The position numbers were made by a program, and so were the translations under genes. 50,482 nt of DNA. It comes from Candidatus Krumholzibacteriota bacterium. Its GTDB lineage: Bacteria; Krumholzibacteriota; Krumholzibacteriia; JAJRXK01. The notes under the pieces were generated by a model. It saw only the letters and a list, made by a program, of their open reading frames with translations. It was not told where the DNA came from and did no database searches. Positions 1-50,482 of the stretch are shown piece after piece (positions within the stretch are counted from its first letter, which is position 1; the number at the start of each line of letters is the position of its first letter). The stretch is from assembly GCA_024276305.1 (NCBI GenBank), contig JAJRXK010000008.1, positions 1 to 50,482 of the forward strand, in the 5' to 3' direction.

Positions 1-1023
1 ACCGCGGTGGATTATCTGGGCAAGGAATTCGGAATGACCCGGGGATTCTCGGTGTCGATGAATCACGTCACCGGAAGCGTTACCGGGCGTTCCGAGCGCT
101 ATCAGCTGCGGGTCCTCAGAGAAATCGGATCGATCCAGAGAAGGCCGTGGTTCGACTTTCTGCACTACTTCGACGCGCATGATCCCTACGAGTCTCCCGC
201 GCCCTACCACGAGATGTACTACGACGGCGATGCCGAGGCCGAGCCCACGGATCCGGCTCGAGACATCGGGGTGATCTACTCCGACAAGAATCGCATCGCA
301 CGAGATCCTCGAAAGCGATATCGATGGCTCGACGGGGTCAAGGACCTGGACTATCCCACCAAGGAATACGCGGCGGGAATCACCTATCTCGACCATCAGG
401 TCGGGGCGGTATTGGATTCGTTGGAGGCCAAGGGATACTACGAGAATTCGATCGTGATCGTGGTGGGAGACCACGGGGAACACCTGACCGAGCACGGCGT
501 ATATTTCACACACCGCTTTCCCTATGTGGAGGTCTCTCACGTCCCCCTCATGATCCGGCTTCCGGGAGGAAGGGAGGGGGGACGGAGAGTTGCGGATCCC
601 GTGAGTCTGGCCGACCTCCTGCCCACCCTGCTGGATCTCTTGGGGATTCCGCAGGAATGGGATTTCGATGGAGTGAGCCTGGTGGGATCCATGCGGGGAG
701 AGAGGTTGGACGAACGGGTGCTCTACGCCGAATTCGGAGGGCTTCCGGAGAATCAGGTCAAGGCGGTCTGGAATCGGGAGTACCGCTACCTCGAGTTCCG
801 CATCGACGGACAGGAGTGGTCCGAACTCTACGACCGTCGCCGTGACCCTCTCGAAACTCGGAACCTGGTGAAGGAGGAGAAGGTTCATGCGGCGGACTTC
901 CGGGCTCTCCTCACCCGTCGTTTTGGCGAGGAACGACGGATTCTGCAGGACGATCACGAGGCCGCCCCCCCCCTCGACCCCGAGGTGGAGGCCCGGCTTC
1001 GTACCCTGGGCTACATCGACTAG
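1..1023 (+). CDS. Sulfatase (alkaline phosphatase superfamily), 5'-truncated
   Basis: This is the C-terminal part of a sulfatase-like hydrolase. The frame is open from base 1, so the real start and the catalytic Cys/Ser-x-Pro-x-Arg segment lie left of the window; the GTG at 7 is an internal Val. Family features seen are the HYFDAHDPYESP segment, a GDHGEHLTEHG metal-site motif, the downstream VPLMIRLPG motif and a typical final LRTLGYID. Members hydrolyse sulfate (sometimes phosphate or phosphonate) esters, and many are exported. The specific substrate cannot be told. It ends in TAG, 58 bases before the next gene. Confidence 0.85.
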   Translation, partial: TAVDYLGKEFGMTRGFSVSMNHVTGSVTGRSERYQLRVLREIGSIQRRPWFDFLHYFDAHDPYESPAPYHEMYYDGDAEAEPTDPARDIGVIYSDKNRIARDPRKRYRWLDGVKDLDYPTKEYAAGITYLDHQVGAVLDSLEAKGYYENSIVIVVGDHGEHLTEHGVYFTHRFPYVEVSHVPLMIRLPGGREGGRRVADPVSLADLLPTLLDLLGIPQEWDFDGVSLVGSMRGERLDERVLYAEFGGLPENQVKAVWNREYRYLEFRIDGQEWSELYDRRRDPLETRNLVKEEKVHAADFRALLTRRFGEERRILQDDHEAAPPLDPEVEARLRTLGYID

Positions 1024-1081
1024 CGTGCGGACGAGATGTTTCGGCTCCGCGTGAGTCGAGGATGAATCGGGAGGAGTGACC

Positions 1082-1789
1082 ATGAATCGATACGACGAAG
1101 CGGTGGTCGCGGGGGGGCGTGTCTCTGCGCGCTCGAGCAGCGGCTTCCTCCAAGCAGTCTTCAGTTGGATGGCTCTGGGCCTCGCGCTCACCGGAGTGGT
1201 GGCGTGGATGACGGCCAACAGCACCTCCATGATCGAAGCGATCTTCGGGAATCGACTGTTGTTCTACGGTCTGATCCTCGGCGAGTTCGGCCTGGCGATC
1301 GCCCTCTCCTCTGCCATCGACCGGCTCTCCTATACCGCGGCCGGGGCGATGTTCCTGGTCTATTCGGGGGTGAACGGACTCGTTCTCTCCTTGATCTTCC
1401 TGATCTACACCCTGACTTCGGTGGCGGGGGTGTTCTTCATCACCGCGGGGACCTTCGGAGCGGTGGCTTTTTACGGAGCCACGACTCGGCGCGATCTCTC
1501 CTCGATGGGCGCCATCGCCTTCATGGGATTGATCGGGATCATCCTGGCTTCGGTGGTGAACATCTTTCTCCAGAGTTCTGCGGTCTACTGGATCGCCACC
1601 TATGTCGGCGTCGCGGTCTTCGTGGGGCTGACCGCCTACGACATGCAGAAGTTGAAGGCCATGCACGAGTCGGGTGCTCTGCACGGCGAATCGGGAGCCA
1701 AGCTGGCGGTGCTGGGAGCGCTCACTCTCTACCTCGACTTCGTGAACCTCTTCCTCCTGCTCCTGCGCATCTTCGGCAACCGGCGTTGA
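1082..1789 (+). CDS. Bax inhibitor-1/YccA (UPF0005) family integral membrane protein
   Basis: This protein of about 235 residues is almost entirely hydrophobic, with roughly seven membrane segments. It ends with the family signature YLDFVNLFLLLLRIFGNRR, which is the hallmark of bacterial YbhL/YccA-type BI-1 proteins. The family includes proposed calcium-leak and membrane-stress proteins, and YccA modulates FtsH. The start is the ATG at 1082 because GGGAGGAG at 1069-1076 is spaced five bases before it; a GTG at 1076 is part of that ribosome binding site. A strong hairpin follows the stop. Its role here beyond the inner membrane is not deducible. Confidence 0.9.
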   Translation: MNRYDEAVVAGGRVSARSSSGFLQAVFSWMALGLALTGVVAWMTANSTSMIEAIFGNRLLFYGLILGEFGLAIALSSAIDRLSYTAAGAMFLVYSGVNGLVLSLIFLIYTLTSVAGVFFITAGTFGAVAFYGATTRRDLSSMGAIAFMGLIGIILASVVNIFLQSSAVYWIATYVGVAVFVGLTAYDMQKLKAMHESGALHGESGAKLAVLGALTLYLDFVNLFLLLLRIFGNRR

Positions 1790-1800
1790 GGACGGCTCCC

Positions 1801-1848
1801 GGGGCTCGGCCGACCCGCTTGCGGGGAGGGCCGAGTCCCCTTAGTCTG
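1801..1848 (+). terminator. Intrinsic terminator-like hairpin after the BI-1 gene
   Basis: GGGGCTCGGCC (1801-1811) pairs with GGCCGAGTCCCC (1829-1840), giving 11 pairs with one bulged T. A T-containing tail, TTAGTCTG, follows. It lies 12 bases after the stop. Confidence 0.7.
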
Positions 1849-1855
1849 TAATTTC

Positions 1856-1867
1856 TACCAATTGGTA
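1856..1867. promoter_or_regulatory. Perfect 12-bp palindrome upstream of the bacilliredoxin gene
   Basis: TACCAATTGGTA is a perfect inverted repeat in an AT-rich patch between the terminator and the bacilliredoxin start at 1932. Its size and position suit a dimeric regulator site. No regulator can be named from the sequence. Confidence 0.35.
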
Positions 1868-1931
1868 AACATTTCTCCCGCCGCCTGCGAAGGCCGAATT
1901 CGGCTTCGCGAGGGGTTCACCGGAGGTCGCC

Positions 1932-2366
1932 ATGCCCTACGATCCAGCTCTTGTCGCTCCCATGCGGGAAGAACTCACCCGAATCGGAGTCCCCGAACTC
2001 CTCACCGCTTCCGAGGTGGAGGAGTGGTTCGCGGAGACGACCGGCACCGCGCTGGTGGTCGTGAACTCCGTCTGCGGTTGCGCTGCGGGGCAGGCGAGGC
2101 CGGCAGTCGCCCTGGCCCTGCGGCATTCGCACCTTCCCGACCGCTTGGCCACCGTCTTTGCGGGGCAGGATCTCGAAGCCACTGCCGCGGTACGGTCGCG
2201 TTTCGGCGACGTTCCGCCGAGCAGTCCTTCCATGGCCCTGTTCAAGGAGGGTGAGTTGGTGCACTTCATGCCACGGCATCGCATCGACTCCCAGTCGGCC
2301 GAGGCCATCGCGGCGGAACTCACCGCGGCCTTCGATCGCTACTGCGCCACTCCTTCGGAGGCCTGA
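1932..2366 (+). CDS. BrxA/BrxB-family bacilliredoxin
   Basis: This thioredoxin-fold protein has 144 residues, the normal size for the YphP/YqiW family. The CGC active-site motif is seen in NSVCGCAAGQARPA, and the family pattern continues with VFAGQD, SPSMALFKEGELVHFMPRH and an ER/DR-like C-terminus. In Firmicutes these proteins remove bacillithiol from oxidised proteins. Outside them they are presumed low-molecular-weight thiol/disulfide reductases. GGAGG at 1921-1925 precedes the ATG. The next gene starts two bases after the stop, so the two are probably cotranscribed. A redox-defence role fits the nearby peroxiredoxin. Confidence 0.9.
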   Translation: MPYDPALVAPMREELTRIGVPELLTASEVEEWFAETTGTALVVVNSVCGCAAGQARPAVALALRHSHLPDRLATVFAGQDLEATAAVRSRFGDVPPSSPSMALFKEGELVHFMPRHRIDSQSAEAIAAELTAAFDRYCATPSEA

Positions 2367-2368
2367 GG

Positions 2369-2647
2369 ATGGGGCTCTTTCACGACACCAGTGATCCTCT
2401 GCACGGAGTGACGGTGGTCGTCGAGACCCACGGGGAGGAAGTGTGGGTTGGACGGTGCAATCGAGTGGAGGAGGATCGGGTGCTGCTCTTCGAGAACGAT
2501 TGCTTCGTGGCGGCGGAGAGTGAACGGACGAAAGAAGAGTGGCTTCGTCGAGCCGCCATGGTAGGTTTCCATCCTCGGCACCCCAAGCTCGAATTGGCGC
2601 GCGACCAAGTGAAGTCCGTGCGCCCTCTGATCGAGTACACGGACTGA
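2369..2647 (+). CDS. Small conserved-looking protein of unknown function
   Basis: This is a soluble protein of 92 residues that I do not recognise. It has no signal peptide, membrane segment or Cys pair. It begins with a beta-rich half (HGVTVVVETHGEEVWVGRCN), followed by a charged helical middle (ERTKEEWLRRAAMVGFHPRHP). Coding is supported by the two-base gap after the bacilliredoxin, the AGGCCTGAGG Shine-Dalgarno-like stretch before the ATG and codon use like its neighbours. Its position suggests a partner of the bacilliredoxin, but this is only inference. Confidence 0.7.
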   Translation: MGLFHDTSDPLHGVTVVVETHGEEVWVGRCNRVEEDRVLLFENDCFVAAESERTKEEWLRRAAMVGFHPRHPKLELARDQVKSVRPLIEYTD

Positions 2648-2665
2648 TCCTCAGGAGGGTTTCCC

Positions 2666-3328
2666 ATGCGTAGAGGCATCTCCGCACTTCTCGTCGTGGT
2701 CATGATCAGCGGGCTCATCGGCTGCGCGAGCAGCCGGGGCAACGGCACTCTCATCGGTGCGGGCGCCGGCGCTTTGGTCGGCGGAATCATCGGGGACAAG
2801 GCGGGGAACACTGCCGTCGGGGCCATTCTGGGAGCCGCGGTCGGCGGCGCAGCGGGGGCGTGGATCGGCAGCTACATGGACCGCCAGGCGGCGGAGATCG
2901 AGCGCGATCTCGAGGGCGCGACGGTGGAACGCGTGGGCGAGGGAATCAAGGTGACCTTCGATTCTGGAATTCTCTTCGACTCGGCCAGGAGTGAACTCCG
3001 GCCGGTGGCGAAGCAGAATCTGGATCGCCTGGCGGTGATCCTTCAGAAGTACGCGGATACCGATATTCTCATCGAGGGCCACACCGACTCTCGGGGGGAG
3101 GAGGGCTACAACCTCGAACTCTCCCGCCGTCGGGCTCAGTCCGTGGCCAATGCCCTCGCTTCGAAGCAGGTCGATCCCACGCGATTCACCTTGATTGGAT
3201 ATGGCGAGACCCAGCCCATCGCGGACAATGCGACGGAGATGGGGCGCCAGCAGAACCGCCGGGTGGAGCTGGCGATCATGGCCAACGGAAAACTCAAGAA
3301 GCAGGCCGAGAAGCGCGCCCAGGGCTGA
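2666..3328 (+). CDS. OmpA-family outer-membrane lipoprotein with glycine-zipper domain
   Basis: This lipoprotein has 220 residues, with a signal peptide ending in the lipobox LIGC (Cys20). A glycine-zipper segment follows at about 26-70 (GAGAGALVGGIIGDKAG). The C-terminal OmpA/Pal peptidoglycan-binding domain spans about 95-213 and includes IEGHTDSRGEEGYN, LSRRRAQSVANAL and the QQNRRVEL motif. The architecture is that of YiaD/Pal-like envelope anchors, which tether the outer membrane to peptidoglycan. AGGAGGG precedes the ATG. The monoheme cytochrome follows after 20 bases. Confidence 0.93.
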   Translation: MRRGISALLVVVMISGLIGCASSRGNGTLIGAGAGALVGGIIGDKAGNTAVGAILGAAVGGAAGAWIGSYMDRQAAEIERDLEGATVERVGEGIKVTFDSGILFDSARSELRPVAKQNLDRLAVILQKYADTDILIEGHTDSRGEEGYNLELSRRRAQSVANALASKQVDPTRFTLIGYGETQPIADNATEMGRQQNRRVELAIMANGKLKKQAEKRAQG

Positions 3329-3348
3329 TTCGCAATGGAGATGCAGAG

Positions 3349-3807
3349 ATGCGCAATCTATTCCTGATCGGAATGATCGTGGGCCTGGCCTTCGTCGTCT
3401 ATGGCCTGCAGAGGGCAGATCCCGCGCCGGTCCAAGTGTCGCCCCCCTCGGCGCCCGCGCCCAAGGTGCGGTTGAACCAAGATCGCAGTCCGGCCGCAGC
3501 CGCCGCGACCCGGGTCTTCGACACCAGCCATCCGGGTTACCGGGTCTACGTTCAGAAGGGCTGCCAGCGCTGCCATGGCCAGGATCTGCTGGGTACGAGG
3601 TTGGCTCCGGCTCTGGTGGATGCTCGGCGCAACTTCGATCTCTCGACGCTGGGGGAGTATCTCCGAGACCCCAAGGCCTACATCGAGAAGGATCAGCGTC
3701 TCGCAGACCTCGATCGTCGATATCGGATGCAGGAGATGCCCGCCACCAAGCTCTCGGAGGAGGAACTCCGTCAATTGGCGGGACTCATCCTGGGGCGGGA
3801 TTTCTGA
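3349..3807 (+). CDS. Membrane-anchored or secreted monoheme cytochrome c
   Basis: This protein has 152 residues. An N-terminal hydrophobic segment (about 4-20) acts as a signal or anchor, and a Pro/Ala-rich linker (about 25-52) follows. A small class I cytochrome c domain carries heme motif CQRCH at 72-76 (KGCQRCHGQDLLGTRLAPAL). The MQEMPATKLSEEEL segment near the C-terminus supplies the likely Met ligand. Such domains shuttle single electrons in the periplasm. It follows the OmpA-like lipoprotein and is not part of the multiheme clusters. A strong terminator follows. Confidence 0.9.
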   Translation: MRNLFLIGMIVGLAFVVYGLQRADPAPVQVSPPSAPAPKVRLNQDRSPAAAAATRVFDTSHPGYRVYVQKGCQRCHGQDLLGTRLAPALVDARRNFDLSTLGEYLRDPKAYIEKDQRLADLDRRYRMQEMPATKLSEEELRQLAGLILGRDF

Positions 3808-3842
3808 CTTTCCAGAGATCTGGATCCGGGCGGGAATCAGAG

Positions 3843-3875
3843 CGAGGCCGCCAGCGGATGCTGACGGCCTCGTTT
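3843..3875 (+). terminator. Intrinsic terminator between convergent genes
   Basis: CGAGGCCG (3843-3850) pairs with CGGCCTCG (3865-3872), with an inner CAGC/GCTG extension and GGAT loop, followed by TTT. It sits between the cytochrome stop and the convergent peroxiredoxin, so it may serve both strands. Confidence 0.8.
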
Positions 3876-3900
3876 CACCGGCCATTCATCGGAATCGGCT

Positions 3901-4491
3901 TCAGTTGTGCGTCGAGAGGTACTCGCGCATTCCTTCGCTGCTGCCGGTCATGGTGTCTTCGCCTTCGTCCCACTCGGCGGGACAGACCTGGTCGCCGTGC
4001 TCCGCGACGAATTGGAAGGCCTTGAGCAGACGCAGGGCTTCCTTCGCACTGCGGCCCACAGGGAGGAAGTTGGTGGTGTTCTGGACCACGACCCCCTCGG
4101 GGTTGATGAGAAAGAGGCCGCGCAACGCGACTCCTGCCCCTTCGAGGAGCACGTCGTAGTCGCTGGACAACTGCTTGTTCACATCGGCCAACAGGGGGAA
4201 GTTCAGACTTCCGCCCAGACCCCCATCTTCCAATTCGGCCTCCACCCAAGCCTTGTGCACGAATTGGGAGTCGATGCTCACTCCGAGGATTTCGCAGCCT
4301 CGGCTCCGGAACTCCTCGGCCATTTTCGAGAAGGCCAAGACTTCGGTGGGACAGACAAAGGTGAAGTCCAGGGGATAGAAGAGCAGGTAGACCCACTTCC
4401 CCTGGTAGTCCGAGAGATTGAACTCCTTGATTTCACCGTTGTAGAAGCCCTGGACCGTGAAGTCCGGGGCCTGCTTTCCGACTAAGGACAT
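3901..4491 (-). CDS. Typical 2-Cys peroxiredoxin (AhpC/TSA family)
   Basis: This peroxiredoxin has 196 residues and reduces hydrogen and organic peroxides in the cytoplasm. The peroxidatic Cys is in the DFTFVCPTE motif, and the resolving Cys is in QVCPAEWDEGEDTM near the C-terminus. The middle has the expected GVSIDS and RGLFLINPEG motifs. The start at 4491 (MSLVGKQAPDF) is chosen because AGGAGA is spaced correctly upstream; the longer open frame has an implausible N-terminus. It diverges from phosphoglycerate mutase across about 160 bases. Confidence 0.95.
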   Translation of the reverse strand: MSLVGKQAPDFTVQGFYNGEIKEFNLSDYQGKWVYLLFYPLDFTFVCPTEVLAFSKMAEEFRSRGCEILGVSIDSQFVHKAWVEAELEDGGLGGSLNFPLLADVNKQLSSDYDVLLEGAGVALRGLFLINPEGVVVQNTTNFLPVGRSAKEALRLLKAFQFVAEHGDQVCPAEWDEGEDTMTGSSEGMREYLSTHN

Positions 4492-4654
4492 GAATTCTCC
4501 TGTGGGATGTGATCGGGCGTCTTCGTTGGTGGCGTGGAAGACGTGCACAGAATAGCGGTGGCTTCGAGCTTCGGCAAACCCAGGCGGGGACTTGGTTCGA
4601 CTTCCCACTGGCGCTACAATGACCCCCACGGTCGCCAACGCGAGGAGGCGGAGG

Positions 4655-5401
4655 ATGAAGACCCTGGTATTGCTCCGGCACGGCCAGAGCACTTGGAACT
4701 TGGAGAATCGTTTCACCGGTTGGACCGATGTGGATCTGACCGAGCAGGGATGCGCCGAAGCCACCGAAGCGGGACGCCTTCTCGCGGCGGAGGGCTACGA
4801 CTTCGACCTGGTGTTCACGTCGGTGCTCAAGAGGGCCATCAAGACCCTGTGGATCGCCCTCGAGGAGATGGATCGGATGTGGCTTCCGGTGGAGCGCCAC
4901 TGGCGACTCAATGAGCGTCACTACGGAGCCCTTCAGGGTCTCAACAAGGCGGAGACCGCGGAGAAGCACGGAGCGGAGCAGGTGCTGGTGTGGCGCCGGA
5001 GTTATGCCACGCCTCCCCCTCCTCTCGACCTCGGGGACGAACGTCATCCGCGTCACGACCGACGCTACGCCCAGATCGACCCCTCGCTTCTGCCGGCGAC
5101 CGAGTGCCTCGAGGACACGGTGAATCGCTTCTTGCCTCTCTGGAAGGAACGGATCGGTCCGGCGGTGGCCGAAGGCGAGCGCGTGCTCATCTGCGCTCAT
5201 GGCAACAGTCTGCGAGCACTGGTGAAATACTTGGATCAGATTTCGGACGAAGAGATCGTGGGGCTGAACATCCCGACCGGGGTTCCCCTGGTATACGAAT
5301 TGGATGACGAGTTGCGACCTCGACGCCACTTCTACCTGGGCGATGCCGACGAGATCGCAGCCAAGGCGCAGGCGGTGGCCGACCAGGCCAAGAAGAAGTA
5401 G
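4655..5401 (+). CDS. gpmA: 2,3-bisphosphoglycerate-dependent phosphoglycerate mutase
   Basis: This protein of 248 residues interconverts 3- and 2-phosphoglycerate in glycolysis and gluconeogenesis. The phosphohistidine motif is in [10 protein letters not shown], followed by [28 protein letters not shown] and the second catalytic His in [16 protein letters not shown] complete the dPGM signature. The length matches the family. The ATG at 4655 is preceded by a purine-rich GAGGAGGCGGAGG stretch. The stop is TAG, and the ABC-F gene starts 12 bases later. Confidence 0.95.
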
Positions 5402-5413
5402 AACGGACCCGTG

Positions 5414-7228
5414 ATGGAGCTGCTGCAGTTGCGGGGGATCGGTCACCATGCCGGCCCCCGCCTTCTCTTTCGCAACCTCGACCTGGTGTTGGGGGATCGC
5501 GACCGGATCTCGATCATCGGTCCGAATGGGTCGGGGAAAACCACCTTGCTCCGGATCTTGTGCGGGGCGGAGGTCGCCCTCGAGGGGGAGCGGACGACCC
5601 GGCGCGACTTGCGCATCGCCTGGCTACAACAGCAACCGCGGATCGATCTGCAGCAGAGTGCTCTTGGCTACGTTCTGGACCGCTTCGGGCGCGACCCAGG
5701 TCCGCCGGTCGGGCTCGATTCCGAAGTGGCAGCTCGGGCCGCTTTGCAGCGCGCCGGCTTCGAGGATCCCGAGGTGTCGGTGGAAGAACTGTCGGGGGGA
5801 TGGTTGCGCCGACTGGCGGCGGCAGCCGAACTGGCCACGGTCCCCGATCTGCTCCTCCTCGACGAACCGACCAATCACCTCGACCTCGAAGGCATCGAGT
5901 GGTTGGAGCAGGCTCTCGCTCGGGCTTCGCACGCGGTGGTGGTGGTCAGCCATGATCGACATTTTCTCGAGCGGGTGAGTACTCGGGTCCTCGAGGTGGA
6001 CGGTGTCCATCGTGACGGATGGATGGTCGTCGAAGGCAACTATTCCACCTATCTCGAGCGCCGGGCGCAGGTCCGCCGAGATCAGTTGCGGGCTGCGGAT
6101 GCGCTGGCTTCGGTGGTGCGCGAGGACATTCGTTACCTGAGACAGGGGCCCAAGGCGCGGACCACCAAATCGGCCTCCCGAGTGTCGCAGGCGGAGGGGA
6201 ATATCGCCGAACTCGAGGAGTTGCGGGGCCGAAACCGACCTCGGTCGGTGGAGGGTTCGTTCCAGGGGACCGGACGGCGGACCAAGCGTCTGGTCAGTGC
6301 AGAAAGAATCCATGTGGCGCGCGGGGGGCGGACCCTGATGCGCGATGCGACCTTCGTTCTGGGACCCGGGAGACGCTTGGGATTGGTCGGTCCCAATGGC
6401 AGTGGCAAGAGTTCTCTGCTCCTGTCGCTGCTCGGAGAACTCCCGCTGGAGGACGGCGAGTTGCGCCTTGCACCCCACCTTCAGGTGGTCTATTTCGATC
6501 AACGCCGTGAGAAGCTCGATCCCGAGAAGACGGTGGCCGAGGTGCTGGCTCCCGATGGAGACACGGTGATGGTGCGCGGCCGCAAGATGCATCTCAAGTC
6601 CTGGACCCGGCAGCTCGGCTTCCGGGACGACCAGGTCGACCAGAGAATCAAGAGCCTCTCGGGAGGCGAACGGGCCAGAGTTCTGATGGGCCAGCTCATG
6701 TGCCGCGAAGCAGACTTGCTCCTTCTCGACGAACCGACGAATGATCTCGATCTGCCCACCTTGGAGATGCTCGAGCGAAGTCTTCTGGAATTCGAGGGGG
6801 CGGTGGTTCTCGTCACCCACGATCGTTCCCTGCTCGATCGAGTCTGCACCTCTCTCCTCGCCCTTTCCGGAGATGGAGCCTGGGCCGAAGTGGTCGATCG
6901 CGACCAGTGGCAGACCTGGGCTCGAGGCCGCAGCGCCAAGCCGGACCAGGAAGCTGGTGCGGGACGAGGAAAACCGGTGCACCGGGCAGTGGCGAAGCGT
7001 CGAAAGCTGGGATATCGCGAACAGCGAGAGTTCGAGGGTCTCGAGAACGCGATTCTGGCCGCGGAATCCGCGGTCGCGGAGCAGGAACTCCTCTTGAACG
7101 ATCCCGATGTCCAAGGAGACCCCCAGCGGTTGACCGAGGTGGGTCGGGAAGTGATGCGTCTGCAGACCGAAGTCGAGCGTCTCTATTCCCGATGGTCGGA
7201 GCTCGAAGAAAAGCAACTGGGGCCCTAG
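5414..7228 (+). CDS. ABC-F family ATPase, Uup-like
   Basis: This soluble protein of about 604 residues has two ABC domains and no membrane segments. Both Walker A motifs are present (GPNGSGKTTLLRIL and GPNGSGKSSLLLSL), as are two signature/Walker B blocks ending LLLLDEPTNHLDL and LLLLDEPTNDLDL. A basic linker (about 225-285) joins the domains, and the last ~80 residues form a coiled coil typical of Uup. ABC-F proteins act on the ribosome, and Uup also binds branched DNA. Start codons GTG 5411 and ATG 5414 are adjacent; I take the ATG. A hairpin follows the TAG stop. Confidence 0.92.
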   Translation: MELLQLRGIGHHAGPRLLFRNLDLVLGDRDRISIIGPNGSGKTTLLRILCGAEVALEGERTTRRDLRIAWLQQQPRIDLQQSALGYVLDRFGRDPGPPVGLDSEVAARAALQRAGFEDPEVSVEELSGGWLRRLAAAAELATVPDLLLLDEPTNHLDLEGIEWLEQALARASHAVVVVSHDRHFLERVSTRVLEVDGVHRDGWMVVEGNYSTYLERRAQVRRDQLRAADALASVVREDIRYLRQGPKARTTKSASRVSQAEGNIAELEELRGRNRPRSVEGSFQGTGRRTKRLVSAERIHVARGGRTLMRDATFVLGPGRRLGLVGPNGSGKSSLLLSLLGELPLEDGELRLAPHLQVVYFDQRREKLDPEKTVAEVLAPDGDTVMVRGRKMHLKSWTRQLGFRDDQVDQRIKSLSGGERARVLMGQLMCREADLLLLDEPTNDLDLPTLEMLERSLLEFEGAVVLVTHDRSLLDRVCTSLLALSGDGAWAEVVDRDQWQTWARGRSAKPDQEAGAGRGKPVHRAVAKRRKLGYREQREFEGLENAILAAESAVAEQELLLNDPDVQGDPQRLTEVGREVMRLQTEVERLYSRWSELEEKQLGP

Positions 7229-7272
7229 GGTCGCCTCGACTACCACCGCCGCAGCAGAGTCGACAGGACGGC

Positions 7273-7289
7273 CCGAGGTGGTACCTCGG
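7273..7289. terminator. Hairpin between convergent genes
   Basis: CCGAGGT and ACCTCGG flank a three-base loop in the 119-base gap between the ABC-F gene and the convergent surface protein. It has no T-tract, so it is only a possible bidirectional terminator. Confidence 0.4.
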
Positions 7290-7347
7290 AGTCTGGAATG
7301 GATCCGCGGAGGGCTCACCCGCTCTTGCGCCTGCGTTCGCCGACGCC

Positions 7348-9804
7348 TCAGCGCAGCAGCGTGACCTTCACGGAGGACTGAGCCCCGCCGGATCGCAGCC
7401 GGAGCAGGTAGGTTCCACGGGCGACGGGTCGCCCGTCCTGGTCCTTTCCGTCCCACGTGACCCAGCCCGGGCCTGGACCCAGGCCGCGCCGCAATTCATG
7501 CCGCACTCTGCGGCCGGCGAGATCGAAGACCTCCAGGCTCAGGGTCCCGCCGCGTTCGAGTTCGAAGCCAATGCGGGTCGCCTCGGTCCAGGGGTTGGGG
7601 TCGACGGAGAGCCGGAGGCCGGAACCGAGCTGTGCGGGGGTTGTGGCCGTCATTCGGTCGAGGTCGTAGGCCGCGACACCGCTCTGGGGACGGAGCGAAG
7701 AGCGGCTGAAGGTGCCGGCGACGAAGAGCTGCTCACCGTAGACGACGAGATCGTTCACGGTGGCCCCGGTCCACGGAAGGAAGCCGAGGTCGACGTTGCC
7801 CGCGGCGGAGACTGCGCCCAGATTCGAGGTGCCTGTGAGCCAGGCGATCGAAGAGAAGGATCCTCCCAGGAAAAAGGTGTCGCCGTAGGAGGCGATGTCG
7901 TTCAAGGATCCGCTCACGCAGAGTGGATCCCAGGGTCGCAAGAGCTGAGACAACGGATCGAAGGCGGCACCGCGACCGCGAGATTGAGAATTCACTTGAG
8001 TGAAGGCTCCTCCGCAGTAGAGCAGGGATCCGGTACGGACGATGCATTGCAGGGATCCGTTGAATTGCGGCGCAAAGGTAGTGACTTCAGCCGTGGCCGC
8101 GTCGATCTGCGCGAAATGGGCACGCGGTTGGCCTCCCACCGCAGAGAACGTTCCTCCGGCATAGACCCGATTCCCGTCGGCGAGGATTGCCTCGACTTCG
8201 CCGTCGGCATTGGGGTCCCATGGACTCAGCGAGCGGTCCGAGAGATCGACCATCGCGAGATGTCCGCGTGAGATCCCGTCGACCGAGGTGAAGGTGCCGC
8301 CGAAGTAGAGTTGGTCTTGATTCAACTCCAAGGTCTTCACCGGATGCGAAGGGGATGGAAGCGGTCCCACGAGGTTTCCGTTGGAGGCGTGGACCGCGGC
8401 CAAGAAGGAACGGGCCTGACCGGCGATCGAGAAGAAGCTGCCTCCCACGTAGAGCATCGATCCGTCGAGTGCGAGATCGTAGACCCAGGCACTCGCTCCC
8501 GGATTCCATCCAGTTACCACGCCCCGGGGGATTTCGATCGAGGCGAGGCGAGACCGCCGTTCGCCACCAACGCCGGCGAAGGATCCCGCGGCGATCAATA
8601 GATCACCGACGCGGCGCAGTCGTCGCACCTCTCCTGTGGAGTGGGCGGTCCAGGACGTTGCCAGACCCGAGTTGACGCTGATCGCAGCCAAGCGTTCGCG
8701 GGATTCATTACCCACAGCGTGGAACGAACCTCCGGCGTAGATCGTGGTGTCGAGAACCGCGAGTGCACTCACTCCGCCATCGAGGTCGGGATCCCATGGT
8801 CGAATCTGCCCTGAACTGATGTCCGCTGCGGCCAGACGATTGCGGGGAACGCTCCCGGCGAGTTGGAATTCTCCCCCGAAGTAAAGGGTGGTTCCATCGA
8901 CGAGGATCGCTTGTACGCGGTCATCGGTGGAGCAGTGGAAGGCCGTGGCCGCGGCAGTGTCGAGGTCCAGGATCGCCAGGTTGTCGCGTGGTTGTCCGCC
9001 CATCTGACGGAACAGACCGCCCACACAGAGCCGATTCCCGTCGAGGCGCATGGAGTAGATGGGACCGTCGCCACCGGGGTCGAAGGCTTCGAGATCCCCG
9101 GTGTTGCCGTCGATCGCGGCCACGAATCCCCGACTCTGCCCATTGATGGAAGTGAAAAGGCCCCCCAGATAGAGGGTGGAAGTAGGTGGATCGGTCACCA
9201 TGCAGTGGATATTTCCGTTGGCGCCGGGGTTCCACGGAAGTAGAGCCCCGGAATTCGCATCGAGGGCGGCAAGGCGGAGACGCTCGGTGCGATTGACCTG
9301 AGTGAACTCTCCGCCGATGTACAGCGTCGATCCAACCCTCCCGATGGCTCGTACGAAGCTATTGGCGGTGGCAGTCCAGGCGGGATCCACGCTGCCATCC
9401 GCAAGGACGTGCACCAGATTCTGCACCTCGCTCCCATCAGCCTGGGTGAAGTAGCCGGCCGCGAACCATCCGCCGGTGCCGTCGGCGACGAAGGAGTAGA
9501 CTCCCCCCAGGGAGAAGCTTTCGGTCGTGATGCGGCCGAGGCTGCGAGGCTGCGCGTTCGTGTCGAGATCGATCTCGGCGAGCGCGCCGGTCGCGGGGGC
9601 GACGACTTGGAAGTTTCCTCCCAGGAAGAGAACACCGGACTTTGCGGCGATGCAGGTGACTTCGTCGTCGGTGACCCACAGCTGGGGATCGAGACTCTGT
9701 CCCCGGCCATCCGAGGCGAAGAGGAGAAGGGTGATGGCGAGAAGGTAGCGTCCGGTTCGGGCGGTGCCGATCCAAACTGAAGTCCGTGCATGGCGATCGT
9801 GCAT
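7348..9804 (-). CDS. Secreted propeller-like repeat protein with FlgD-like C-terminal domain
   Basis: This protein has 818 residues. It starts with a signal peptide (RYLLAITLLLFASDGRGQS) and has about a dozen repeats of roughly 50 residues carrying a YxGGxF core and an LAAxDxxTG...WDP pattern. These repeats resemble delta-60 or RAX2-like propeller blades. A C-terminal FlgD-like Ig domain (VDPNPWTEATRIGFEL ... GRPVARGTYLLRL) is the kind used for type IX-like secretion and cell-surface attachment. The start at 9804 is set by GGAGGAA upstream. It is the last gene of cluster A, 62 bases after the giant cytochrome, and could be its surface scaffold. No catalytic motif is seen. Confidence 0.8.
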   Translation of the reverse strand: MHDRHARTSVWIGTARTGRYLLAITLLLFASDGRGQSLDPQLWVTDDEVTCIAAKSGVLFLGGNFQVVAPATGALAEIDLDTNAQPRSLGRITTESFSLGGVYSFVADGTGGWFAAGYFTQADGSEVQNLVHVLADGSVDPAWTATANSFVRAIGRVGSTLYIGGEFTQVNRTERLRLAALDANSGALLPWNPGANGNIHCMVTDPPTSTLYLGGLFTSINGQSRGFVAAIDGNTGDLEAFDPGGDGPIYSMRLDGNRLCVGGLFRQMGGQPRDNLAILDLDTAAATAFHCSTDDRVQAILVDGTTLYFGGEFQLAGSVPRNRLAAADISSGQIRPWDPDLDGGVSALAVLDTTIYAGGSFHAVGNESRERLAAISVNSGLATSWTAHSTGEVRRLRRVGDLLIAAGSFAGVGGERRSRLASIEIPRGVVTGWNPGASAWVYDLALDGSMLYVGGSFFSIAGQARSFLAAVHASNGNLVGPLPSPSHPVKTLELNQDQLYFGGTFTSVDGISRGHLAMVDLSDRSLSPWDPNADGEVEAILADGNRVYAGGTFSAVGGQPRAHFAQIDAATAEVTTFAPQFNGSLQCIVRTGSLLYCGGAFTQVNSQSRGRGAAFDPLSQLLRPWDPLCVSGSLNDIASYGDTFFLGGSFSSIAWLTGTSNLGAVSAAGNVDLGFLPWTGATVNDLVVYGEQLFVAGTFSRSSLRPQSGVAAYDLDRMTATTPAQLGSGLRLSVDPNPWTEATRIGFELERGGTLSLEVFDLAGRRVRHELRRGLGPGPGWVTWDGKDQDGRPVARGTYLLRLRSGGAQSSVKVTLLR

Positions 9805-9866
9805 GGTCGATTCCTCCGTAGGGATGTCCATCTCCGTGTCCACCGAGGGGAATGGGCTATGGGAAT

Positions 9867-11066
9867 TCACAGCTCGTGAGATCCTTTCTTGTGACACATC
9901 TGGCAGAGTGCCTGGCGTTTCTCGGCTCGCAACAGCCCTTTGATGTCCGACGAGTGGGGTTCATGACAGCTCGCACAATCGATCGGACGACCGGTCCGTG
10001 CGTCGATGTAGGGGCTTCTTCCCATCGGGTGAGTGTGTGTTCGTTCTGCCGTTGGATGGCAGCTCACGCAGAGTTTCGTCGTCGTTTCGCTGAGGAGGTG
10101 TTCCGCCTCGGAGGAGTGTGGCTGATGGCAACTCGTGCAGTCCGACGCTGGGGGGTGGCGTACATCTCTTTCGAAGGGCGCGCGATCATGACAGTCGAAG
10201 CAGAGCTGGGGCCCCTCGAATCGAAGTAGGGAATCTCCGCGTCCCGCGTGGGGGGAATGGCAACTCAGGCAGGTCTCCTCTCCGACCACCGGAGAGTGCT
10301 GGACTCGCCCTTCGAAACCGTCCGCGGAGTCGTCGTGGCACTCCCAGCACAGATCGGGAAGCTCCGCCCGGAGCGACTTGTCCTGATCGCTGATGTGGCA
10401 ACTCTCGCAGTCTCCTTCTTCGTAGGGAGGATGCTGTGCGGCTGGAATCAGCGCGGAACCCTCGGTGGCGCCGGCGTGGGGATCATGGCAGGAGAGACAG
10501 TTGGCGGATTCGGTGTGGATTCCAGGGTGGAGCGACTCGACCCTCTCGGTGTCGTGGCAGTCCATGCAGAGCTCCGGCACCGGGGTGGCGAGCAGACCGT
10601 CAACCTCTGCTCCGTGAGCCTGATGACAGGCCGTGCACTCTCCATCGCCGAAGGGGGGGTGAACGTCAGGCCCGTCGAGGATTCCTCGAAGTTCGGAATG
10701 ACAACGGAGACAGGTCTCTCTCTGGCTCTGTTTCAACAGAGCATCCGCTTCGCTGGAGTGGGGGGCATGACACTCTGCACAATCCCCCCTTGCTGCGGGT
10801 GGATGGGTGACCGTACTGCGTGTGGACTGGACCACTTCCGAGTGACAGGTCTGGCAGAGACGCTCTCCATCGGCGATGAGAAAGTTTGCGTAAGAGGACG
10901 CGTGGGGATTGTGGCAGGCGGTGCAATCGCCCGTGTCGACGGGGCTGTGCACACTCCGATCGCGGAGGTCCTCACGTCGATCCTGGTGGCACTCGTAGCA
11001 GAGTTCGCTCGTCTCCGCGATCAGCTCGCCGGTCGCCGAATCATGACAAGTGGTGCAGGATCCTTC
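9867..11066 (-). CDS. Giant multiheme cytochrome c, C-terminal part after an in-frame TAA (17 heme motifs)
   Basis: This stretch continues, in the same frame and repeat register, the 25-heme protein encoded immediately upstream; only the TAA at 11067-11069 separates them. The first residues after the stop are EGSCTTCHDS, so a heme motif begins four codons later, and no credible start or ribosome binding site lies between. An initiation at the GTG near 10952 would cut a repeat in half and lose two hemes. The 399 residues carry 17 CXXCH motifs in doubled units. The protein ends CQMCHKKGSHEL with TGA. It has no signal peptide of its own, so it can mature as a cytochrome only if read through. Confidence 0.75.
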   Translation of the reverse strand, partial: EGSCTTCHDSATGELIAETSELCYECHQDRREDLRDRSVHSPVDTGDCTACHNPHASSYANFLIADGERLCQTCHSEVVQSTRSTVTHPPAARGDCAECHAPHSSEADALLKQSQRETCLRCHSELRGILDGPDVHPPFGDGECTACHQAHGAEVDGLLATPVPELCMDCHDTERVESLHPGIHTESANCLSCHDPHAGATEGSALIPAAQHPPYEEGDCESCHISDQDKSLRAELPDLCWECHDDSADGFEGRVQHSPVVGEETCLSCHSPHAGRGDSLLRFEGPQLCFDCHDRAPFERDVRHPPASDCTSCHQPHSSEAEHLLSETTTKLCVSCHPTAERTHTHPMGRSPYIDARTGRPIDCASCHEPHSSDIKGLLRAEKRQALCQMCHKKGSHEL

Positions 11067-13010
11067 TTAGAAAGGAGGATGGAGTTCCTGCCGGAGAAGA
11101 TTGGGTCGGTCGGACGAATGCGGGTCGTGGCAGGAAGCGCATCGGGATTGGCGGTCTGCCAGGCCTAGATGCGACGATTCGAATTCGGGGCTCGAAGTTC
11201 GGTGACAAGTCGAACAGAGCTTGGCGACCGGCTTGGTGAGATGCCCAGGCTCATCCGAGCCGTGGCTGTCGTGGCACAGAGCGCATTTGCCGGCGGCGAC
11301 CGGAGCATGCGTCGTCCCCTGACTGAAGCGCTGTTCTTCCGCCGTGTGGCAGCTGTAGCAGAGCTCGGATCCGGTGGAGGGCATCCCCAGCCGCGAGCTC
11401 GATCCGTGAGCGTCGTGGCAGTTCGAGCACTCTCCGCGTTGCACCGGAGTGTGAGCGAAGGCGGACAAGACGGACTCTTCGAGTTCGGAATGACAGTCGA
11501 GACAGAGATCACGTTGGCCCTCGACCAGCATTGCGGCGGTGTCCGAGCCGTGTGGATCATGGCAGGTGGTGCATTCGTCGGTCACCGGAGGGTGGGGAAA
11601 GGCTCGAGATGCCGCGTCTGCCAGGTCGGAGTGACAGTCCAGGCAGAGTTCGGAGGGATCTTTCTCCAACAGGAATGGCTGGTCTGATCGATGGGGGTCG
11701 TGACAAGCTGTGCAGCCGGACTCGACCAGCGGTCGGTGGGTGAACTTCCGGCCGAGGATTCCCGCGTAGTCCTGGTGGCACTGGGAGCAGAGGGGAACCT
11801 GCGCTTCCGAGAGCAGTGATCTCTGTTCTGAGGCGTGGGGCTGATGACAACCGCCGCACCCGACATCATCGATGGCCCCGTGGACCAGAGGAGATCGATC
11901 CAAGCTCTCCGCGAGGTTGGAATGGCAGACTCGGCAGGAGTTGTCCTCCACGTCTCGGAGCAGACCATCGTTTTCTCCGCCGTGGACCGTGTGACACGCG
12001 GCGCAGTCTCCGTTTCGGGCTGGTGGATGGGAAATGGGGCGATCGAGCTCCTCTTCGAAGGGCAGGTGGCAATTCAGACACACCTCACCCGGTGCTTCGG
12101 TCAACAGTTTGGGCCACTCGCTCTGGTGAGGAGAGTGGCACTCGAGGCACTCTCCCTCTTCTGCCGGTGGGTGTGGGACCCGTGAATTGCGCTGGGCATC
12201 GATGTCATCGTGGCAAACGATGCACAGTTCCGCGACGGGAGCGATGAGGTCGTGCTTCGACCCGGTCTGACTTTGGTGGCAGGAATTGCATTCGCCTTTC
12301 CCGTACGGGGTGTGCACCTTGGATTTCAGAAGGGCGCGATCGGTTCCGGCGTGTGGATCGTGACAGACCGTGCAGGTCATAGCAGCGGTTGCGGGTGAGT
12401 CATGGGGCGCTCGATCTTTGTAGCTCCTCGCATCGTGACAGTCCTGGCACAGATCGTCCGGTGATTGGACGAGGAGCCCGGGGCGTTCGCCGCGATGCAT
12501 GTTGTGACAGGCGTCGCACTGTTGGTCGGCGAAGGGCGTATGGCGTTGGTCCGAAGAATAGGCCTGCTCGATGTCCGCATGGCATTCGAAGCAAGCCACG
12601 ATTTGGACTTCGTTCTCGCGGAGGAGATCGCGTCGGGAGGAGGCATGGGGGTCGTGGCAGGCGGTGCACTCTTGGGTTGGGAGTAGAGGGTGTGCAACTC
12701 CGGACTCGAATTCGGAGCGCTGCGCTTCATGGCAGGAGTAGCAGAGTTCGGCGCCGCTGGCCTTCAGGATCAGTTTGTTGGAAAAGCCATGACGCTTGTG
12801 GCAAGCCTCGCAGTCCTTGGCCTCGACCGGCGCATGAACGACCTTCTGCTTGACGAAGTTCTTGGCGTCGGAGTGACAATCGTAGCAAGTGCGTGTCGCT
12901 GCAACGCAGGGTATGGAGATCATGATCAGCAGGAGTCCGATCCAGAAGACCGCTACGCCGCTGGACAGGGTTGGTTCGGTATTCACGGAAGGGATGGATT
13001 GTCCGGTCAT
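11067..13010 (-). CDS. Giant multiheme cytochrome c, N-terminal part (25 heme motifs)
   Basis: This part has 647 residues before an in-frame TAA. An N-terminal membrane/signal segment (about 17-37, FWIGLLLIMISIPCVAA) is followed by 25 CXXCH motifs. They lie in units of about 45-50 residues with the form HxPxxxGxCxxCHxPHxS...LCxxCH (doubled-CXXCH family). With the downstream part the product would have about 42 hemes in 1,047 codons, one per 25 residues. It would be a long periplasmic or surface electron wire or capacitor. The start ATG at 13010 overlaps the stop of the preceding lipoprotein gene (ATGA). The sequence before the stop reads ELHPPF. Sister units read HPPYEEGDC or HPPAEEGEC, so the stop replaces the expected Glu. 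Confidence 0.88.
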   Translation of the reverse strand: MTGQSIPSVNTEPTLSSGVAVFWIGLLLIMISIPCVAATRTCYDCHSDAKNFVKQKVVHAPVEAKDCEACHKRHGFSNKLILKASGAELCYSCHEAQRSEFESGVAHPLLPTQECTACHDPHASSRRDLLRENEVQIVACFECHADIEQAYSSDQRHTPFADQQCDACHNMHRGERPGLLVQSPDDLCQDCHDARSYKDRAPHDSPATAAMTCTVCHDPHAGTDRALLKSKVHTPYGKGECNSCHQSQTGSKHDLIAPVAELCIVCHDDIDAQRNSRVPHPPAEEGECLECHSPHQSEWPKLLTEAPGEVCLNCHLPFEEELDRPISHPPARNGDCAACHTVHGGENDGLLRDVEDNSCRVCHSNLAESLDRSPLVHGAIDDVGCGGCHQPHASEQRSLLSEAQVPLCSQCHQDYAGILGRKFTHRPLVESGCTACHDPHRSDQPFLLEKDPSELCLDCHSDLADAASRAFPHPPVTDECTTCHDPHGSDTAAMLVEGQRDLCLDCHSELEESVLSAFAHTPVQRGECSNCHDAHGSSSRLGMPSTGSELCYSCHTAEEQRFSQGTTHAPVAAGKCALCHDSHGSDEPGHLTKPVAKLCSTCHRTSSPEFESSHLGLADRQSRCASCHDPHSSDRPNLLRQELHPPF

Positions 13011-13651
13011 GGCGAAGTCCTCCCCTGTCCGCGACCGCTCGATTCTGCCGTGCGAATCGATTTTCCGAAGGAACTTGCGATAGTCTCTGCGACGTCTTGG
13101 GCCAGTAGCTCGAGGGAATCGACTCGTCCGATGCCGAAGATCTTTTCGTGGTCGTTCCCGCGTCGAGTAACGGTGACGGCCCACACGATGTCTCCGCTGC
13201 GGACATCGAGAACTCGAATCGTGATCGAGACGACCGGAATCTCTCCCGATCCACCCGCGGCAGTGATGCGTTGGAGGGCATATTCCTGGACCACTCCCTG
13301 CACCACGGCCCCGACGCCCAAGCGCGAACCCAGGTTTCGGAGAGATTCGCGAGAGATCGATGTGGCCAGGCGAATCCGTTCTTCCTGGAGAGCCTGGGAA
13401 ACCTCGCCAGGATTCACGAATCGCACTCGACTGTGTTTGAGGAGTTCGATGAGAACCATGTTCTCGATCGACTTCCCCGCCGACCGGGTCTCGGAGAGAT
13501 TGTCGAATGGCAGGACCGCGATTCCACCGGAAATGGTTCTGGCCACGGAAGGGCTGGCGTAGGGTCGAATCGCGAAGCGTCCACCGCAGCCGGCCAGGGA
13601 CAAGGTGGCGAAGATGAGGATCGCGATGGATGTGATTGGTATTCTCCGCAT
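13007..13651 (-). CDS. CsgG/GNA1162-like outer-membrane lipoprotein (second copy)
   Basis: This lipoprotein has 214 residues, with signal peptide MRRIPITSIAILIFATLSLAGC (Cys22). The body resembles the CsgG/GNA1162/FlgT-type fold: IAVLPFDNLSETRSAG near the N-terminus, then GVGAVVQGVVQEY, then RVLDVRSGDIVWAVTVTRRG, and a C-terminal amphipathic helix. The start at 13651 is preferred because AAGGAG is eight bases upstream and it gives a clean lipoprotein signal; alternatives at 13681/13684 lack this. CsgG itself forms the curli export pore, but this shorter protein may simply be a periplasmic scaffold. It shares its layout with the adjacent paralogue. Confidence 0.75.
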   Translation of the reverse strand: MRRIPITSIAILIFATLSLAGCGGRFAIRPYASPSVARTISGGIAVLPFDNLSETRSAGKSIENMVLIELLKHSRVRFVNPGEVSQALQEERIRLATSISRESLRNLGSRLGVGAVVQGVVQEYALQRITAAGGSGEIPVVSITIRVLDVRSGDIVWAVTVTRRGNDHEKIFGIGRVDSLELLAQDVAETIASSFGKSIRTAESSGRGQGRTSP

Positions 13652-13680
13652 GGGAGCTCTCCTTCGTGTTCGGCGTGCCA

Positions 13681-14283
13681 TCACAGACCCGATTCCCGGT
13701 AGAACGCGTGGACCGCGCGTTGGGCAACCTTCTGACTCAGTTCCCCCAGAACGTAAGACTCGCCGATACTGATCAGAGGTAGGTTGGGTCCTCCTCTTGC
13801 CGTCAGATTCGCTTGCCAGACCAGAGTGCCGGTGGCGACATCGATGAATTTCGTGGTCATCGACACCAGCGGATATTGCTCTCCGCCGATTTGGATCATC
13901 TTGAAATCGTGAACTACTCCCATGAAGATCCCCTGCACTCCCGCCAGTTCTCCGATTTCGCGGATCTCGGTCGGACTCAGACGTTGGCCCGAAACCGGCG
14001 CCGCGGATCGCGTCGCCTGAGCCACGAAGGCGCGGAATTGACCGGGATCCATGACGTGCAGTTTTCCTTCGCGAAGGACTTCGGTGACGAAATGCTCCGT
14101 CATCTTGTCTCCGGCCAACGGATCATCGGCTTGACTGTCGAAGGGGAAGACCGCGGTGTCCTCGTAGACCAGAAAGTCCGTCCGTGGATCGACGAAGCTT
14201 CGAACGTGCATGGGAGAGCACGATTCGAGGCCAATCGTGAGGCCGATAATCGACGTAATGAGAAGGATGGATGGGATCTTCAT
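13681..14283 (-). CDS. CsgG/GNA1162-like lipoprotein (first copy)
   Basis: This protein has 200 residues with an N-terminal signal and a probable lipidated Cys22 (GLTIGLESC; an imperfect lipobox). Motifs parallel the neighbouring paralogue: DTAVFPFDSQADDPLAGDKMTE, then GVQGIFMGVVHDFKM, then FIDVATGTLVWQANLTARGG and a C-terminal helix. Tandem CsgG-like lipoproteins between a beta-barrel gene and a giant cytochrome suggest an outer-membrane assembly or export function for cytochromes, which is inference. The gene starts 14 bases after the barrel stop. Confidence 0.72.
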   Translation of the reverse strand: MKIPSILLITSIIGLTIGLESCSPMHVRSFVDPRTDFLVYEDTAVFPFDSQADDPLAGDKMTEHFVTEVLREGKLHVMDPGQFRAFVAQATRSAAPVSGQRLSPTEIREIGELAGVQGIFMGVVHDFKMIQIGGEQYPLVSMTTKFIDVATGTLVWQANLTARGGPNLPLISIGESYVLGELSQKVAQRAVHAFYRESGL

Positions 14284-14297
14284 GGTATGCCTTGGGG

Positions 14298-16073
14298 CTA
14301 GAAGGTGTTGACGTATCGAGCGCGCCAAAAGCTGTCGGCGCGGGAGGAGAGCGGTTCGCGGACCGACCCGATGAGATCGAGTTGGCTTCCCCGGGGAAGC
14401 ATCAGAGACAGGGTGAGTGCGGCTTGACGTCCGCCGGATCCGGAGCTTCCGCGCGATCCATAGCTGAGGCTGAGTCGGTGGCGTCGGATGGTGGTCGTGT
14501 TCAGGGTTGCAGTCCACGAGCTGCGGCTGCTTCCGAAGGCCGAAGAGCTTCGCACACCCGTCATCGTGAATCCGGCGCGGCGAGTTGCCTGGTAGCTCAG
14601 TGACCCGCTCCAGGTCTGACTGGCGTCGCCTCCGAGGCGAAGCCGGTCAGCCTGGGTGTCGAGCGAATAGTGAAGCGAGAGCCGCGACTTCTGGGAAGGC
14701 ACGGCGTCGATCTGCAGTGTGAGAGAGTTTCGGTACTGTCGAACGGTGGGGATCTCCACGAAGACCCCTTCGCTCCAATCTGCGAAGGCGGCACTCCGTT
14801 TGGTGAACACCTGTCCCAGGTCTGTCGCGTAGTAGGTGAATCCGGCAAAGGAATCGTCGAAGGCATTGCGCCCCGTGAAGTCTCCAGCGCCGTCGTAACG
14901 GGCGGGATCGATGAATCCGGGTGAGGAGTTGTGGGTCGTGGACAGGTTGAGGTGAGCTCGCATTCTGGGCGAGACGTAGAGATCCGAGTTCAGGGCGCCG
15001 TAATCCCGTTGGTTCGTTCCTCGGCGAGGATCGCTTTCGGTGGTGTGCGAGGCCGACAGCGAGAACGAAGCACTGCGCGTCAACTCCGTGGTCCATGTCG
15101 ATCCCACGATGACGTAGTCTACGTCTCGTTGAGCGAAGTCGTCATCGAATCCACGGTTTCCGACCGTGGAGTAGAGGCGGGTCGACGGCCACGGATAGAG
15201 CGATCCGGTGAGATCGTAGTTGCGGGACCAATAGGTTCCTCCTGGTCCTTTTCGGGTTTCGGTTCTCTCGTCGAGGAGGCTGAAGTCGAGAAGCATCCAA
15301 GTGCGGGGACGACTCGTCAGACCGATCCTCATGGTGCGCAGGTCTCCGATGGTATCGAGGCGGTCCGATGTGCTGGTGGTGTGCCGATCGAGATCGATAG
15401 CTAGGTTCATCCTGGTGGTTCTGGCGATCGACCGCTGGTAGGTAGCTCCGACCCGGGTATTGTCCGAACTGCGTTCGTCAGTGACTCCTGGATTCTGAAC
15501 CTGTCGATAGTATCCGGCGTGTAAGTACAGAGGCCCCGCGGTGTGATCGATGGTGACCGTCCAGGTGTGGTTCCGCTGTTTGGAATGGGAGCTCAGGCTG
15601 GTTTCGTATTGGTTGAAGGTCGCGAAGAGGCGGGGCCAGTCGGATGGACCAATGCTCAGGGACACGCGCCGGGTACGATTGTTGATGAGTTGGCCCAGAG
15701 TCGTGAGGCTCGCGCTGCGCAACTGTTGAGCGTCAAGCTGAAACCCATCCCCTGCCACCCGGAAGCCCACGGTTCCCAGGGGATTGGTGTCGAATCGGGT
15801 GTCGCCGTTGGCGTCGAAGTAGCTGAGGCGCAGGTTCAGCCGCGTGTCGAGGAGGCGCTTGCGGGGTGGGCGCGCGGTGATTCCGAAGTAGGACTGAAGG
15901 AGATAGGTGCGGTCGATATTGTTGTCGGCTGCGGAGTATTCGCTGGTGAGATCTCCACTCCATCGAATCAACGCCGGGGATGGGACTGGGGTGACAAGGA
16001 GCAGGCATCCTGCGGCGGCTCCCAGCCACAGGCTTCCCCTCATCACCCCAGAGGTCGCGACGCGCTTCACCAC
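14298..16073 (-). CDS. Outer-membrane beta-barrel protein, porin-cytochrome conduit type
   Basis: This protein has 591 residues. It has a signal peptide (about 11-34) followed by alternating polar/hydrophobic strands rich in aromatic ends and Arg/Ser/Thr turns, and it ends in Phe (RARYVNTF), the usual outer-membrane insertion signal. It has no heme motif. Size and position among decaheme and giant cytochromes fit MtrB/OmbB-like barrels that sheath a cytochrome through the outer membrane, although I see no specific MtrB signature. The start is GTG at 16073, with GGAGGA seven bases upstream, and overlaps the preceding stop. The true TAG stop directly follows the terminal Phe. Confidence 0.8.
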   Translation of the reverse strand: MVKRVATSGVMRGSLWLGAAAGCLLLVTPVPSPALIRWSGDLTSEYSAADNNIDRTYLLQSYFGITARPPRKRLLDTRLNLRLSYFDANGDTRFDTNPLGTVGFRVAGDGFQLDAQQLRSASLTTLGQLINNRTRRVSLSIGPSDWPRLFATFNQYETSLSSHSKQRNHTWTVTIDHTAGPLYLHAGYYRQVQNPGVTDERSSDNTRVGATYQRSIARTTRMNLAIDLDRHTTSTSDRLDTIGDLRTMRIGLTSRPRTWMLLDFSLLDERTETRKGPGGTYWSRNYDLTGSLYPWPSTRLYSTVGNRGFDDDFAQRDVDYVIVGSTWTTELTRSASFSLSASHTTESDPRRGTNQRDYGALNSDLYVSPRMRAHLNLSTTHNSSPGFIDPARYDGAGDFTGRNAFDDSFAGFTYYATDLGQVFTKRSAAFADWSEGVFVEIPTVRQYRNSLTLQIDAVPSQKSRLSLHYSLDTQADRLRLGGDASQTWSGSLSYQATRRAGFTMTGVRSSSAFGSSRSSWTATLNTTTIRRHRLSLSYGSRGSSGSGGRQAALTLSLMLPRGSQLDLIGSVREPLSSRADSFWRARYVNTF

Positions 16074-17434
16074 GGATAGTTCCTCCGGTAGTTGCGAAGG
16101 TCGTGACAGCCAGATCGGCAGCTTCCGCCATCCACGGTTGGGGTGTATTGCAGGAGCTGTACGCCGCGTGATCCGACCAGCAGCGCGGGGAATTCGTCGG
16201 AGCCGTGAGAGTCATGACAGACGCGGCAGGAGAGGTGCTCTCGGCCAACATGGAGCGCGTGCCCTGCGATGGCCCCGGGTGGATTGAATCGACTGGCTGA
16301 GAGGTCCATGCCTGAAACCGCGGCGTAGGTCTCGTAGTTGTGGCACAGATAGCACAGCCCTTGGCGGTCGGTGACGTCGATCTCCTCATAGGGCCGTTTC
16401 AGCATGCCCGCGTAGACGGAGCCATGGGAACCACGCTCTTTCCCGTCATCGGAGGAGTGGCAATCCGAGCAGCGAAGAATCGTGGTCGCGTCGATGGATT
16501 CGACGAAGGCCTGCAGGGGAATCCGAGGGTTGTTTCCGACCGCTTCCACCGCGTGGTGCGAGGCATTGGCCGGATTCATCTTCCGCGCGATGTCGACTTG
16601 ACCGGGAGGAATCTGGGTCCAGGAGGAGTGACACTTGAAACAGATCTCGTATTCCCGGGTGGACGACGCGGTATCCGCGGCGGGAATGAAGCGGTAGGAA
16701 GGTACGCTGCCCGCGCCTCCATTCTTCACCCGGACTCGTGAGACGCCCCGGTTGGCTTCTGCCGCCTCGGGGGCAGGAGTCGCCATCGATCCTCCTCGCG
16801 CCACGTGGGCGTTGTGACAATCGCTGCAACTGACATGTCGCGACCTGCTGGAGTAGGAGTATCGGGAGGGGTCTCCGTCCTCTCCGGCCGAGTGGGAGGC
16901 GGATCGTCGCCGAGCAGAGTGGGAGTAGGGCTTGCGAAGGTCGGACGCGAGGTCATGGATCGACACACTGCCGTCGTGACAGCCCAGACAGAGTTCTTGG
17001 TCCGTTGTCGCCAGGAGGCTGGGAATCACTCCCCCTCGATTTCGCCGGGCGTGGGGATCGTGACAATTGGTGCATTTGCCCTGATCGCGGCTGAGATCCT
17101 TGGCCGGGGGGGTCGGTCCGGGCCAGATCACCCGAGAATCCACCGCATGGGCCGAGACCTGGTAGTCACTTCGTCCGGGGAAGAGGCCTCGTGCGCTGGG
17201 TACTTCGTGACAGGGCGTGCAACCGTCCTGGCGAAGGATCCCCGCCGAAGGGGCGGAAAGGACGGGTGAGTCGGAACTCTCGTCGTGGCACTCTCCGCAG
17301 GACCCTACGGTGAGCACGCTCGGGTCGGTTCCGGGTGCGGGCCAACCGTGGACGGAGGTGGGCTCACCGTCTGCCTCGGCGAACGATGAGCCGACAAGCA
17401 GGAGAGCAATCACCAGGGGAGTGGACTTCATCAT
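16067..17434 (-). CDS. Decaheme-type cytochrome c (nine CXXCH plus one CX3CH)
   Basis: This protein has 455 residues with a signal peptide (about 1-20). Heme motifs, in order, are CGECH, CTPCH, CTNCH, CLGCH, CSDCH, CFKCH, CSDCH, CYLCH, CRVCH and, 14 residues from the end, CRSGCH. The last has three residues between the cysteines, an uncommon heme-attachment variant. A decaheme cytochrome followed by a barrel gene with overlapping stop and start resembles MtrA/MtrB or PioA/PioB order, although the sequence is not obviously MtrA. It is probably periplasmic or lodged in the barrel, taking electrons across the outer membrane. The upstream gene ends seven bases before its start. Confidence 0.85.
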   Translation of the reverse strand: MMKSTPLVIALLLVGSSFAEADGEPTSVHGWPAPGTDPSVLTVGSCGECHDESSDSPVLSAPSAGILRQDGCTPCHEVPSARGLFPGRSDYQVSAHAVDSRVIWPGPTPPAKDLSRDQGKCTNCHDPHARRNRGGVIPSLLATTDQELCLGCHDGSVSIHDLASDLRKPYSHSARRRSASHSAGEDGDPSRYSYSSRSRHVSCSDCHNAHVARGGSMATPAPEAAEANRGVSRVRVKNGGAGSVPSYRFIPAADTASSTREYEICFKCHSSWTQIPPGQVDIARKMNPANASHHAVEAVGNNPRIPLQAFVESIDATTILRCSDCHSSDDGKERGSHGSVYAGMLKRPYEEIDVTDRQGLCYLCHNYETYAAVSGMDLSASRFNPPGAIAGHALHVGREHLSCRVCHDSHGSDEFPALLVGSRGVQLLQYTPTVDGGSCRSGCHDLRNYRRNYPW

Positions 17435-17441
17435 GCTTCGC

Positions 17442-18437
17442 TCAGTAGTTGTGGCATTGTTGGCACCCCGAATCGCGGTCGGCGGGCGAGCCGGGCCCCT
17501 CGTTGGGCCACACCAATCCGTGTTCGTAGGCGCTTCCGTGAGCCAGATGACAGGTCTCGCACATCACCTCGTTGTCGGCGGCCACCACCTGTGATGAGGG
17601 GTAGTCGACGGCGGTGGGCACTTGGAAACGCAGTCGAGGGATTCCCTCCACGTCGTCTCCGGTGCTGGTTCCGAACCCCGATCCGCTACCGGCCATCCAA
17701 TGGCCGGGATCGGTGGGATAGCCGGGCCCGGAGATGGGAACGTTCATCAAGTGGTGGCGCCGGTTGGTGGGAGTGTTCGACTCCGGACGCAATTCGTCGT
17801 GGCAGCTCGTGCACCAAAGGGAGGTCGAGGAACGATAGCCCACATTCGACTCCCGATAGGCCAATGCGGTGGCACCGACGGAGGGAGGATCACCGGGAGA
17901 GGAGTCGACGAAGGTGTCGCTGCCGGACCGAACGGGGTGGTCCGTGGGCCCCGCGGGGCGGTCCAGGATGTTCCGGTAGTTGTCGTTGCCATGCGGGTCG
18001 TGGCAGGAGGCACAGCTGAGGGTGATGTTGGTCAGCGAGCTGAAGGGGACTTCTGCTGCCAGGACTCCCAAGTCATGGCCGAAGTCATTCTTGGTTCCGA
18101 TCGACGCGGCGAAGAATCCTGCTCCGGAATGTTCATCGCCGGTGGCGTCGTAGATCGTCACCGGAGTGACGACGTCCGGAGCGGTCACATCTCCTCCGTC
18201 ATGGCAGAAGAGGCAGAGCCGGTTGGTGGTCGATCGAACCAGCAATCGGTCGAAGGGTCCTCCGGCGTCCGTACCCGCAGGCAGACCGCCGCCTTCCTCG
18301 TAGTGTTCGGTGTGACAGTCCGAGCAGGCTTGCCCTTGGGCCTGTCCGTGGTAGGTCTCGGCCGCGGCGAATGGGCCGGTGAGCCCCCATGCTGCGGTGG
18401 CGATGACGATCGCGGAGCCTCGGAGGGATCTAATCAC
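17442..18437 (-). CDS. Secreted hexaheme cytochrome c
   Basis: This protein has 331 residues: a signal peptide (about 1-26), then CSDCH at about 38, CLFCH, CASCH, CTSCH, CETCH and a final CQQCH three residues from the C-terminus (CQQCHNY). Heme spacing is uneven, with long linkers of 40-70 residues, unlike the dense giant cytochrome. Residues such as SCASCHDPHGNDNYRN and MCETCHLAHG carry the CHxxH arrangement that supplies distal His ligands. The start is GTG at 18437 with GGAGGGG upstream, and it overlaps the end of the NHL gene. It is part of the cluster A operon. Confidence 0.85.
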   Translation of the reverse strand: MIRSLRGSAIVIATAAWGLTGPFAAAETYHGQAQGQACSDCHTEHYEEGGGLPAGTDAGGPFDRLLVRSTTNRLCLFCHDGGDVTAPDVVTPVTIYDATGDEHSGAGFFAASIGTKNDFGHDLGVLAAEVPFSSLTNITLSCASCHDPHGNDNYRNILDRPAGPTDHPVRSGSDTFVDSSPGDPPSVGATALAYRESNVGYRSSTSLWCTSCHDELRPESNTPTNRRHHLMNVPISGPGYPTDPGHWMAGSGSGFGTSTGDDVEGIPRLRFQVPTAVDYPSSQVVAADNEVMCETCHLAHGSAYEHGLVWPNEGPGSPADRDSGCQQCHNY

Positions 18438-19386
18438 GGTTCCCCTCCGCAGGGTCGGGGAGGCGGAAGACCTGGATCCGATTCGCACCCTTTTCGAGGA
18501 CGTAGAGAGTTCCGTCGGAACTCAGGCAGAGATCGGCGGGGAGCAAGAAACCCCACTCCCCCTCGCCCCGGTCGAGGCGGCCGAAATCCATGAGGAATTC
18601 GCCGTCCTTCGCGAAGACCTGGACTCGGTGACGGAAGGAGTCGGTCAGCCAGATTCTTCCGGAAGAGTCCAGTCCGAAGCCACCGGGAAAGGAGACCCGG
18701 TCGGGGCTGTCGTCCCCGCGGCCCCCGACCAGGGAGAGCACCTTCCCCGATGGGCCGAATCGGCGGAGGGCAGCACCCCGGGCAGAGCTCACGAGATAGT
18801 CTCCGTCGGGAAGACGCATGGCTTTCTGGGGTCGACCCTCGGTCGGAATGACTTGTCGAATCTCGAAGGTGGGGCTCAGGACGAGGACTTCCTCTTCGGA
18901 CATGTCGATGATGCAGAGGACACCGTCATCATCGCAGGTGATCCGACCCGGGGCGACGGGGTGACCGCGGAGGGCAGAGAGATCGTGAGTCTCGATCCAC
19001 TGAGCTCGGAGGTCGAAGACCTTGACCAATCCTGTGGTCGACTCGGATACGTAGAGGTTACTCCTCGAATCCACGGCGACACCGTAGGGGCTGATCAACT
19101 CTTCGGTGGGTCCGATGCGACGAATCATGCGCCCTCCCTGGTCGAGGACGACCACCTCACTGCTTCCGGCGCAGCTCAGGTAAAGGAGGTGATTGCGGTC
19201 GTCGAGGGCGATGGAGACCGGTCCTTCCAGGAGCGCCCCGCTACCGTCGTTCCCCAGACTCCCGAGACGGACGACATCCGAGGGGGAGATCTTGTCTTGC
19301 AGCGCAGAGGTGGGCGACGGAGCGATCGACGCAAGGACGAGCAGCCCGGGTCCCAGGAGGAGTGAGAGAAGGAGCCGGCGGGTCAT
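18430..19386 (-). CDS. Secreted NHL-repeat six-bladed propeller protein
   Basis: This protein has 318 residues: a signal peptide (MTRRLLLSLLLGPGLLVLAS) and about six NHL-type blades. Examples are SPYGVAVDSRSNLYVSES, FPGGFGLDSSGRIWLTDSF and LPADLCLSSDGTLYVLEKG. It has no heme motif or catalytic residue. NHL propellers are protein-protein scaffolds. ATG and the previous stop overlap as ATGA, so it is translationally coupled to the upstream NHL gene. Two consecutive NHL genes before cytochromes suggest an assembly or anchoring role for them. The stop is TAG. Confidence 0.85.
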   Translation of the reverse strand: MTRRLLLSLLLGPGLLVLASIAPSPTSALQDKISPSDVVRLGSLGNDGSGALLEGPVSIALDDRNHLLYLSCAGSSEVVVLDQGGRMIRRIGPTEELISPYGVAVDSRSNLYVSESTTGLVKVFDLRAQWIETHDLSALRGHPVAPGRITCDDDGVLCIIDMSEEEVLVLSPTFEIRQVIPTEGRPQKAMRLPDGDYLVSSARGAALRRFGPSGKVLSLVGGRGDDSPDRVSFPGGFGLDSSGRIWLTDSFRHRVQVFAKDGEFLMDFGRLDRGEGEWGFLLPADLCLSSDGTLYVLEKGANRIQVFRLPDPAEGNRD

Positions 19387-20321
19387 GGCCGCCCCCAAGA
19401 TCCCGCGCGGGTTCCCGTCTCGCCGGGAACGAACACCGCGATTCTGCGGGCTCCTCGGTCCAGCACGTAGACTTCGTCTTGTGCTCCGATCTCGATGTCG
19501 ACCGCGTGAAGGAAGGCGTCGGGAGGGAGCGAGAGCAGCACTCGATCGGAGGGGTCGAGGACGGTGAGGGCGCCGGATTCCTCGATGACCCAAATCCGCC
19601 CGCGCCGGTCCGAAGCCATGGAAAGTGCGTACACCGGACTGCGGTATCGCTCGGGGCGGACTCCGAGTCGGCGCTGGATTCGCCCTTCGAGGTCCGCGAC
19701 GATGATGCCCCCGACCCGAGCGTTGGCCACCAGGATTCCATTGGATCCAGTCCGTAGTCGAGTGGCAAACCCCAGGTGTTCCCAGCTCTGAAGAAACTCA
19801 CCGGTCTGCGAGTAGGTGCTGACCCCTCGGTGGTGGGCGTCCACGACGAAGAGGCGACCGTCGGGGGCCAGGCTGAGGGACCGCGGCGCGTCCGTTCCTT
19901 TCCGGTGGAGCGGATCTCCCGGGCCAAGGCTGATGATTCGCGAAGAGACCGCGGTGTCGGAGTCATAGTCAGGAATGATGACGATGGAGTCGGAGTTCTC
20001 GCCAGCCACGAAGAGATCTCCTTTCTCCGAGACCGCGAGGGCCACTGGTGAGGCGAAGGCAGTGTCGAAACGGTGAATGCATCGGAGTTCTCCGGACCGT
20101 TCGATCACCACCACTTGGGATCGTCCCGCGTCCAGCACCAGGAATCGATCTCGAAATCTGTCGTAACGGAAGGAAACGGGATCGCTGATCTCGAATCCCG
20201 CGGCATCGAGCTCCACCGATCCGCTGGGAGTGATCGCCAGTGCGGTGAGGCCATCCGCGTCGATGAGCATGAGCAGGCCCAGGGTCATGGCGGTGGAGAA
20301 GATGACGTGGCGGCGCTTCAT
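19383..20321 (-). CDS. Secreted NHL/beta-propeller protein
   Basis: This protein has 312 residues with a signal peptide (about 1-30; MKRRHVIFSTAMTLGLLMLI). Propeller blades have the motifs SPVALAVSEKGDLFVAGEN, APRSLSLAPDGRLFVVDAH and YALSMASDRRGRIWVIEES, and the C-terminal blade contains DEVYVLDRGARRIAVF. It is a scaffold-type protein without metal or heme motifs. The start overlaps the stop of the TolB-like gene (ATGA) and its stop overlaps the next start, showing tight coupling within the operon. It is paralogous in style, not closely in sequence, to the following NHL gene. Confidence 0.83.
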   Translation of the reverse strand: MKRRHVIFSTAMTLGLLMLIDADGLTALAITPSGSVELDAAGFEISDPVSFRYDRFRDRFLVLDAGRSQVVVIERSGELRCIHRFDTAFASPVALAVSEKGDLFVAGENSDSIVIIPDYDSDTAVSSRIISLGPGDPLHRKGTDAPRSLSLAPDGRLFVVDAHHRGVSTYSQTGEFLQSWEHLGFATRLRTGSNGILVANARVGGIIVADLEGRIQRRLGVRPERYRSPVYALSMASDRRGRIWVIEESGALTVLDPSDRVLLSLPPDAFLHAVDIEIGAQDEVYVLDRGARRIAVFVPGETGTRAGSWGRP

Positions 20322-22519
20322 CGCTGGGTGTGCCTCCCGATCGTCGAAGCATCGTTTGATTTCGCAGGTCGTGGTAGAAGCGCGTGGTCGTTTCGCCCAT
20401 CGCTGTCCATCAAGCGAAGGGTCTCCTGGTTTGCCTCCAGCGAGGTGTAGACGATCATGTCTTCGTCGGGCAGCAGGTTGGGAAAGACCGCTCCGTTCTG
20501 GGTGAGCCAACGCAACCTGCCTCGGTCGACCGAGATCGAAGCAAGGTTCGGCATTCCGTCCCGCGATGCGGTGATGATGATCCTCTCGTCGTAGAGGTCG
20601 AAGAATGGGGGTGAGGTGTAGTCCTCTTGGTGGGACTGAAAGGTAGTGGTGATGGGCTCTCGGAAGAGACGCTTCGGATGCGAACCGTCGACCCCGACGA
20701 TCCACAGCTCTCGAATGGTCTCGTCCTTGCGGTAGGTCGTCGTGGTGTAGCAGATTCGATCGCCGCGTCGGGACCAGACCGGATGAGAAGCGAAGACGGC
20801 CTCGTCCGCCGATGCCAGATTGCGTTCGTCGAAGTCAGTGATCCAACGTCGGCCAGTGCCATCGGAATGCATCACCCAGATGTCTACGCGGTCGCTGAAC
20901 GCGATCTCTCGTCCGTCGGTGGAGTAGGACGGTTGAAGATAGACCTCTACGCCGAGCTCTCCCTCGGGGGGAAAGCGCAGGTCTCGCTGGACCAGGATCC
21001 CATCGACGAGCTCGAGTTCATAGAGTCCGGGCAGCTCCCCGTAGCGAGGAACGGCATCGAGAAGCAATTTGTCCGAGGTCAATGAGGGGCTGAGGTAGAG
21101 AATCTTGCGATGAGAGTCGGCGTTGGGCCATGCGATCGACCCGGAGTCCGCGAAGGCCGCCATTCCGTCTCCCCAGCTCACGATCAGGGCCTCGCTGTCC
21201 GGCAACCACGAGAGCCGGGTACCGGGAGGGGGGATCGCTCCGGGAAAAGCACGGACGGGATTCCCGGAGAGATCACAGACCCGGATCTCGTCGCCGCCAC
21301 GGTCGTCGGTGAGATAGGCGATGCTGCGGGAGTCTCGCGAAGGGGCTGGCCCCCACCAGGAAGGAGAGCTCACCGTCCATTGGTCGAGGGTCCGGGTCTC
21401 GAGATCGAGACGATAGAGTTCGGAGGCGTAGCTGCGTGGCCTGACGGCCTCGAGAAGAAGTGCGCTCCCGTCGGGAGAGATGGAGAAGTGCGCCACATGC
21501 AGCCCCTCCGGAGACACTCTGGACTCAGTGCCCGTGGAAATGTCCAGGCTCCACACCGCGACTTCGCCGGTCCGGCTGACCCGCGGGGCCTCGTCGGACG
21601 CGTGCAATTCCTCGGGACGGTTCTCGGGGGTCGAGGCTGAGCTGTGGCCGAGGTCCTGACCGAGATAGAAGAGGGAGTTCATGGATTCGTCCCAGACCAC
21701 CCATTTCTCGGTCATGCGAGGTGAGGACAGAACTTGTTCTTCTTCACCGGTGAGGGAGATGATGTGGAGTTCGAAGACACCAGGGTGAATGGGATAGGCG
21801 AAGGCGATATGTTGCCCGTCGGGAGACAGAGCGGGAGTGCCGACGTACTTGTTCACGAGGTTCCGGCTTTGCATGGCCGCGAGATCGAGCATCCAGATGC
21901 CGACCCCGTAGGCCTTGCCCGCTTCGAAGTAGAGGCGGCGGCTCTCGGTGCCCCAGAAGAAACTGCGGACATTCAGAAGCTCGGTCACCATCTCCACCCG
22001 GGAACGGTCCCAGGTCCCGACCCACAGGGCCTGGATCTTCTGGCTGTCCGGAGCGGTGAAGGCGAAGAGCTGTCCGTCGGGGGAAACGCGCGGCAAGGAT
22101 GCGCCGGGCGGAAGTCCGGGCACCCGTTCTTCGATGCCGCTCGCGAGGTCGACCTCGAAGATCTCTGAGAAGCGTCTGCGGGTCGTGGCCACGACGATGG
22201 AACTGGAGTCAGGGGACCAGTCCACGGCGTCGACGCCGCCGGTGGTGAGTCGGTGTGGTCTCTTTCCGTCGACGGTCATCACCCACAGGTCGGGAGCGGT
22301 ATGGGGAGTGGAGCTCAAGAATGCGATCTGTGATCCGTCGGGAGACCACACCGCGCTCCAACCCCCATTCGGAGATCGATCCTGGCCTTTCGAGGGAGAG
22401 CGGCCGGCAAGGGAGGGCCCGGCGACCAAGAGCAGCACCATGGCTATCGTGGCCGGAATCCCTGGGCCGAGGCTTCGGAGTCGACGGGGAGGCGGCGTTC
22501 GACGGGCGGCATGATTCAT
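20318..22519 (-). CDS. TolB-like WD40/PD40 beta-propeller protein
   Basis: This protein has 733 residues with an N-terminal signal segment (about 20-38). It has at least eight PD40 blades with the SPDGxxIAF core, such as AVWSPDGSQIAFLS, ALSPDGQHIAFAY and YSTDGREIAFSD. That is enough for two propellers. No peptidase triad or heme site is seen. Related TolB and tricorn-type propellers bind proteins in the periplasm. It lies 193 bases after the OmcS-like gene, behind a hairpin, and is coupled by overlapping stop/start to the next NHL gene. GAGGGA lies upstream of the ATG at 22519. Confidence 0.82.
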   Translation of the reverse strand: MNHAARRTPPPRRLRSLGPGIPATIAMVLLLVAGPSLAGRSPSKGQDRSPNGGWSAVWSPDGSQIAFLSSTPHTAPDLWVMTVDGKRPHRLTTGGVDAVDWSPDSSSIVVATTRRRFSEIFEVDLASGIEERVPGLPPGASLPRVSPDGQLFAFTAPDSQKIQALWVGTWDRSRVEMVTELLNVRSFFWGTESRRLYFEAGKAYGVGIWMLDLAAMQSRNLVNKYVGTPALSPDGQHIAFAYPIHPGVFELHIISLTGEEEQVLSSPRMTEKWVVWDESMNSLFYLGQDLGHSSASTPENRPEELHASDEAPRVSRTGEVAVWSLDISTGTESRVSPEGLHVAHFSISPDGSALLLEAVRPRSYASELYRLDLETRTLDQWTVSSPSWWGPAPSRDSRSIAYLTDDRGGDEIRVCDLSGNPVRAFPGAIPPPGTRLSWLPDSEALIVSWGDGMAAFADSGSIAWPNADSHRKILYLSPSLTSDKLLLDAVPRYGELPGLYELELVDGILVQRDLRFPPEGELGVEVYLQPSYSTDGREIAFSDRVDIWVMHSDGTGRRWITDFDERNLASADEAVFASHPVWSRRGDRICYTTTTYRKDETIRELWIVGVDGSHPKRLFREPITTTFQSHQEDYTSPPFFDLYDERIIITASRDGMPNLASISVDRGRLRWLTQNGAVFPNLLPDEDMIVYTSLEANQETLRLMDSDGRNDHALLPRPAKSNDASTIGRHTQR

Positions 22520-22665
22520 CGTTCGATCCCTCGCGCTTCGGGAGAACCGAAGCCCACGGTCACCGTGAGCACCGGTCCGGGTACCGGGGAGAGGATGGAC
22601 GGATGACCTGGGCAAGACCTCGACCGAGCTGGGCATCGTGTGCACGCGAGACCCGTGGGGCCGTA

Positions 22666-22690
22666 GGCGGAGGAGCGATGCCCCTCCGCC
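22666..22690 (-). terminator. Hairpin just downstream of the OmcS-like gene
   Basis: GGCGGAGG (22666-22673) and CCTCCGCC (22683-22690) form an 8-bp perfect stem with a 9-base loop. There is no T-tract on the minus strand. It may act as an attenuator or 3'-end stabiliser separating a strongly expressed first gene from the rest of the operon. Confidence 0.5.
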
Positions 22691-22711
22691 CTCGTGCGGT
22701 AGCTCGCAGGA

Positions 22712-24064
22712 TCAGAAGGACTTGACGAAGGCTACCGCACCACCCTTCTGGTGACACTTGCCACAGCCATAGGCTGGGTTGTCGCCGTTCGACGGGACGC
22801 CATTCATGTCATCCGCGCCATTCTGGAGGAAGGCATGGCCCTGGGCATCCCAGCGGGTCATGTTGTCGTACTGGGTTGCATGAGCCTTGTGGCAGGTGAG
22901 GCAACTCAGACGATCGTCGCCGATCGCGGTGAGAGGATCGGTCATCGCCGCCGCGGTCACCGAGACCGTGAAGTCGTCGTCGGGTTGGATCAGCGGGTAG
23001 CGCCAATCGTATCCCACGGGATTCGGATTGGTGCTCTGAGCATTGGTGACCTGCTTGGTGTAGGTGCCGATGCCGTACTTGCTGCCGGCCTCGTTCATCT
23101 TGATGTTCGTCGGATGACGCAGCCACGCACCACCGATGCGGGTGTTGGTGTTGTTGACGGTGCGGGTCTCACCGTTGCCGCCATGGAAATCACCGTGGCA
23201 AGCGGAGCAGAAGGAGGAGAATCCACCACGATAGACGTTCTTGTTGACGTCGCTCTCGGTTTGGAAGAGATCCGCTCCTTCGAGGGGATTGCCATCAGGC
23301 CGAACGTTGAGGTAGTTCGTGCCGATCACATCGCCACGAGAGTTGGACTTGATCGGCTCGAACCCAGCTTCGGTCGCGCCTTTGTTGCCGGTCGCGGTCT
23401 CTACGCCGAATCCGGTGACATCGCCGCTGACGACATGACCGTTCACCTTGCGTTTGACCTGACGCCATGCGGTGTAGCTACTGCTGAACCGGGAGTGCAT
23501 TCCGTGGCACGAATGGCAGGACCACTCGGTCGTCCCGTCGAGGATTCCCCCGGGAGGGTTGTCGCCGAGGACCGGATCTGCCTGCATGAAGAGCGAGGTA
23601 GCAGTACCGCTTCCAACGGCTCCTTCGGTGTAGGCAGGATTGTGGCCCTTCTTCGGATCGAGGTTCGAGTAGTAGAAATCTCCTGAGGGCATCGCCGTAT
23701 TCGCAGGAACTACGCCATCGAGAGTCATCACGATGGGCGCAGTCCATCCGGTATTGGCTACGCTCGGGAGAGCCGCGGTCGCGGAGGTGTTCTGTCCCTG
23801 CTTGTGGCAGGAGAGACAGAGGTCGGTGAAGTCGCCGCGATACAGGAGCGCCTGGTAGGGTCCGTTGGCGCCCGAGTATGCGTAGCTGACGGCCGCGCCG
23901 TCTTCACTGTTGTGGATGGTATGGCAGTCCGCGCAGATCAGACCATCGTAGGAATGATAGAGCTGCGTATTGACGCCAGTGTTGGGGTCCTGTGAAGGAG
24001 CCGCCCCGAACGCAATGGATGCGCTCGCGACGAGGATCAGTAGACCCAGCAGAACAGATTTCAT
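22712..24064 (-). CDS. Secreted hexaheme cytochrome c, OmcS-like (putative nanowire subunit)
   Basis: This protein has 450 residues with signal peptide MKSVLLGLLILVASASIAFG. Six CXXCH motifs lie at about 44, 83, 183, 286, 388 and 434. The order, spacing and neighbours match what I remember of Geobacter sulfurreducens OmcS (432 residues, six hemes): CADCHTIHN first, a KGHN motif at 139-142, CSACHGDFHG then a WLRHP motif, CLTCHKAHATQYDNMTRW, and CGKCHQK near the C-terminus. OmcS polymerises into extracellular filaments with a continuous heme stack. Polymerisation here is inference. It is the first gene of cluster A. The start at 24064 has GGAG spaced seven bases upstream, and there is a hairpin after the gene. 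Confidence 0.85.
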   Translation of the reverse strand: MKSVLLGLLILVASASIAFGAAPSQDPNTGVNTQLYHSYDGLICADCHTIHNSEDGAAVSYAYSGANGPYQALLYRGDFTDLCLSCHKQGQNTSATAALPSVANTGWTAPIVMTLDGVVPANTAMPSGDFYYSNLDPKKGHNPAYTEGAVGSGTATSLFMQADPVLGDNPPGGILDGTTEWSCHSCHGMHSRFSSSYTAWRQVKRKVNGHVVSGDVTGFGVETATGNKGATEAGFEPIKSNSRGDVIGTNYLNVRPDGNPLEGADLFQTESDVNKNVYRGGFSSFCSACHGDFHGGNGETRTVNNTNTRIGGAWLRHPTNIKMNEAGSKYGIGTYTKQVTNAQSTNPNPVGYDWRYPLIQPDDDFTVSVTAAAMTDPLTAIGDDRLSCLTCHKAHATQYDNMTRWDAQGHAFLQNGADDMNGVPSNGDNPAYGCGKCHQKGGAVAFVKSF

Positions 24065-24598
24065 CTCCGTACTCCATGATAGAAGTGTAGGGTTCTGGTT
24101 TCTCGCTGGGACCGATTGCACCGTTCGGATGTGCGCCGGGAAAGACCGTTGAGTTCGTGTGAGTTCTGAGTTCCTCGGCACGGCCATGGTCTCCTTGATC
24201 GTCCTTCTGGCACGAAGGGTCTCGCGAACACAACTGACGCTAACTCTGAGTTCCGGTGCGCAAAAACCCCTGAAAACGTGATGATAAGGTCTGCGGCAAG
24301 GTGAATATTCACTAGGACTTAGACTTGTCTACTGGCACGGAAGAACCGCGACGTTTTTCAAGAAATGTGGAAGGAAGCGACCAGGCGTGCCAACTGTTCT
24401 GAACAGATCACAAGACAGCACAACACCGATGTCGAGCTCGTCACACAATCGCCGGTTGTGCCCGCCAATCGAAGGACTCTACCCTCTTTCCAGTGGTCAT
24501 TCGTCCTCGAAGACGCATCGCCTTCGAAGATTCGGCGTTCCAATGATTTCGAGTCAATCATGATTGCAGAAAACCGAAGATGTCGACGACTGGGGATC
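24065..24598. promoter_or_regulatory. Divergent 534-base control region between the OmcS-like and NHL genes
   Basis: This is a gene-free, relatively AT-rich stretch between divergent genes and presumably holds both promoters. It contains a perfect palindrome GTGAATATTCAC (24301-24312) and an inverted repeat CTGTTC-T-GAACAG (24394-24406). No GEMM (cyclic-di-GMP) riboswitch core and no correctly spaced sigma-54 element were found. I see no convincing gene in it. Confidence 0.5.
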
Positions 24599-25594
24599 AT
24601 GGTTCGTTTCTTGGTGCTTTGGGTTCTAGTCTTGGTTGCAACCGAAACTCTCGCGGCCACCGGAAAACGCGGCGAACGTATGAACGTGCGCTTTCTCTTT
24701 TCCATTGAAGGCGTGGGTGGTCGCGGAAACAGATTGAGATCGCCACGCGATCTGTTCTTCGATCGAAAGTCTGGAGAGCTGTATATCGCAGACGCGGGCC
24801 TGGCCGCGATCCTGGTTTTCAACCGGGAGGGGACGTTTCTTCAGAACATTCCGGCACGAGGCCCGGAGGGAGTCCCGATGCTTGTGGCGACCGACGACGA
24901 AGGGCGCATCTATGTCGGGCACAATCGCAGTGCAAGAATCTCGATCTTCGATTATCGCGGTGAGCTCTTCGACGTTCTCGAACTGCCGGGGACGGTTGAT
25001 CTTCCCGGAAGCACCGTACGACCTTTCCTGTTGACCCGTGCATCGAATGGTCGCGTCGTCGCGATGAAGACTCGTGGCGGTTTGGTGGAAGTGGATCCCT
25101 ACGGCGAGACATCAAGAGAGATTCCTCTGGCCTTGCCCGATGGGCCTGCGGTGGTGCAGGGCATGACCTGCGATCTTCGTGGGAACTACTACTTCACGGA
25201 CATGCGGCCGGCCTCGATCGTTCGATGGAACCAGGACGAAGGAAGCGTTCTTCGCTTCGGCAAAGCCGGAGTGATCTATGGCCAACTCTCCCGGCCTCAG
25301 GGCGTCGCGGTGGATTCGACCGGCCACGTCTTCGTCACCAGTCTCATCCGCAACAACGTGCTCTGTTATGACGAGCGGGGAGACTTTGTGGAAGAGTTCG
25401 GGAGCATTGGGCGCGAGTACGGTCACTTCTACATGCCGACCAGAATCGTGTCCGACGGAAGTGCACGACTCTATGTCCTCGAGGAGGCGCTGCGACGGGT
25501 ACAGGTCTTCGAGGTGTCGTTTCCTGAGGAGTCGGTGAAGAGTCCGCGCCTCGGTCCGGCATCGACCGACGCCGAATCTACACTCGGTCGATGA
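24599..25594 (+). CDS. Secreted NHL-repeat propeller protein, divergent from the OmcS-like gene
   Basis: This protein has about 331 residues with signal peptide MVRFLVLWVLVLVATETLAA. About six NHL blades follow: SPRDLFFDRKSGELYIADAG, VPMLVATDDEGRIYVGHN, RPQGVAVDSTGHVFVTSL and MPTRIVSDGSARLYVLEEA. It has no heme motif. The start is taken at ATG 24599 because it opens directly into a signal peptide and has GGGGA upstream; ATG 24560 in the same frame is possible. In Geobacter, as I recall, an NHL-repeat gene lies beside omcS, and the same pairing here supports a filament-assembly or anchoring role. Its 3' end overlaps the convergent heme O synthase gene by 17 bases. Confidence 0.8.
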   Translation: MVRFLVLWVLVLVATETLAATGKRGERMNVRFLFSIEGVGGRGNRLRSPRDLFFDRKSGELYIADAGLAAILVFNREGTFLQNIPARGPEGVPMLVATDDEGRIYVGHNRSARISIFDYRGELFDVLELPGTVDLPGSTVRPFLLTRASNGRVVAMKTRGGLVEVDPYGETSREIPLALPDGPAVVQGMTCDLRGNYYFTDMRPASIVRWNQDEGSVLRFGKAGVIYGQLSRPQGVAVDSTGHVFVTSLIRNNVLCYDERGDFVEEFGSIGREYGHFYMPTRIVSDGSARLYVLEEALRRVQVFEVSFPEESVKSPRLGPASTDAESTLGR

Positions 25595-26426
25595 CCAGGA
25601 CTCCCAGCAGAACCGGCAGGTAGATCAGAGTCACCAGGAAGTAGCGGCGGGCCCACAGAATGCTTGCGGTTTCGAAGATCCCCCACAGAGTTCCCACGAT
25701 CGCGGTCGAAGCCAGGAGAGTTGCGGTCAGCGCGTAGAGAACTCCACCAATTCCGAAGTAGAGGGGAAGCATGGTGGCGACCACGAGGCCCATGCAAGTT
25801 CCGAGCATGTGCCACAGACTTGCACGATCGCCATATTCGACGGGGAGCACCTTCAGTCCGGCTCGGGCGTACTCGTCGCGACGGAACATCGAGATGGCGA
25901 TGAAGTGCGGGATCTGCCAGAGAAACAGGATCGCAAACAATGCCAGCGCGGGGGGATCGAGGCGGCCGGTGACCGCGGTCCAACCCATCAGCACGGGAGT
26001 CGCGCCGGGGATGGCGCCGACGTAGACCGCGGCAACGCTGCGTTGCTTCATGGGAGTGTAGACGAGGACATAGATCAGCCAAGCTCCGAGGCCGAGGGCA
26101 CCGGTGAGCAGATTGACCTTCCACGCGAGGACCGGAATCGCGAAGGCCCCCACCACTCCGCCGAAAATCGCCGCCTCGCGGACCCTCATCCGGCCGGTGG
26201 CCAGGGGTCGATCCGCGGTGCGAGTCATGAGCGGGTCGACGTCCCGTTCCAGAATCTGATTGAAGACCGAACTCGAAGCCACGATGAGGGTGGTCAGGAC
26301 CAAGGTCGCCAGAGTGTCCCCGTGGGAGAGCTGGCCGGGCGCCAGCAGAATTCCGGCTCCGGTGGTGAAGATGACCAGCGAGGCCAGGCGCGGCTTGGTC
26401 AGGAGTACGAGGTCGTGCGGGCGCAT
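25578..26426 (-). CDS. ctaB: Protoheme IX farnesyltransferase (heme O synthase)
   Basis: This UbiA-superfamily membrane protein has 282 residues and about nine helices. It adds a farnesyl group to heme B to make heme O for terminal oxidases. The first Asp-rich prenyl-diphosphate site is in NQILERDVDPLMTRTADRPL. The second conserved block, YTPMKQRSVAAVYVGAIPGA, and WQIPHFIAISM are typical of CtaB/CyoE. No oxidase subunit lies nearby. The stop is TAG, and the gene overlaps the convergent NHL gene tail-to-tail. Ribosome binding is weak (GAGAAGC). Confidence 0.93.
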   Translation of the reverse strand: MRPHDLVLLTKPRLASLVIFTTGAGILLAPGQLSHGDTLATLVLTTLIVASSSVFNQILERDVDPLMTRTADRPLATGRMRVREAAIFGGVVGAFAIPVLAWKVNLLTGALGLGAWLIYVLVYTPMKQRSVAAVYVGAIPGATPVLMGWTAVTGRLDPPALALFAILFLWQIPHFIAISMFRRDEYARAGLKVLPVEYGDRASLWHMLGTCMGLVVATMLPLYFGIGGVLYALTATLLASTAIVGTLWGIFETASILWARRYFLVTLIYLPVLLGVLVIDRV

Positions 26427-26527
26427 GCTTCTCGGGAGGGATGGGGGCAGGGCATCAGCTGTGATTTTGTGATCTTCGGACCAGAGTAGGGCAGATGGCC
26501 GCGGGTGGCAAGCGAGGCACGCCCAAA

Positions 26528-26554
26528 GCCGCTCCCCGGAATTCGAGGAGCGGC
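26528..26554 (-). terminator. Terminator hairpin after the ferredoxin gene
   Basis: GCCGCTCC (26528-26535) pairs with GGAGCGGC (26547-26554). On the minus strand the hairpin is followed by TTTGGGC. It lies 77 bases past the final TGA at 26631, consistent with the ferredoxin transcript extending beyond the internal TAG. Confidence 0.5.
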
Positions 26555-26630
26555 CAGCCGAAGCAGATTGCAGTCAGGATCTTGACCGCTTGTCCGAAGG
26601 CATTTCTGCCCCGAGTGGTCCGAACCCGGC

Positions 26631-26966
26631 TCAGGGATAGGTGGGCAAGGTGCCTTCGGCTTCCATGGTCTGGAGTTCGTCGAGTGGTTTGGCGGTGTCC
26701 AGCTCGTCGATCTTCTCGTCGATGGTCTCGAAGTTCTAGCACTCGTCCGCGTTGATCTGCGTGAAGTGAGCCCACTTCTCCGGGACCTCGTCCTCGGGAT
26801 AGATCGCTTCGACGGGACAAGCCGGGACGCAGGCGTCGCAGTCGATGCAGGTCTCGGGGTTGATGTAGAGCATGCGTGGACCTTTGTGGAACGCTTCCAC
26901 GGGGCACACCTCGGCACAGTCGGTGTAGCGGCAGTCCACGCAATACTGAGTCACCACATAGGTCAT
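26631..26966 (-). CDS. 7Fe/8Fe-type ferredoxin, interrupted by an in-frame TAG
   Basis: This is a ferredoxin of the FdxA type. The first cluster ligands are in TQYCVDCRYTDCAEVCPVEA, and a second classical CIDCDACVPACPVEAIYPED motif follows. This pattern usually binds one [3Fe-4S] and one [4Fe-4S] cluster for low-potential electron transfer. The frame meets TAG at 26736-26738 after residue 76 (INADEC). It then continues coherently for 34 residues (NFETIDEKIDELDTAKPLDE and on) to TGA at 26631. The full 111 codons equal the usual family length (about 107), whereas 76 is short. The stop replaces a position usually Lys or Glu. GAGGGAG precedes ATG 26966. The metal-binding part lies before the stop, so a truncated product might still fold. 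Confidence 0.82.
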
Positions 26967-27397
26967 CTCGACTCCCTCTTCCTTCAGGGTTGTCGTGGAA
27001 TCGTGCGCGCCTGGCCCTCTGGACTTCGCAGGGGGAGAACCCGCGGGGAGGCGCCGCCTTCTGGGAAATGGTATGGACCAGATCCGAGGCGGATGCAAGC
27101 GCGGATCGACTCCGAGCGGCCCAGGGAGCGGCGGCCGTGGTGGTGGAAGGGATCCGCGCTGGTGGGGGCTTCGGTCGGCAGGGGTCTGCAGTTCCTTTCG
27201 AGGGCGGGGCCTTCCCCAGAGTATCCGAGGGGCGGAGGCGAGTCGGTGGGAGGCGGGTCTCTCCGCGCCGGATCGGCCAATTGTGATACAATCAGCGAAG
27301 CACCGTCCTCCGGTGCGCTCTACCGATCCGGAGATCGGCGTCTCGACTCGGGCGCCGGTCGTCCGACGGTCCCTTGCCCGAGGAAGACTCTTCCGTG
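26967..27397. promoter_or_regulatory. Divergent 431-base intergenic region with an extended -10 element
   Basis: This is gene-free between the ferredoxin and the pentaheme surface protein. TGATACAAT (27284-27292) is a good extended -10 (TGnTACAAT) pointing toward the cytochrome, about 100 bases before its ATG. The same bases form an inverted repeat ATTGT-GAT-ACAAT (27280-27292), so a regulator could sit on the promoter. The rest is G-rich with nothing recognised. Confidence 0.45.
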
Positions 27398-30337
27398 ATG
27401 AATTCGGTGTCTCGTACTGCTGCCACGCTCGGCTGCGTGGTTCTCCTGGGAATCGTGAGTGGGTCGGCCCCTGCTTTCGCACAGATCGTTCTGCCGGGGA
27501 CTCAGCCCAATGAACTCCAGAACTGGCCCCTGAAAAGGCCGTCGGAATGCCGGACCTGCCACGGAGACTATGTCTTCGGACGCGATTACGAGCCCTTCGA
27601 TTCCTGGTCGGGAACGATGATGGCCAATGCGGGCCGCGACCCCCTGTTCTGGGCAGCGGTGGACATCGCGAACCAGGATTCTCCCGGAGTGGGAGAACTC
27701 TGCATCCGCTGTCATAGTCCGCGAGGGTGGCTCGAGGGCCGCAGCTCGGTGGCCGATGGGAGCGCGCTCATCGGCTATCCCGACGAGATCGACAACGATT
27801 TCGATGGAGTCGAATGTCATTTCTGCCACCGCATGTACGAGGGTCCCACCGGGACGCCATTTCAACAGAATGGTCAGTATTGGATCGACGATGGCACGCC
27901 GACCCAGGAACCGCCGCGGCGCGGGCCCTTCCAGAACGCCTTTGCCCCGCATCCCTGGCAGTATTCGACCTACACCACCTCGAGTGAATTCTGTGGAACC
28001 TGCCACGATCTCAAGAGCCCCCTGGTCAAGCTCCTCGACGAGAACGGGGCGAACACGGGTTTGGATTTTCCCGAGCAGCTGACCTACACCGAGTGGGCGA
28101 ACAGCGCGTTCGCCACCGAGGGAACCAGCTGCCAGGATTGCCACATGCCCGCTCCCTCGGTCACTCCGGCCTACGCCTGCGACTCCTTCAATCCTCCTCG
28201 ACCTGATGTGGCGGGAGGCGATCCCGAGCCGGTTTCTCGGCACGACCTGACCGGCGCGAACACCTTCATTCCCCGGGTCCTCGATGGAGAATACGGAGCA
28301 CTTCTGGGTCGCAGTGCGGCCTACCAGGCGACCATCGCTCGCGCGATCGACATGTTGCAGACCAAGTCCGCGACCCTGGTGATGACTCCGCCAACCTGGG
28401 CGGTGGAGTCGGACACCATGCAGATCGATTTGAGGGTGACCAATCTGACCGGGCACAAGCTTCCGACCGGTTATCCCGAGGGAAGGCGGATGTGGATCGA
28501 AGTGGTGGCGACCGATGCTCTCGGCACTCCCTTCTTCAGTTCTGGACTCTACGACACCACGACTGCCACCTTGGTTTCGGATGCTCAACTGCGGACCTAC
28601 AAGACCGAGCACGGAGTCGAGGGGGAGGGGACGGGATTCCATCTGGTGCGGAACAACCGCATCTTCTCCGACACCCGGATTCCCCCCAGAGGGTTTCGCC
28701 CGGTTCCCGGGAGTGAGCCGGTGGGGCGCGTCTATCCCCCCCAGCCCGACAGCACCCTGGCGTATTGGGACGACGTGAGCTACCGGATCCCGGTTCCGGC
28801 GGGAGTGCAGGGACCGGTCAACGTCAGCGCTCGACTCTTCTATCAGACCTCCTCGCGCGACTACATCGAGTTCCTGCGCGACCAGAATGTGAGTGGACCG
28901 GATCCCAAGGATCGCAACTATCCCCTGGCTCCGAGTCGGGGCCAGAAGATCTACGACCTCTGGGCCCAGTACGGGCGCAGTGAGCCCGTGGAGATGGTCA
29001 ACGACGCCGCGACCATTGCGGTCACCCAGGCGCCACCCAATGTCAGCAGCCTCGGTGCGGCGCACGGACACAATCGCGTGGTGCTGAGCTGGCAGCTTCC
29101 ACCGGCGGCGGTGGGGGTCAAGATCCTGCGGGCCGATTGGCTCGACTATCCCGAATTCGGAAGTACCGGAGGGGGAGGAGCGACCATGCCGGTGCCCCTG
29201 GATCGCCTCGGGGATGCCCTGGCGGCGGGATGGACCGAGGTCTACGACGGGAGTGCGGCTTCGTTCACGGATTCGGTCTTCACCAACGCGGGGCGCACCG
29301 TGGCGACCTATGCGGCGTATGCCTACGACGCCAATGGAATCTTCGCGCGGACGACCCCTCAGAGTCAGGCCCGAGCCACCAGCTACGAGCTGGGCGATCT
29401 GGGCCAAGTGGGAATGAGCCAGGCCTACGATGGCAAGGTCGATGGGGCCCAGGACCTCCCCAAATTCAGTTTGGCGTACGGGACTCTGGAGGGAGAAGCT
29501 GGATTCGATGCCGAGGTGGACATCGCTCCGACGGACGATGGAAGTCGCAGCGGCCTTCCCCAACCCGATGATCGCATCGATTTCCAGGACTTGGTGCTCT
29601 TCGCTCAACAATTCGGAGTCGGCACTCCTCAGGCCAAGTCTGGGCCGGGTTCCCCTCCGATCGAGCGGGGACCGGTGGTCCTTCGAGTGCGCGCGCCCCG
29701 ATTCGATGGACAGAAAACCGAAGTGGACATCGAAGTCCTCCGGGGCGGTCGAGGTCTGCGCGCCCTTCACCTGCACTTCGATCTGCCGTCGGATCGATCG
29801 CTGGTCGCGGTGCGCGCCGGCGCAGCACTGCCATCCAGCGCCTTCTTCGCTCCCTCGCGAAGGGGGGCTTCGGACGCGGTGGATCTGGCGGTGCTCGGAC
29901 CCCAGGCGACCATCGCTTCGACGGGAACGATCTTGCGCTTGGTGTTCCGAGGCTCGCTCCCCGCACTGGTGGTCGACGAAGTCGATGCTCGGGGAGTGGA
30001 CGGCGCGAGGCTCGACGTCTCAGTCGAAGGAGGAGCAGTGCCGGGGTTGGGCTCGAGGGCCAGACTCGAACTCTCGGAGAGCGTTCCCAATCCCTTCAAT
30101 CCGCGGACTCGGGTCGACTTGCATCTGCGCGAGGACAGCCGAGTGCAGGCGGCGATCTACGACGTGGCCGGAAGGCGAATCACGGTTCTGGTCGATGGAG
30201 AACTGTCGGCCGGTACGCATCCGCTGGTGTGGACGGGAATCGACGACCGAGGAGGCGCGGTCGCGAGCGGGGTCTACATCCTTCGCGTGATGGCCGAAGG
30301 CGAATCGGCGACCCGCCGCATGGTGCTCGTCCGATGA
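27398..30337 (+). CDS. Secreted pentaheme cytochrome with dockerin-like and FlgD-like domains
   Basis: This protein has 979 residues with a signal peptide ending APAFAQ. The cytochrome head spans about 30-260, with five CXXCH motifs at about 51, 102, 140, 199 and 245; it resembles the cytochrome c554/c-prime family (SECRTCHGDY, LCIRCHSPRGW, VECHFCHRMY). A beta-sandwich region (about 330-560), a fibronectin-like part and a dockerin-like segment (about 664-745) follow. The last has two Asp/Asn loops, YDGKVDGAQD and DDGSRSGLPQPDDRIDFQD. The final part is a FlgD-like Ig sorting domain (about 890-979). It is probably displayed outside the cell. The start ATG 27398 has GAGGAAG upstream. The next gene starts 11 bases later. 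Confidence 0.83.
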   Translation: MNSVSRTAATLGCVVLLGIVSGSAPAFAQIVLPGTQPNELQNWPLKRPSECRTCHGDYVFGRDYEPFDSWSGTMMANAGRDPLFWAAVDIANQDSPGVGELCIRCHSPRGWLEGRSSVADGSALIGYPDEIDNDFDGVECHFCHRMYEGPTGTPFQQNGQYWIDDGTPTQEPPRRGPFQNAFAPHPWQYSTYTTSSEFCGTCHDLKSPLVKLLDENGANTGLDFPEQLTYTEWANSAFATEGTSCQDCHMPAPSVTPAYACDSFNPPRPDVAGGDPEPVSRHDLTGANTFIPRVLDGEYGALLGRSAAYQATIARAIDMLQTKSATLVMTPPTWAVESDTMQIDLRVTNLTGHKLPTGYPEGRRMWIEVVATDALGTPFFSSGLYDTTTATLVSDAQLRTYKTEHGVEGEGTGFHLVRNNRIFSDTRIPPRGFRPVPGSEPVGRVYPPQPDSTLAYWDDVSYRIPVPAGVQGPVNVSARLFYQTSSRDYIEFLRDQNVSGPDPKDRNYPLAPSRGQKIYDLWAQYGRSEPVEMVNDAATIAVTQAPPNVSSLGAAHGHNRVVLSWQLPPAAVGVKILRADWLDYPEFGSTGGGGATMPVPLDRLGDALAAGWTEVYDGSAASFTDSVFTNAGRTVATYAAYAYDANGIFARTTPQSQARATSYELGDLGQVGMSQAYDGKVDGAQDLPKFSLAYGTLEGEAGFDAEVDIAPTDDGSRSGLPQPDDRIDFQDLVLFAQQFGVGTPQAKSGPGSPPIERGPVVLRVRAPRFDGQKTEVDIEVLRGGRGLRALHLHFDLPSDRSLVAVRAGAALPSSAFFAPSRRGASDAVDLAVLGPQATIASTGTILRLVFRGSLPALVVDEVDARGVDGARLDVSVEGGAVPGLGSRARLELSESVPNPFNPRTRVDLHLREDSRVQAAIYDVAGRRITVLVDGELSAGTHPLVWTGIDDRGGAVASGVYILRVMAEGESATRRMVLVR

Positions 30338-30347
30338 GAGGGGAATC

Positions 30348-31166
30348 ATGAACTACAGGCATCTCTTCGGCTGTGCGCTATCGGGCCTCCTTCTCTGGGG
30401 CAGCCTCTGGGCCAGCGATGCGCGCGGCGCGACTCTCTCGACCTCCACTCCCACGCCGAGCCTGGCGGTGGGAGACACCCTGGTGGTGACTCTCTCCGTC
30501 GACGCGGGTGCTCCCGCTCTGGGATGCTTCGCCTTCTCTCTGGATTACGACCCTGCGCTTCTTCGCTTCGTGGATGCGGTCGAGGGCAGCCTCTTCGCAT
30601 CTGCGACCGACCCCACCTTCTTCGGCGTGGGCTTGGACAGCCTCGGGAGGGAAGTCGTTTCCGATTGTGTGTTGGGCTTTGGAACCTCGGTTCCGGCGCC
30701 GGGGAATCTGGCGATCCTGCGCTTCGAGACCCAGACCTCGGGTTTGGCTCAACTGCGTTACCGCGATGTCATTCTCCGGGATGTGAATCGAGCGGTCATT
30801 GCCCCCGTGACCTGGGATTCGTTGACCGTCGCGGTGGGAGTGACGGCCGCCAATCCCGCCCTTCCGAGTCGAATCTACCTCTTGGCCTCGCCGAACCCCT
30901 CCCGAGGCCTGAGCCGGATCGGTCTCTGGGACTCGCAGGGGCAGCGGGTGAAGATCTCGTCGAGATCACCCTCTGGTCGGCCCGGACTGACGATCTTCGA
31001 TGTGGCCGGCCGTCGGGTACGATCGTTGCCCTTCGATCCCGAGGCCGCGGTGGTGCAGTGGGATGGGCGCGATGGAATGGGGGCCAAAGTAGCTGGAGGC
31101 CTCTACTTCGCGGTTCTGGACCTCGGGGGAAGGACTTTCCGGGCCAAGGTCGCTCGCCTTGACTGA
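30348..31166 (+). CDS. Secreted cohesin-like protein with FlgD-like C-terminal domain
   Basis: This protein has 272 residues: a signal peptide (about 1-28), then a cohesin-like beta-sandwich (about 29-170). The cohesin hallmarks are VGDTLVVTLSVDAG, the FAFSLDYDPALLRFVDA strand and a late NLAILRFET strand. A linker and a FlgD-like Ig domain (RIYLLASPNPSRGLS ... GGLYFAVL) complete it. Cohesins bind dockerin domains, and genes on both sides encode dockerin-like segments, so a surface-attached receptor is a reasonable inference. AGGGG precedes the ATG. It is cotranscribed with both neighbours by spacing. Confidence 0.8.
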   Translation: MNYRHLFGCALSGLLLWGSLWASDARGATLSTSTPTPSLAVGDTLVVTLSVDAGAPALGCFAFSLDYDPALLRFVDAVEGSLFASATDPTFFGVGLDSLGREVVSDCVLGFGTSVPAPGNLAILRFETQTSGLAQLRYRDVILRDVNRAVIAPVTWDSLTVAVGVTAANPALPSRIYLLASPNPSRGLSRIGLWDSQGQRVKISSRSPSGRPGLTIFDVAGRRVRSLPFDPEAAVVQWDGRDGMGAKVAGGLYFAVLDLGGRTFRAKVARLD

Positions 31167-31178
31167 GCGGCGAGCAAG

Positions 31179-34100
31179 ATGGAGCAGATGATGCACGGAA
31201 AGATGCGGGCGATCCCTCTGCTGGGGGCGTGTTTGGTGGCGATGTCGACGGTGGCCGGCGCGGCGAGCTGGCCCGTGGGCTTCGACCGTCTCGCGGTGGC
31301 TCCGACCGCGACCCTGACCCAGCCGGTGGCCCTCGCCTTTGCCCCTGACGGCAGGATTTTCGTCGCCGAACGAAGGGGAACCATCCAGGTATTGATTCCC
31401 GATCCCAACGCGGTCGATTCGCGGGTCGACTACCTTCAGGCCCCGGTTCCGTTTCTCGACATCCAAGCCGAGGTTCTCAACCACTGGGACCGTGGATTGT
31501 TGGGAATGGCTCTGGACCCCGATTTCGATACGAATCATTGGCTCTACTTCGCCTACATGGTCGAGACCGCACCCGACTCCGTGGATCAGTATCAATACTC
31601 CTACACGCGAGTGGAACGAGTGCAGGTGGCGGCTGCCGATTCGAATCTGGCCGACATGGCGACCCGTCAGGTGCTCATCGGATCGACTTGGACCACCGGC
31701 ATCACCTCGGCTCACCTCTCCCACACCACCGGACGCCTGCTCTTCGGCGATGACAAGACTCTCCTCATCGCCCACGGAGACGGAGCTCACTTCAACGGCA
31801 ACGACGCGGGTGGCCGCGACCCCGAGCAGTTCCTGCCCGGTCGCAGCGATCCCCTCGAAGATGTGGGGGCCTTCCGGGCTCAGTATCTGGGATCGATGTC
31901 GGGAAAGGTGCTGAGGGTGGACAAGGACACCGGCCAGGGATTGCCGAGCAATCCCTGGTACGACCCGGTGAATCCCTCGAGCGCGCAGTCGAGGACCTGG
32001 GCGATGGGTCTGAGGAATCCCTATCGCATGGAGATCGTCCGAGGAAGCGGTTCGACCAATCCCGCCGATGGCAATCCCGGTCGTCTCTACATCGGCGATG
32101 TCGGCTATGAGAACTGGGAGGAGGTGAATGTCTGTGATGGCGGAGAGAATTTCGGCTGGCCGTGCTACGAGGGTTCGGCCGCGCACACCGGATACCAAGG
32201 ACTGACTCCGACCCACAGTGGGTGCCCCCCCGACAATTCGGGGATGACCCCGCCCCTCCTGGAATGGCCGCACTCCGGACGGCCCTGGGATTCTGCGCCC
32301 CTCGCCGGTCTGGTCGGGAATGCCGCCACCGGGGCAGCCCTCCATGCGGGGAAGAACTACCCGCTCGCCTACCGCAACCTGCTCTACTTCTGCGACTACA
32401 CTCGCAACTGGATCACCGCGGTCCGTCTCGACGGGACGGGGAGCCCGGTGGAGCTCGTGCCCTTCGGTTCGAGTTTGGGCCAACCGGTGGAGTTGCGATT
32501 CGACCCGCAGTCGAAGGATCTCTTCTATCTTTCGTACCAGGACAATCGGATCTATCGCTTCGCATACTCCGGCCCCACCGGAGCGGGAGTCGATCCTGCC
32601 GTTCCTTCTGGGCTTTCGGGTACGCCGGGCCTCGGAGTGGTCGATCTGACCTGGAACGCATCGCTCGAACTCGATGTGGCGGGTTACAACGTCTATCGCT
32701 CCGAGGATGGCGGAAGTAGCTGGAGTGCACTGAATACCACCCCGGTCACCGTGCCGAGATACACCGATACCGGGGGCACCACTCCCATTCTCCCGGGGCA
32801 GATCTACCACTACGCCGTAGAGGCCGTGGACGACGAATTGCCTTCGCAGTCGAGTGGAATGAGCACTCCGGTTGCGGTCGCGGTGACCTCCAAGGCTTGG
32901 GATTGGTACCTTCCTTTCCCCGGCGCGAGTTTCGCGTTGGATCGTTCTCCGGCGCCCTTCCCGCGGACCATCCACCTGGATGATCCGTCGAATCTCAACT
33001 TCGACCACTGGACCACCGCCGACCGCGCGCCACAGCTGAGACGCTATGGAGTGAGCGGTGACTTCACCCTCGAGACTGCCATTTCGCTGATCAACTCCAC
33101 GACCAACAAACTCTTTCAAACCGGTCTGACCGTGGGTTTCGATCAATTCGATCTGTTCTATTGGGGCATCTACCGGGGCACCAACCTCAGGGTCGAGCGG
33201 ACCGGCGGTGCGGTGGTGGCATCGATTCCCTACACCTCGTCGTCGGTGTGGCTGCGCATCGTGCGGACCGGCAACGACTATTCCTTCGAATACCGGGCGG
33301 TCGAGACCGATCCCTGGACCGTCGCGGCGACCCAGACCACCACCACGCCCCTCCAATTCGTGGGGTATATCTGCAAGACTTGGGAGACCAGTGTTCCCTT
33401 CGATCTCCGCATCGACCACTTGGCCCTCAACGAACTCCCTCCGGTCGCGTCCGCGGGGGCTTCACCCCTCAATGGACCGACCCCGCTGACGGTGAACTTC
33501 TCGAGTGCCTCCTTCGATCCGGATGGGGATCTGCTCTTCCACGATTGGGACTTCGGAGATGGCACGACTTCGACGGAAGTCGCGCCCTCCCACAGCTACG
33601 GCAATGTGGGGACCTATCCCGTGGTCCTCGCGGTCACCGACGCGGTGGGATTGGTGAGCCGGGACACCCTCAGCGTCGTGGCCGAGGGCAATCACGCTCC
33701 GGTGGCGACGATCACCGCGCCTCTGGAGGGCTTCGAATTCATCGCCCCGGACTCGGCCCTGACCGTGGTGGGTCAGGGGAGCGACGCGGAGGATCCCCCC
33801 GACAGTCTCATCTATAGTTGGAGCGTCGATCTTCTCGACAACGGTCTTCGAAGTCCGGCCTATCTCAATCCGCCTCCGGGAGCTGCATCGGCCTTCGTTC
33901 CCGCGACGTCGGGAGGAGTCGAACTCGATCTGATCCTCACGGTGACGGATAGCGGCGGGTTGAGCGCGACCGATACGGTGAGGGTCGTGGATGCCTCCGT
34001 GGCGCCGGCTCCGGTCTTCGAATTGCGGGCGGCGTTGGTCGATGGGGTGGCGCCGCCGGTGGTTCCCTCCGCCCCGCTCTCGTGGACCAATCTTCAGCAG

Positions 34101-37100
34101 CCGGTTGCCGGGCCGCCGGCGACCCTCCAGGGTTTCGGGACGGGAGCGGCGGGGAGCGGTTTCAACGGCAGCGGCGGAGTCGGTGATCCGTGGAGGTTGG
34201 AATTCGATGGCATCGACGATGTGGTCACGGTGGGGGCAGGGGCGATTTCCGAACTCGCGGCCCCGGCGGCGGCCAGCATCGAAGTATGGCTGCGCACCCC
34301 GATGGACATCCAGACTCGGGCCTATGTGCTGGAATGGCTCGAGACCTACGGTGTGCCCTTTGCGGGAATGACCGTGGCCATTGAAGGTGGCCAGCTGCGA
34401 CTCTACCGTTCGGGATGGACCAACTTGGTCGCGGTCCAACCCGAAACCTGGGTCCACTTGATTCTCTCGAAGGACTCGACGACCTGGGCGGCGTGGGTCG
34501 ACGGAACGTTGGTCGCCAGCGGGAACGGATCCTACTTGGGCGCGCAGAACAGTGAATTGGTGCTGGGAGCGGGAACCTTCGCGGGTGTGGGCCAGTATTC
34601 GAATTTCTTCGGGGGATCCATCGCCGAGTTGCGGGTCTACGATCGCGCGTTGAGCCCCGCAAATGTGAGCGTGTTGACCGCCTTCCCTCCTCAGGTCTAC
34701 AACGATCCTCCGGTATTGGTCGCCGTGACTCCCACCCAGCTCTTGAACGATCAACCGGTGGCCACTCTCGGACTGTCCGGGCGCCACTTCGGGGCCGCGG
34801 CTCAGGTGAAGGCGCAATTGGCGGGAGAGGGCGATCTGGTGGGGACCAATCTCCAGTGGGCTTCTCCGGAATCGTTGACCGTCGACCTGCCCACCCTTGG
34901 TGCTGCGGTGGGCGATTGGGATTTGGTGGTCACCAACCCGGATTCGCAGATGGCAGTGTTGCCCGGGGCTCTGGCCATTCGGCTTCCCTCTCCGGTGATC
35001 CTTTCCTTCGACGCTGCCCAGGCCGACGGTACGAATCCTCCGGCCGTGCCGGGAGCCTCGTCCCCCTGGGTCGATTCGGTGTCGGGCTTCGGGGCGCAAC
35101 TCATCGCCTTCGACGGCAACGCTGCGAGTGGGTGGTGGGGCGACGGAGGGCTCGGGGGGCCGTGGCGTTTGCGTTTCGATGGCATCGACGACTATGTGCA
35201 GGTCGACAGTCTGGGTCTCGCACCCATCGACAGTGTGGCGAGTTTCGAGTTCTGGTGCGCGGCGGGTTCCGAGCTGTCCATCCTTCAGCCGGTGGCCTCA
35301 TGGAGGGCGGGAAGCGGCGGAGGATTCCAGGGCTTCACTCTCGGGATCCAGGACAGTACCTACATCCTCCAGGTCGACACGAATCCCGTCGCTCTCGATC
35401 TGGGCCCCGCACTTTCCGGTGCCTTCACTCAATTCGTGGTGACGCTGCGAACGGACTCGGTGACCGTGACCCGCGACGCCTCGCCGGTGGCGCAGCAGCT
35501 TCGGAGCGCGACGGGAGTGGGCGGCGGGCGCCTGCTCCTCGGAAGTAGTGGGGGAGGGATTCTTTTCGGGGGAGATCTGGCCATCGTACGAGTCGCTTCT
35601 CGGGAACTTTCGGCCCAAGAGATCTCCGATGCCTACCTGGCGGAGCAGGGGCGATTCGCCGCACCGGTGGCGGCCAGCATTTCGTTGGCGTCGAGCCGAT
35701 CGGCCTGGGCCGCGGCCGACACCATCGCTCTCGCCGTCGACTACGACGATCAGGGCTATGGATTCGGCCTCCGAGCCGTTCAATTCAGGGTCGACTACGA
35801 CGCTTCGGCGCTGAGACTCCTGTCGTGGAACGAGGCTTCCTTCCTGACCAACGCGGGCGCACCGACCTTCGTGTCGGCGGATACCACCACCGTGGGTACG
35901 ATCGGATTCGACATCGCAATCCTGGGTCAGAACCCCCTGGTGGTCGGTGCGGGATCTCTGGTCGATCTGGCCTTCGCGGTTCGTGATTCGGCCCTGGAGG
36001 GACCGCTGGTCTTCACTCCGACGATCACCAGCGTTCTCGACCGCCAAGATCCTCCCGCCGCGATTCCCACGGTGGGCAAGGGGCTGACTCTCGTTCTCGA
36101 TCGGACGGCGCCGGCGGATCCCGCGGCGCTCGTGGCGACCGCCGGGGTGGGACAGGTCCATCTGAATTGGCAGGCTCCCACCTCGGACTACGCCGGGGCG
36201 CGGATCTTCCTCCGTCCTTGGGACCTCGGTCCGGGGGAAGGTCACCCCGAATACGACGACCTTTCGGCGGCTCCGACCTGGCCCGCCACTCTCGGCGAAG
36301 CGCGCGATCCGGTAGGGGGATGGACCGAAGTCGCGGTGGGATCTTCGGCGACCACCTTCGTCATTTCTCACCCCACTCGGACTGCTCTCTCGGTGGTCGT
36401 CCTGAGTGAAGATGCCGCGGGGAATCTCTCGCCGCTGGCGACCGCGCCTCGGATTCGGGTGGTCAACTACCCCCTGGGGGACGTGGGTCGTTTGGACTCC
36501 GGAGGGGTGTGGATCGGCGACTACGATGGCGCGGTCGATGGCGTTCGTGACGTGCCGGCCTTCTCTCGGGCCTACGCCACCACCGAAGGCAGTTCCGCCT
36601 ATCTTCCGGTGTGTGATATCGGCCCCACCGCGGATGGAAGCCGCAACGGGGTTCCCGCGACGGACAACGCGGTCGACTTCGAGGATCTGGTCATCTTCTC
36701 CCAGACCTTCGGCGGATCCACGCTCTCCAAGAGGGGAGATGCGGTGGTGAATCTGGGATCGCTTCCCTCCTCCGGTCTGCGGATCGCCCTGGGAGAGACC
36801 GAGGTGGTGGGGGATCTCGGAGCTGCCCTCGGAAGGCCAACCCTCCGACTTCCTCTTCTTCTGGGCGCGAGGGATGAAGAGGTACGAGCGGTGCATTCCT
36901 CCCTGGTCTTCGACCCCTCGGTGCTGCGTTTCCTCGGATTCGAAGCGGGGCCCTCGCTCCAACGAGAGCGGGAGTCGGTGCTGTCCTTCGCCCGCGAGGC
37001 GCGGGAGGGGAATGTGGTCGTCGATATCGCAGCTCTGGGGGGACGAGCCTACTTCCGGGGGGACGGAACCCTGGGGGTTCTGCACTTCGAGCTTCTCGAA

Positions 37101-37490
37101 GGGAGTGGAGCCTTCTTGCGTCTGGAAGAAGCCCAGATGCGGGACGTGGAGGGACGTGCTCTCGACTTCGACAGCAGCGAGGGGTCGAAGAATTCGGTGC
37201 TGCCTCTTCCCGCGCAGGTCCGGCTCCTTCCCGCCAGCCCCAACCCCTTCAATCCCTCGACCACGATTCGCTTCGAGTTGCCGGAGGCCGGTGAGGTGAG
37301 GCTCGACATTTATTCCATCTCCGGCCGTCGGATCCGAAACCTGATGCAGGGGGAATTGCCCGCGGGTTATCATCGGATCGTCTGGAGCGGAGAGGACGAT
37401 CGTGGACACGGAGTGGCCAGCGGAGTTTACTTGTACGAGTTGGTGACCCGAGGTCAGCGCGCGGTGCGCAAGATGATGCTCGTGAAGTGA
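31179..37490 (+). CDS. Large surface protein: PQQ sugar-dehydrogenase-like head plus adhesin modules
   Basis: This protein has 2,103 residues. After a signal peptide comes a glucose/sorbosone dehydrogenase-like propeller (about 30-465), with the motifs LAFAPDGRIFVAERRG, LGMALDPDF, GKVLRVD, GLRNPYRM and GDVGYENWEEVNV. Further modules, approximately in order, are fibronectin-III, a DUF1349-like sandwich (570-750), PKD with DWDFGDGTTS (755-830), LamG (950-1160), IPT/TIG (1175-1270), a second LamG (1275-1490), cohesin-like (1500-1640), a dockerin-like segment (1767-1850), another cohesin-like sandwich (1885-2005) and a FlgD-like Ig domain (2010-2103). It may oxidise sugars at the surface and pass electrons to cytochromes (inference). 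ATG 31179, 31188 or 31191 could each be the start. Confidence 0.82.
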   Translation: MEQMMHGKMRAIPLLGACLVAMSTVAGAASWPVGFDRLAVAPTATLTQPVALAFAPDGRIFVAERRGTIQVLIPDPNAVDSRVDYLQAPVPFLDIQAEVLNHWDRGLLGMALDPDFDTNHWLYFAYMVETAPDSVDQYQYSYTRVERVQVAAADSNLADMATRQVLIGSTWTTGITSAHLSHTTGRLLFGDDKTLLIAHGDGAHFNGNDAGGRDPEQFLPGRSDPLEDVGAFRAQYLGSMSGKVLRVDKDTGQGLPSNPWYDPVNPSSAQSRTWAMGLRNPYRMEIVRGSGSTNPADGNPGRLYIGDVGYENWEEVNVCDGGENFGWPCYEGSAAHTGYQGLTPTHSGCPPDNSGMTPPLLEWPHSGRPWDSAPLAGLVGNAATGAALHAGKNYPLAYRNLLYFCDYTRNWITAVRLDGTGSPVELVPFGSSLGQPVELRFDPQSKDLFYLSYQDNRIYRFAYSGPTGAGVDPAVPSGLSGTPGLGVVDLTWNASLELDVAGYNVYRSEDGGSSWSALNTTPVTVPRYTDTGGTTPILPGQIYHYAVEAVDDELPSQSSGMSTPVAVAVTSKAWDWYLPFPGASFALDRSPAPFPRTIHLDDPSNLNFDHWTTADRAPQLRRYGVSGDFTLETAISLINSTTNKLFQTGLTVGFDQFDLFYWGIYRGTNLRVERTGGAVVASIPYTSSSVWLRIVRTGNDYSFEYRAVETDPWTVAATQTTTTPLQFVGYICKTWETSVPFDLRIDHLALNELPPVASAGASPLNGPTPLTVNFSSASFDPDGDLLFHDWDFGDGTTSTEVAPSHSYGNVGTYPVVLAVTDAVGLVSRDTLSVVAEGNHAPVATITAPLEGFEFIAPDSALTVVGQGSDAEDPPDSLIYSWSVDLLDNGLRSPAYLNPPPGAASAFVPATSGGVELDLILTVTDSGGLSATDTVRVVDASVAPAPVFELRAALVDGVAPPVVPSAPLSWTNLQQPVAGPPATLQGFGTGAAGSGFNGSGGVGDPWRLEFDGIDDVVTVGAGAISELAAPAAASIEVWLRTPMDIQTRAYVLEWLETYGVPFAGMTVAIEGGQLRLYRSGWTNLVAVQPETWVHLILSKDSTTWAAWVDGTLVASGNGSYLGAQNSELVLGAGTFAGVGQYSNFFGGSIAELRVYDRALSPANVSVLTAFPPQVYNDPPVLVAVTPTQLLNDQPVATLGLSGRHFGAAAQVKAQLAGEGDLVGTNLQWASPESLTVDLPTLGAAVGDWDLVVTNPDSQMAVLPGALAIRLPSPVILSFDAAQADGTNPPAVPGASSPWVDSVSGFGAQLIAFDGNAASGWWGDGGLGGPWRLRFDGIDDYVQVDSLGLAPIDSVASFEFWCAAGSELSILQPVASWRAGSGGGFQGFTLGIQDSTYILQVDTNPVALDLGPALSGAFTQFVVTLRTDSVTVTRDASPVAQQLRSATGVGGGRLLLGSSGGGILFGGDLAIVRVASRELSAQEISDAYLAEQGRFAAPVAASISLASSRSAWAAADTIALAVDYDDQGYGFGLRAVQFRVDYDASALRLLSWNEASFLTNAGAPTFVSADTTTVGTIGFDIAILGQNPLVVGAGSLVDLAFAVRDSALEGPLVFTPTITSVLDRQDPPAAIPTVGKGLTLVLDRTAPADPAALVATAGVGQVHLNWQAPTSDYAGARIFLRPWDLGPGEGHPEYDDLSAAPTWPATLGEARDPVGGWTEVAVGSSATTFVISHPTRTALSVVVLSEDAAGNLSPLATAPRIRVVNYPLGDVGRLDSGGVWIGDYDGAVDGVRDVPAFSRAYATTEGSSAYLPVCDIGPTADGSRNGVPATDNAVDFEDLVIFSQTFGGSTLSKRGDAVVNLGSLPSSGLRIALGETEVVGDLGAALGRPTLRLPLLLGARDEEVRAVHSSLVFDPSVLRFLGFEAGPSLQRERESVLSFAREAREGNVVVDIAALGGRAYFRGDGTLGVLHFELLEGSGAFLRLEEAQMRDVEGRALDFDSSEGSKNSVLPLPAQVRLLPASPNPFNPSTTIRFELPEAGEVRLDIYSISGRRIRNLMQGELPAGYHRIVWSGEDDRGHGVASGVYLYELVTRGQRAVRKMMLVK

Positions 37491-37510
37491 ACCTTCCTGG
37501 AGACGACGCG

Positions 37511-38092
37511 GTGAGCCGTGTTGATGGCATAGGTCGGGCGGCTCTGAGCTGGGCTGCTTTGGTGACGGTGCTCGCTCTGAGTCCAGCGGCCATTTCGATC
37601 TCCACCGCACATGCCCTGGAGGAGGCCCCCGCGGACAGCTCCGCGCCAGTGGAGCCGACCGACGATCCCCTGGTGGTGGTGGTCGGCGAAGACAGCCCCA
37701 TCCGGGGTCTCGAGCTGGCGACCTTGCGTCTGGCCTATTTGGGGGAGCTCTCGGATCTCCACGAGTTGGTCATGGGTGCGGGAAGCGGCGGCGGAGCGCC
37801 CATCACCTTGCTCCTCTATGCACCCGAAGAAGACCGCTTCCTCCGGGTGGTGGCCCACCGGACCTACCTCCAGTACCGACGCTATTGGACTCGTCGAGTC
37901 CTGGCGGGCGATTCGATGCTCGCTCCTCTGCGAGTGCATTATCTCCACGAATTGCGGCTGCGGCTGCAGAGGGACCGTCAGGCTCTGGGCTTCGCCCGCT
38001 ACTCGGACGCCCAACGCCTGGTGGCCCAGGGGTTGCGGATTCTGCCGTTGGACGGCTTGGTTCCCGGGGACGTGGAGTATCCGCTGCCATGA
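37511..38092 (+). CDS. PstS-like periplasmic binding-domain protein, partner of the heme sensor kinase
   Basis: This protein has 193 residues with a signal peptide (to about residue 36) and a compact domain reminiscent of short PstS-like phosphate-binding proteins. LELATLRLAYLGEL matches the LRxIFLG pattern. A block ending TYLQYRRYWTRRVLAGDS matches the ELxxYWxxxxFxG pattern. LGFARYSDAQRLVAQGLRILPLDG matches the IGYV...VKVLxxDG end. The start is GTG 37511, with GGAG eight bases upstream, rather than the GTG overlapping the previous stop. Its stop overlaps the kinase ATG (ATGA), so the two are translationally coupled. It may present a ligand to the kinase; the ligand is unknown. Confidence 0.68.
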   Translation: MSRVDGIGRAALSWAALVTVLALSPAAISISTAHALEEAPADSSAPVEPTDDPLVVVVGEDSPIRGLELATLRLAYLGELSDLHELVMGAGSGGGAPITLLLYAPEEDRFLRVVAHRTYLQYRRYWTRRVLAGDSMLAPLRVHYLHELRLRLQRDRQALGFARYSDAQRLVAQGLRILPLDGLVPGDVEYPLP

Positions 38093-39603
38093 ATCGACGC
38101 GCGTCGCTCCCCAGGTGGTGGGATCGCCTGCGCCATTCCTTGGCGGTCAAGCTCTACGTGCCGCTCTTCGTTCTCTTGGTGCTGTTGATCGGTTTTCAGA
38201 CTCGGTTCATGGTCCAAACCAGCCGCCGTCTCTTCTTGAGGGCCACCGAGCAGGATCTGCAGCAGGGAGCGGAGATCTTCTCGCGCCAGCTGGTGGAAGT
38301 CCTGCTCTTCGGCGATCACGACAAGGGGCGACTTCCCCCCCTCGTCGAAGAGGTACGGCACACTCACGGGACTCCTCTCTCGGGTCAGATTTCTCGATTG
38401 CTCGACGGTGAAGGTCGGCGCATCGGGGGAGATCGGGGGTCGGGTCCGGTGAGCGCCGAATATCTCCTGGAACTCGCCACCAAGGGGGACACCGTTCACG
38501 TGCTGAGGGGGCACCGCCATCCGGAGGTCCTCGCGGCGGTTCCCAACCTTCCCGCTTGCCAGCGGTGCCACAAGCCCGAGCGGGAGGTCCTGGCGTGGGT
38601 CTGGGCCGAGACTCCCCTCGAGGGGCTGAAGACGAGTGAAATCCAGGTCAAGGGCATTGGGATCTGGTCGGTCATTCTGCTCTCGGTCATTCTGGCCTTC
38701 ACCCTGTGGCTGCTTCTGCAATCGAGGATTCGGCGACCTCTCCGTCGCCTCGAGGAGGCGATGGAGAGAGTCTCCTCCGGAGACCTCGAGGCTCGGGCTC
38801 GGATCGACCTTGAGGACGAGATCGGCCAACTGGCCCGTCATTTCGACGAAATGGTTGCGCAGCTCCAAGAGGCGGATGCCGAATTGCACCGGGTCCACGT
38901 TGAGCAGATGATGAGGACCGAGCGGATGGTCAACGTGGGAGAAATGGCCTCCCGCATGGCTCACGAGATCCGCAATCCCCTCGCGGGAATCGAGGGGGTG
39001 CTTTCCATATTCCATGAGGACATGCCCGAGGATGATCCCGAGCGGGCCATTCTGGCCGAGGCGCTGAGTCAGGTTCAGCGCATGAAGAACGCCCTCTCGG
39101 ACATGCTCTCCTTCGCGCGACCGCGACCACCCCAGCGGGTCCGCACCGATGTCGTGGAGCTCCTCGAGGGCCTCGTGAAGTTCTGCGAGCAGGACCGCGC
39201 CAATCAACGACACTCCATTCGCCTCGAGTGCGAGGGCGAGATCCCGGACCTCGATCTGGATCCCGACCAGATCGGGCAAGCCTTTCTCAACGTGATTCTC
39301 AACGCTCTGCAGGTGATGGAATCTCCGGGCGAAGTGTGCATTCGGGTGGAACGCAATCGGAGCGAAGGCGGAATCGATGAGGTCCTGGTCCACGTGAGCG
39401 ACACCGGCCCGGGCATTCCCGAGGACGTGCGGCCGCACATCTTCAATGCGTTCTACACCACCAAGACCAAGGGAACGGGTTTGGGTCTGGCCATCTGCCG
39501 GGCCGCGGTGCGACAGCACCACGCGGATCTCGAACTGGACCGAACCGGACCCACGGGAACGCGCTTCACCTTCCGCTTTCCCGTGGAAGCCCAGGCGGAC
39601 TAG
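38089..39603 (+). CDS. Sensor histidine kinase with a heme-c motif in its extracytoplasmic domain
   Basis: This protein has 504 residues. TM1 is at about 19-38. An extracytoplasmic sensor domain at about 40-188 contains CQRCH at 157-161. TM2 at about 190-211, HAMP at about 212-264 and a DHp domain with the phospho-acceptor His292 in MAHEIRNPLAG follow. The HATPase part has NVILNAL, DTGPGI and GTGLGLAI boxes. The CXXCH faces the same side as the heme-attachment machinery, so covalent heme binding and redox or gas sensing are likely. It is an NtrB/ZraS-type kinase whose natural partner is the convergent sigma-54-type regulator. Its TAG stop overlaps the regulator's TAG on the opposite strand. 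Confidence 0.88.
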   Translation: MNRRASLPRWWDRLRHSLAVKLYVPLFVLLVLLIGFQTRFMVQTSRRLFLRATEQDLQQGAEIFSRQLVEVLLFGDHDKGRLPPLVEEVRHTHGTPLSGQISRLLDGEGRRIGGDRGSGPVSAEYLLELATKGDTVHVLRGHRHPEVLAAVPNLPACQRCHKPEREVLAWVWAETPLEGLKTSEIQVKGIGIWSVILLSVILAFTLWLLLQSRIRRPLRRLEEAMERVSSGDLEARARIDLEDEIGQLARHFDEMVAQLQEADAELHRVHVEQMMRTERMVNVGEMASRMAHEIRNPLAGIEGVLSIFHEDMPEDDPERAILAEALSQVQRMKNALSDMLSFARPRPPQRVRTDVVELLEGLVKFCEQDRANQRHSIRLECEGEIPDLDLDPDQIGQAFLNVILNALQVMESPGEVCIRVERNRSEGGIDEVLVHVSDTGPGIPEDVRPHIFNAFYTTKTKGTGLGLAICRAAVRQHHADLELDRTGPTGTRFTFRFPVEAQAD

Positions 39604-40292
39604 AGCAAACCGTACTTCTTCATCCGGTAGCGGAGCGCATCGCGTCCGAGGCCCAGCCGGGTCGCGGCCTTGACCTGATTTCCGCCGGTTTCGCGGAGTG
39701 CCTGTTCAATGGCATCACGCTCGAGATTCCGCAGGGGGAGAGGGGAGGAACCGGGGGTTCGGCTGCTCGGAACGGATTCGCCGCCCACCGCGGCCTGCAT
39801 GGCGGCGGGAGCGAACTCGTCCTCCTCGTCGAAGAAGAGGCAGGTCTCGTCCACCCACTCCCCGTCGCTGAGGACACAGGCGCGTTCGACGAGGTTGCGC
39901 AGTTCTCGAATGTTGCCGGGCCAACTGTGTTGACGCAGACGGGTGATCGCTTCGGGGGAGAAGCCTCGGAATTGCCGCCCGCTCTCGTGAGCAAATCGTT
40001 GGAGAAAGACATCGGCGATGAGGACCGCATCCTCTTCTCGTTCGCGCAGGGGAGGCAGGTGCAGGGGAATGACTCGGAGTCGGTGGTAGAGATCGCTGCG
40101 GAATCGACCTTCCCTCACTCGTCGGGGGAGGTCGGCATTGGTGGCGGCGATGAAGCGGACGTTCACCGGGATTTCCTCCACTCCTCCTACCCGTTTGAAG
40201 TGTCGATTCTCCAGAACGTGCAGGAGATTGACTTGCTGGGCCGGTTCGAGGTCTCCGATTTCGTCGAGGTAGACGGTTCCCCCTTCGCCGAG
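39600..40292 (-). CDS. Sigma-54-type response regulator, C-terminal part after an in-frame TAA
   Basis: This is the continuation of the upstream regulator, in the same frame after TAA 40293-40295. It begins LGEGGTVYLDEIGDL (Walker B), then VRFIAATNADL (sensor I), RSDLYHRLRVIPLHLPPLRER (arginine finger region) and HSWPGNIRELRNLVERA (sensor II). It ends with a Fis-type helix-turn-helix, GGNQVKAATRLGLGRDALRYRMKKYGLL, which binds upstream activator sites. With no start codon or Shine-Dalgarno before Walker B, it cannot be an independent gene. The whole protein with the upstream part would have about 489 residues, normal for an NtrC-like regulator. Confidence 0.8.
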   Translation of the reverse strand, partial: LGEGGTVYLDEIGDLEPAQQVNLLHVLENRHFKRVGGVEEIPVNVRFIAATNADLPRRVREGRFRSDLYHRLRVIPLHLPPLREREEDAVLIADVFLQRFAHESGRQFRGFSPEAITRLRQHSWPGNIRELRNLVERACVLSDGEWVDETCLFFDEEDEFAPAAMQAAVGGESVPSSRTPGSSPLPLRNLERDAIEQALRETGGNQVKAATRLGLGRDALRYRMKKYGLL

Positions 40293-41069
40293 TTAGACGA
40301 GCCCCTTCTTCTGATTCTTCGCATCGGTGAAGGCACCGGCTTCATATCCGAAGATCTCGGCTTCGAAGAGACTTGCCGAGAGCGCGGCCACGTTCACGTG
40401 GATGAAGGGACGGTCCCGATCAGGGCTCACCTCGTGGATGACTTTGGCCACGTGGTCCTTGCCCGTGCCGCTCTCACCGGTGAGGAGAACGGTGGAGGCT
40501 CCGCTCCGAGCCACTTTCTGGATGAGCGCACGGAGACTGGCCATCTTCGCGCTTTCGCCGATGAGGGTGTCGAGACCGTAACCGGATCCGGTGACCGACG
40601 CCGGGCTGCGGTGAGGGGTCCGCGCAGCCGAGGTCGCAGGTGTGGTCGTGGAAGAGCCGGACTTGGGGGCGGTGGGAATCAGGTCGCGGACCATGGTGAC
40701 CACGGTCTCGAAGTCGAAAGGCTTGGTGAGGTAATTGGTCGCGCCCGCGCGCATCGCTTCGACTGCGGTCTCGATGGCCCCGTGACCGGTCATCATGATC
40801 ACCGGCAGGTCGGGATCGAGGGCCTGGATCCGTCCCAGCGCTTCGAGGCCGTCCATCCCCGGTAGGCGTAGGTCCAGAAGGACCACTCCGATATCACGGT
40901 GGCGAATGCACTCGATGGCGTCTTCGGCGTTGCCCGCCCCTTCGGCGCGGAGCCCCGCCTTTTCGAAGCGCTTCTCGAGCCCCCACCGCAGGAGCTGTTC
41001 GTCTTCGACGATGAGCACGGCCGGAGGAGGGGGCGTGCTCGGTTGGTGATTTCGTCGCGTTGAGCCCAT
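40293..41069 (-). CDS. Sigma-54-type response regulator, N-terminal part (receiver and Walker A)
   Basis: This part has 258 residues before an in-frame TAA. The receiver domain (about 17-130) contains the phospho-acceptor Asp in VVLLDLRLPGMDG and the TKPF Lys. A linker leads to the AAA+ domain with Walker A TGESGTGKD and the loop AGAFTDAKNQKKGLV. The stop falls immediately after GLV, where NtrC-family proteins have GLFELADGG, so Glu is expected. As written, the product would lack Walker B, ATP hydrolysis and DNA binding. The loop is GAFTDA rather than GAFTGA. It pairs with the heme-c kinase by convergent overlap. Confidence 0.85.
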   Translation of the reverse strand: MGSTRRNHQPSTPPPPAVLIVEDEQLLRWGLEKRFEKAGLRAEGAGNAEDAIECIRHRDIGVVLLDLRLPGMDGLEALGRIQALDPDLPVIMMTGHGAIETAVEAMRAGATNYLTKPFDFETVVTMVRDLIPTAPKSGSSTTTPATSAARTPHRSPASVTGSGYGLDTLIGESAKMASLRALIQKVARSGASTVLLTGESGTGKDHVAKVIHEVSPDRDRPFIHVNVAALSASLFEAEIFGYEAGAFTDAKNQKKGLV

Positions 41070-41493
41070 GGCCGTCGGCTTTCGGATCGGGCAAGGAGGA
41101 TGAGCACCGAGAGTCGATCTGGGACAAGTATATCAGGCTGGGTGGAAAGGAACCACCCGCATGGCTCATAATTGCGTGATTTGGCGCATCCGCTGCGCCA
41201 AGCACGCAACTTCACGCATCAGATCTGTGAGCAGGGGGATTGCTGAAACGTGATGAGTTCCCCTGACGTCACTCCATCTTGTTATGATTCAATGTGTTAT
41301 GGAGGGTCACAACCCTACTACGGAGGTGGGTACAGCATCTGCACTAGCCCAGATACGAATTCGAGAGAAGCGCGCTCCTCGGGGGTCTCACCCAGACTTT
41401 CCAGAGGCGCAGAATCCACCGCTCGACTTCGGGCTCGATCCCAACCCGGCGGGTATCGAGACCAGGAGAAGGGCACCATCAGGAGAACCTACC
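41070..41493. promoter_or_regulatory. Divergent 424-base control region with a long dyad and sigma-54-like site
   Basis: This is gene-free between the response regulator and the first tetraheme cytochrome. It holds a dyad of 15 pairs: TTGCGTGATTTGGCGCA (41172-41188) against TGCGCCAAGCACGCAA (41194-41209), loop TCCGC. Overlapping it, TGGCGCATCCGCTGC (41182-41196) has GG and GC at the sigma-54 spacing. TATGAT at 41283-41288 is a possible sigma-70 -10. No T-tract follows the dyad, so it is more likely an operator or activator site than a terminator. Confidence 0.5.
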
Positions 41494-42189
41494 ATGTTGA
41501 AGAAGATCCTCGCGCTTGCCGCGGCTGCTGTCATCGCTCTGATGGCCGGTACGGCACTGGCGAACGGCAACGGTGCTGGCATCGCGAATTCTCCCCACGA
41601 TTTCAGCGGTGACAGCTGGAACTTCCGGGCTGAGATCTGCCGCACTTGCCATGTGCCTCATGATCACGGCCGCAACGAAGCTCTGGGCGGACTCGGTCTG
41701 TTGTGGAATCACCAGACCACCAGCCAGACCTACCTGATGTACGCCGAGGACACGCACATTCAGTTCATCGACGGCGCGGCCGATGCCGAGCCCACCGGCA
41801 CCACCAAGATGTGTCTGGGCTGCCATGATGGCACCGTCGGTCTCGACCAATTCGATGCCCAGGCCGGCAACACGGGTACCGTGTTCATCGGCGGCGGCGA
41901 TGTCGTGCCGAACATCACCACCGGTGACCTCAGCAACACCCATCCTCTGGGCGTCGTCTACGATGCAGCTGCGGATGGCGGTCTCTTCCCGATGACCAAC
42001 GCGATGGGCAACTCTGGCACCATCCAGGACGTCCTCGAGACCGGTAACAAGATCGCCTGCATGAGCTGCCACGATGTGCACGATGCTCCGGGCGAGGCGG
42101 TTGCGGGTACGCACCTGCTGCGCGTTGCCAACACCGTCGCGGCTGGCGGTGCGGCGAGCGGCCTCTGCTTGACTTGCCACGACAAGTAG
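41494..42189 (+). CDS. Secreted tetraheme cytochrome c, small OmcE/ECN-like type
   Basis: This protein has 231 residues with signal peptide MLKKILALAAAAVIALMAGTALA. Four heme motifs are at about 49 (CRTCHVPHDH), 107 (CLGCHDGTVG), 189 (CMSCHDVHD) and 225 (CLTCHDK, at the C-terminus). The LLWN segment, NTHPLGVVY and THLLRVAN are further family marks. The heme order and size resemble OmcE and the tetraheme filament cytochromes of archaea as I recall them, but the filament role is inference. AGGAGAA precedes the ATG at good spacing. Its neighbour is a close paralogue. The stop is TAG, followed at once by a hairpin. Confidence 0.85.
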   Translation: MLKKILALAAAAVIALMAGTALANGNGAGIANSPHDFSGDSWNFRAEICRTCHVPHDHGRNEALGGLGLLWNHQTTSQTYLMYAEDTHIQFIDGAADAEPTGTTKMCLGCHDGTVGLDQFDAQAGNTGTVFIGGGDVVPNITTGDLSNTHPLGVVYDAAADGGLFPMTNAMGNSGTIQDVLETGNKIACMSCHDVHDAPGEAVAGTHLLRVANTVAAGGAASGLCLTCHDK

Positions 42190-42204
42190 ATCTTCCAGAT
42201 CTAC
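42186..42204 (+). terminator. Perfect hairpin at the stop of the first tetraheme gene
   Basis: GTAGATCT (42186-42193) and AGATCTAC (42197-42204) form an 8-bp stem with a TCC loop that includes the TAG stop. There is no T-tract, so it is an attenuator or mRNA 3'-end protection candidate. Confidence 0.45.
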
Positions 42205-42325
42205 GAATTGCCCTCTGGGTGCGCCGCTCTGGCTTCCGATTTGCTCGGACCAGAGCGGCTGCATTTTGGCCACCGGTCGTTTGGATCGGTACTAACGCAT
42301 GGTGCGCCAACCCCGAGGGAAGAGA

Positions 42326-43033
42326 ATGCGAATTTCGAAGCTTTGGCTGGGAAGCCTTCTGTTGGTGTGTGGGTCTTCGGACATTGCGATGGGTCATGGA
42401 AGAGGGAATGGAGTGCCGGGTTCGCCCCACGACTTCAGCACCGAGCCCTGGAACTACCGTCGCGAGGTCTGTGTTCCCTGCCACGTTCCTCATGACCAGA
42501 ACGCGAGTCCATCGCTGCAGGGAGTGGGAATCCTCTGGAATCACCGTCTCTCCGAGCGACGTTATACGATGTATGCCGAGGCCACATTCACGAGCTTTGT
42601 CGACGGCGCTGCCGACGCGGAACCGACGGGCACGACCAAGATGTGCCTGGGTTGCCACGACGGGAGCGTGGGGATCGACCAATTCGGAGCCAGGACTGAG
42701 GGGGCTGGTCACATTTTCATACAATTCGACTATGCTGGAGCCCAGATTCCCGGTCCGACTCTCATGGGTTATCTGACCAACACCCATCCAGTGGGGGTGG
42801 TCTACTCTCCGGGTCCCACTTCGGATTTGCGGGATCCGGGGGAGCCGATGGGGGCCTCCGGCAGCATTGGAGACGTCTTGGACCGAGGGTCTCGGGTGGC
42901 CTGTATGAGCTGTCACGACGTTCACGACGCCAGTGGGGAGTCGGTTCCCGGGACCAAGCTGCTCCGCGTCGCGAACATCGGCCGGGCCGGCGGACGCCCG
43001 AGCGGCCTCTGCGTGTCCTGCCACCGAAAGTAG
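42326..43033 (+). CDS. Secreted tetraheme cytochrome c, paralogue of the preceding gene
   Basis: This protein has 235 residues with a signal peptide (to about residue 22). Its four motifs, CVPCHVPHDQ, CLGCHDGSVGIDQF, CMSCHDVHDASGE and CVSCHRK, are in the same places as in the upstream gene. The identical stretch DGAADAEPTGTTKMCLGCHD shows a tandem duplication. It differs by a longer loop before NTHPVGVVY and a more basic C-terminus. Two different subunits could copolymerise or be used under different conditions. GAGGGAAGAG precedes the ATG at 42326. The stop is TAG. Confidence 0.85.
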   Translation: MRISKLWLGSLLLVCGSSDIAMGHGRGNGVPGSPHDFSTEPWNYRREVCVPCHVPHDQNASPSLQGVGILWNHRLSERRYTMYAEATFTSFVDGAADAEPTGTTKMCLGCHDGSVGIDQFGARTEGAGHIFIQFDYAGAQIPGPTLMGYLTNTHPVGVVYSPGPTSDLRDPGEPMGASGSIGDVLDRGSRVACMSCHDVHDASGESVPGTKLLRVANIGRAGGRPSGLCVSCHRK

Positions 43034-43051
43034 GAAGCCGTGAGGGTCTCA

Positions 43052-43106
43052 CAATCGCAGTGTCGAACGGTAAAGGTGCTGAGTACCTTAGGCCCTGATG
43101 CGATTG
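43052..43106 (+). other. Structured leader upstream of the NHL lipoprotein gene
   Basis: CAATCGCA (43052-43059) pairs with TGCGATTG (43099-43106), enclosing a smaller AAGGT/ACCTT hairpin (43073-43077 with 43085-43089). It lies in the 102-base gap before ATG 43136. It does not match a riboswitch core that I know. Confidence 0.3.
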
Positions 43107-43135
43107 CACTCCCCAGACTCCCCCAAGGTGTGGCC

Positions 43136-44386
43136 ATGGCTCAGAATCCGATGAAGCAAGGCGATTCCACTCTGCCCTCCAGGTCCTTCTTCCGCTTCGC
43201 TTTCCTCCCGATCCTTTCGATCGCGGTCGGGCTCTTCGCCCTCGCGGGCTGTTCGGGATCGAATGTGCGGGTGCGGACTGCCGTCTTCTACCCGGCGGCT
43301 CCCGACACGGCCCGTATCCAGTTCCTCACTCGGATCTACGATTCCAGTGCGGTGATGAAGGCATCCCGGTTCCAACGTCTGCTCGTGGGTAACCAACCCA
43401 GCATGCGCCTCGGCAAGCCCTATGGAGTCGCCGTTCTGGGGTCGAGAATCTACATGGCCGACACCCAGTTCACCGGCCTCATTCGCGTGGACTTGGCAGA
43501 GAAGAACATGGTGCTTCTGCCGGGGATTTCGGGTCTGGCCTTTCGCAAGCCTCTGAATCTGGATGCGCCCGGGGACGGCCGTCTCTACATCGCCGATGTC
43601 GACCTCGGGCGGATCGTGGTGATGGATGCTCAGGAGAACATGCTCCGGGTCTTTGGCGAGGGATCGTTGGCCCCCGTCGATATCGATGTCGGCGAAGACT
43701 ATTTCTACATCGTCGACAAGAATCGGCGCAATGTGGTGATGATGGATCCCGTGTCGGGAGAAATCGTCGGGTCCTTCGATGCGTCTCCGGACAGTGCTGG
43801 AGGCTTCTCGTTCCCGACGAATGTCGCGCAGAGCCCGAGTGGCGAGGTTTACGTGACCGACACCCTCCAATGCCGCATTTTCCGCTTCACCTCGGAGGGT
43901 GAGTACATCGGGGCTTTCGGGGGACAGGGAAACGTGCCGGGGCTCTTCGTGCGTCCGAAGGGAATCGAGATCGATCGGAATGGCCTGGTCTATGTCGTCG
44001 ACAGCGCCTTCGAGAATGTCCAGGTCCTGAGCCCGGAAGGTACGCCCCTCAGCTTCATCGGGGGGCCGGGACGCTCTCCGGGACGGATGTTCTTGCCCGC
44101 TGGCATTTGCATCACCCCCGACACCATTGACGAGCTCTCCGAATTCGCGCATCGGGGAGTCGAGCTCGAAGACTTGATTCTCGTGACGAGCCAATTCGGC
44201 CCATCCCACTTGGACATCTATGGCAGTATTGCCAACGTCGAAGAATTTGCTCGTCGTTTCCCGCCCACCATGGCCTATCAAGATGCCGACTCCCTGGGCT
44301 TTCGCCCCTCCGTGCCTTCGTTGGAAGACGTCAAGGATGACCGTGGATCTGACGAATCCGAACCTGAGCGCCAGGATCGCCCCTAG
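43136..44386 (+). CDS. NHL-repeat propeller lipoprotein
   Basis: This protein has 416 residues. The signal ends in lipobox ALAGC (Cys39 from ATG 43136). NHL blades span about 100-350: KPYGVAVLGSRIYMADTQ, GRLYIADVDLGRIVVMD, FPTNVAQSPSGEVYVTDT and RPKGIEIDRNGLVYVVDS. The C-terminus is acidic and disordered-looking. It is probably tethered to the outer membrane, where the propeller can dock cytochromes. It follows the tetraheme genes and precedes a pentaheme lipoprotein by 29 bases. The start choice rests on AAGGTG upstream; ATG 43151 is an alternative. The stop is TAG. Confidence 0.82.
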   Translation: MAQNPMKQGDSTLPSRSFFRFAFLPILSIAVGLFALAGCSGSNVRVRTAVFYPAAPDTARIQFLTRIYDSSAVMKASRFQRLLVGNQPSMRLGKPYGVAVLGSRIYMADTQFTGLIRVDLAEKNMVLLPGISGLAFRKPLNLDAPGDGRLYIADVDLGRIVVMDAQENMLRVFGEGSLAPVDIDVGEDYFYIVDKNRRNVVMMDPVSGEIVGSFDASPDSAGGFSFPTNVAQSPSGEVYVTDTLQCRIFRFTSEGEYIGAFGGQGNVPGLFVRPKGIEIDRNGLVYVVDSAFENVQVLSPEGTPLSFIGGPGRSPGRMFLPAGICITPDTIDELSEFAHRGVELEDLILVTSQFGPSHLDIYGSIANVEEFARRFPPTMAYQDADSLGFRPSVPSLEDVKDDRGSDESEPERQDRP

Positions 44387-44415
44387 GCGACCTTCCGATC
44401 TCGAGGACTTGCAGC

Positions 44416-45126
44416 ATGCTCCACCGCCAATCCAAACCGTCCGATCACGAAGGAAGAGCCCGATGGTGGTTCCTCATCGCCGCCGTGGCTTGGGTGATTC
44501 TCGCGGGATGTAGTGTCGAGTCCCGATACCGGACCATGTCCTTCCTCTTCGACGGCGTGGAGCATCCCGACAGCGTGCGAGCCCGCGAGGAGCGCATCGA
44601 GTTGGCCCGCGCCAGAGCGGAGAGCCTGGCCACACGAAGTTCGGCCTTCGGTGATGGCCGATCGGGGACCGAGTCACAGGTCTATGTGCACCCCCCCTAT
44701 GAGGAAGGCGACTGTACTTATTGCCATCAGACCGAAGAGGGCGGACGACGATTCGCAGGAGCCGTGGAATTGAACGAACCGGTCCAGACCCTCTGTGTGG
44801 GGTGCCACGACGACAAGACGAGCGACGAGTTGGCCGCCGAGTTCGCGTGGGTTCATGGACCCGTGGCTGCGGGGCAGTGTACGGGGTGCCATTCTCCTCA
44901 CCAGTCGATGTACCCCTTCCTTCTGAAAGTCTCACCGGGGCCAGCCCTCTGCCTGCGCTGTCACGATGCTTCCCGCTTGGCCGCGACGCCACGCCACGCC
45001 AAGCCGAGGAGTTTGCCCTGTCTGGACTGTCACGGCGCCCACGGAGCCGACAGTCGCGGTGCAGTCTCCGAACTGGAAGAAGCCCTCCTCTTTCCTGCGC
45101 TCCGGTCGGCGGAGGGACGCTCATGA
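44416..45126 (+). CDS. Pentaheme cytochrome c lipoprotein
   Basis: This protein has 236 residues with a long N-region and lipobox ILAGC (Cys32). An Arg/Glu-rich helix (about 50-75) comes before five heme motifs: CTYCH, CVGCH, CTGCH, CLRCH and CLDCH. The unit HPPYEEGDCTYCH is the same as in the giant cytochrome of cluster A, linking the two clusters evolutionarily. As a lipoprotein beside a barrel gene it could be the conduit's anchored heme module. Its stop overlaps the barrel ATG (ATGATG), so translation is coupled. Confidence 0.88.
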   Translation: MLHRQSKPSDHEGRARWWFLIAAVAWVILAGCSVESRYRTMSFLFDGVEHPDSVRAREERIELARARAESLATRSSAFGDGRSGTESQVYVHPPYEEGDCTYCHQTEEGGRRFAGAVELNEPVQTLCVGCHDDKTSDELAAEFAWVHGPVAAGQCTGCHSPHQSMYPFLLKVSPGPALCLRCHDASRLAATPRHAKPRSLPCLDCHGAHGADSRGAVSELEEALLFPALRSAEGRS

Positions 45127-45497
45127 TGCGGCGGACGATTAGAGCGGTGACTCTGGCCCTGTTCGTCGCCATTCCGGTCACCGCGTCGGCGGTGACCCGC
45201 GCACGCACGGGGTCTCTGTTGAATGTCGACATGTTCAGTATCGACGTCGACACACGTTTCGACTATCAGGGGGCCGCGGTCGAGCGCGACTTCCTGGCCA
45301 GCGCGAGTTGGTCGCGCACCTTCACTTCGGGGCTCAAGTTCGGGAGCGCGGGATCGTTGTATCACCCGCGTCTTCTCACCTACCAGGGAAGCGTTCGCTT
45401 CGCCTTCTCCCGTCTGGACCGAGGAGGTACGGGAGCCGACATCGATCGCGATGGGACTTTCGACGACTATGACATCACCGCTCGACTCTTCCCTTAA
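45123..45497 (+). CDS. Outer-membrane beta-barrel, N-terminal part before an in-frame TAA
   Basis: This part has 124 residues. Signal peptide MRRTIRAVTLALFVAIPVTASA is followed by barrel-type strands (LLNVDMFSIDVDTRFDYQG, FAFSRLDRGGTG). The frame stops at TAA 45495-45497 after ITARLFP. It then continues, without frameshift, into ASLSAFYTARRSRN, typical of the next strand pair (related barrels have patterns such as LFPEKP at this turn). On its own the fragment cannot form a barrel. It is coupled to the pentaheme lipoprotein gene upstream. Confidence 0.78.
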   Translation: MMRRTIRAVTLALFVAIPVTASAVTRARTGSLLNVDMFSIDVDTRFDYQGAAVERDFLASASWSRTFTSGLKFGSAGSLYHPRLLTYQGSVRFAFSRLDRGGTGADIDRDGTFDDYDITARLFP

Positions 45498-47054
45498 GCC
45501 AGCCTCTCTGCGTTCTATACGGCACGTCGGTCTCGGAACCGTCAGCGTTCGCGAGGCCTGGGAGATCAGGACTTCACTCGCGATCTCCAGAGAGTCCAAC
45601 TCAACTACCGCAATGGCATCATGCCGGTCCAGGCCCGCTGGAGTTGGGAGGATTTCTCCACCGAAGGCCTCTTCGATTCCGAAGAGAGCCGGAACAACTT
45701 CAGCATCGAAGGCGGACGAGCCTACAGCGCCGGACTGACGCGGATCACTTACGGTAACGAAGACTATCAGAACTACGCGACTTCGGTGCAAACGCACACT
45801 GAGAGAGTCGACCTGCAGCAGAACTTCATCATGGGGCGAAGGGCACAGTTGAGCACTGCGCTCTATTGGCTCGACCAAAACGTCTTCGGCCGACGTCTGA
45901 ACAAACGAGCCACGACCAATTTGCGGATGTTCTTTCCAGCCAATCTCTCGACGATGACGCGCGCGAGCGTCTACACCATCGAGGAGCCGACCGGAGACAC
46001 CGAACGGCTCGAAGCCGAGATGAGTGTGGATCACGAGCTCTACGAGAGCCTCGATACTCGACTCTGGGCCTATGGATTTCGAGAGGACAATCCCGACGGA
46101 CGAGTCGAACGACGAGATCTCCTCGCCTCGCTGAAGTATCGCAAACAGGTTCCGTTCGGGAGCATCCGCTACGGCTTCTCCCTGAAAGACGTGCGCCAGG
46201 ACAACAATCTCTCCATGGCCGAGCTGAGCGTCTTCGACGCTGCCTTCACATTCCCTTTGGACGACCGAATCACCCTTCCCGAAACGGATATCATCGTGGA
46301 GTCGATTCGGGTCGTCGACCAGGCTGGAGTGGTGCCATTCACGATTTCACTCGACTATACGGTGGAAGTGATCGGGCGGCAGGTCAACATCCTACGAGTA
46401 CCCACCGGTCAGATTCCACGTGACGCCACGGTTCTCATCAGCTACCGCTACGAGGTGGAAGGCGGAGGGACCGGCGGTTATCGGGACTACCAGCACCAGG
46501 TGGGGGCTGATTTTCCGGCCGGATTCCGAGTGGACTACGCTCGCGGCACGACCGATCCGCGCTACCTCTCTGGGCTCCAGCAAGAGGGCATCTTCTCGGG
46601 CGATTTGCATCGCTGGGACCTGAGGTGGCAACGAGGGGTGTTTGACGTCCACTACCGGAATCTCGATGAGGTGCTCAACGGACGTCGCAACGAAGAAGAA
46701 CGCACCGAGGCAGCGCTGCGGTCGAGGACATCTTCCGGCATCGCGCTGATTGCTCGAGGAATGGTCGGATGGACGCGCTATGACGAGGGTCCGAGGTTGG
46801 AATTCCGAAACGTGATGGTCAGCGCGCAGCGAGATCGGGGACGTAGCTTCTCGGTCGGAGCTGATGCCTATCTCGGTTGGGAGGAGCTCGACAGCGGGAA
46901 TCGCAATACGGCAGAACTCAACCTGAGGGGTGAGTTCCGATATGGTCCGAACCTGCTGCGAGGCAAAGTTCAGTACATTCGTTCCGATGCCGACGCGTTG
47001 GGTCTCCAGGAGGACACGGGGGTCCGCGTCGAGTTCGAGAGGAAGATTCGATGA
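45498..47054 (+). CDS. Outer-membrane beta-barrel, main part after the in-frame TAA
   Basis: About 518 codons follow the TAA in the same frame. The content is amphipathic strands with aromatic girdles (FIMGRRAQLSTALYWLDQN, RLWAYGFREDNPDGRVERRD, GEFRYGPNLLRGKVQYIRSD) and a segment like DYTVEVIGRQVNILRVPTGQ. A start at ATG 45621 would drop a strand pair and the signal peptide, so export requires the upstream part. The full frame would be about 643 residues, the size of OmbB/MtrB-type porins. It ends VRVEFERKIR, without a terminal Phe. The stop overlaps the next ATG (ATGA). Confidence 0.75.
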   Translation, partial: ASLSAFYTARRSRNRQRSRGLGDQDFTRDLQRVQLNYRNGIMPVQARWSWEDFSTEGLFDSEESRNNFSIEGGRAYSAGLTRITYGNEDYQNYATSVQTHTERVDLQQNFIMGRRAQLSTALYWLDQNVFGRRLNKRATTNLRMFFPANLSTMTRASVYTIEEPTGDTERLEAEMSVDHELYESLDTRLWAYGFREDNPDGRVERRDLLASLKYRKQVPFGSIRYGFSLKDVRQDNNLSMAELSVFDAAFTFPLDDRITLPETDIIVESIRVVDQAGVVPFTISLDYTVEVIGRQVNILRVPTGQIPRDATVLISYRYEVEGGGTGGYRDYQHQVGADFPAGFRVDYARGTTDPRYLSGLQQEGIFSGDLHRWDLRWQRGVFDVHYRNLDEVLNGRRNEEERTEAALRSRTSSGIALIARGMVGWTRYDEGPRLEFRNVMVSAQRDRGRSFSVGADAYLGWEELDSGNRNTAELNLRGEFRYGPNLLRGKVQYIRSDADALGLQEDTGVRVEFERKIR

Positions 47055-48016
47055 TTCCCTCCAAGGATGGTTCGGGGATGCGGGATTGGTGGTCGACACT
47101 CCTCGTCGCGGTGGGACTCTGTACGGTGTTCTATGGCTGCATTCCCGGGGGCGGGGCCGACCTCGGAGTCACGGCCCTTCAGCTCGAGGGAGCGGCCGAA
47201 TCGGAGATGGTTCCCACCGTCGCGCCGCTTCGAGATCTGGCGTGGTCCGGAGGCCGACTCATCGGAATCGCGGGTCAGGAAATCGTGAGCATGGAACCGG
47301 GAGCGAAGGGTGAAGTTGGCCCCTACGAGGTCTGGCCATTGCCCCCCGAAGTTCAACCGCGTCCGCTCATCGCCGCCGACGACGAGGTGGTGTGGCTGAT
47401 TGACTCCGCGAGGCTCAGTCTCTATCGGCTGCGCCTCGAAGTGCCGCTGAAGGTCGAACGCTTCGTGCTTCCGGGAGAGCTCGAGGACGCCCACATCGTG
47501 GATCTCGAGTGGGACCCGGAGCGGCACCTGATCTGGATCGTGGACCGGGGACGACATCGAATCCTGGGCTTGCGTCCGGGTTCGGTGGGCGGTGAAGTCG
47601 AGATCGTGAAGGAATTCGGAGGCGTCGGGCGGTCGGGACTCCATTTCAATGTTCCCCTCGATGTCGCTCTGGATTCCGAGGGAATGCTCTGGGTTCTGGA
47701 CAGTCTCAATCGCCGACTGCTGCGAGTCGATGCGATGGAGTCTCGACTTCTGGAGGTCATCGGCGGTGACAGCGCGACGAGTCGCAGTCTACTGCCGAGG
47801 CCGCGGGCCCTCTGTGTCGATGCGCAGGATCGGGTGTGGGTCTACGACGACGCTCGGGGGGGACTGCTGATGTTCGGCACCGATGAGCCACGGAGCGAGG
47901 AGTCGGAACCGGCGGTTCCGATTCCCTCTGCGGTGGCTCACATGGTCGCATTTCGTGGCGCGATTTGGGTGGGGCAGCCTCTCAACTCTCGGGTGTTGAA
48001 GGTCGTGCCTCGATGA
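47051..48016 (+). CDS. NHL/propeller lipoprotein
   Basis: This protein has 321 residues with signal and lipobox VFYGC (Cys30). Blades include HLIWIVDRGRHRILGLRPG, VPLDVALDSEGMLWVLDSLN and RPRALCVDAQDRVWVYDDA. No heme motif is present. Coupled by ATGA to the barrel gene and followed by the dodecaheme gene after 34 bases, it lies exactly between barrel and cytochrome, as a docking factor would. It is distinct in sequence from the NHL lipoprotein at 43136. Confidence 0.82.
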   Translation: MIPSKDGSGMRDWWSTLLVAVGLCTVFYGCIPGGGADLGVTALQLEGAAESEMVPTVAPLRDLAWSGGRLIGIAGQEIVSMEPGAKGEVGPYEVWPLPPEVQPRPLIAADDEVVWLIDSARLSLYRLRLEVPLKVERFVLPGELEDAHIVDLEWDPERHLIWIVDRGRHRILGLRPGSVGGEVEIVKEFGGVGRSGLHFNVPLDVALDSEGMLWVLDSLNRRLLRVDAMESRLLEVIGGDSATSRSLLPRPRALCVDAQDRVWVYDDARGGLLMFGTDEPRSEESEPAVPIPSAVAHMVAFRGAIWVGQPLNSRVLKVVPR

Positions 48017-48050
48017 TGAAGGAGCCGGGGGGAATACCGAAGGTAGAGGT

Positions 48051-49787
48051 ATGATGATGAACCGATGGACTTCGATTTCCGAGCTGGGTTTGAGTCGAGG
48101 ACTGGGGCGGCCTGCACTCATGGCCGCGGCCTCGGCCCTGGCAATTCTGACCGTGGCGGGATCGGTTCTCGGAGCTGCCGACGATGGTCCCCGGGTGCGA
48201 CAGATTTCGGGTACGGTCCACAATCTATCGGTGGAGGGTCCGGGTACGACCCGCGCCTCGGATCTGGATGAAGTCTGCCGTTTCTGCCACGTTGCCCACG
48301 GCGGCAGTGATCTGGGTTTGCTCTTCAACAAGCAGGAGAGTCAGGCGGCCTACGTCCCCTACTCGAGCCCCAGTCTTCACGTCACTCCAGATGTGCCCCA
48401 GTCGGTGAGTCGCCTCTGCATGAGCTGTCACGACGGAACCGTCGCCCTGGGGGATCTCTTGGCCGACAACATGCTCTACACCTTCCCCACCGGACGCGAG
48501 ACCCTGCAGCCCGGATTTGGCGGGATCGAGCCCATGTTGCAGGATGACCATCCGATCAGCTTTGCCTATCAGGACGCGATCCTCAACGGCAATACGGAGC
48601 TGCGAGATCAGCTGTCTCTTCCGGTCGAGCTCCAGCTCGATGCCGGGGGACAGGTGGGTTGTGGGACCTGCCACGATGCCCACGACAACACTCAGGGATT
48701 CTTCCTGCGCCGTCCCCTGGCCCAGGCGACGATCTGCAGCGATTGCCATGTGAAGACGGGGTGGCTCTCGAGCGTTCACGTGAATGCAGTGCGGCCGGCG
48801 GGATGGCAGAAGGCTGCCCGGACTCCCGGCGCGACTTCGATGGCCAAGGCCACGGGTGATTTGCAGGCCTGCAATGCTTGTCATGCGGTGCACTACGCAG
48901 TGGGGCAACCGCTGATGGCAGGTCCGTCGGAGGAAGCCGGCTGCTACGGTTGCCACTCCACCGGGGGAAGCGCGACCAACGTCCTCAATGATTTTCAGCA
49001 GGTCTCTCATCATCCCATCGAAGCCACGACTGGGGTGCACTTCAACGGTGAGAACGAACAGACCATGCAGCGGCATGTGGAATGCGCGGACTGCCACAAT
49101 CCCCACGCGGCCTCGAATGTTGGAGGGGCGATGGGAGCGATGGCGGAGGTGCCGGGGATCACCCAGAGTGGGCTGCCGGTGAGCCCGGCCACGGACGTGC
49201 AGCAGGTGTGTTATCGCTGTCATGGCATCGATCCCCCCACCAATCCCGAGGCCAATCGACAGGTCATCGGCTACAGCATTCGCGAGGATTTTGATCCGGC
49301 CCTGAGCTATAGCTCGCATCCCGTGGACCGCGACTCGGCGGGGCGGTCCCCGTCTCTCTTGCCCGCGTGGATCAATGTCACCCGGATCGATTGCCTGGAC
49401 TGCCATGGTGAGCCCAACACCGGCAAGCCCCATGGTTCTCCCTATCCCGGGCTACGGCAGGATGTGTACCTGGTAGGGGGGACGGGTCGGGGGAGTTTTC
49501 CCAACGACATGGCTCTCTGCGGCAAGTGCCACGATCTCAACTATCTTCGGAGCGGAAACGGCGTCTTCCGCAAGCACGATGAACATCTCAAGAAGAACTT
49601 CTACTGTTCGGATTGCCACGATCCTCACGGTGTGCCCGGCAATGCGATCAACAACGGTGGGTTGATCAATTTCAACCTCGATATCGTGCAGCCTTGGAAT
49701 GGTCAGATCAAAATGGAGTTCCAGCCGGGCGACAAGCCTCGCTGCACCCTGAGTTGCCACGGAGAGAAGCACAATCGCAAGGGTTGA
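48051..49787 (+). CDS. Dodecaheme-type cytochrome c (eleven CXXCH plus one CX3CH)
   Basis: This protein has 578 residues with a signal segment (about 20-42). Motifs in order are CRFCH, CMSCH, CGTCH, CSDCH, CNACH, CYGCH, CADCH, CYRCH, CLDCH, CGKCH and CSDCH, then CTLSCH 12 residues from the end, which has three residues between the cysteines. Twelve hemes with a barrel gene upstream recall the OmcB (12 heme)/OmbB (barrel)/OmaB (8 heme) conduit of Geobacter by composition only; homology was not tested. No lipobox is evident. It starts at ATGATGATG. The stop TGA is one base before the next ATG. Confidence 0.87.
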   Translation: MMMNRWTSISELGLSRGLGRPALMAAASALAILTVAGSVLGAADDGPRVRQISGTVHNLSVEGPGTTRASDLDEVCRFCHVAHGGSDLGLLFNKQESQAAYVPYSSPSLHVTPDVPQSVSRLCMSCHDGTVALGDLLADNMLYTFPTGRETLQPGFGGIEPMLQDDHPISFAYQDAILNGNTELRDQLSLPVELQLDAGGQVGCGTCHDAHDNTQGFFLRRPLAQATICSDCHVKTGWLSSVHVNAVRPAGWQKAARTPGATSMAKATGDLQACNACHAVHYAVGQPLMAGPSEEAGCYGCHSTGGSATNVLNDFQQVSHHPIEATTGVHFNGENEQTMQRHVECADCHNPHAASNVGGAMGAMAEVPGITQSGLPVSPATDVQQVCYRCHGIDPPTNPEANRQVIGYSIREDFDPALSYSSHPVDRDSAGRSPSLLPAWINVTRIDCLDCHGEPNTGKPHGSPYPGLRQDVYLVGGTGRGSFPNDMALCGKCHDLNYLRSGNGVFRKHDEHLKKNFYCSDCHDPHGVPGNAINNGGLINFNLDIVQPWNGQIKMEFQPGDKPRCTLSCHGEKHNRKG

Positions 49788-49788
49788 G

Positions 49789-50482
49789 ATGCAAGGCATG
49801 GATTCGAAGTGGTGTTGGATCTTCGTTGTCGCGCTCCTGGGAGCGTGGGGTCGGCCGTCTGATGCGCGGGCGGCGGAGGAAATCGACTATGCTGCTCGCG
49901 ACTGTACGGACTCCGGTTGCCATGCGGCATTGACCGAATTCCGTCATGTGCATCCTGCGCTCGAGGATGCCGGTTGCGATGCCTGCCACATCGAGGGAGA
50001 GGAACCCCACACCTTCGAGGAGGTCGAGGAAGCTCCCGATCTCTGCGAGTCATGTCATGATCTCGAGGACGGTGGAGTGTGGGAGCATGCGGAGGGTGAT
50101 GCGCTCTGCACGGATTGTCATGACCCCCACGGTTCACGCTGGGAGAAAATGCTCGTCGAACCCGTACGGGATCTCTGCCGGAGCTGTCACGACGCCCCCG
50201 GAGTGGACTCCAAGTTCGCCCACCGGCCGGCAGAGGAGGGACGGTGTACCGCATGCCACCATCCACATCGGGTGGTGGAGGCCCCGCTGCTCCGCGCGTC
50301 GATGCCCGAACTCTGTGTGCGTTGCCACCGAGACAAGCGTCCCATCGAGGGCGAGAGTGGAGCCCACCTCATCGAGTTGGGTGAAGAGTGCACGACCTGC
50401 CATCAGCCCCACGGCGCCGATCTGGCCTTCTTCCTCGAGGACAACTACTCCCCGCATCTCTACTTGACCGATGTCGAAGAAG
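49789..50482 (+). CDS. Multiheme cytochrome c, 3'-truncated by the window (at least seven CXXCH plus CX4CH)
   Basis: The open frame runs off the right edge after about 231 residues. The signal peptide is about 1-28 (WIFVVALLGAWGRPSDARAA). The first motif is CTDSGCH, with four residues between the cysteines, a variant known in cytochrome c3-type proteins. CDACH, CESCH, CTDCH, CRSCH, CTACH, CVRCH and CTTCH follow in doubled units with CHxPH repeats. It is dense like the giant cytochrome of cluster A. Starting two bases after the dodecaheme stop, it is in the same operon. Its total heme number is unknown. Confidence 0.85.
   Translation, partial: MQGMDSKWCWIFVVALLGAWGRPSDARAAEEIDYAARDCTDSGCHAALTEFRHVHPALEDAGCDACHIEGEEPHTFEEVEEAPDLCESCHDLEDGGVWEHAEGDALCTDCHDPHGSRWEKMLVEPVRDLCRSCHDAPGVDSKFAHRPAEEGRCTACHHPHRVVEAPLLRASMPELCVRCHRDKRPIEGESGAHLIELGEECTTCHQPHGADLAFFLEDNYSPHLYLTDVEE

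Follow-up and report, generated by a model that had tools for sequence, protein, structure and literature searches.

The functions of the osc (omcS-companion) gene products of Geobacter sulfurreducens were reportedly described by Shen et al. in 2025. In two papers citing that work, folding is attributed to OscH, secretion to OscE, OscF and OscG, and morphology to OscD (PMC13194489, PMC12977616). In OmcS itself, 11 of the 12 axial heme ligands are intra-subunit, and one, on heme 505, comes from the neighbouring subunit (PMC6584659). Further, an uncharacterised OmcS-like extracellular cytochrome, viz. DA_402 of Desulfurivibrio alkaliphilus, has been described in a sister clade of OmcS (PMC12545173). 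Our literature search found no paper joining Krumholzibacteriota with OmcS, and none in which OmcS nanowires are brought together with both Nitrospirota and horizontal transfer.

The window, by which is meant the whole stretch of DNA that was analysed (50,482 nucleotides from a Candidatus Krumholzibacteriota genome), contains at positions 22712-24064 a gene for a 450-aa protein with exactly six CxxCH motifs, which a first-pass annotation made from the sequence alone had described as an OmcS-like nanowire cytochrome. The coordinates given there are correct, and the gene lies on the minus strand, running from its ATG at 24064 to its stop at 22712; the plus-strand reading of this interval is broken by stops. 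An export-type signal sequence, MKSVLLGLLILVASASIAFG, is recognised by eye at the N-terminus of the product. The six heme motifs and the KGHN, LRHP and CLTCHKAHATQYDNMTRW segments, to which that annotation had drawn attention, are present in this protein and align with OmcS. The gene and its companions are as follows.

24365-25594 (+): NHL propeller, divergent in the window
22712-24064 (-): OmcS-like hexaheme c-type cytochrome, candidate nanowire subunit (450 aa)
20318-22519 (-): TolB/PD40-type beta-propeller, about 733 aa if read from ATG 22519, with the frame open as far as 22645; Pfam PD40 2e-14
19383-20321 (-): NHL-repeat propeller a; Pfam NHL, conserved in the cassettes
18430-19386 (-): NHL-repeat propeller b; Pfam NHL 4e-18, conserved in the cassettes
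17442-18437 (-): second hexaheme cytochrome (hexaheme-2), in a clade of its own; the only PDB matches of its profile are to OmcS
16067-17431 (-): 9-heme c-type cytochrome
14298-16043 (-): putative outer-membrane beta-barrel (about 581 aa), no Pfam family
13681-14283 (-): lipoprotein with the lipobox LESC, a homologue of the CsgG/LpoB-like protein that occupies the OscF position in canonical clusters
13007-13684 (-): second CsgG/LpoB-like lipoprotein (lipobox LAGC), at the OscG position; Pfam CsgG 4e-4, LpoB 5e-4
9867-13010 (-): giant cytochrome with 42 CxxCH, corresponding to the canonical 26-heme OscI and 16-heme OscJ joined together

Neighbouring genes of the cassette mostly touch or share a few bases in an operon-like manner, and the operon of propellers, barrel and other cytochromes to which the hexaheme gene had been assigned is borne out by the genes at 9867-24064 on the minus strand. 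Hexaheme-2 could be the counterpart of OscC, an OmcS-like protein of Geobacter. The giant cytochrome is divided by an in-frame TAA at 11069-11067 (-) into parts with 25 and 17 hemes, and in six relatives the same protein is a single 42-heme ORF with K, E or R at this position. The TAA is either a real nonsense change or an assembly error, and thus the conduit of this strain may be broken, or the assembly may be wrong at this point. Two other genes of the window carry FlgD-type domains. One of them, at 7348-9897 (-), encodes an 849-aa DUF5122/Rax2-like propeller with a FlgD Ig domain. This gene is part of the block that the congener lacks (see below), yet tblastn with its protein did not match any of the related cassettes, and it may therefore have been added locally. 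The other, at 27374-30337 (+), has a product of 987 aa in which five CxxCH motifs are combined with a FlgD-type Ig domain at the C-terminus, apparently a cytochrome on a surface-anchoring module.

In a phmmer search of PDB, OmcS (6EF8/6NEF) was the sole match at E <= 1 (E = 1e-10, residues 37-407), and the profile of the subfamily found OmcS at 3e-19; the OmcS reference sequence used in this work matched 6EF8 at 407 of 407 residues. When the subfamily and canonical OmcS-like profiles were compared with each other, the probability was 100%, with an E value of 1e-48 over 327 columns. A likeness limited to the CxxCH motifs is not what the comparison of the two proteins revealed, as with all of these motifs masked in both of them the local score was 94, which tops all 500 shuffles of the remaining residues (41.8 +/- 6.3, maximum 74), and with the hemes kept in place it was 237, compared to 72.6 +/- 14.8 (maximum 145) in the shuffles. 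Masked OmcS showed no significant match to the subfamily profile (E 2.5), indicating that the profile signal owes much to the heme motifs in their conserved context. The homology to OmcS, which had earlier been judged by eye, is upheld by the sole PDB match, the full-length profile alignment and the masked score above the shuffles. To judge from these comparisons, the window hexaheme is a true homologue of OmcS and a member of the OmcS-type hexaheme cytochrome superfamily. Matches of the protein to the GSU2203/DmsE decaheme and MtrC domain families (NCBIfam, Pfam) were far under the cut-offs or covered short CxxCH stretches only, and these identities were rejected.

The scan of 84,980 species genomes led to 78 loci. 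Twelve of them, from nine genomes of Nitrospirota, several deltaproteobacterial lineages and Geobacteraceae, encode proteins that are 51-75% identical to the query, and in the other OmcS-like loci this identity falls to 24-30%; among the cassettes compared, the identity to the window hexaheme is 64-76%. In a maximum-likelihood tree, the query is found in its own 13-row clade (support 100/100) on a long stem (1.27 changes per site), where its closest relative comes from the deltaproteobacterial genome OFTM73 (98/91). OmcS of G. sulfurreducens sits apart from this clade in another one (100/97), and the OmcS-like proteins of other Krumholzibacteriota also lie inside the OmcS clade and outside that of the query. 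By its placement in this tree, the window hexaheme is a homologue, but not an orthologue, of OmcS (GSU2504).

Kinship places the host in the little-studied phylum Krumholzibacteriota, and hence outside Desulfobacterota, as had been suspected. However, it will be incorrect to regard an OmcS-like gene as unusual for this reason, as the first-pass annotation did, because canonical genes of this kind were found in Nitrospirota, Calditrichota, Gemmatimonadota, Fibrobacterota, Zixibacteria, Acidobacteriota, Myxococcota and other Krumholzibacteriota; the novelty of such genes outside Geobacter per se is thereby refuted. The subfamily of the window hexaheme was found in only one of the 80 Krumholzibacteriota genomes examined, viz. 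the window's own, and when 346, 277 and 331 genomes were sampled from the groups to which three of the relatives belong, each sample contained one carrier, namely the relative itself. The subfamily is thus not typical of Krumholzibacteriota and it is shared with Nitrospirota and deltaproteobacterial genomes. The hexaheme is present in three tandem copies in a Nitrospiraceae locus (L091, 1471-5955) and in four copies, partial or complete, in a Geobacteraceae genome (G062), and these copies recall the omcS/omcT duplication. Many OmcS-like proteins of the loci L017-L048, from Desulfobulbales and Thermodesulfovibrio-type genomes, contain only five CxxCH motifs.

The gene order of the relatives, as determined by tblastn, is OmcS-like, TolB-type propeller, two NHL proteins, hexaheme-2, 9-heme cytochrome, barrel, two lipoproteins and 42-heme cytochrome, with an extra NHL gene at either end depending on the relative. 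This order of companion genes is kept in six related cassettes, the comparison covering those copies whose surroundings were readable. The counterpart of the NHL propeller at 24365-25594 adjoins the OmcS-like gene in most of the relatives and it is homologous to the NHL protein found beside the hexaheme in canonical loci; orthologues of the TolB/PD40 propeller also occur in the new-type cassettes. Two canonical loci, L056 (Calditrichota) and L078 (Anaeromyxobacter), contain an NHL protein, a hexaheme, a YncE-type propeller, a barrel, a CsgG/LpoB lipoprotein, a CsgG/GNA1162 protein, a PPIase and a 26-heme cytochrome, with a further multiheme protein in L056. The window-type lipoprotein and NHL profiles have strong matches in canonical loci (E of 1e-15 to 5e-25 for the LESC lipoprotein and about 1e-36 for the LAGC lipoprotein), and no such match to these loci was found with the TolB and barrel profiles, the sequence conservation of the putative barrel being limited to the new-type cassettes. 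The complete giant cytochromes of canonical loci have mostly 26 or 16 hemes, with 42 in about four, and 26 and 16 add up to the 42 of the window type. A PPIase is present in 41 of the 66 canonical loci, whereas neither the window nor any of the new-type loci yielded a PPIase (OscH). The cassette represents a variant of the osc assembly cluster already known, one that lacks the prolyl isomerase. The proposal that this is a distinct lineage with its own assembly genes therefore stands with respect to the separate clade and the companion genes, but not as an independent invention, as the companions are a variant of osc. In one respect the finding is stronger than was first thought, since a whole conserved cassette accompanies the gene.

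The block at 7229-25577 is missing at the equivalent site in a genome of the same genus (G001), where only serB is present between ABC-F and cyoE in place of the 18.3 kb of the window. The order of genes in this congener (sulfatase, phosphoglycerate mutase, ABC-F, cyoE) matches the window contig on both sides of the block. A search for serB elsewhere in the window's own genome, carried out without a positive control, did not find it. Because the congener has only serB at this site and the subfamily is so rare in the phylum (1 of 80), horizontal gain of the block of about ten genes is likely and the simplest reading; that the congener lost the block, and with it much of the phylum, is a less probable course. 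The ABC-F gene has its best match in the same genus (55%), the next being 37% in the family, and this kinship, the congener gene order and the even GC along the window contig make assembly contamination unlikely.

A second nanowire-type locus, OmcE-like, is present in the window at 41284-50482 (+). It begins with two tetraheme cytochromes (41284-42189 and 42299-43033) that match PDB 9yuq at E = 1e-14 and 2e-11, respectively, the second of them also matching OmcE (7tfs) at E = 6e-5, and these are followed by an NHL lipoprotein, a 5-heme cytochrome, a barrel-like protein, an NHL protein, an 11-heme and a 7-heme cytochrome. Relatives of the tetraheme proteins are found in 7 other Krumholzibacteriota genomes.

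The histidine counterparts were read from the multi-row alignment, as heme 3 was three residues off in the MAFFT pair alignment. The proximal histidines of the window protein are H48, H87, H187, H290, H392 and H438, and seven further histidines, viz. H37, H51, H141, H190, H294, H317 and H395, correspond to H2, H16, H110, H147, H247, H257 and H335 of OmcS, so that all conserved histidines of OmcS (six proximal and seven further) have counterparts here. The OmcS ligand reaching the heme of the neighbour is presumably His16, to which His51 of the window protein corresponds. A histidine of the next subunit is used in OmcE filaments too. The position of His51 is kept in 91% of the clade and in 100% of the other OmcS-like rows examined, and due to its conservation in other OmcS-like proteins as well, it agrees with polymerisation without being diagnostic of it. 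One member of the subfamily (L011, 10001-11272) lacks the histidine of CxxCHTxHN, at the OmcS His16 position, and the loop following it; this copy may not polymerise. AlphaFold monomers from two alignments (38 and 18 rows) had pLDDT values of 49.7 (pTM 0.57) and 38.9 (pTM 0.35), too low for ligands or interface to be read, and a Foldseek search with the pLDDT 49.7 model gave no match. These models being unusable, polymerisation of the window hexaheme is something that we infer, and likewise its export, its conduction and the role of each companion. In a comparison of ten cassette proteins, the hexaheme was also the best conserved (mean pairwise identity of 69% versus 42-64%), as expected for a subunit that interacts with itself.

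Based on the kinship with OmcS, the kept histidines, the ordered companions, the osc-homologous parts and the conservation of the hexaheme, we consider it probable that this gene encodes an OmcS-type nanowire subunit, that its companions build and feed the filament, and that the cassette is a horizontally spread variant of osc. The hexaheme would then be exported and loaded with six bis-histidine hemes, and its subunits would polymerise head to tail, with His51 ligating the heme of the neighbour to give a continuous heme stack. Electrons would be carried across the periplasm by the 42-heme and 9-heme cytochromes, the barrel and the two CsgG-like lipoproteins would form the outer-membrane passage, and the propellers could aid in folding, secretion or shaping of the filament, with hexaheme-2 perhaps serving as its cap, base or adaptor.

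It is also conceivable, but rather unlikely, that the protein, as a hexaheme of the OmcS superfamily, is secreted or placed on the surface without forming polymers (in this like OmcT, OmcJ or OscC) and acts as terminal reductase or shuttle of a barrel-cytochrome conduit. Other OmcS paralogues of G. sulfurreducens are not known to form wires (PMC12977616), the query clade is separate from OmcS, and the cassette is without the PPIase seen in most canonical loci; however, full-length homology and all conserved ligand positions are retained, CsgG-like secretion proteins and propellers are retained alongside, and the subunit is the best conserved protein of the cassette. The roles of the two hexahemes could in principle be reversed, with hexaheme-2 as the filament subunit and the first hexaheme as accessory, as hexaheme-2 is conserved in all six cassettes covering it (with a mean pairwise identity of 64%) and OmcS was the only PDB match of its profile. 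However, hexaheme-2 is the shorter protein (about 306 aa counted from its first heme region), its match to OmcS is weaker (7e-9 versus 3e-19) and the duplications in L091 and G062 concern the first hexaheme, which makes such a reversal very improbable. We give equally little credence to the cassette being a binning artefact or a non-functional relic. The absence of the subfamily from the 79 other genomes of the phylum and the in-frame stop in the 42-heme gene would fit this, but the block is flanked by an ABC-F gene with its best match in the same genus and by sulfatase, phosphoglycerate mutase and cyoE in the congener order, GC is even along the contig, and the other ORFs of the cassette are intact.

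Taken further, the preferred reading of an OmcS-type wire suggests, tentatively and with somewhat less than even confidence, a distinct nanowire lineage, i.e. a self-contained PPIase-free cassette with a 42-heme feed line that moves between phyla and gives this member of Krumholzibacteriota long-range electron transfer beside its OmcE-like system. If filaments do form, they would represent a biological electrical wire of a separate kind that is open to transfer. The subfamily bears upon how cytochrome filaments are assembled and which relatives of OmcS make wires. If transfer of the whole cassette is true, bacteria can acquire the capacity for nanowires in modular form, and this bears on the prediction of extracellular electron transfer from genomes. 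Further, surface cytochromes in Geobacter are reported to diverge fast (PMC12977616), whereas this subunit is unusually well conserved across phyla.

Among the known cytochrome filaments, OmcE (7TFS), OmcZ (8D9M) and the archaeal ones differ in their heme counts, and no similarity to the window hexaheme was detectable for them in the PDB search; with its six hemes and no match to 7TFS, this protein falls outside the OmcE-type tetraheme class. DA_402 has six aligned hemes like the window protein, and its polymerisation has been proposed from prediction (PMC12545173). With OmcS (6EF8, 6NEF), the window protein shares six CxxCH motifs in equal order, all conserved histidines, the six-heme size class and the blocks CxxCHxxHNS, KGHN, WC/FCxxCH, RHP and CLxCHxAHA..MTRW/F, at an identity of about 27-32%. 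However, the C-terminus (AFVKxF) is different, the histidines at 184 and 410 are specific for the query clade, and the long loop of OmcS before heme 6 is absent. The beta-propeller, outer-membrane channel-type proteins and giant multiheme cytochrome beside a hexaheme, by which an osc cluster is recognised, are all present in the window cassette. In the osc cluster (GSU2501-2493 region of G. sulfurreducens; L056, L078), as in the cassette, there are hexaheme(s), propellers, a barrel, two CsgG/LpoB-like proteins and the giant 26- and 16-heme cytochromes. However, in the cassette the latter two are joined into one of 42 hemes, the barrel is without detectable sequence similarity, OscH is lacking, and a TolB/PD40 propeller, extra NHL proteins, a 9-heme cytochrome and hexaheme-2 are added. 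The assembly set of this subfamily, differing from osc in its missing PPIase, extra propellers and 42-heme fusion, thus offers a natural comparison, and the system is a variant of a known one that is shared with deltaproteobacterial and Nitrospirota genomes and is not peculiar to the phylum.
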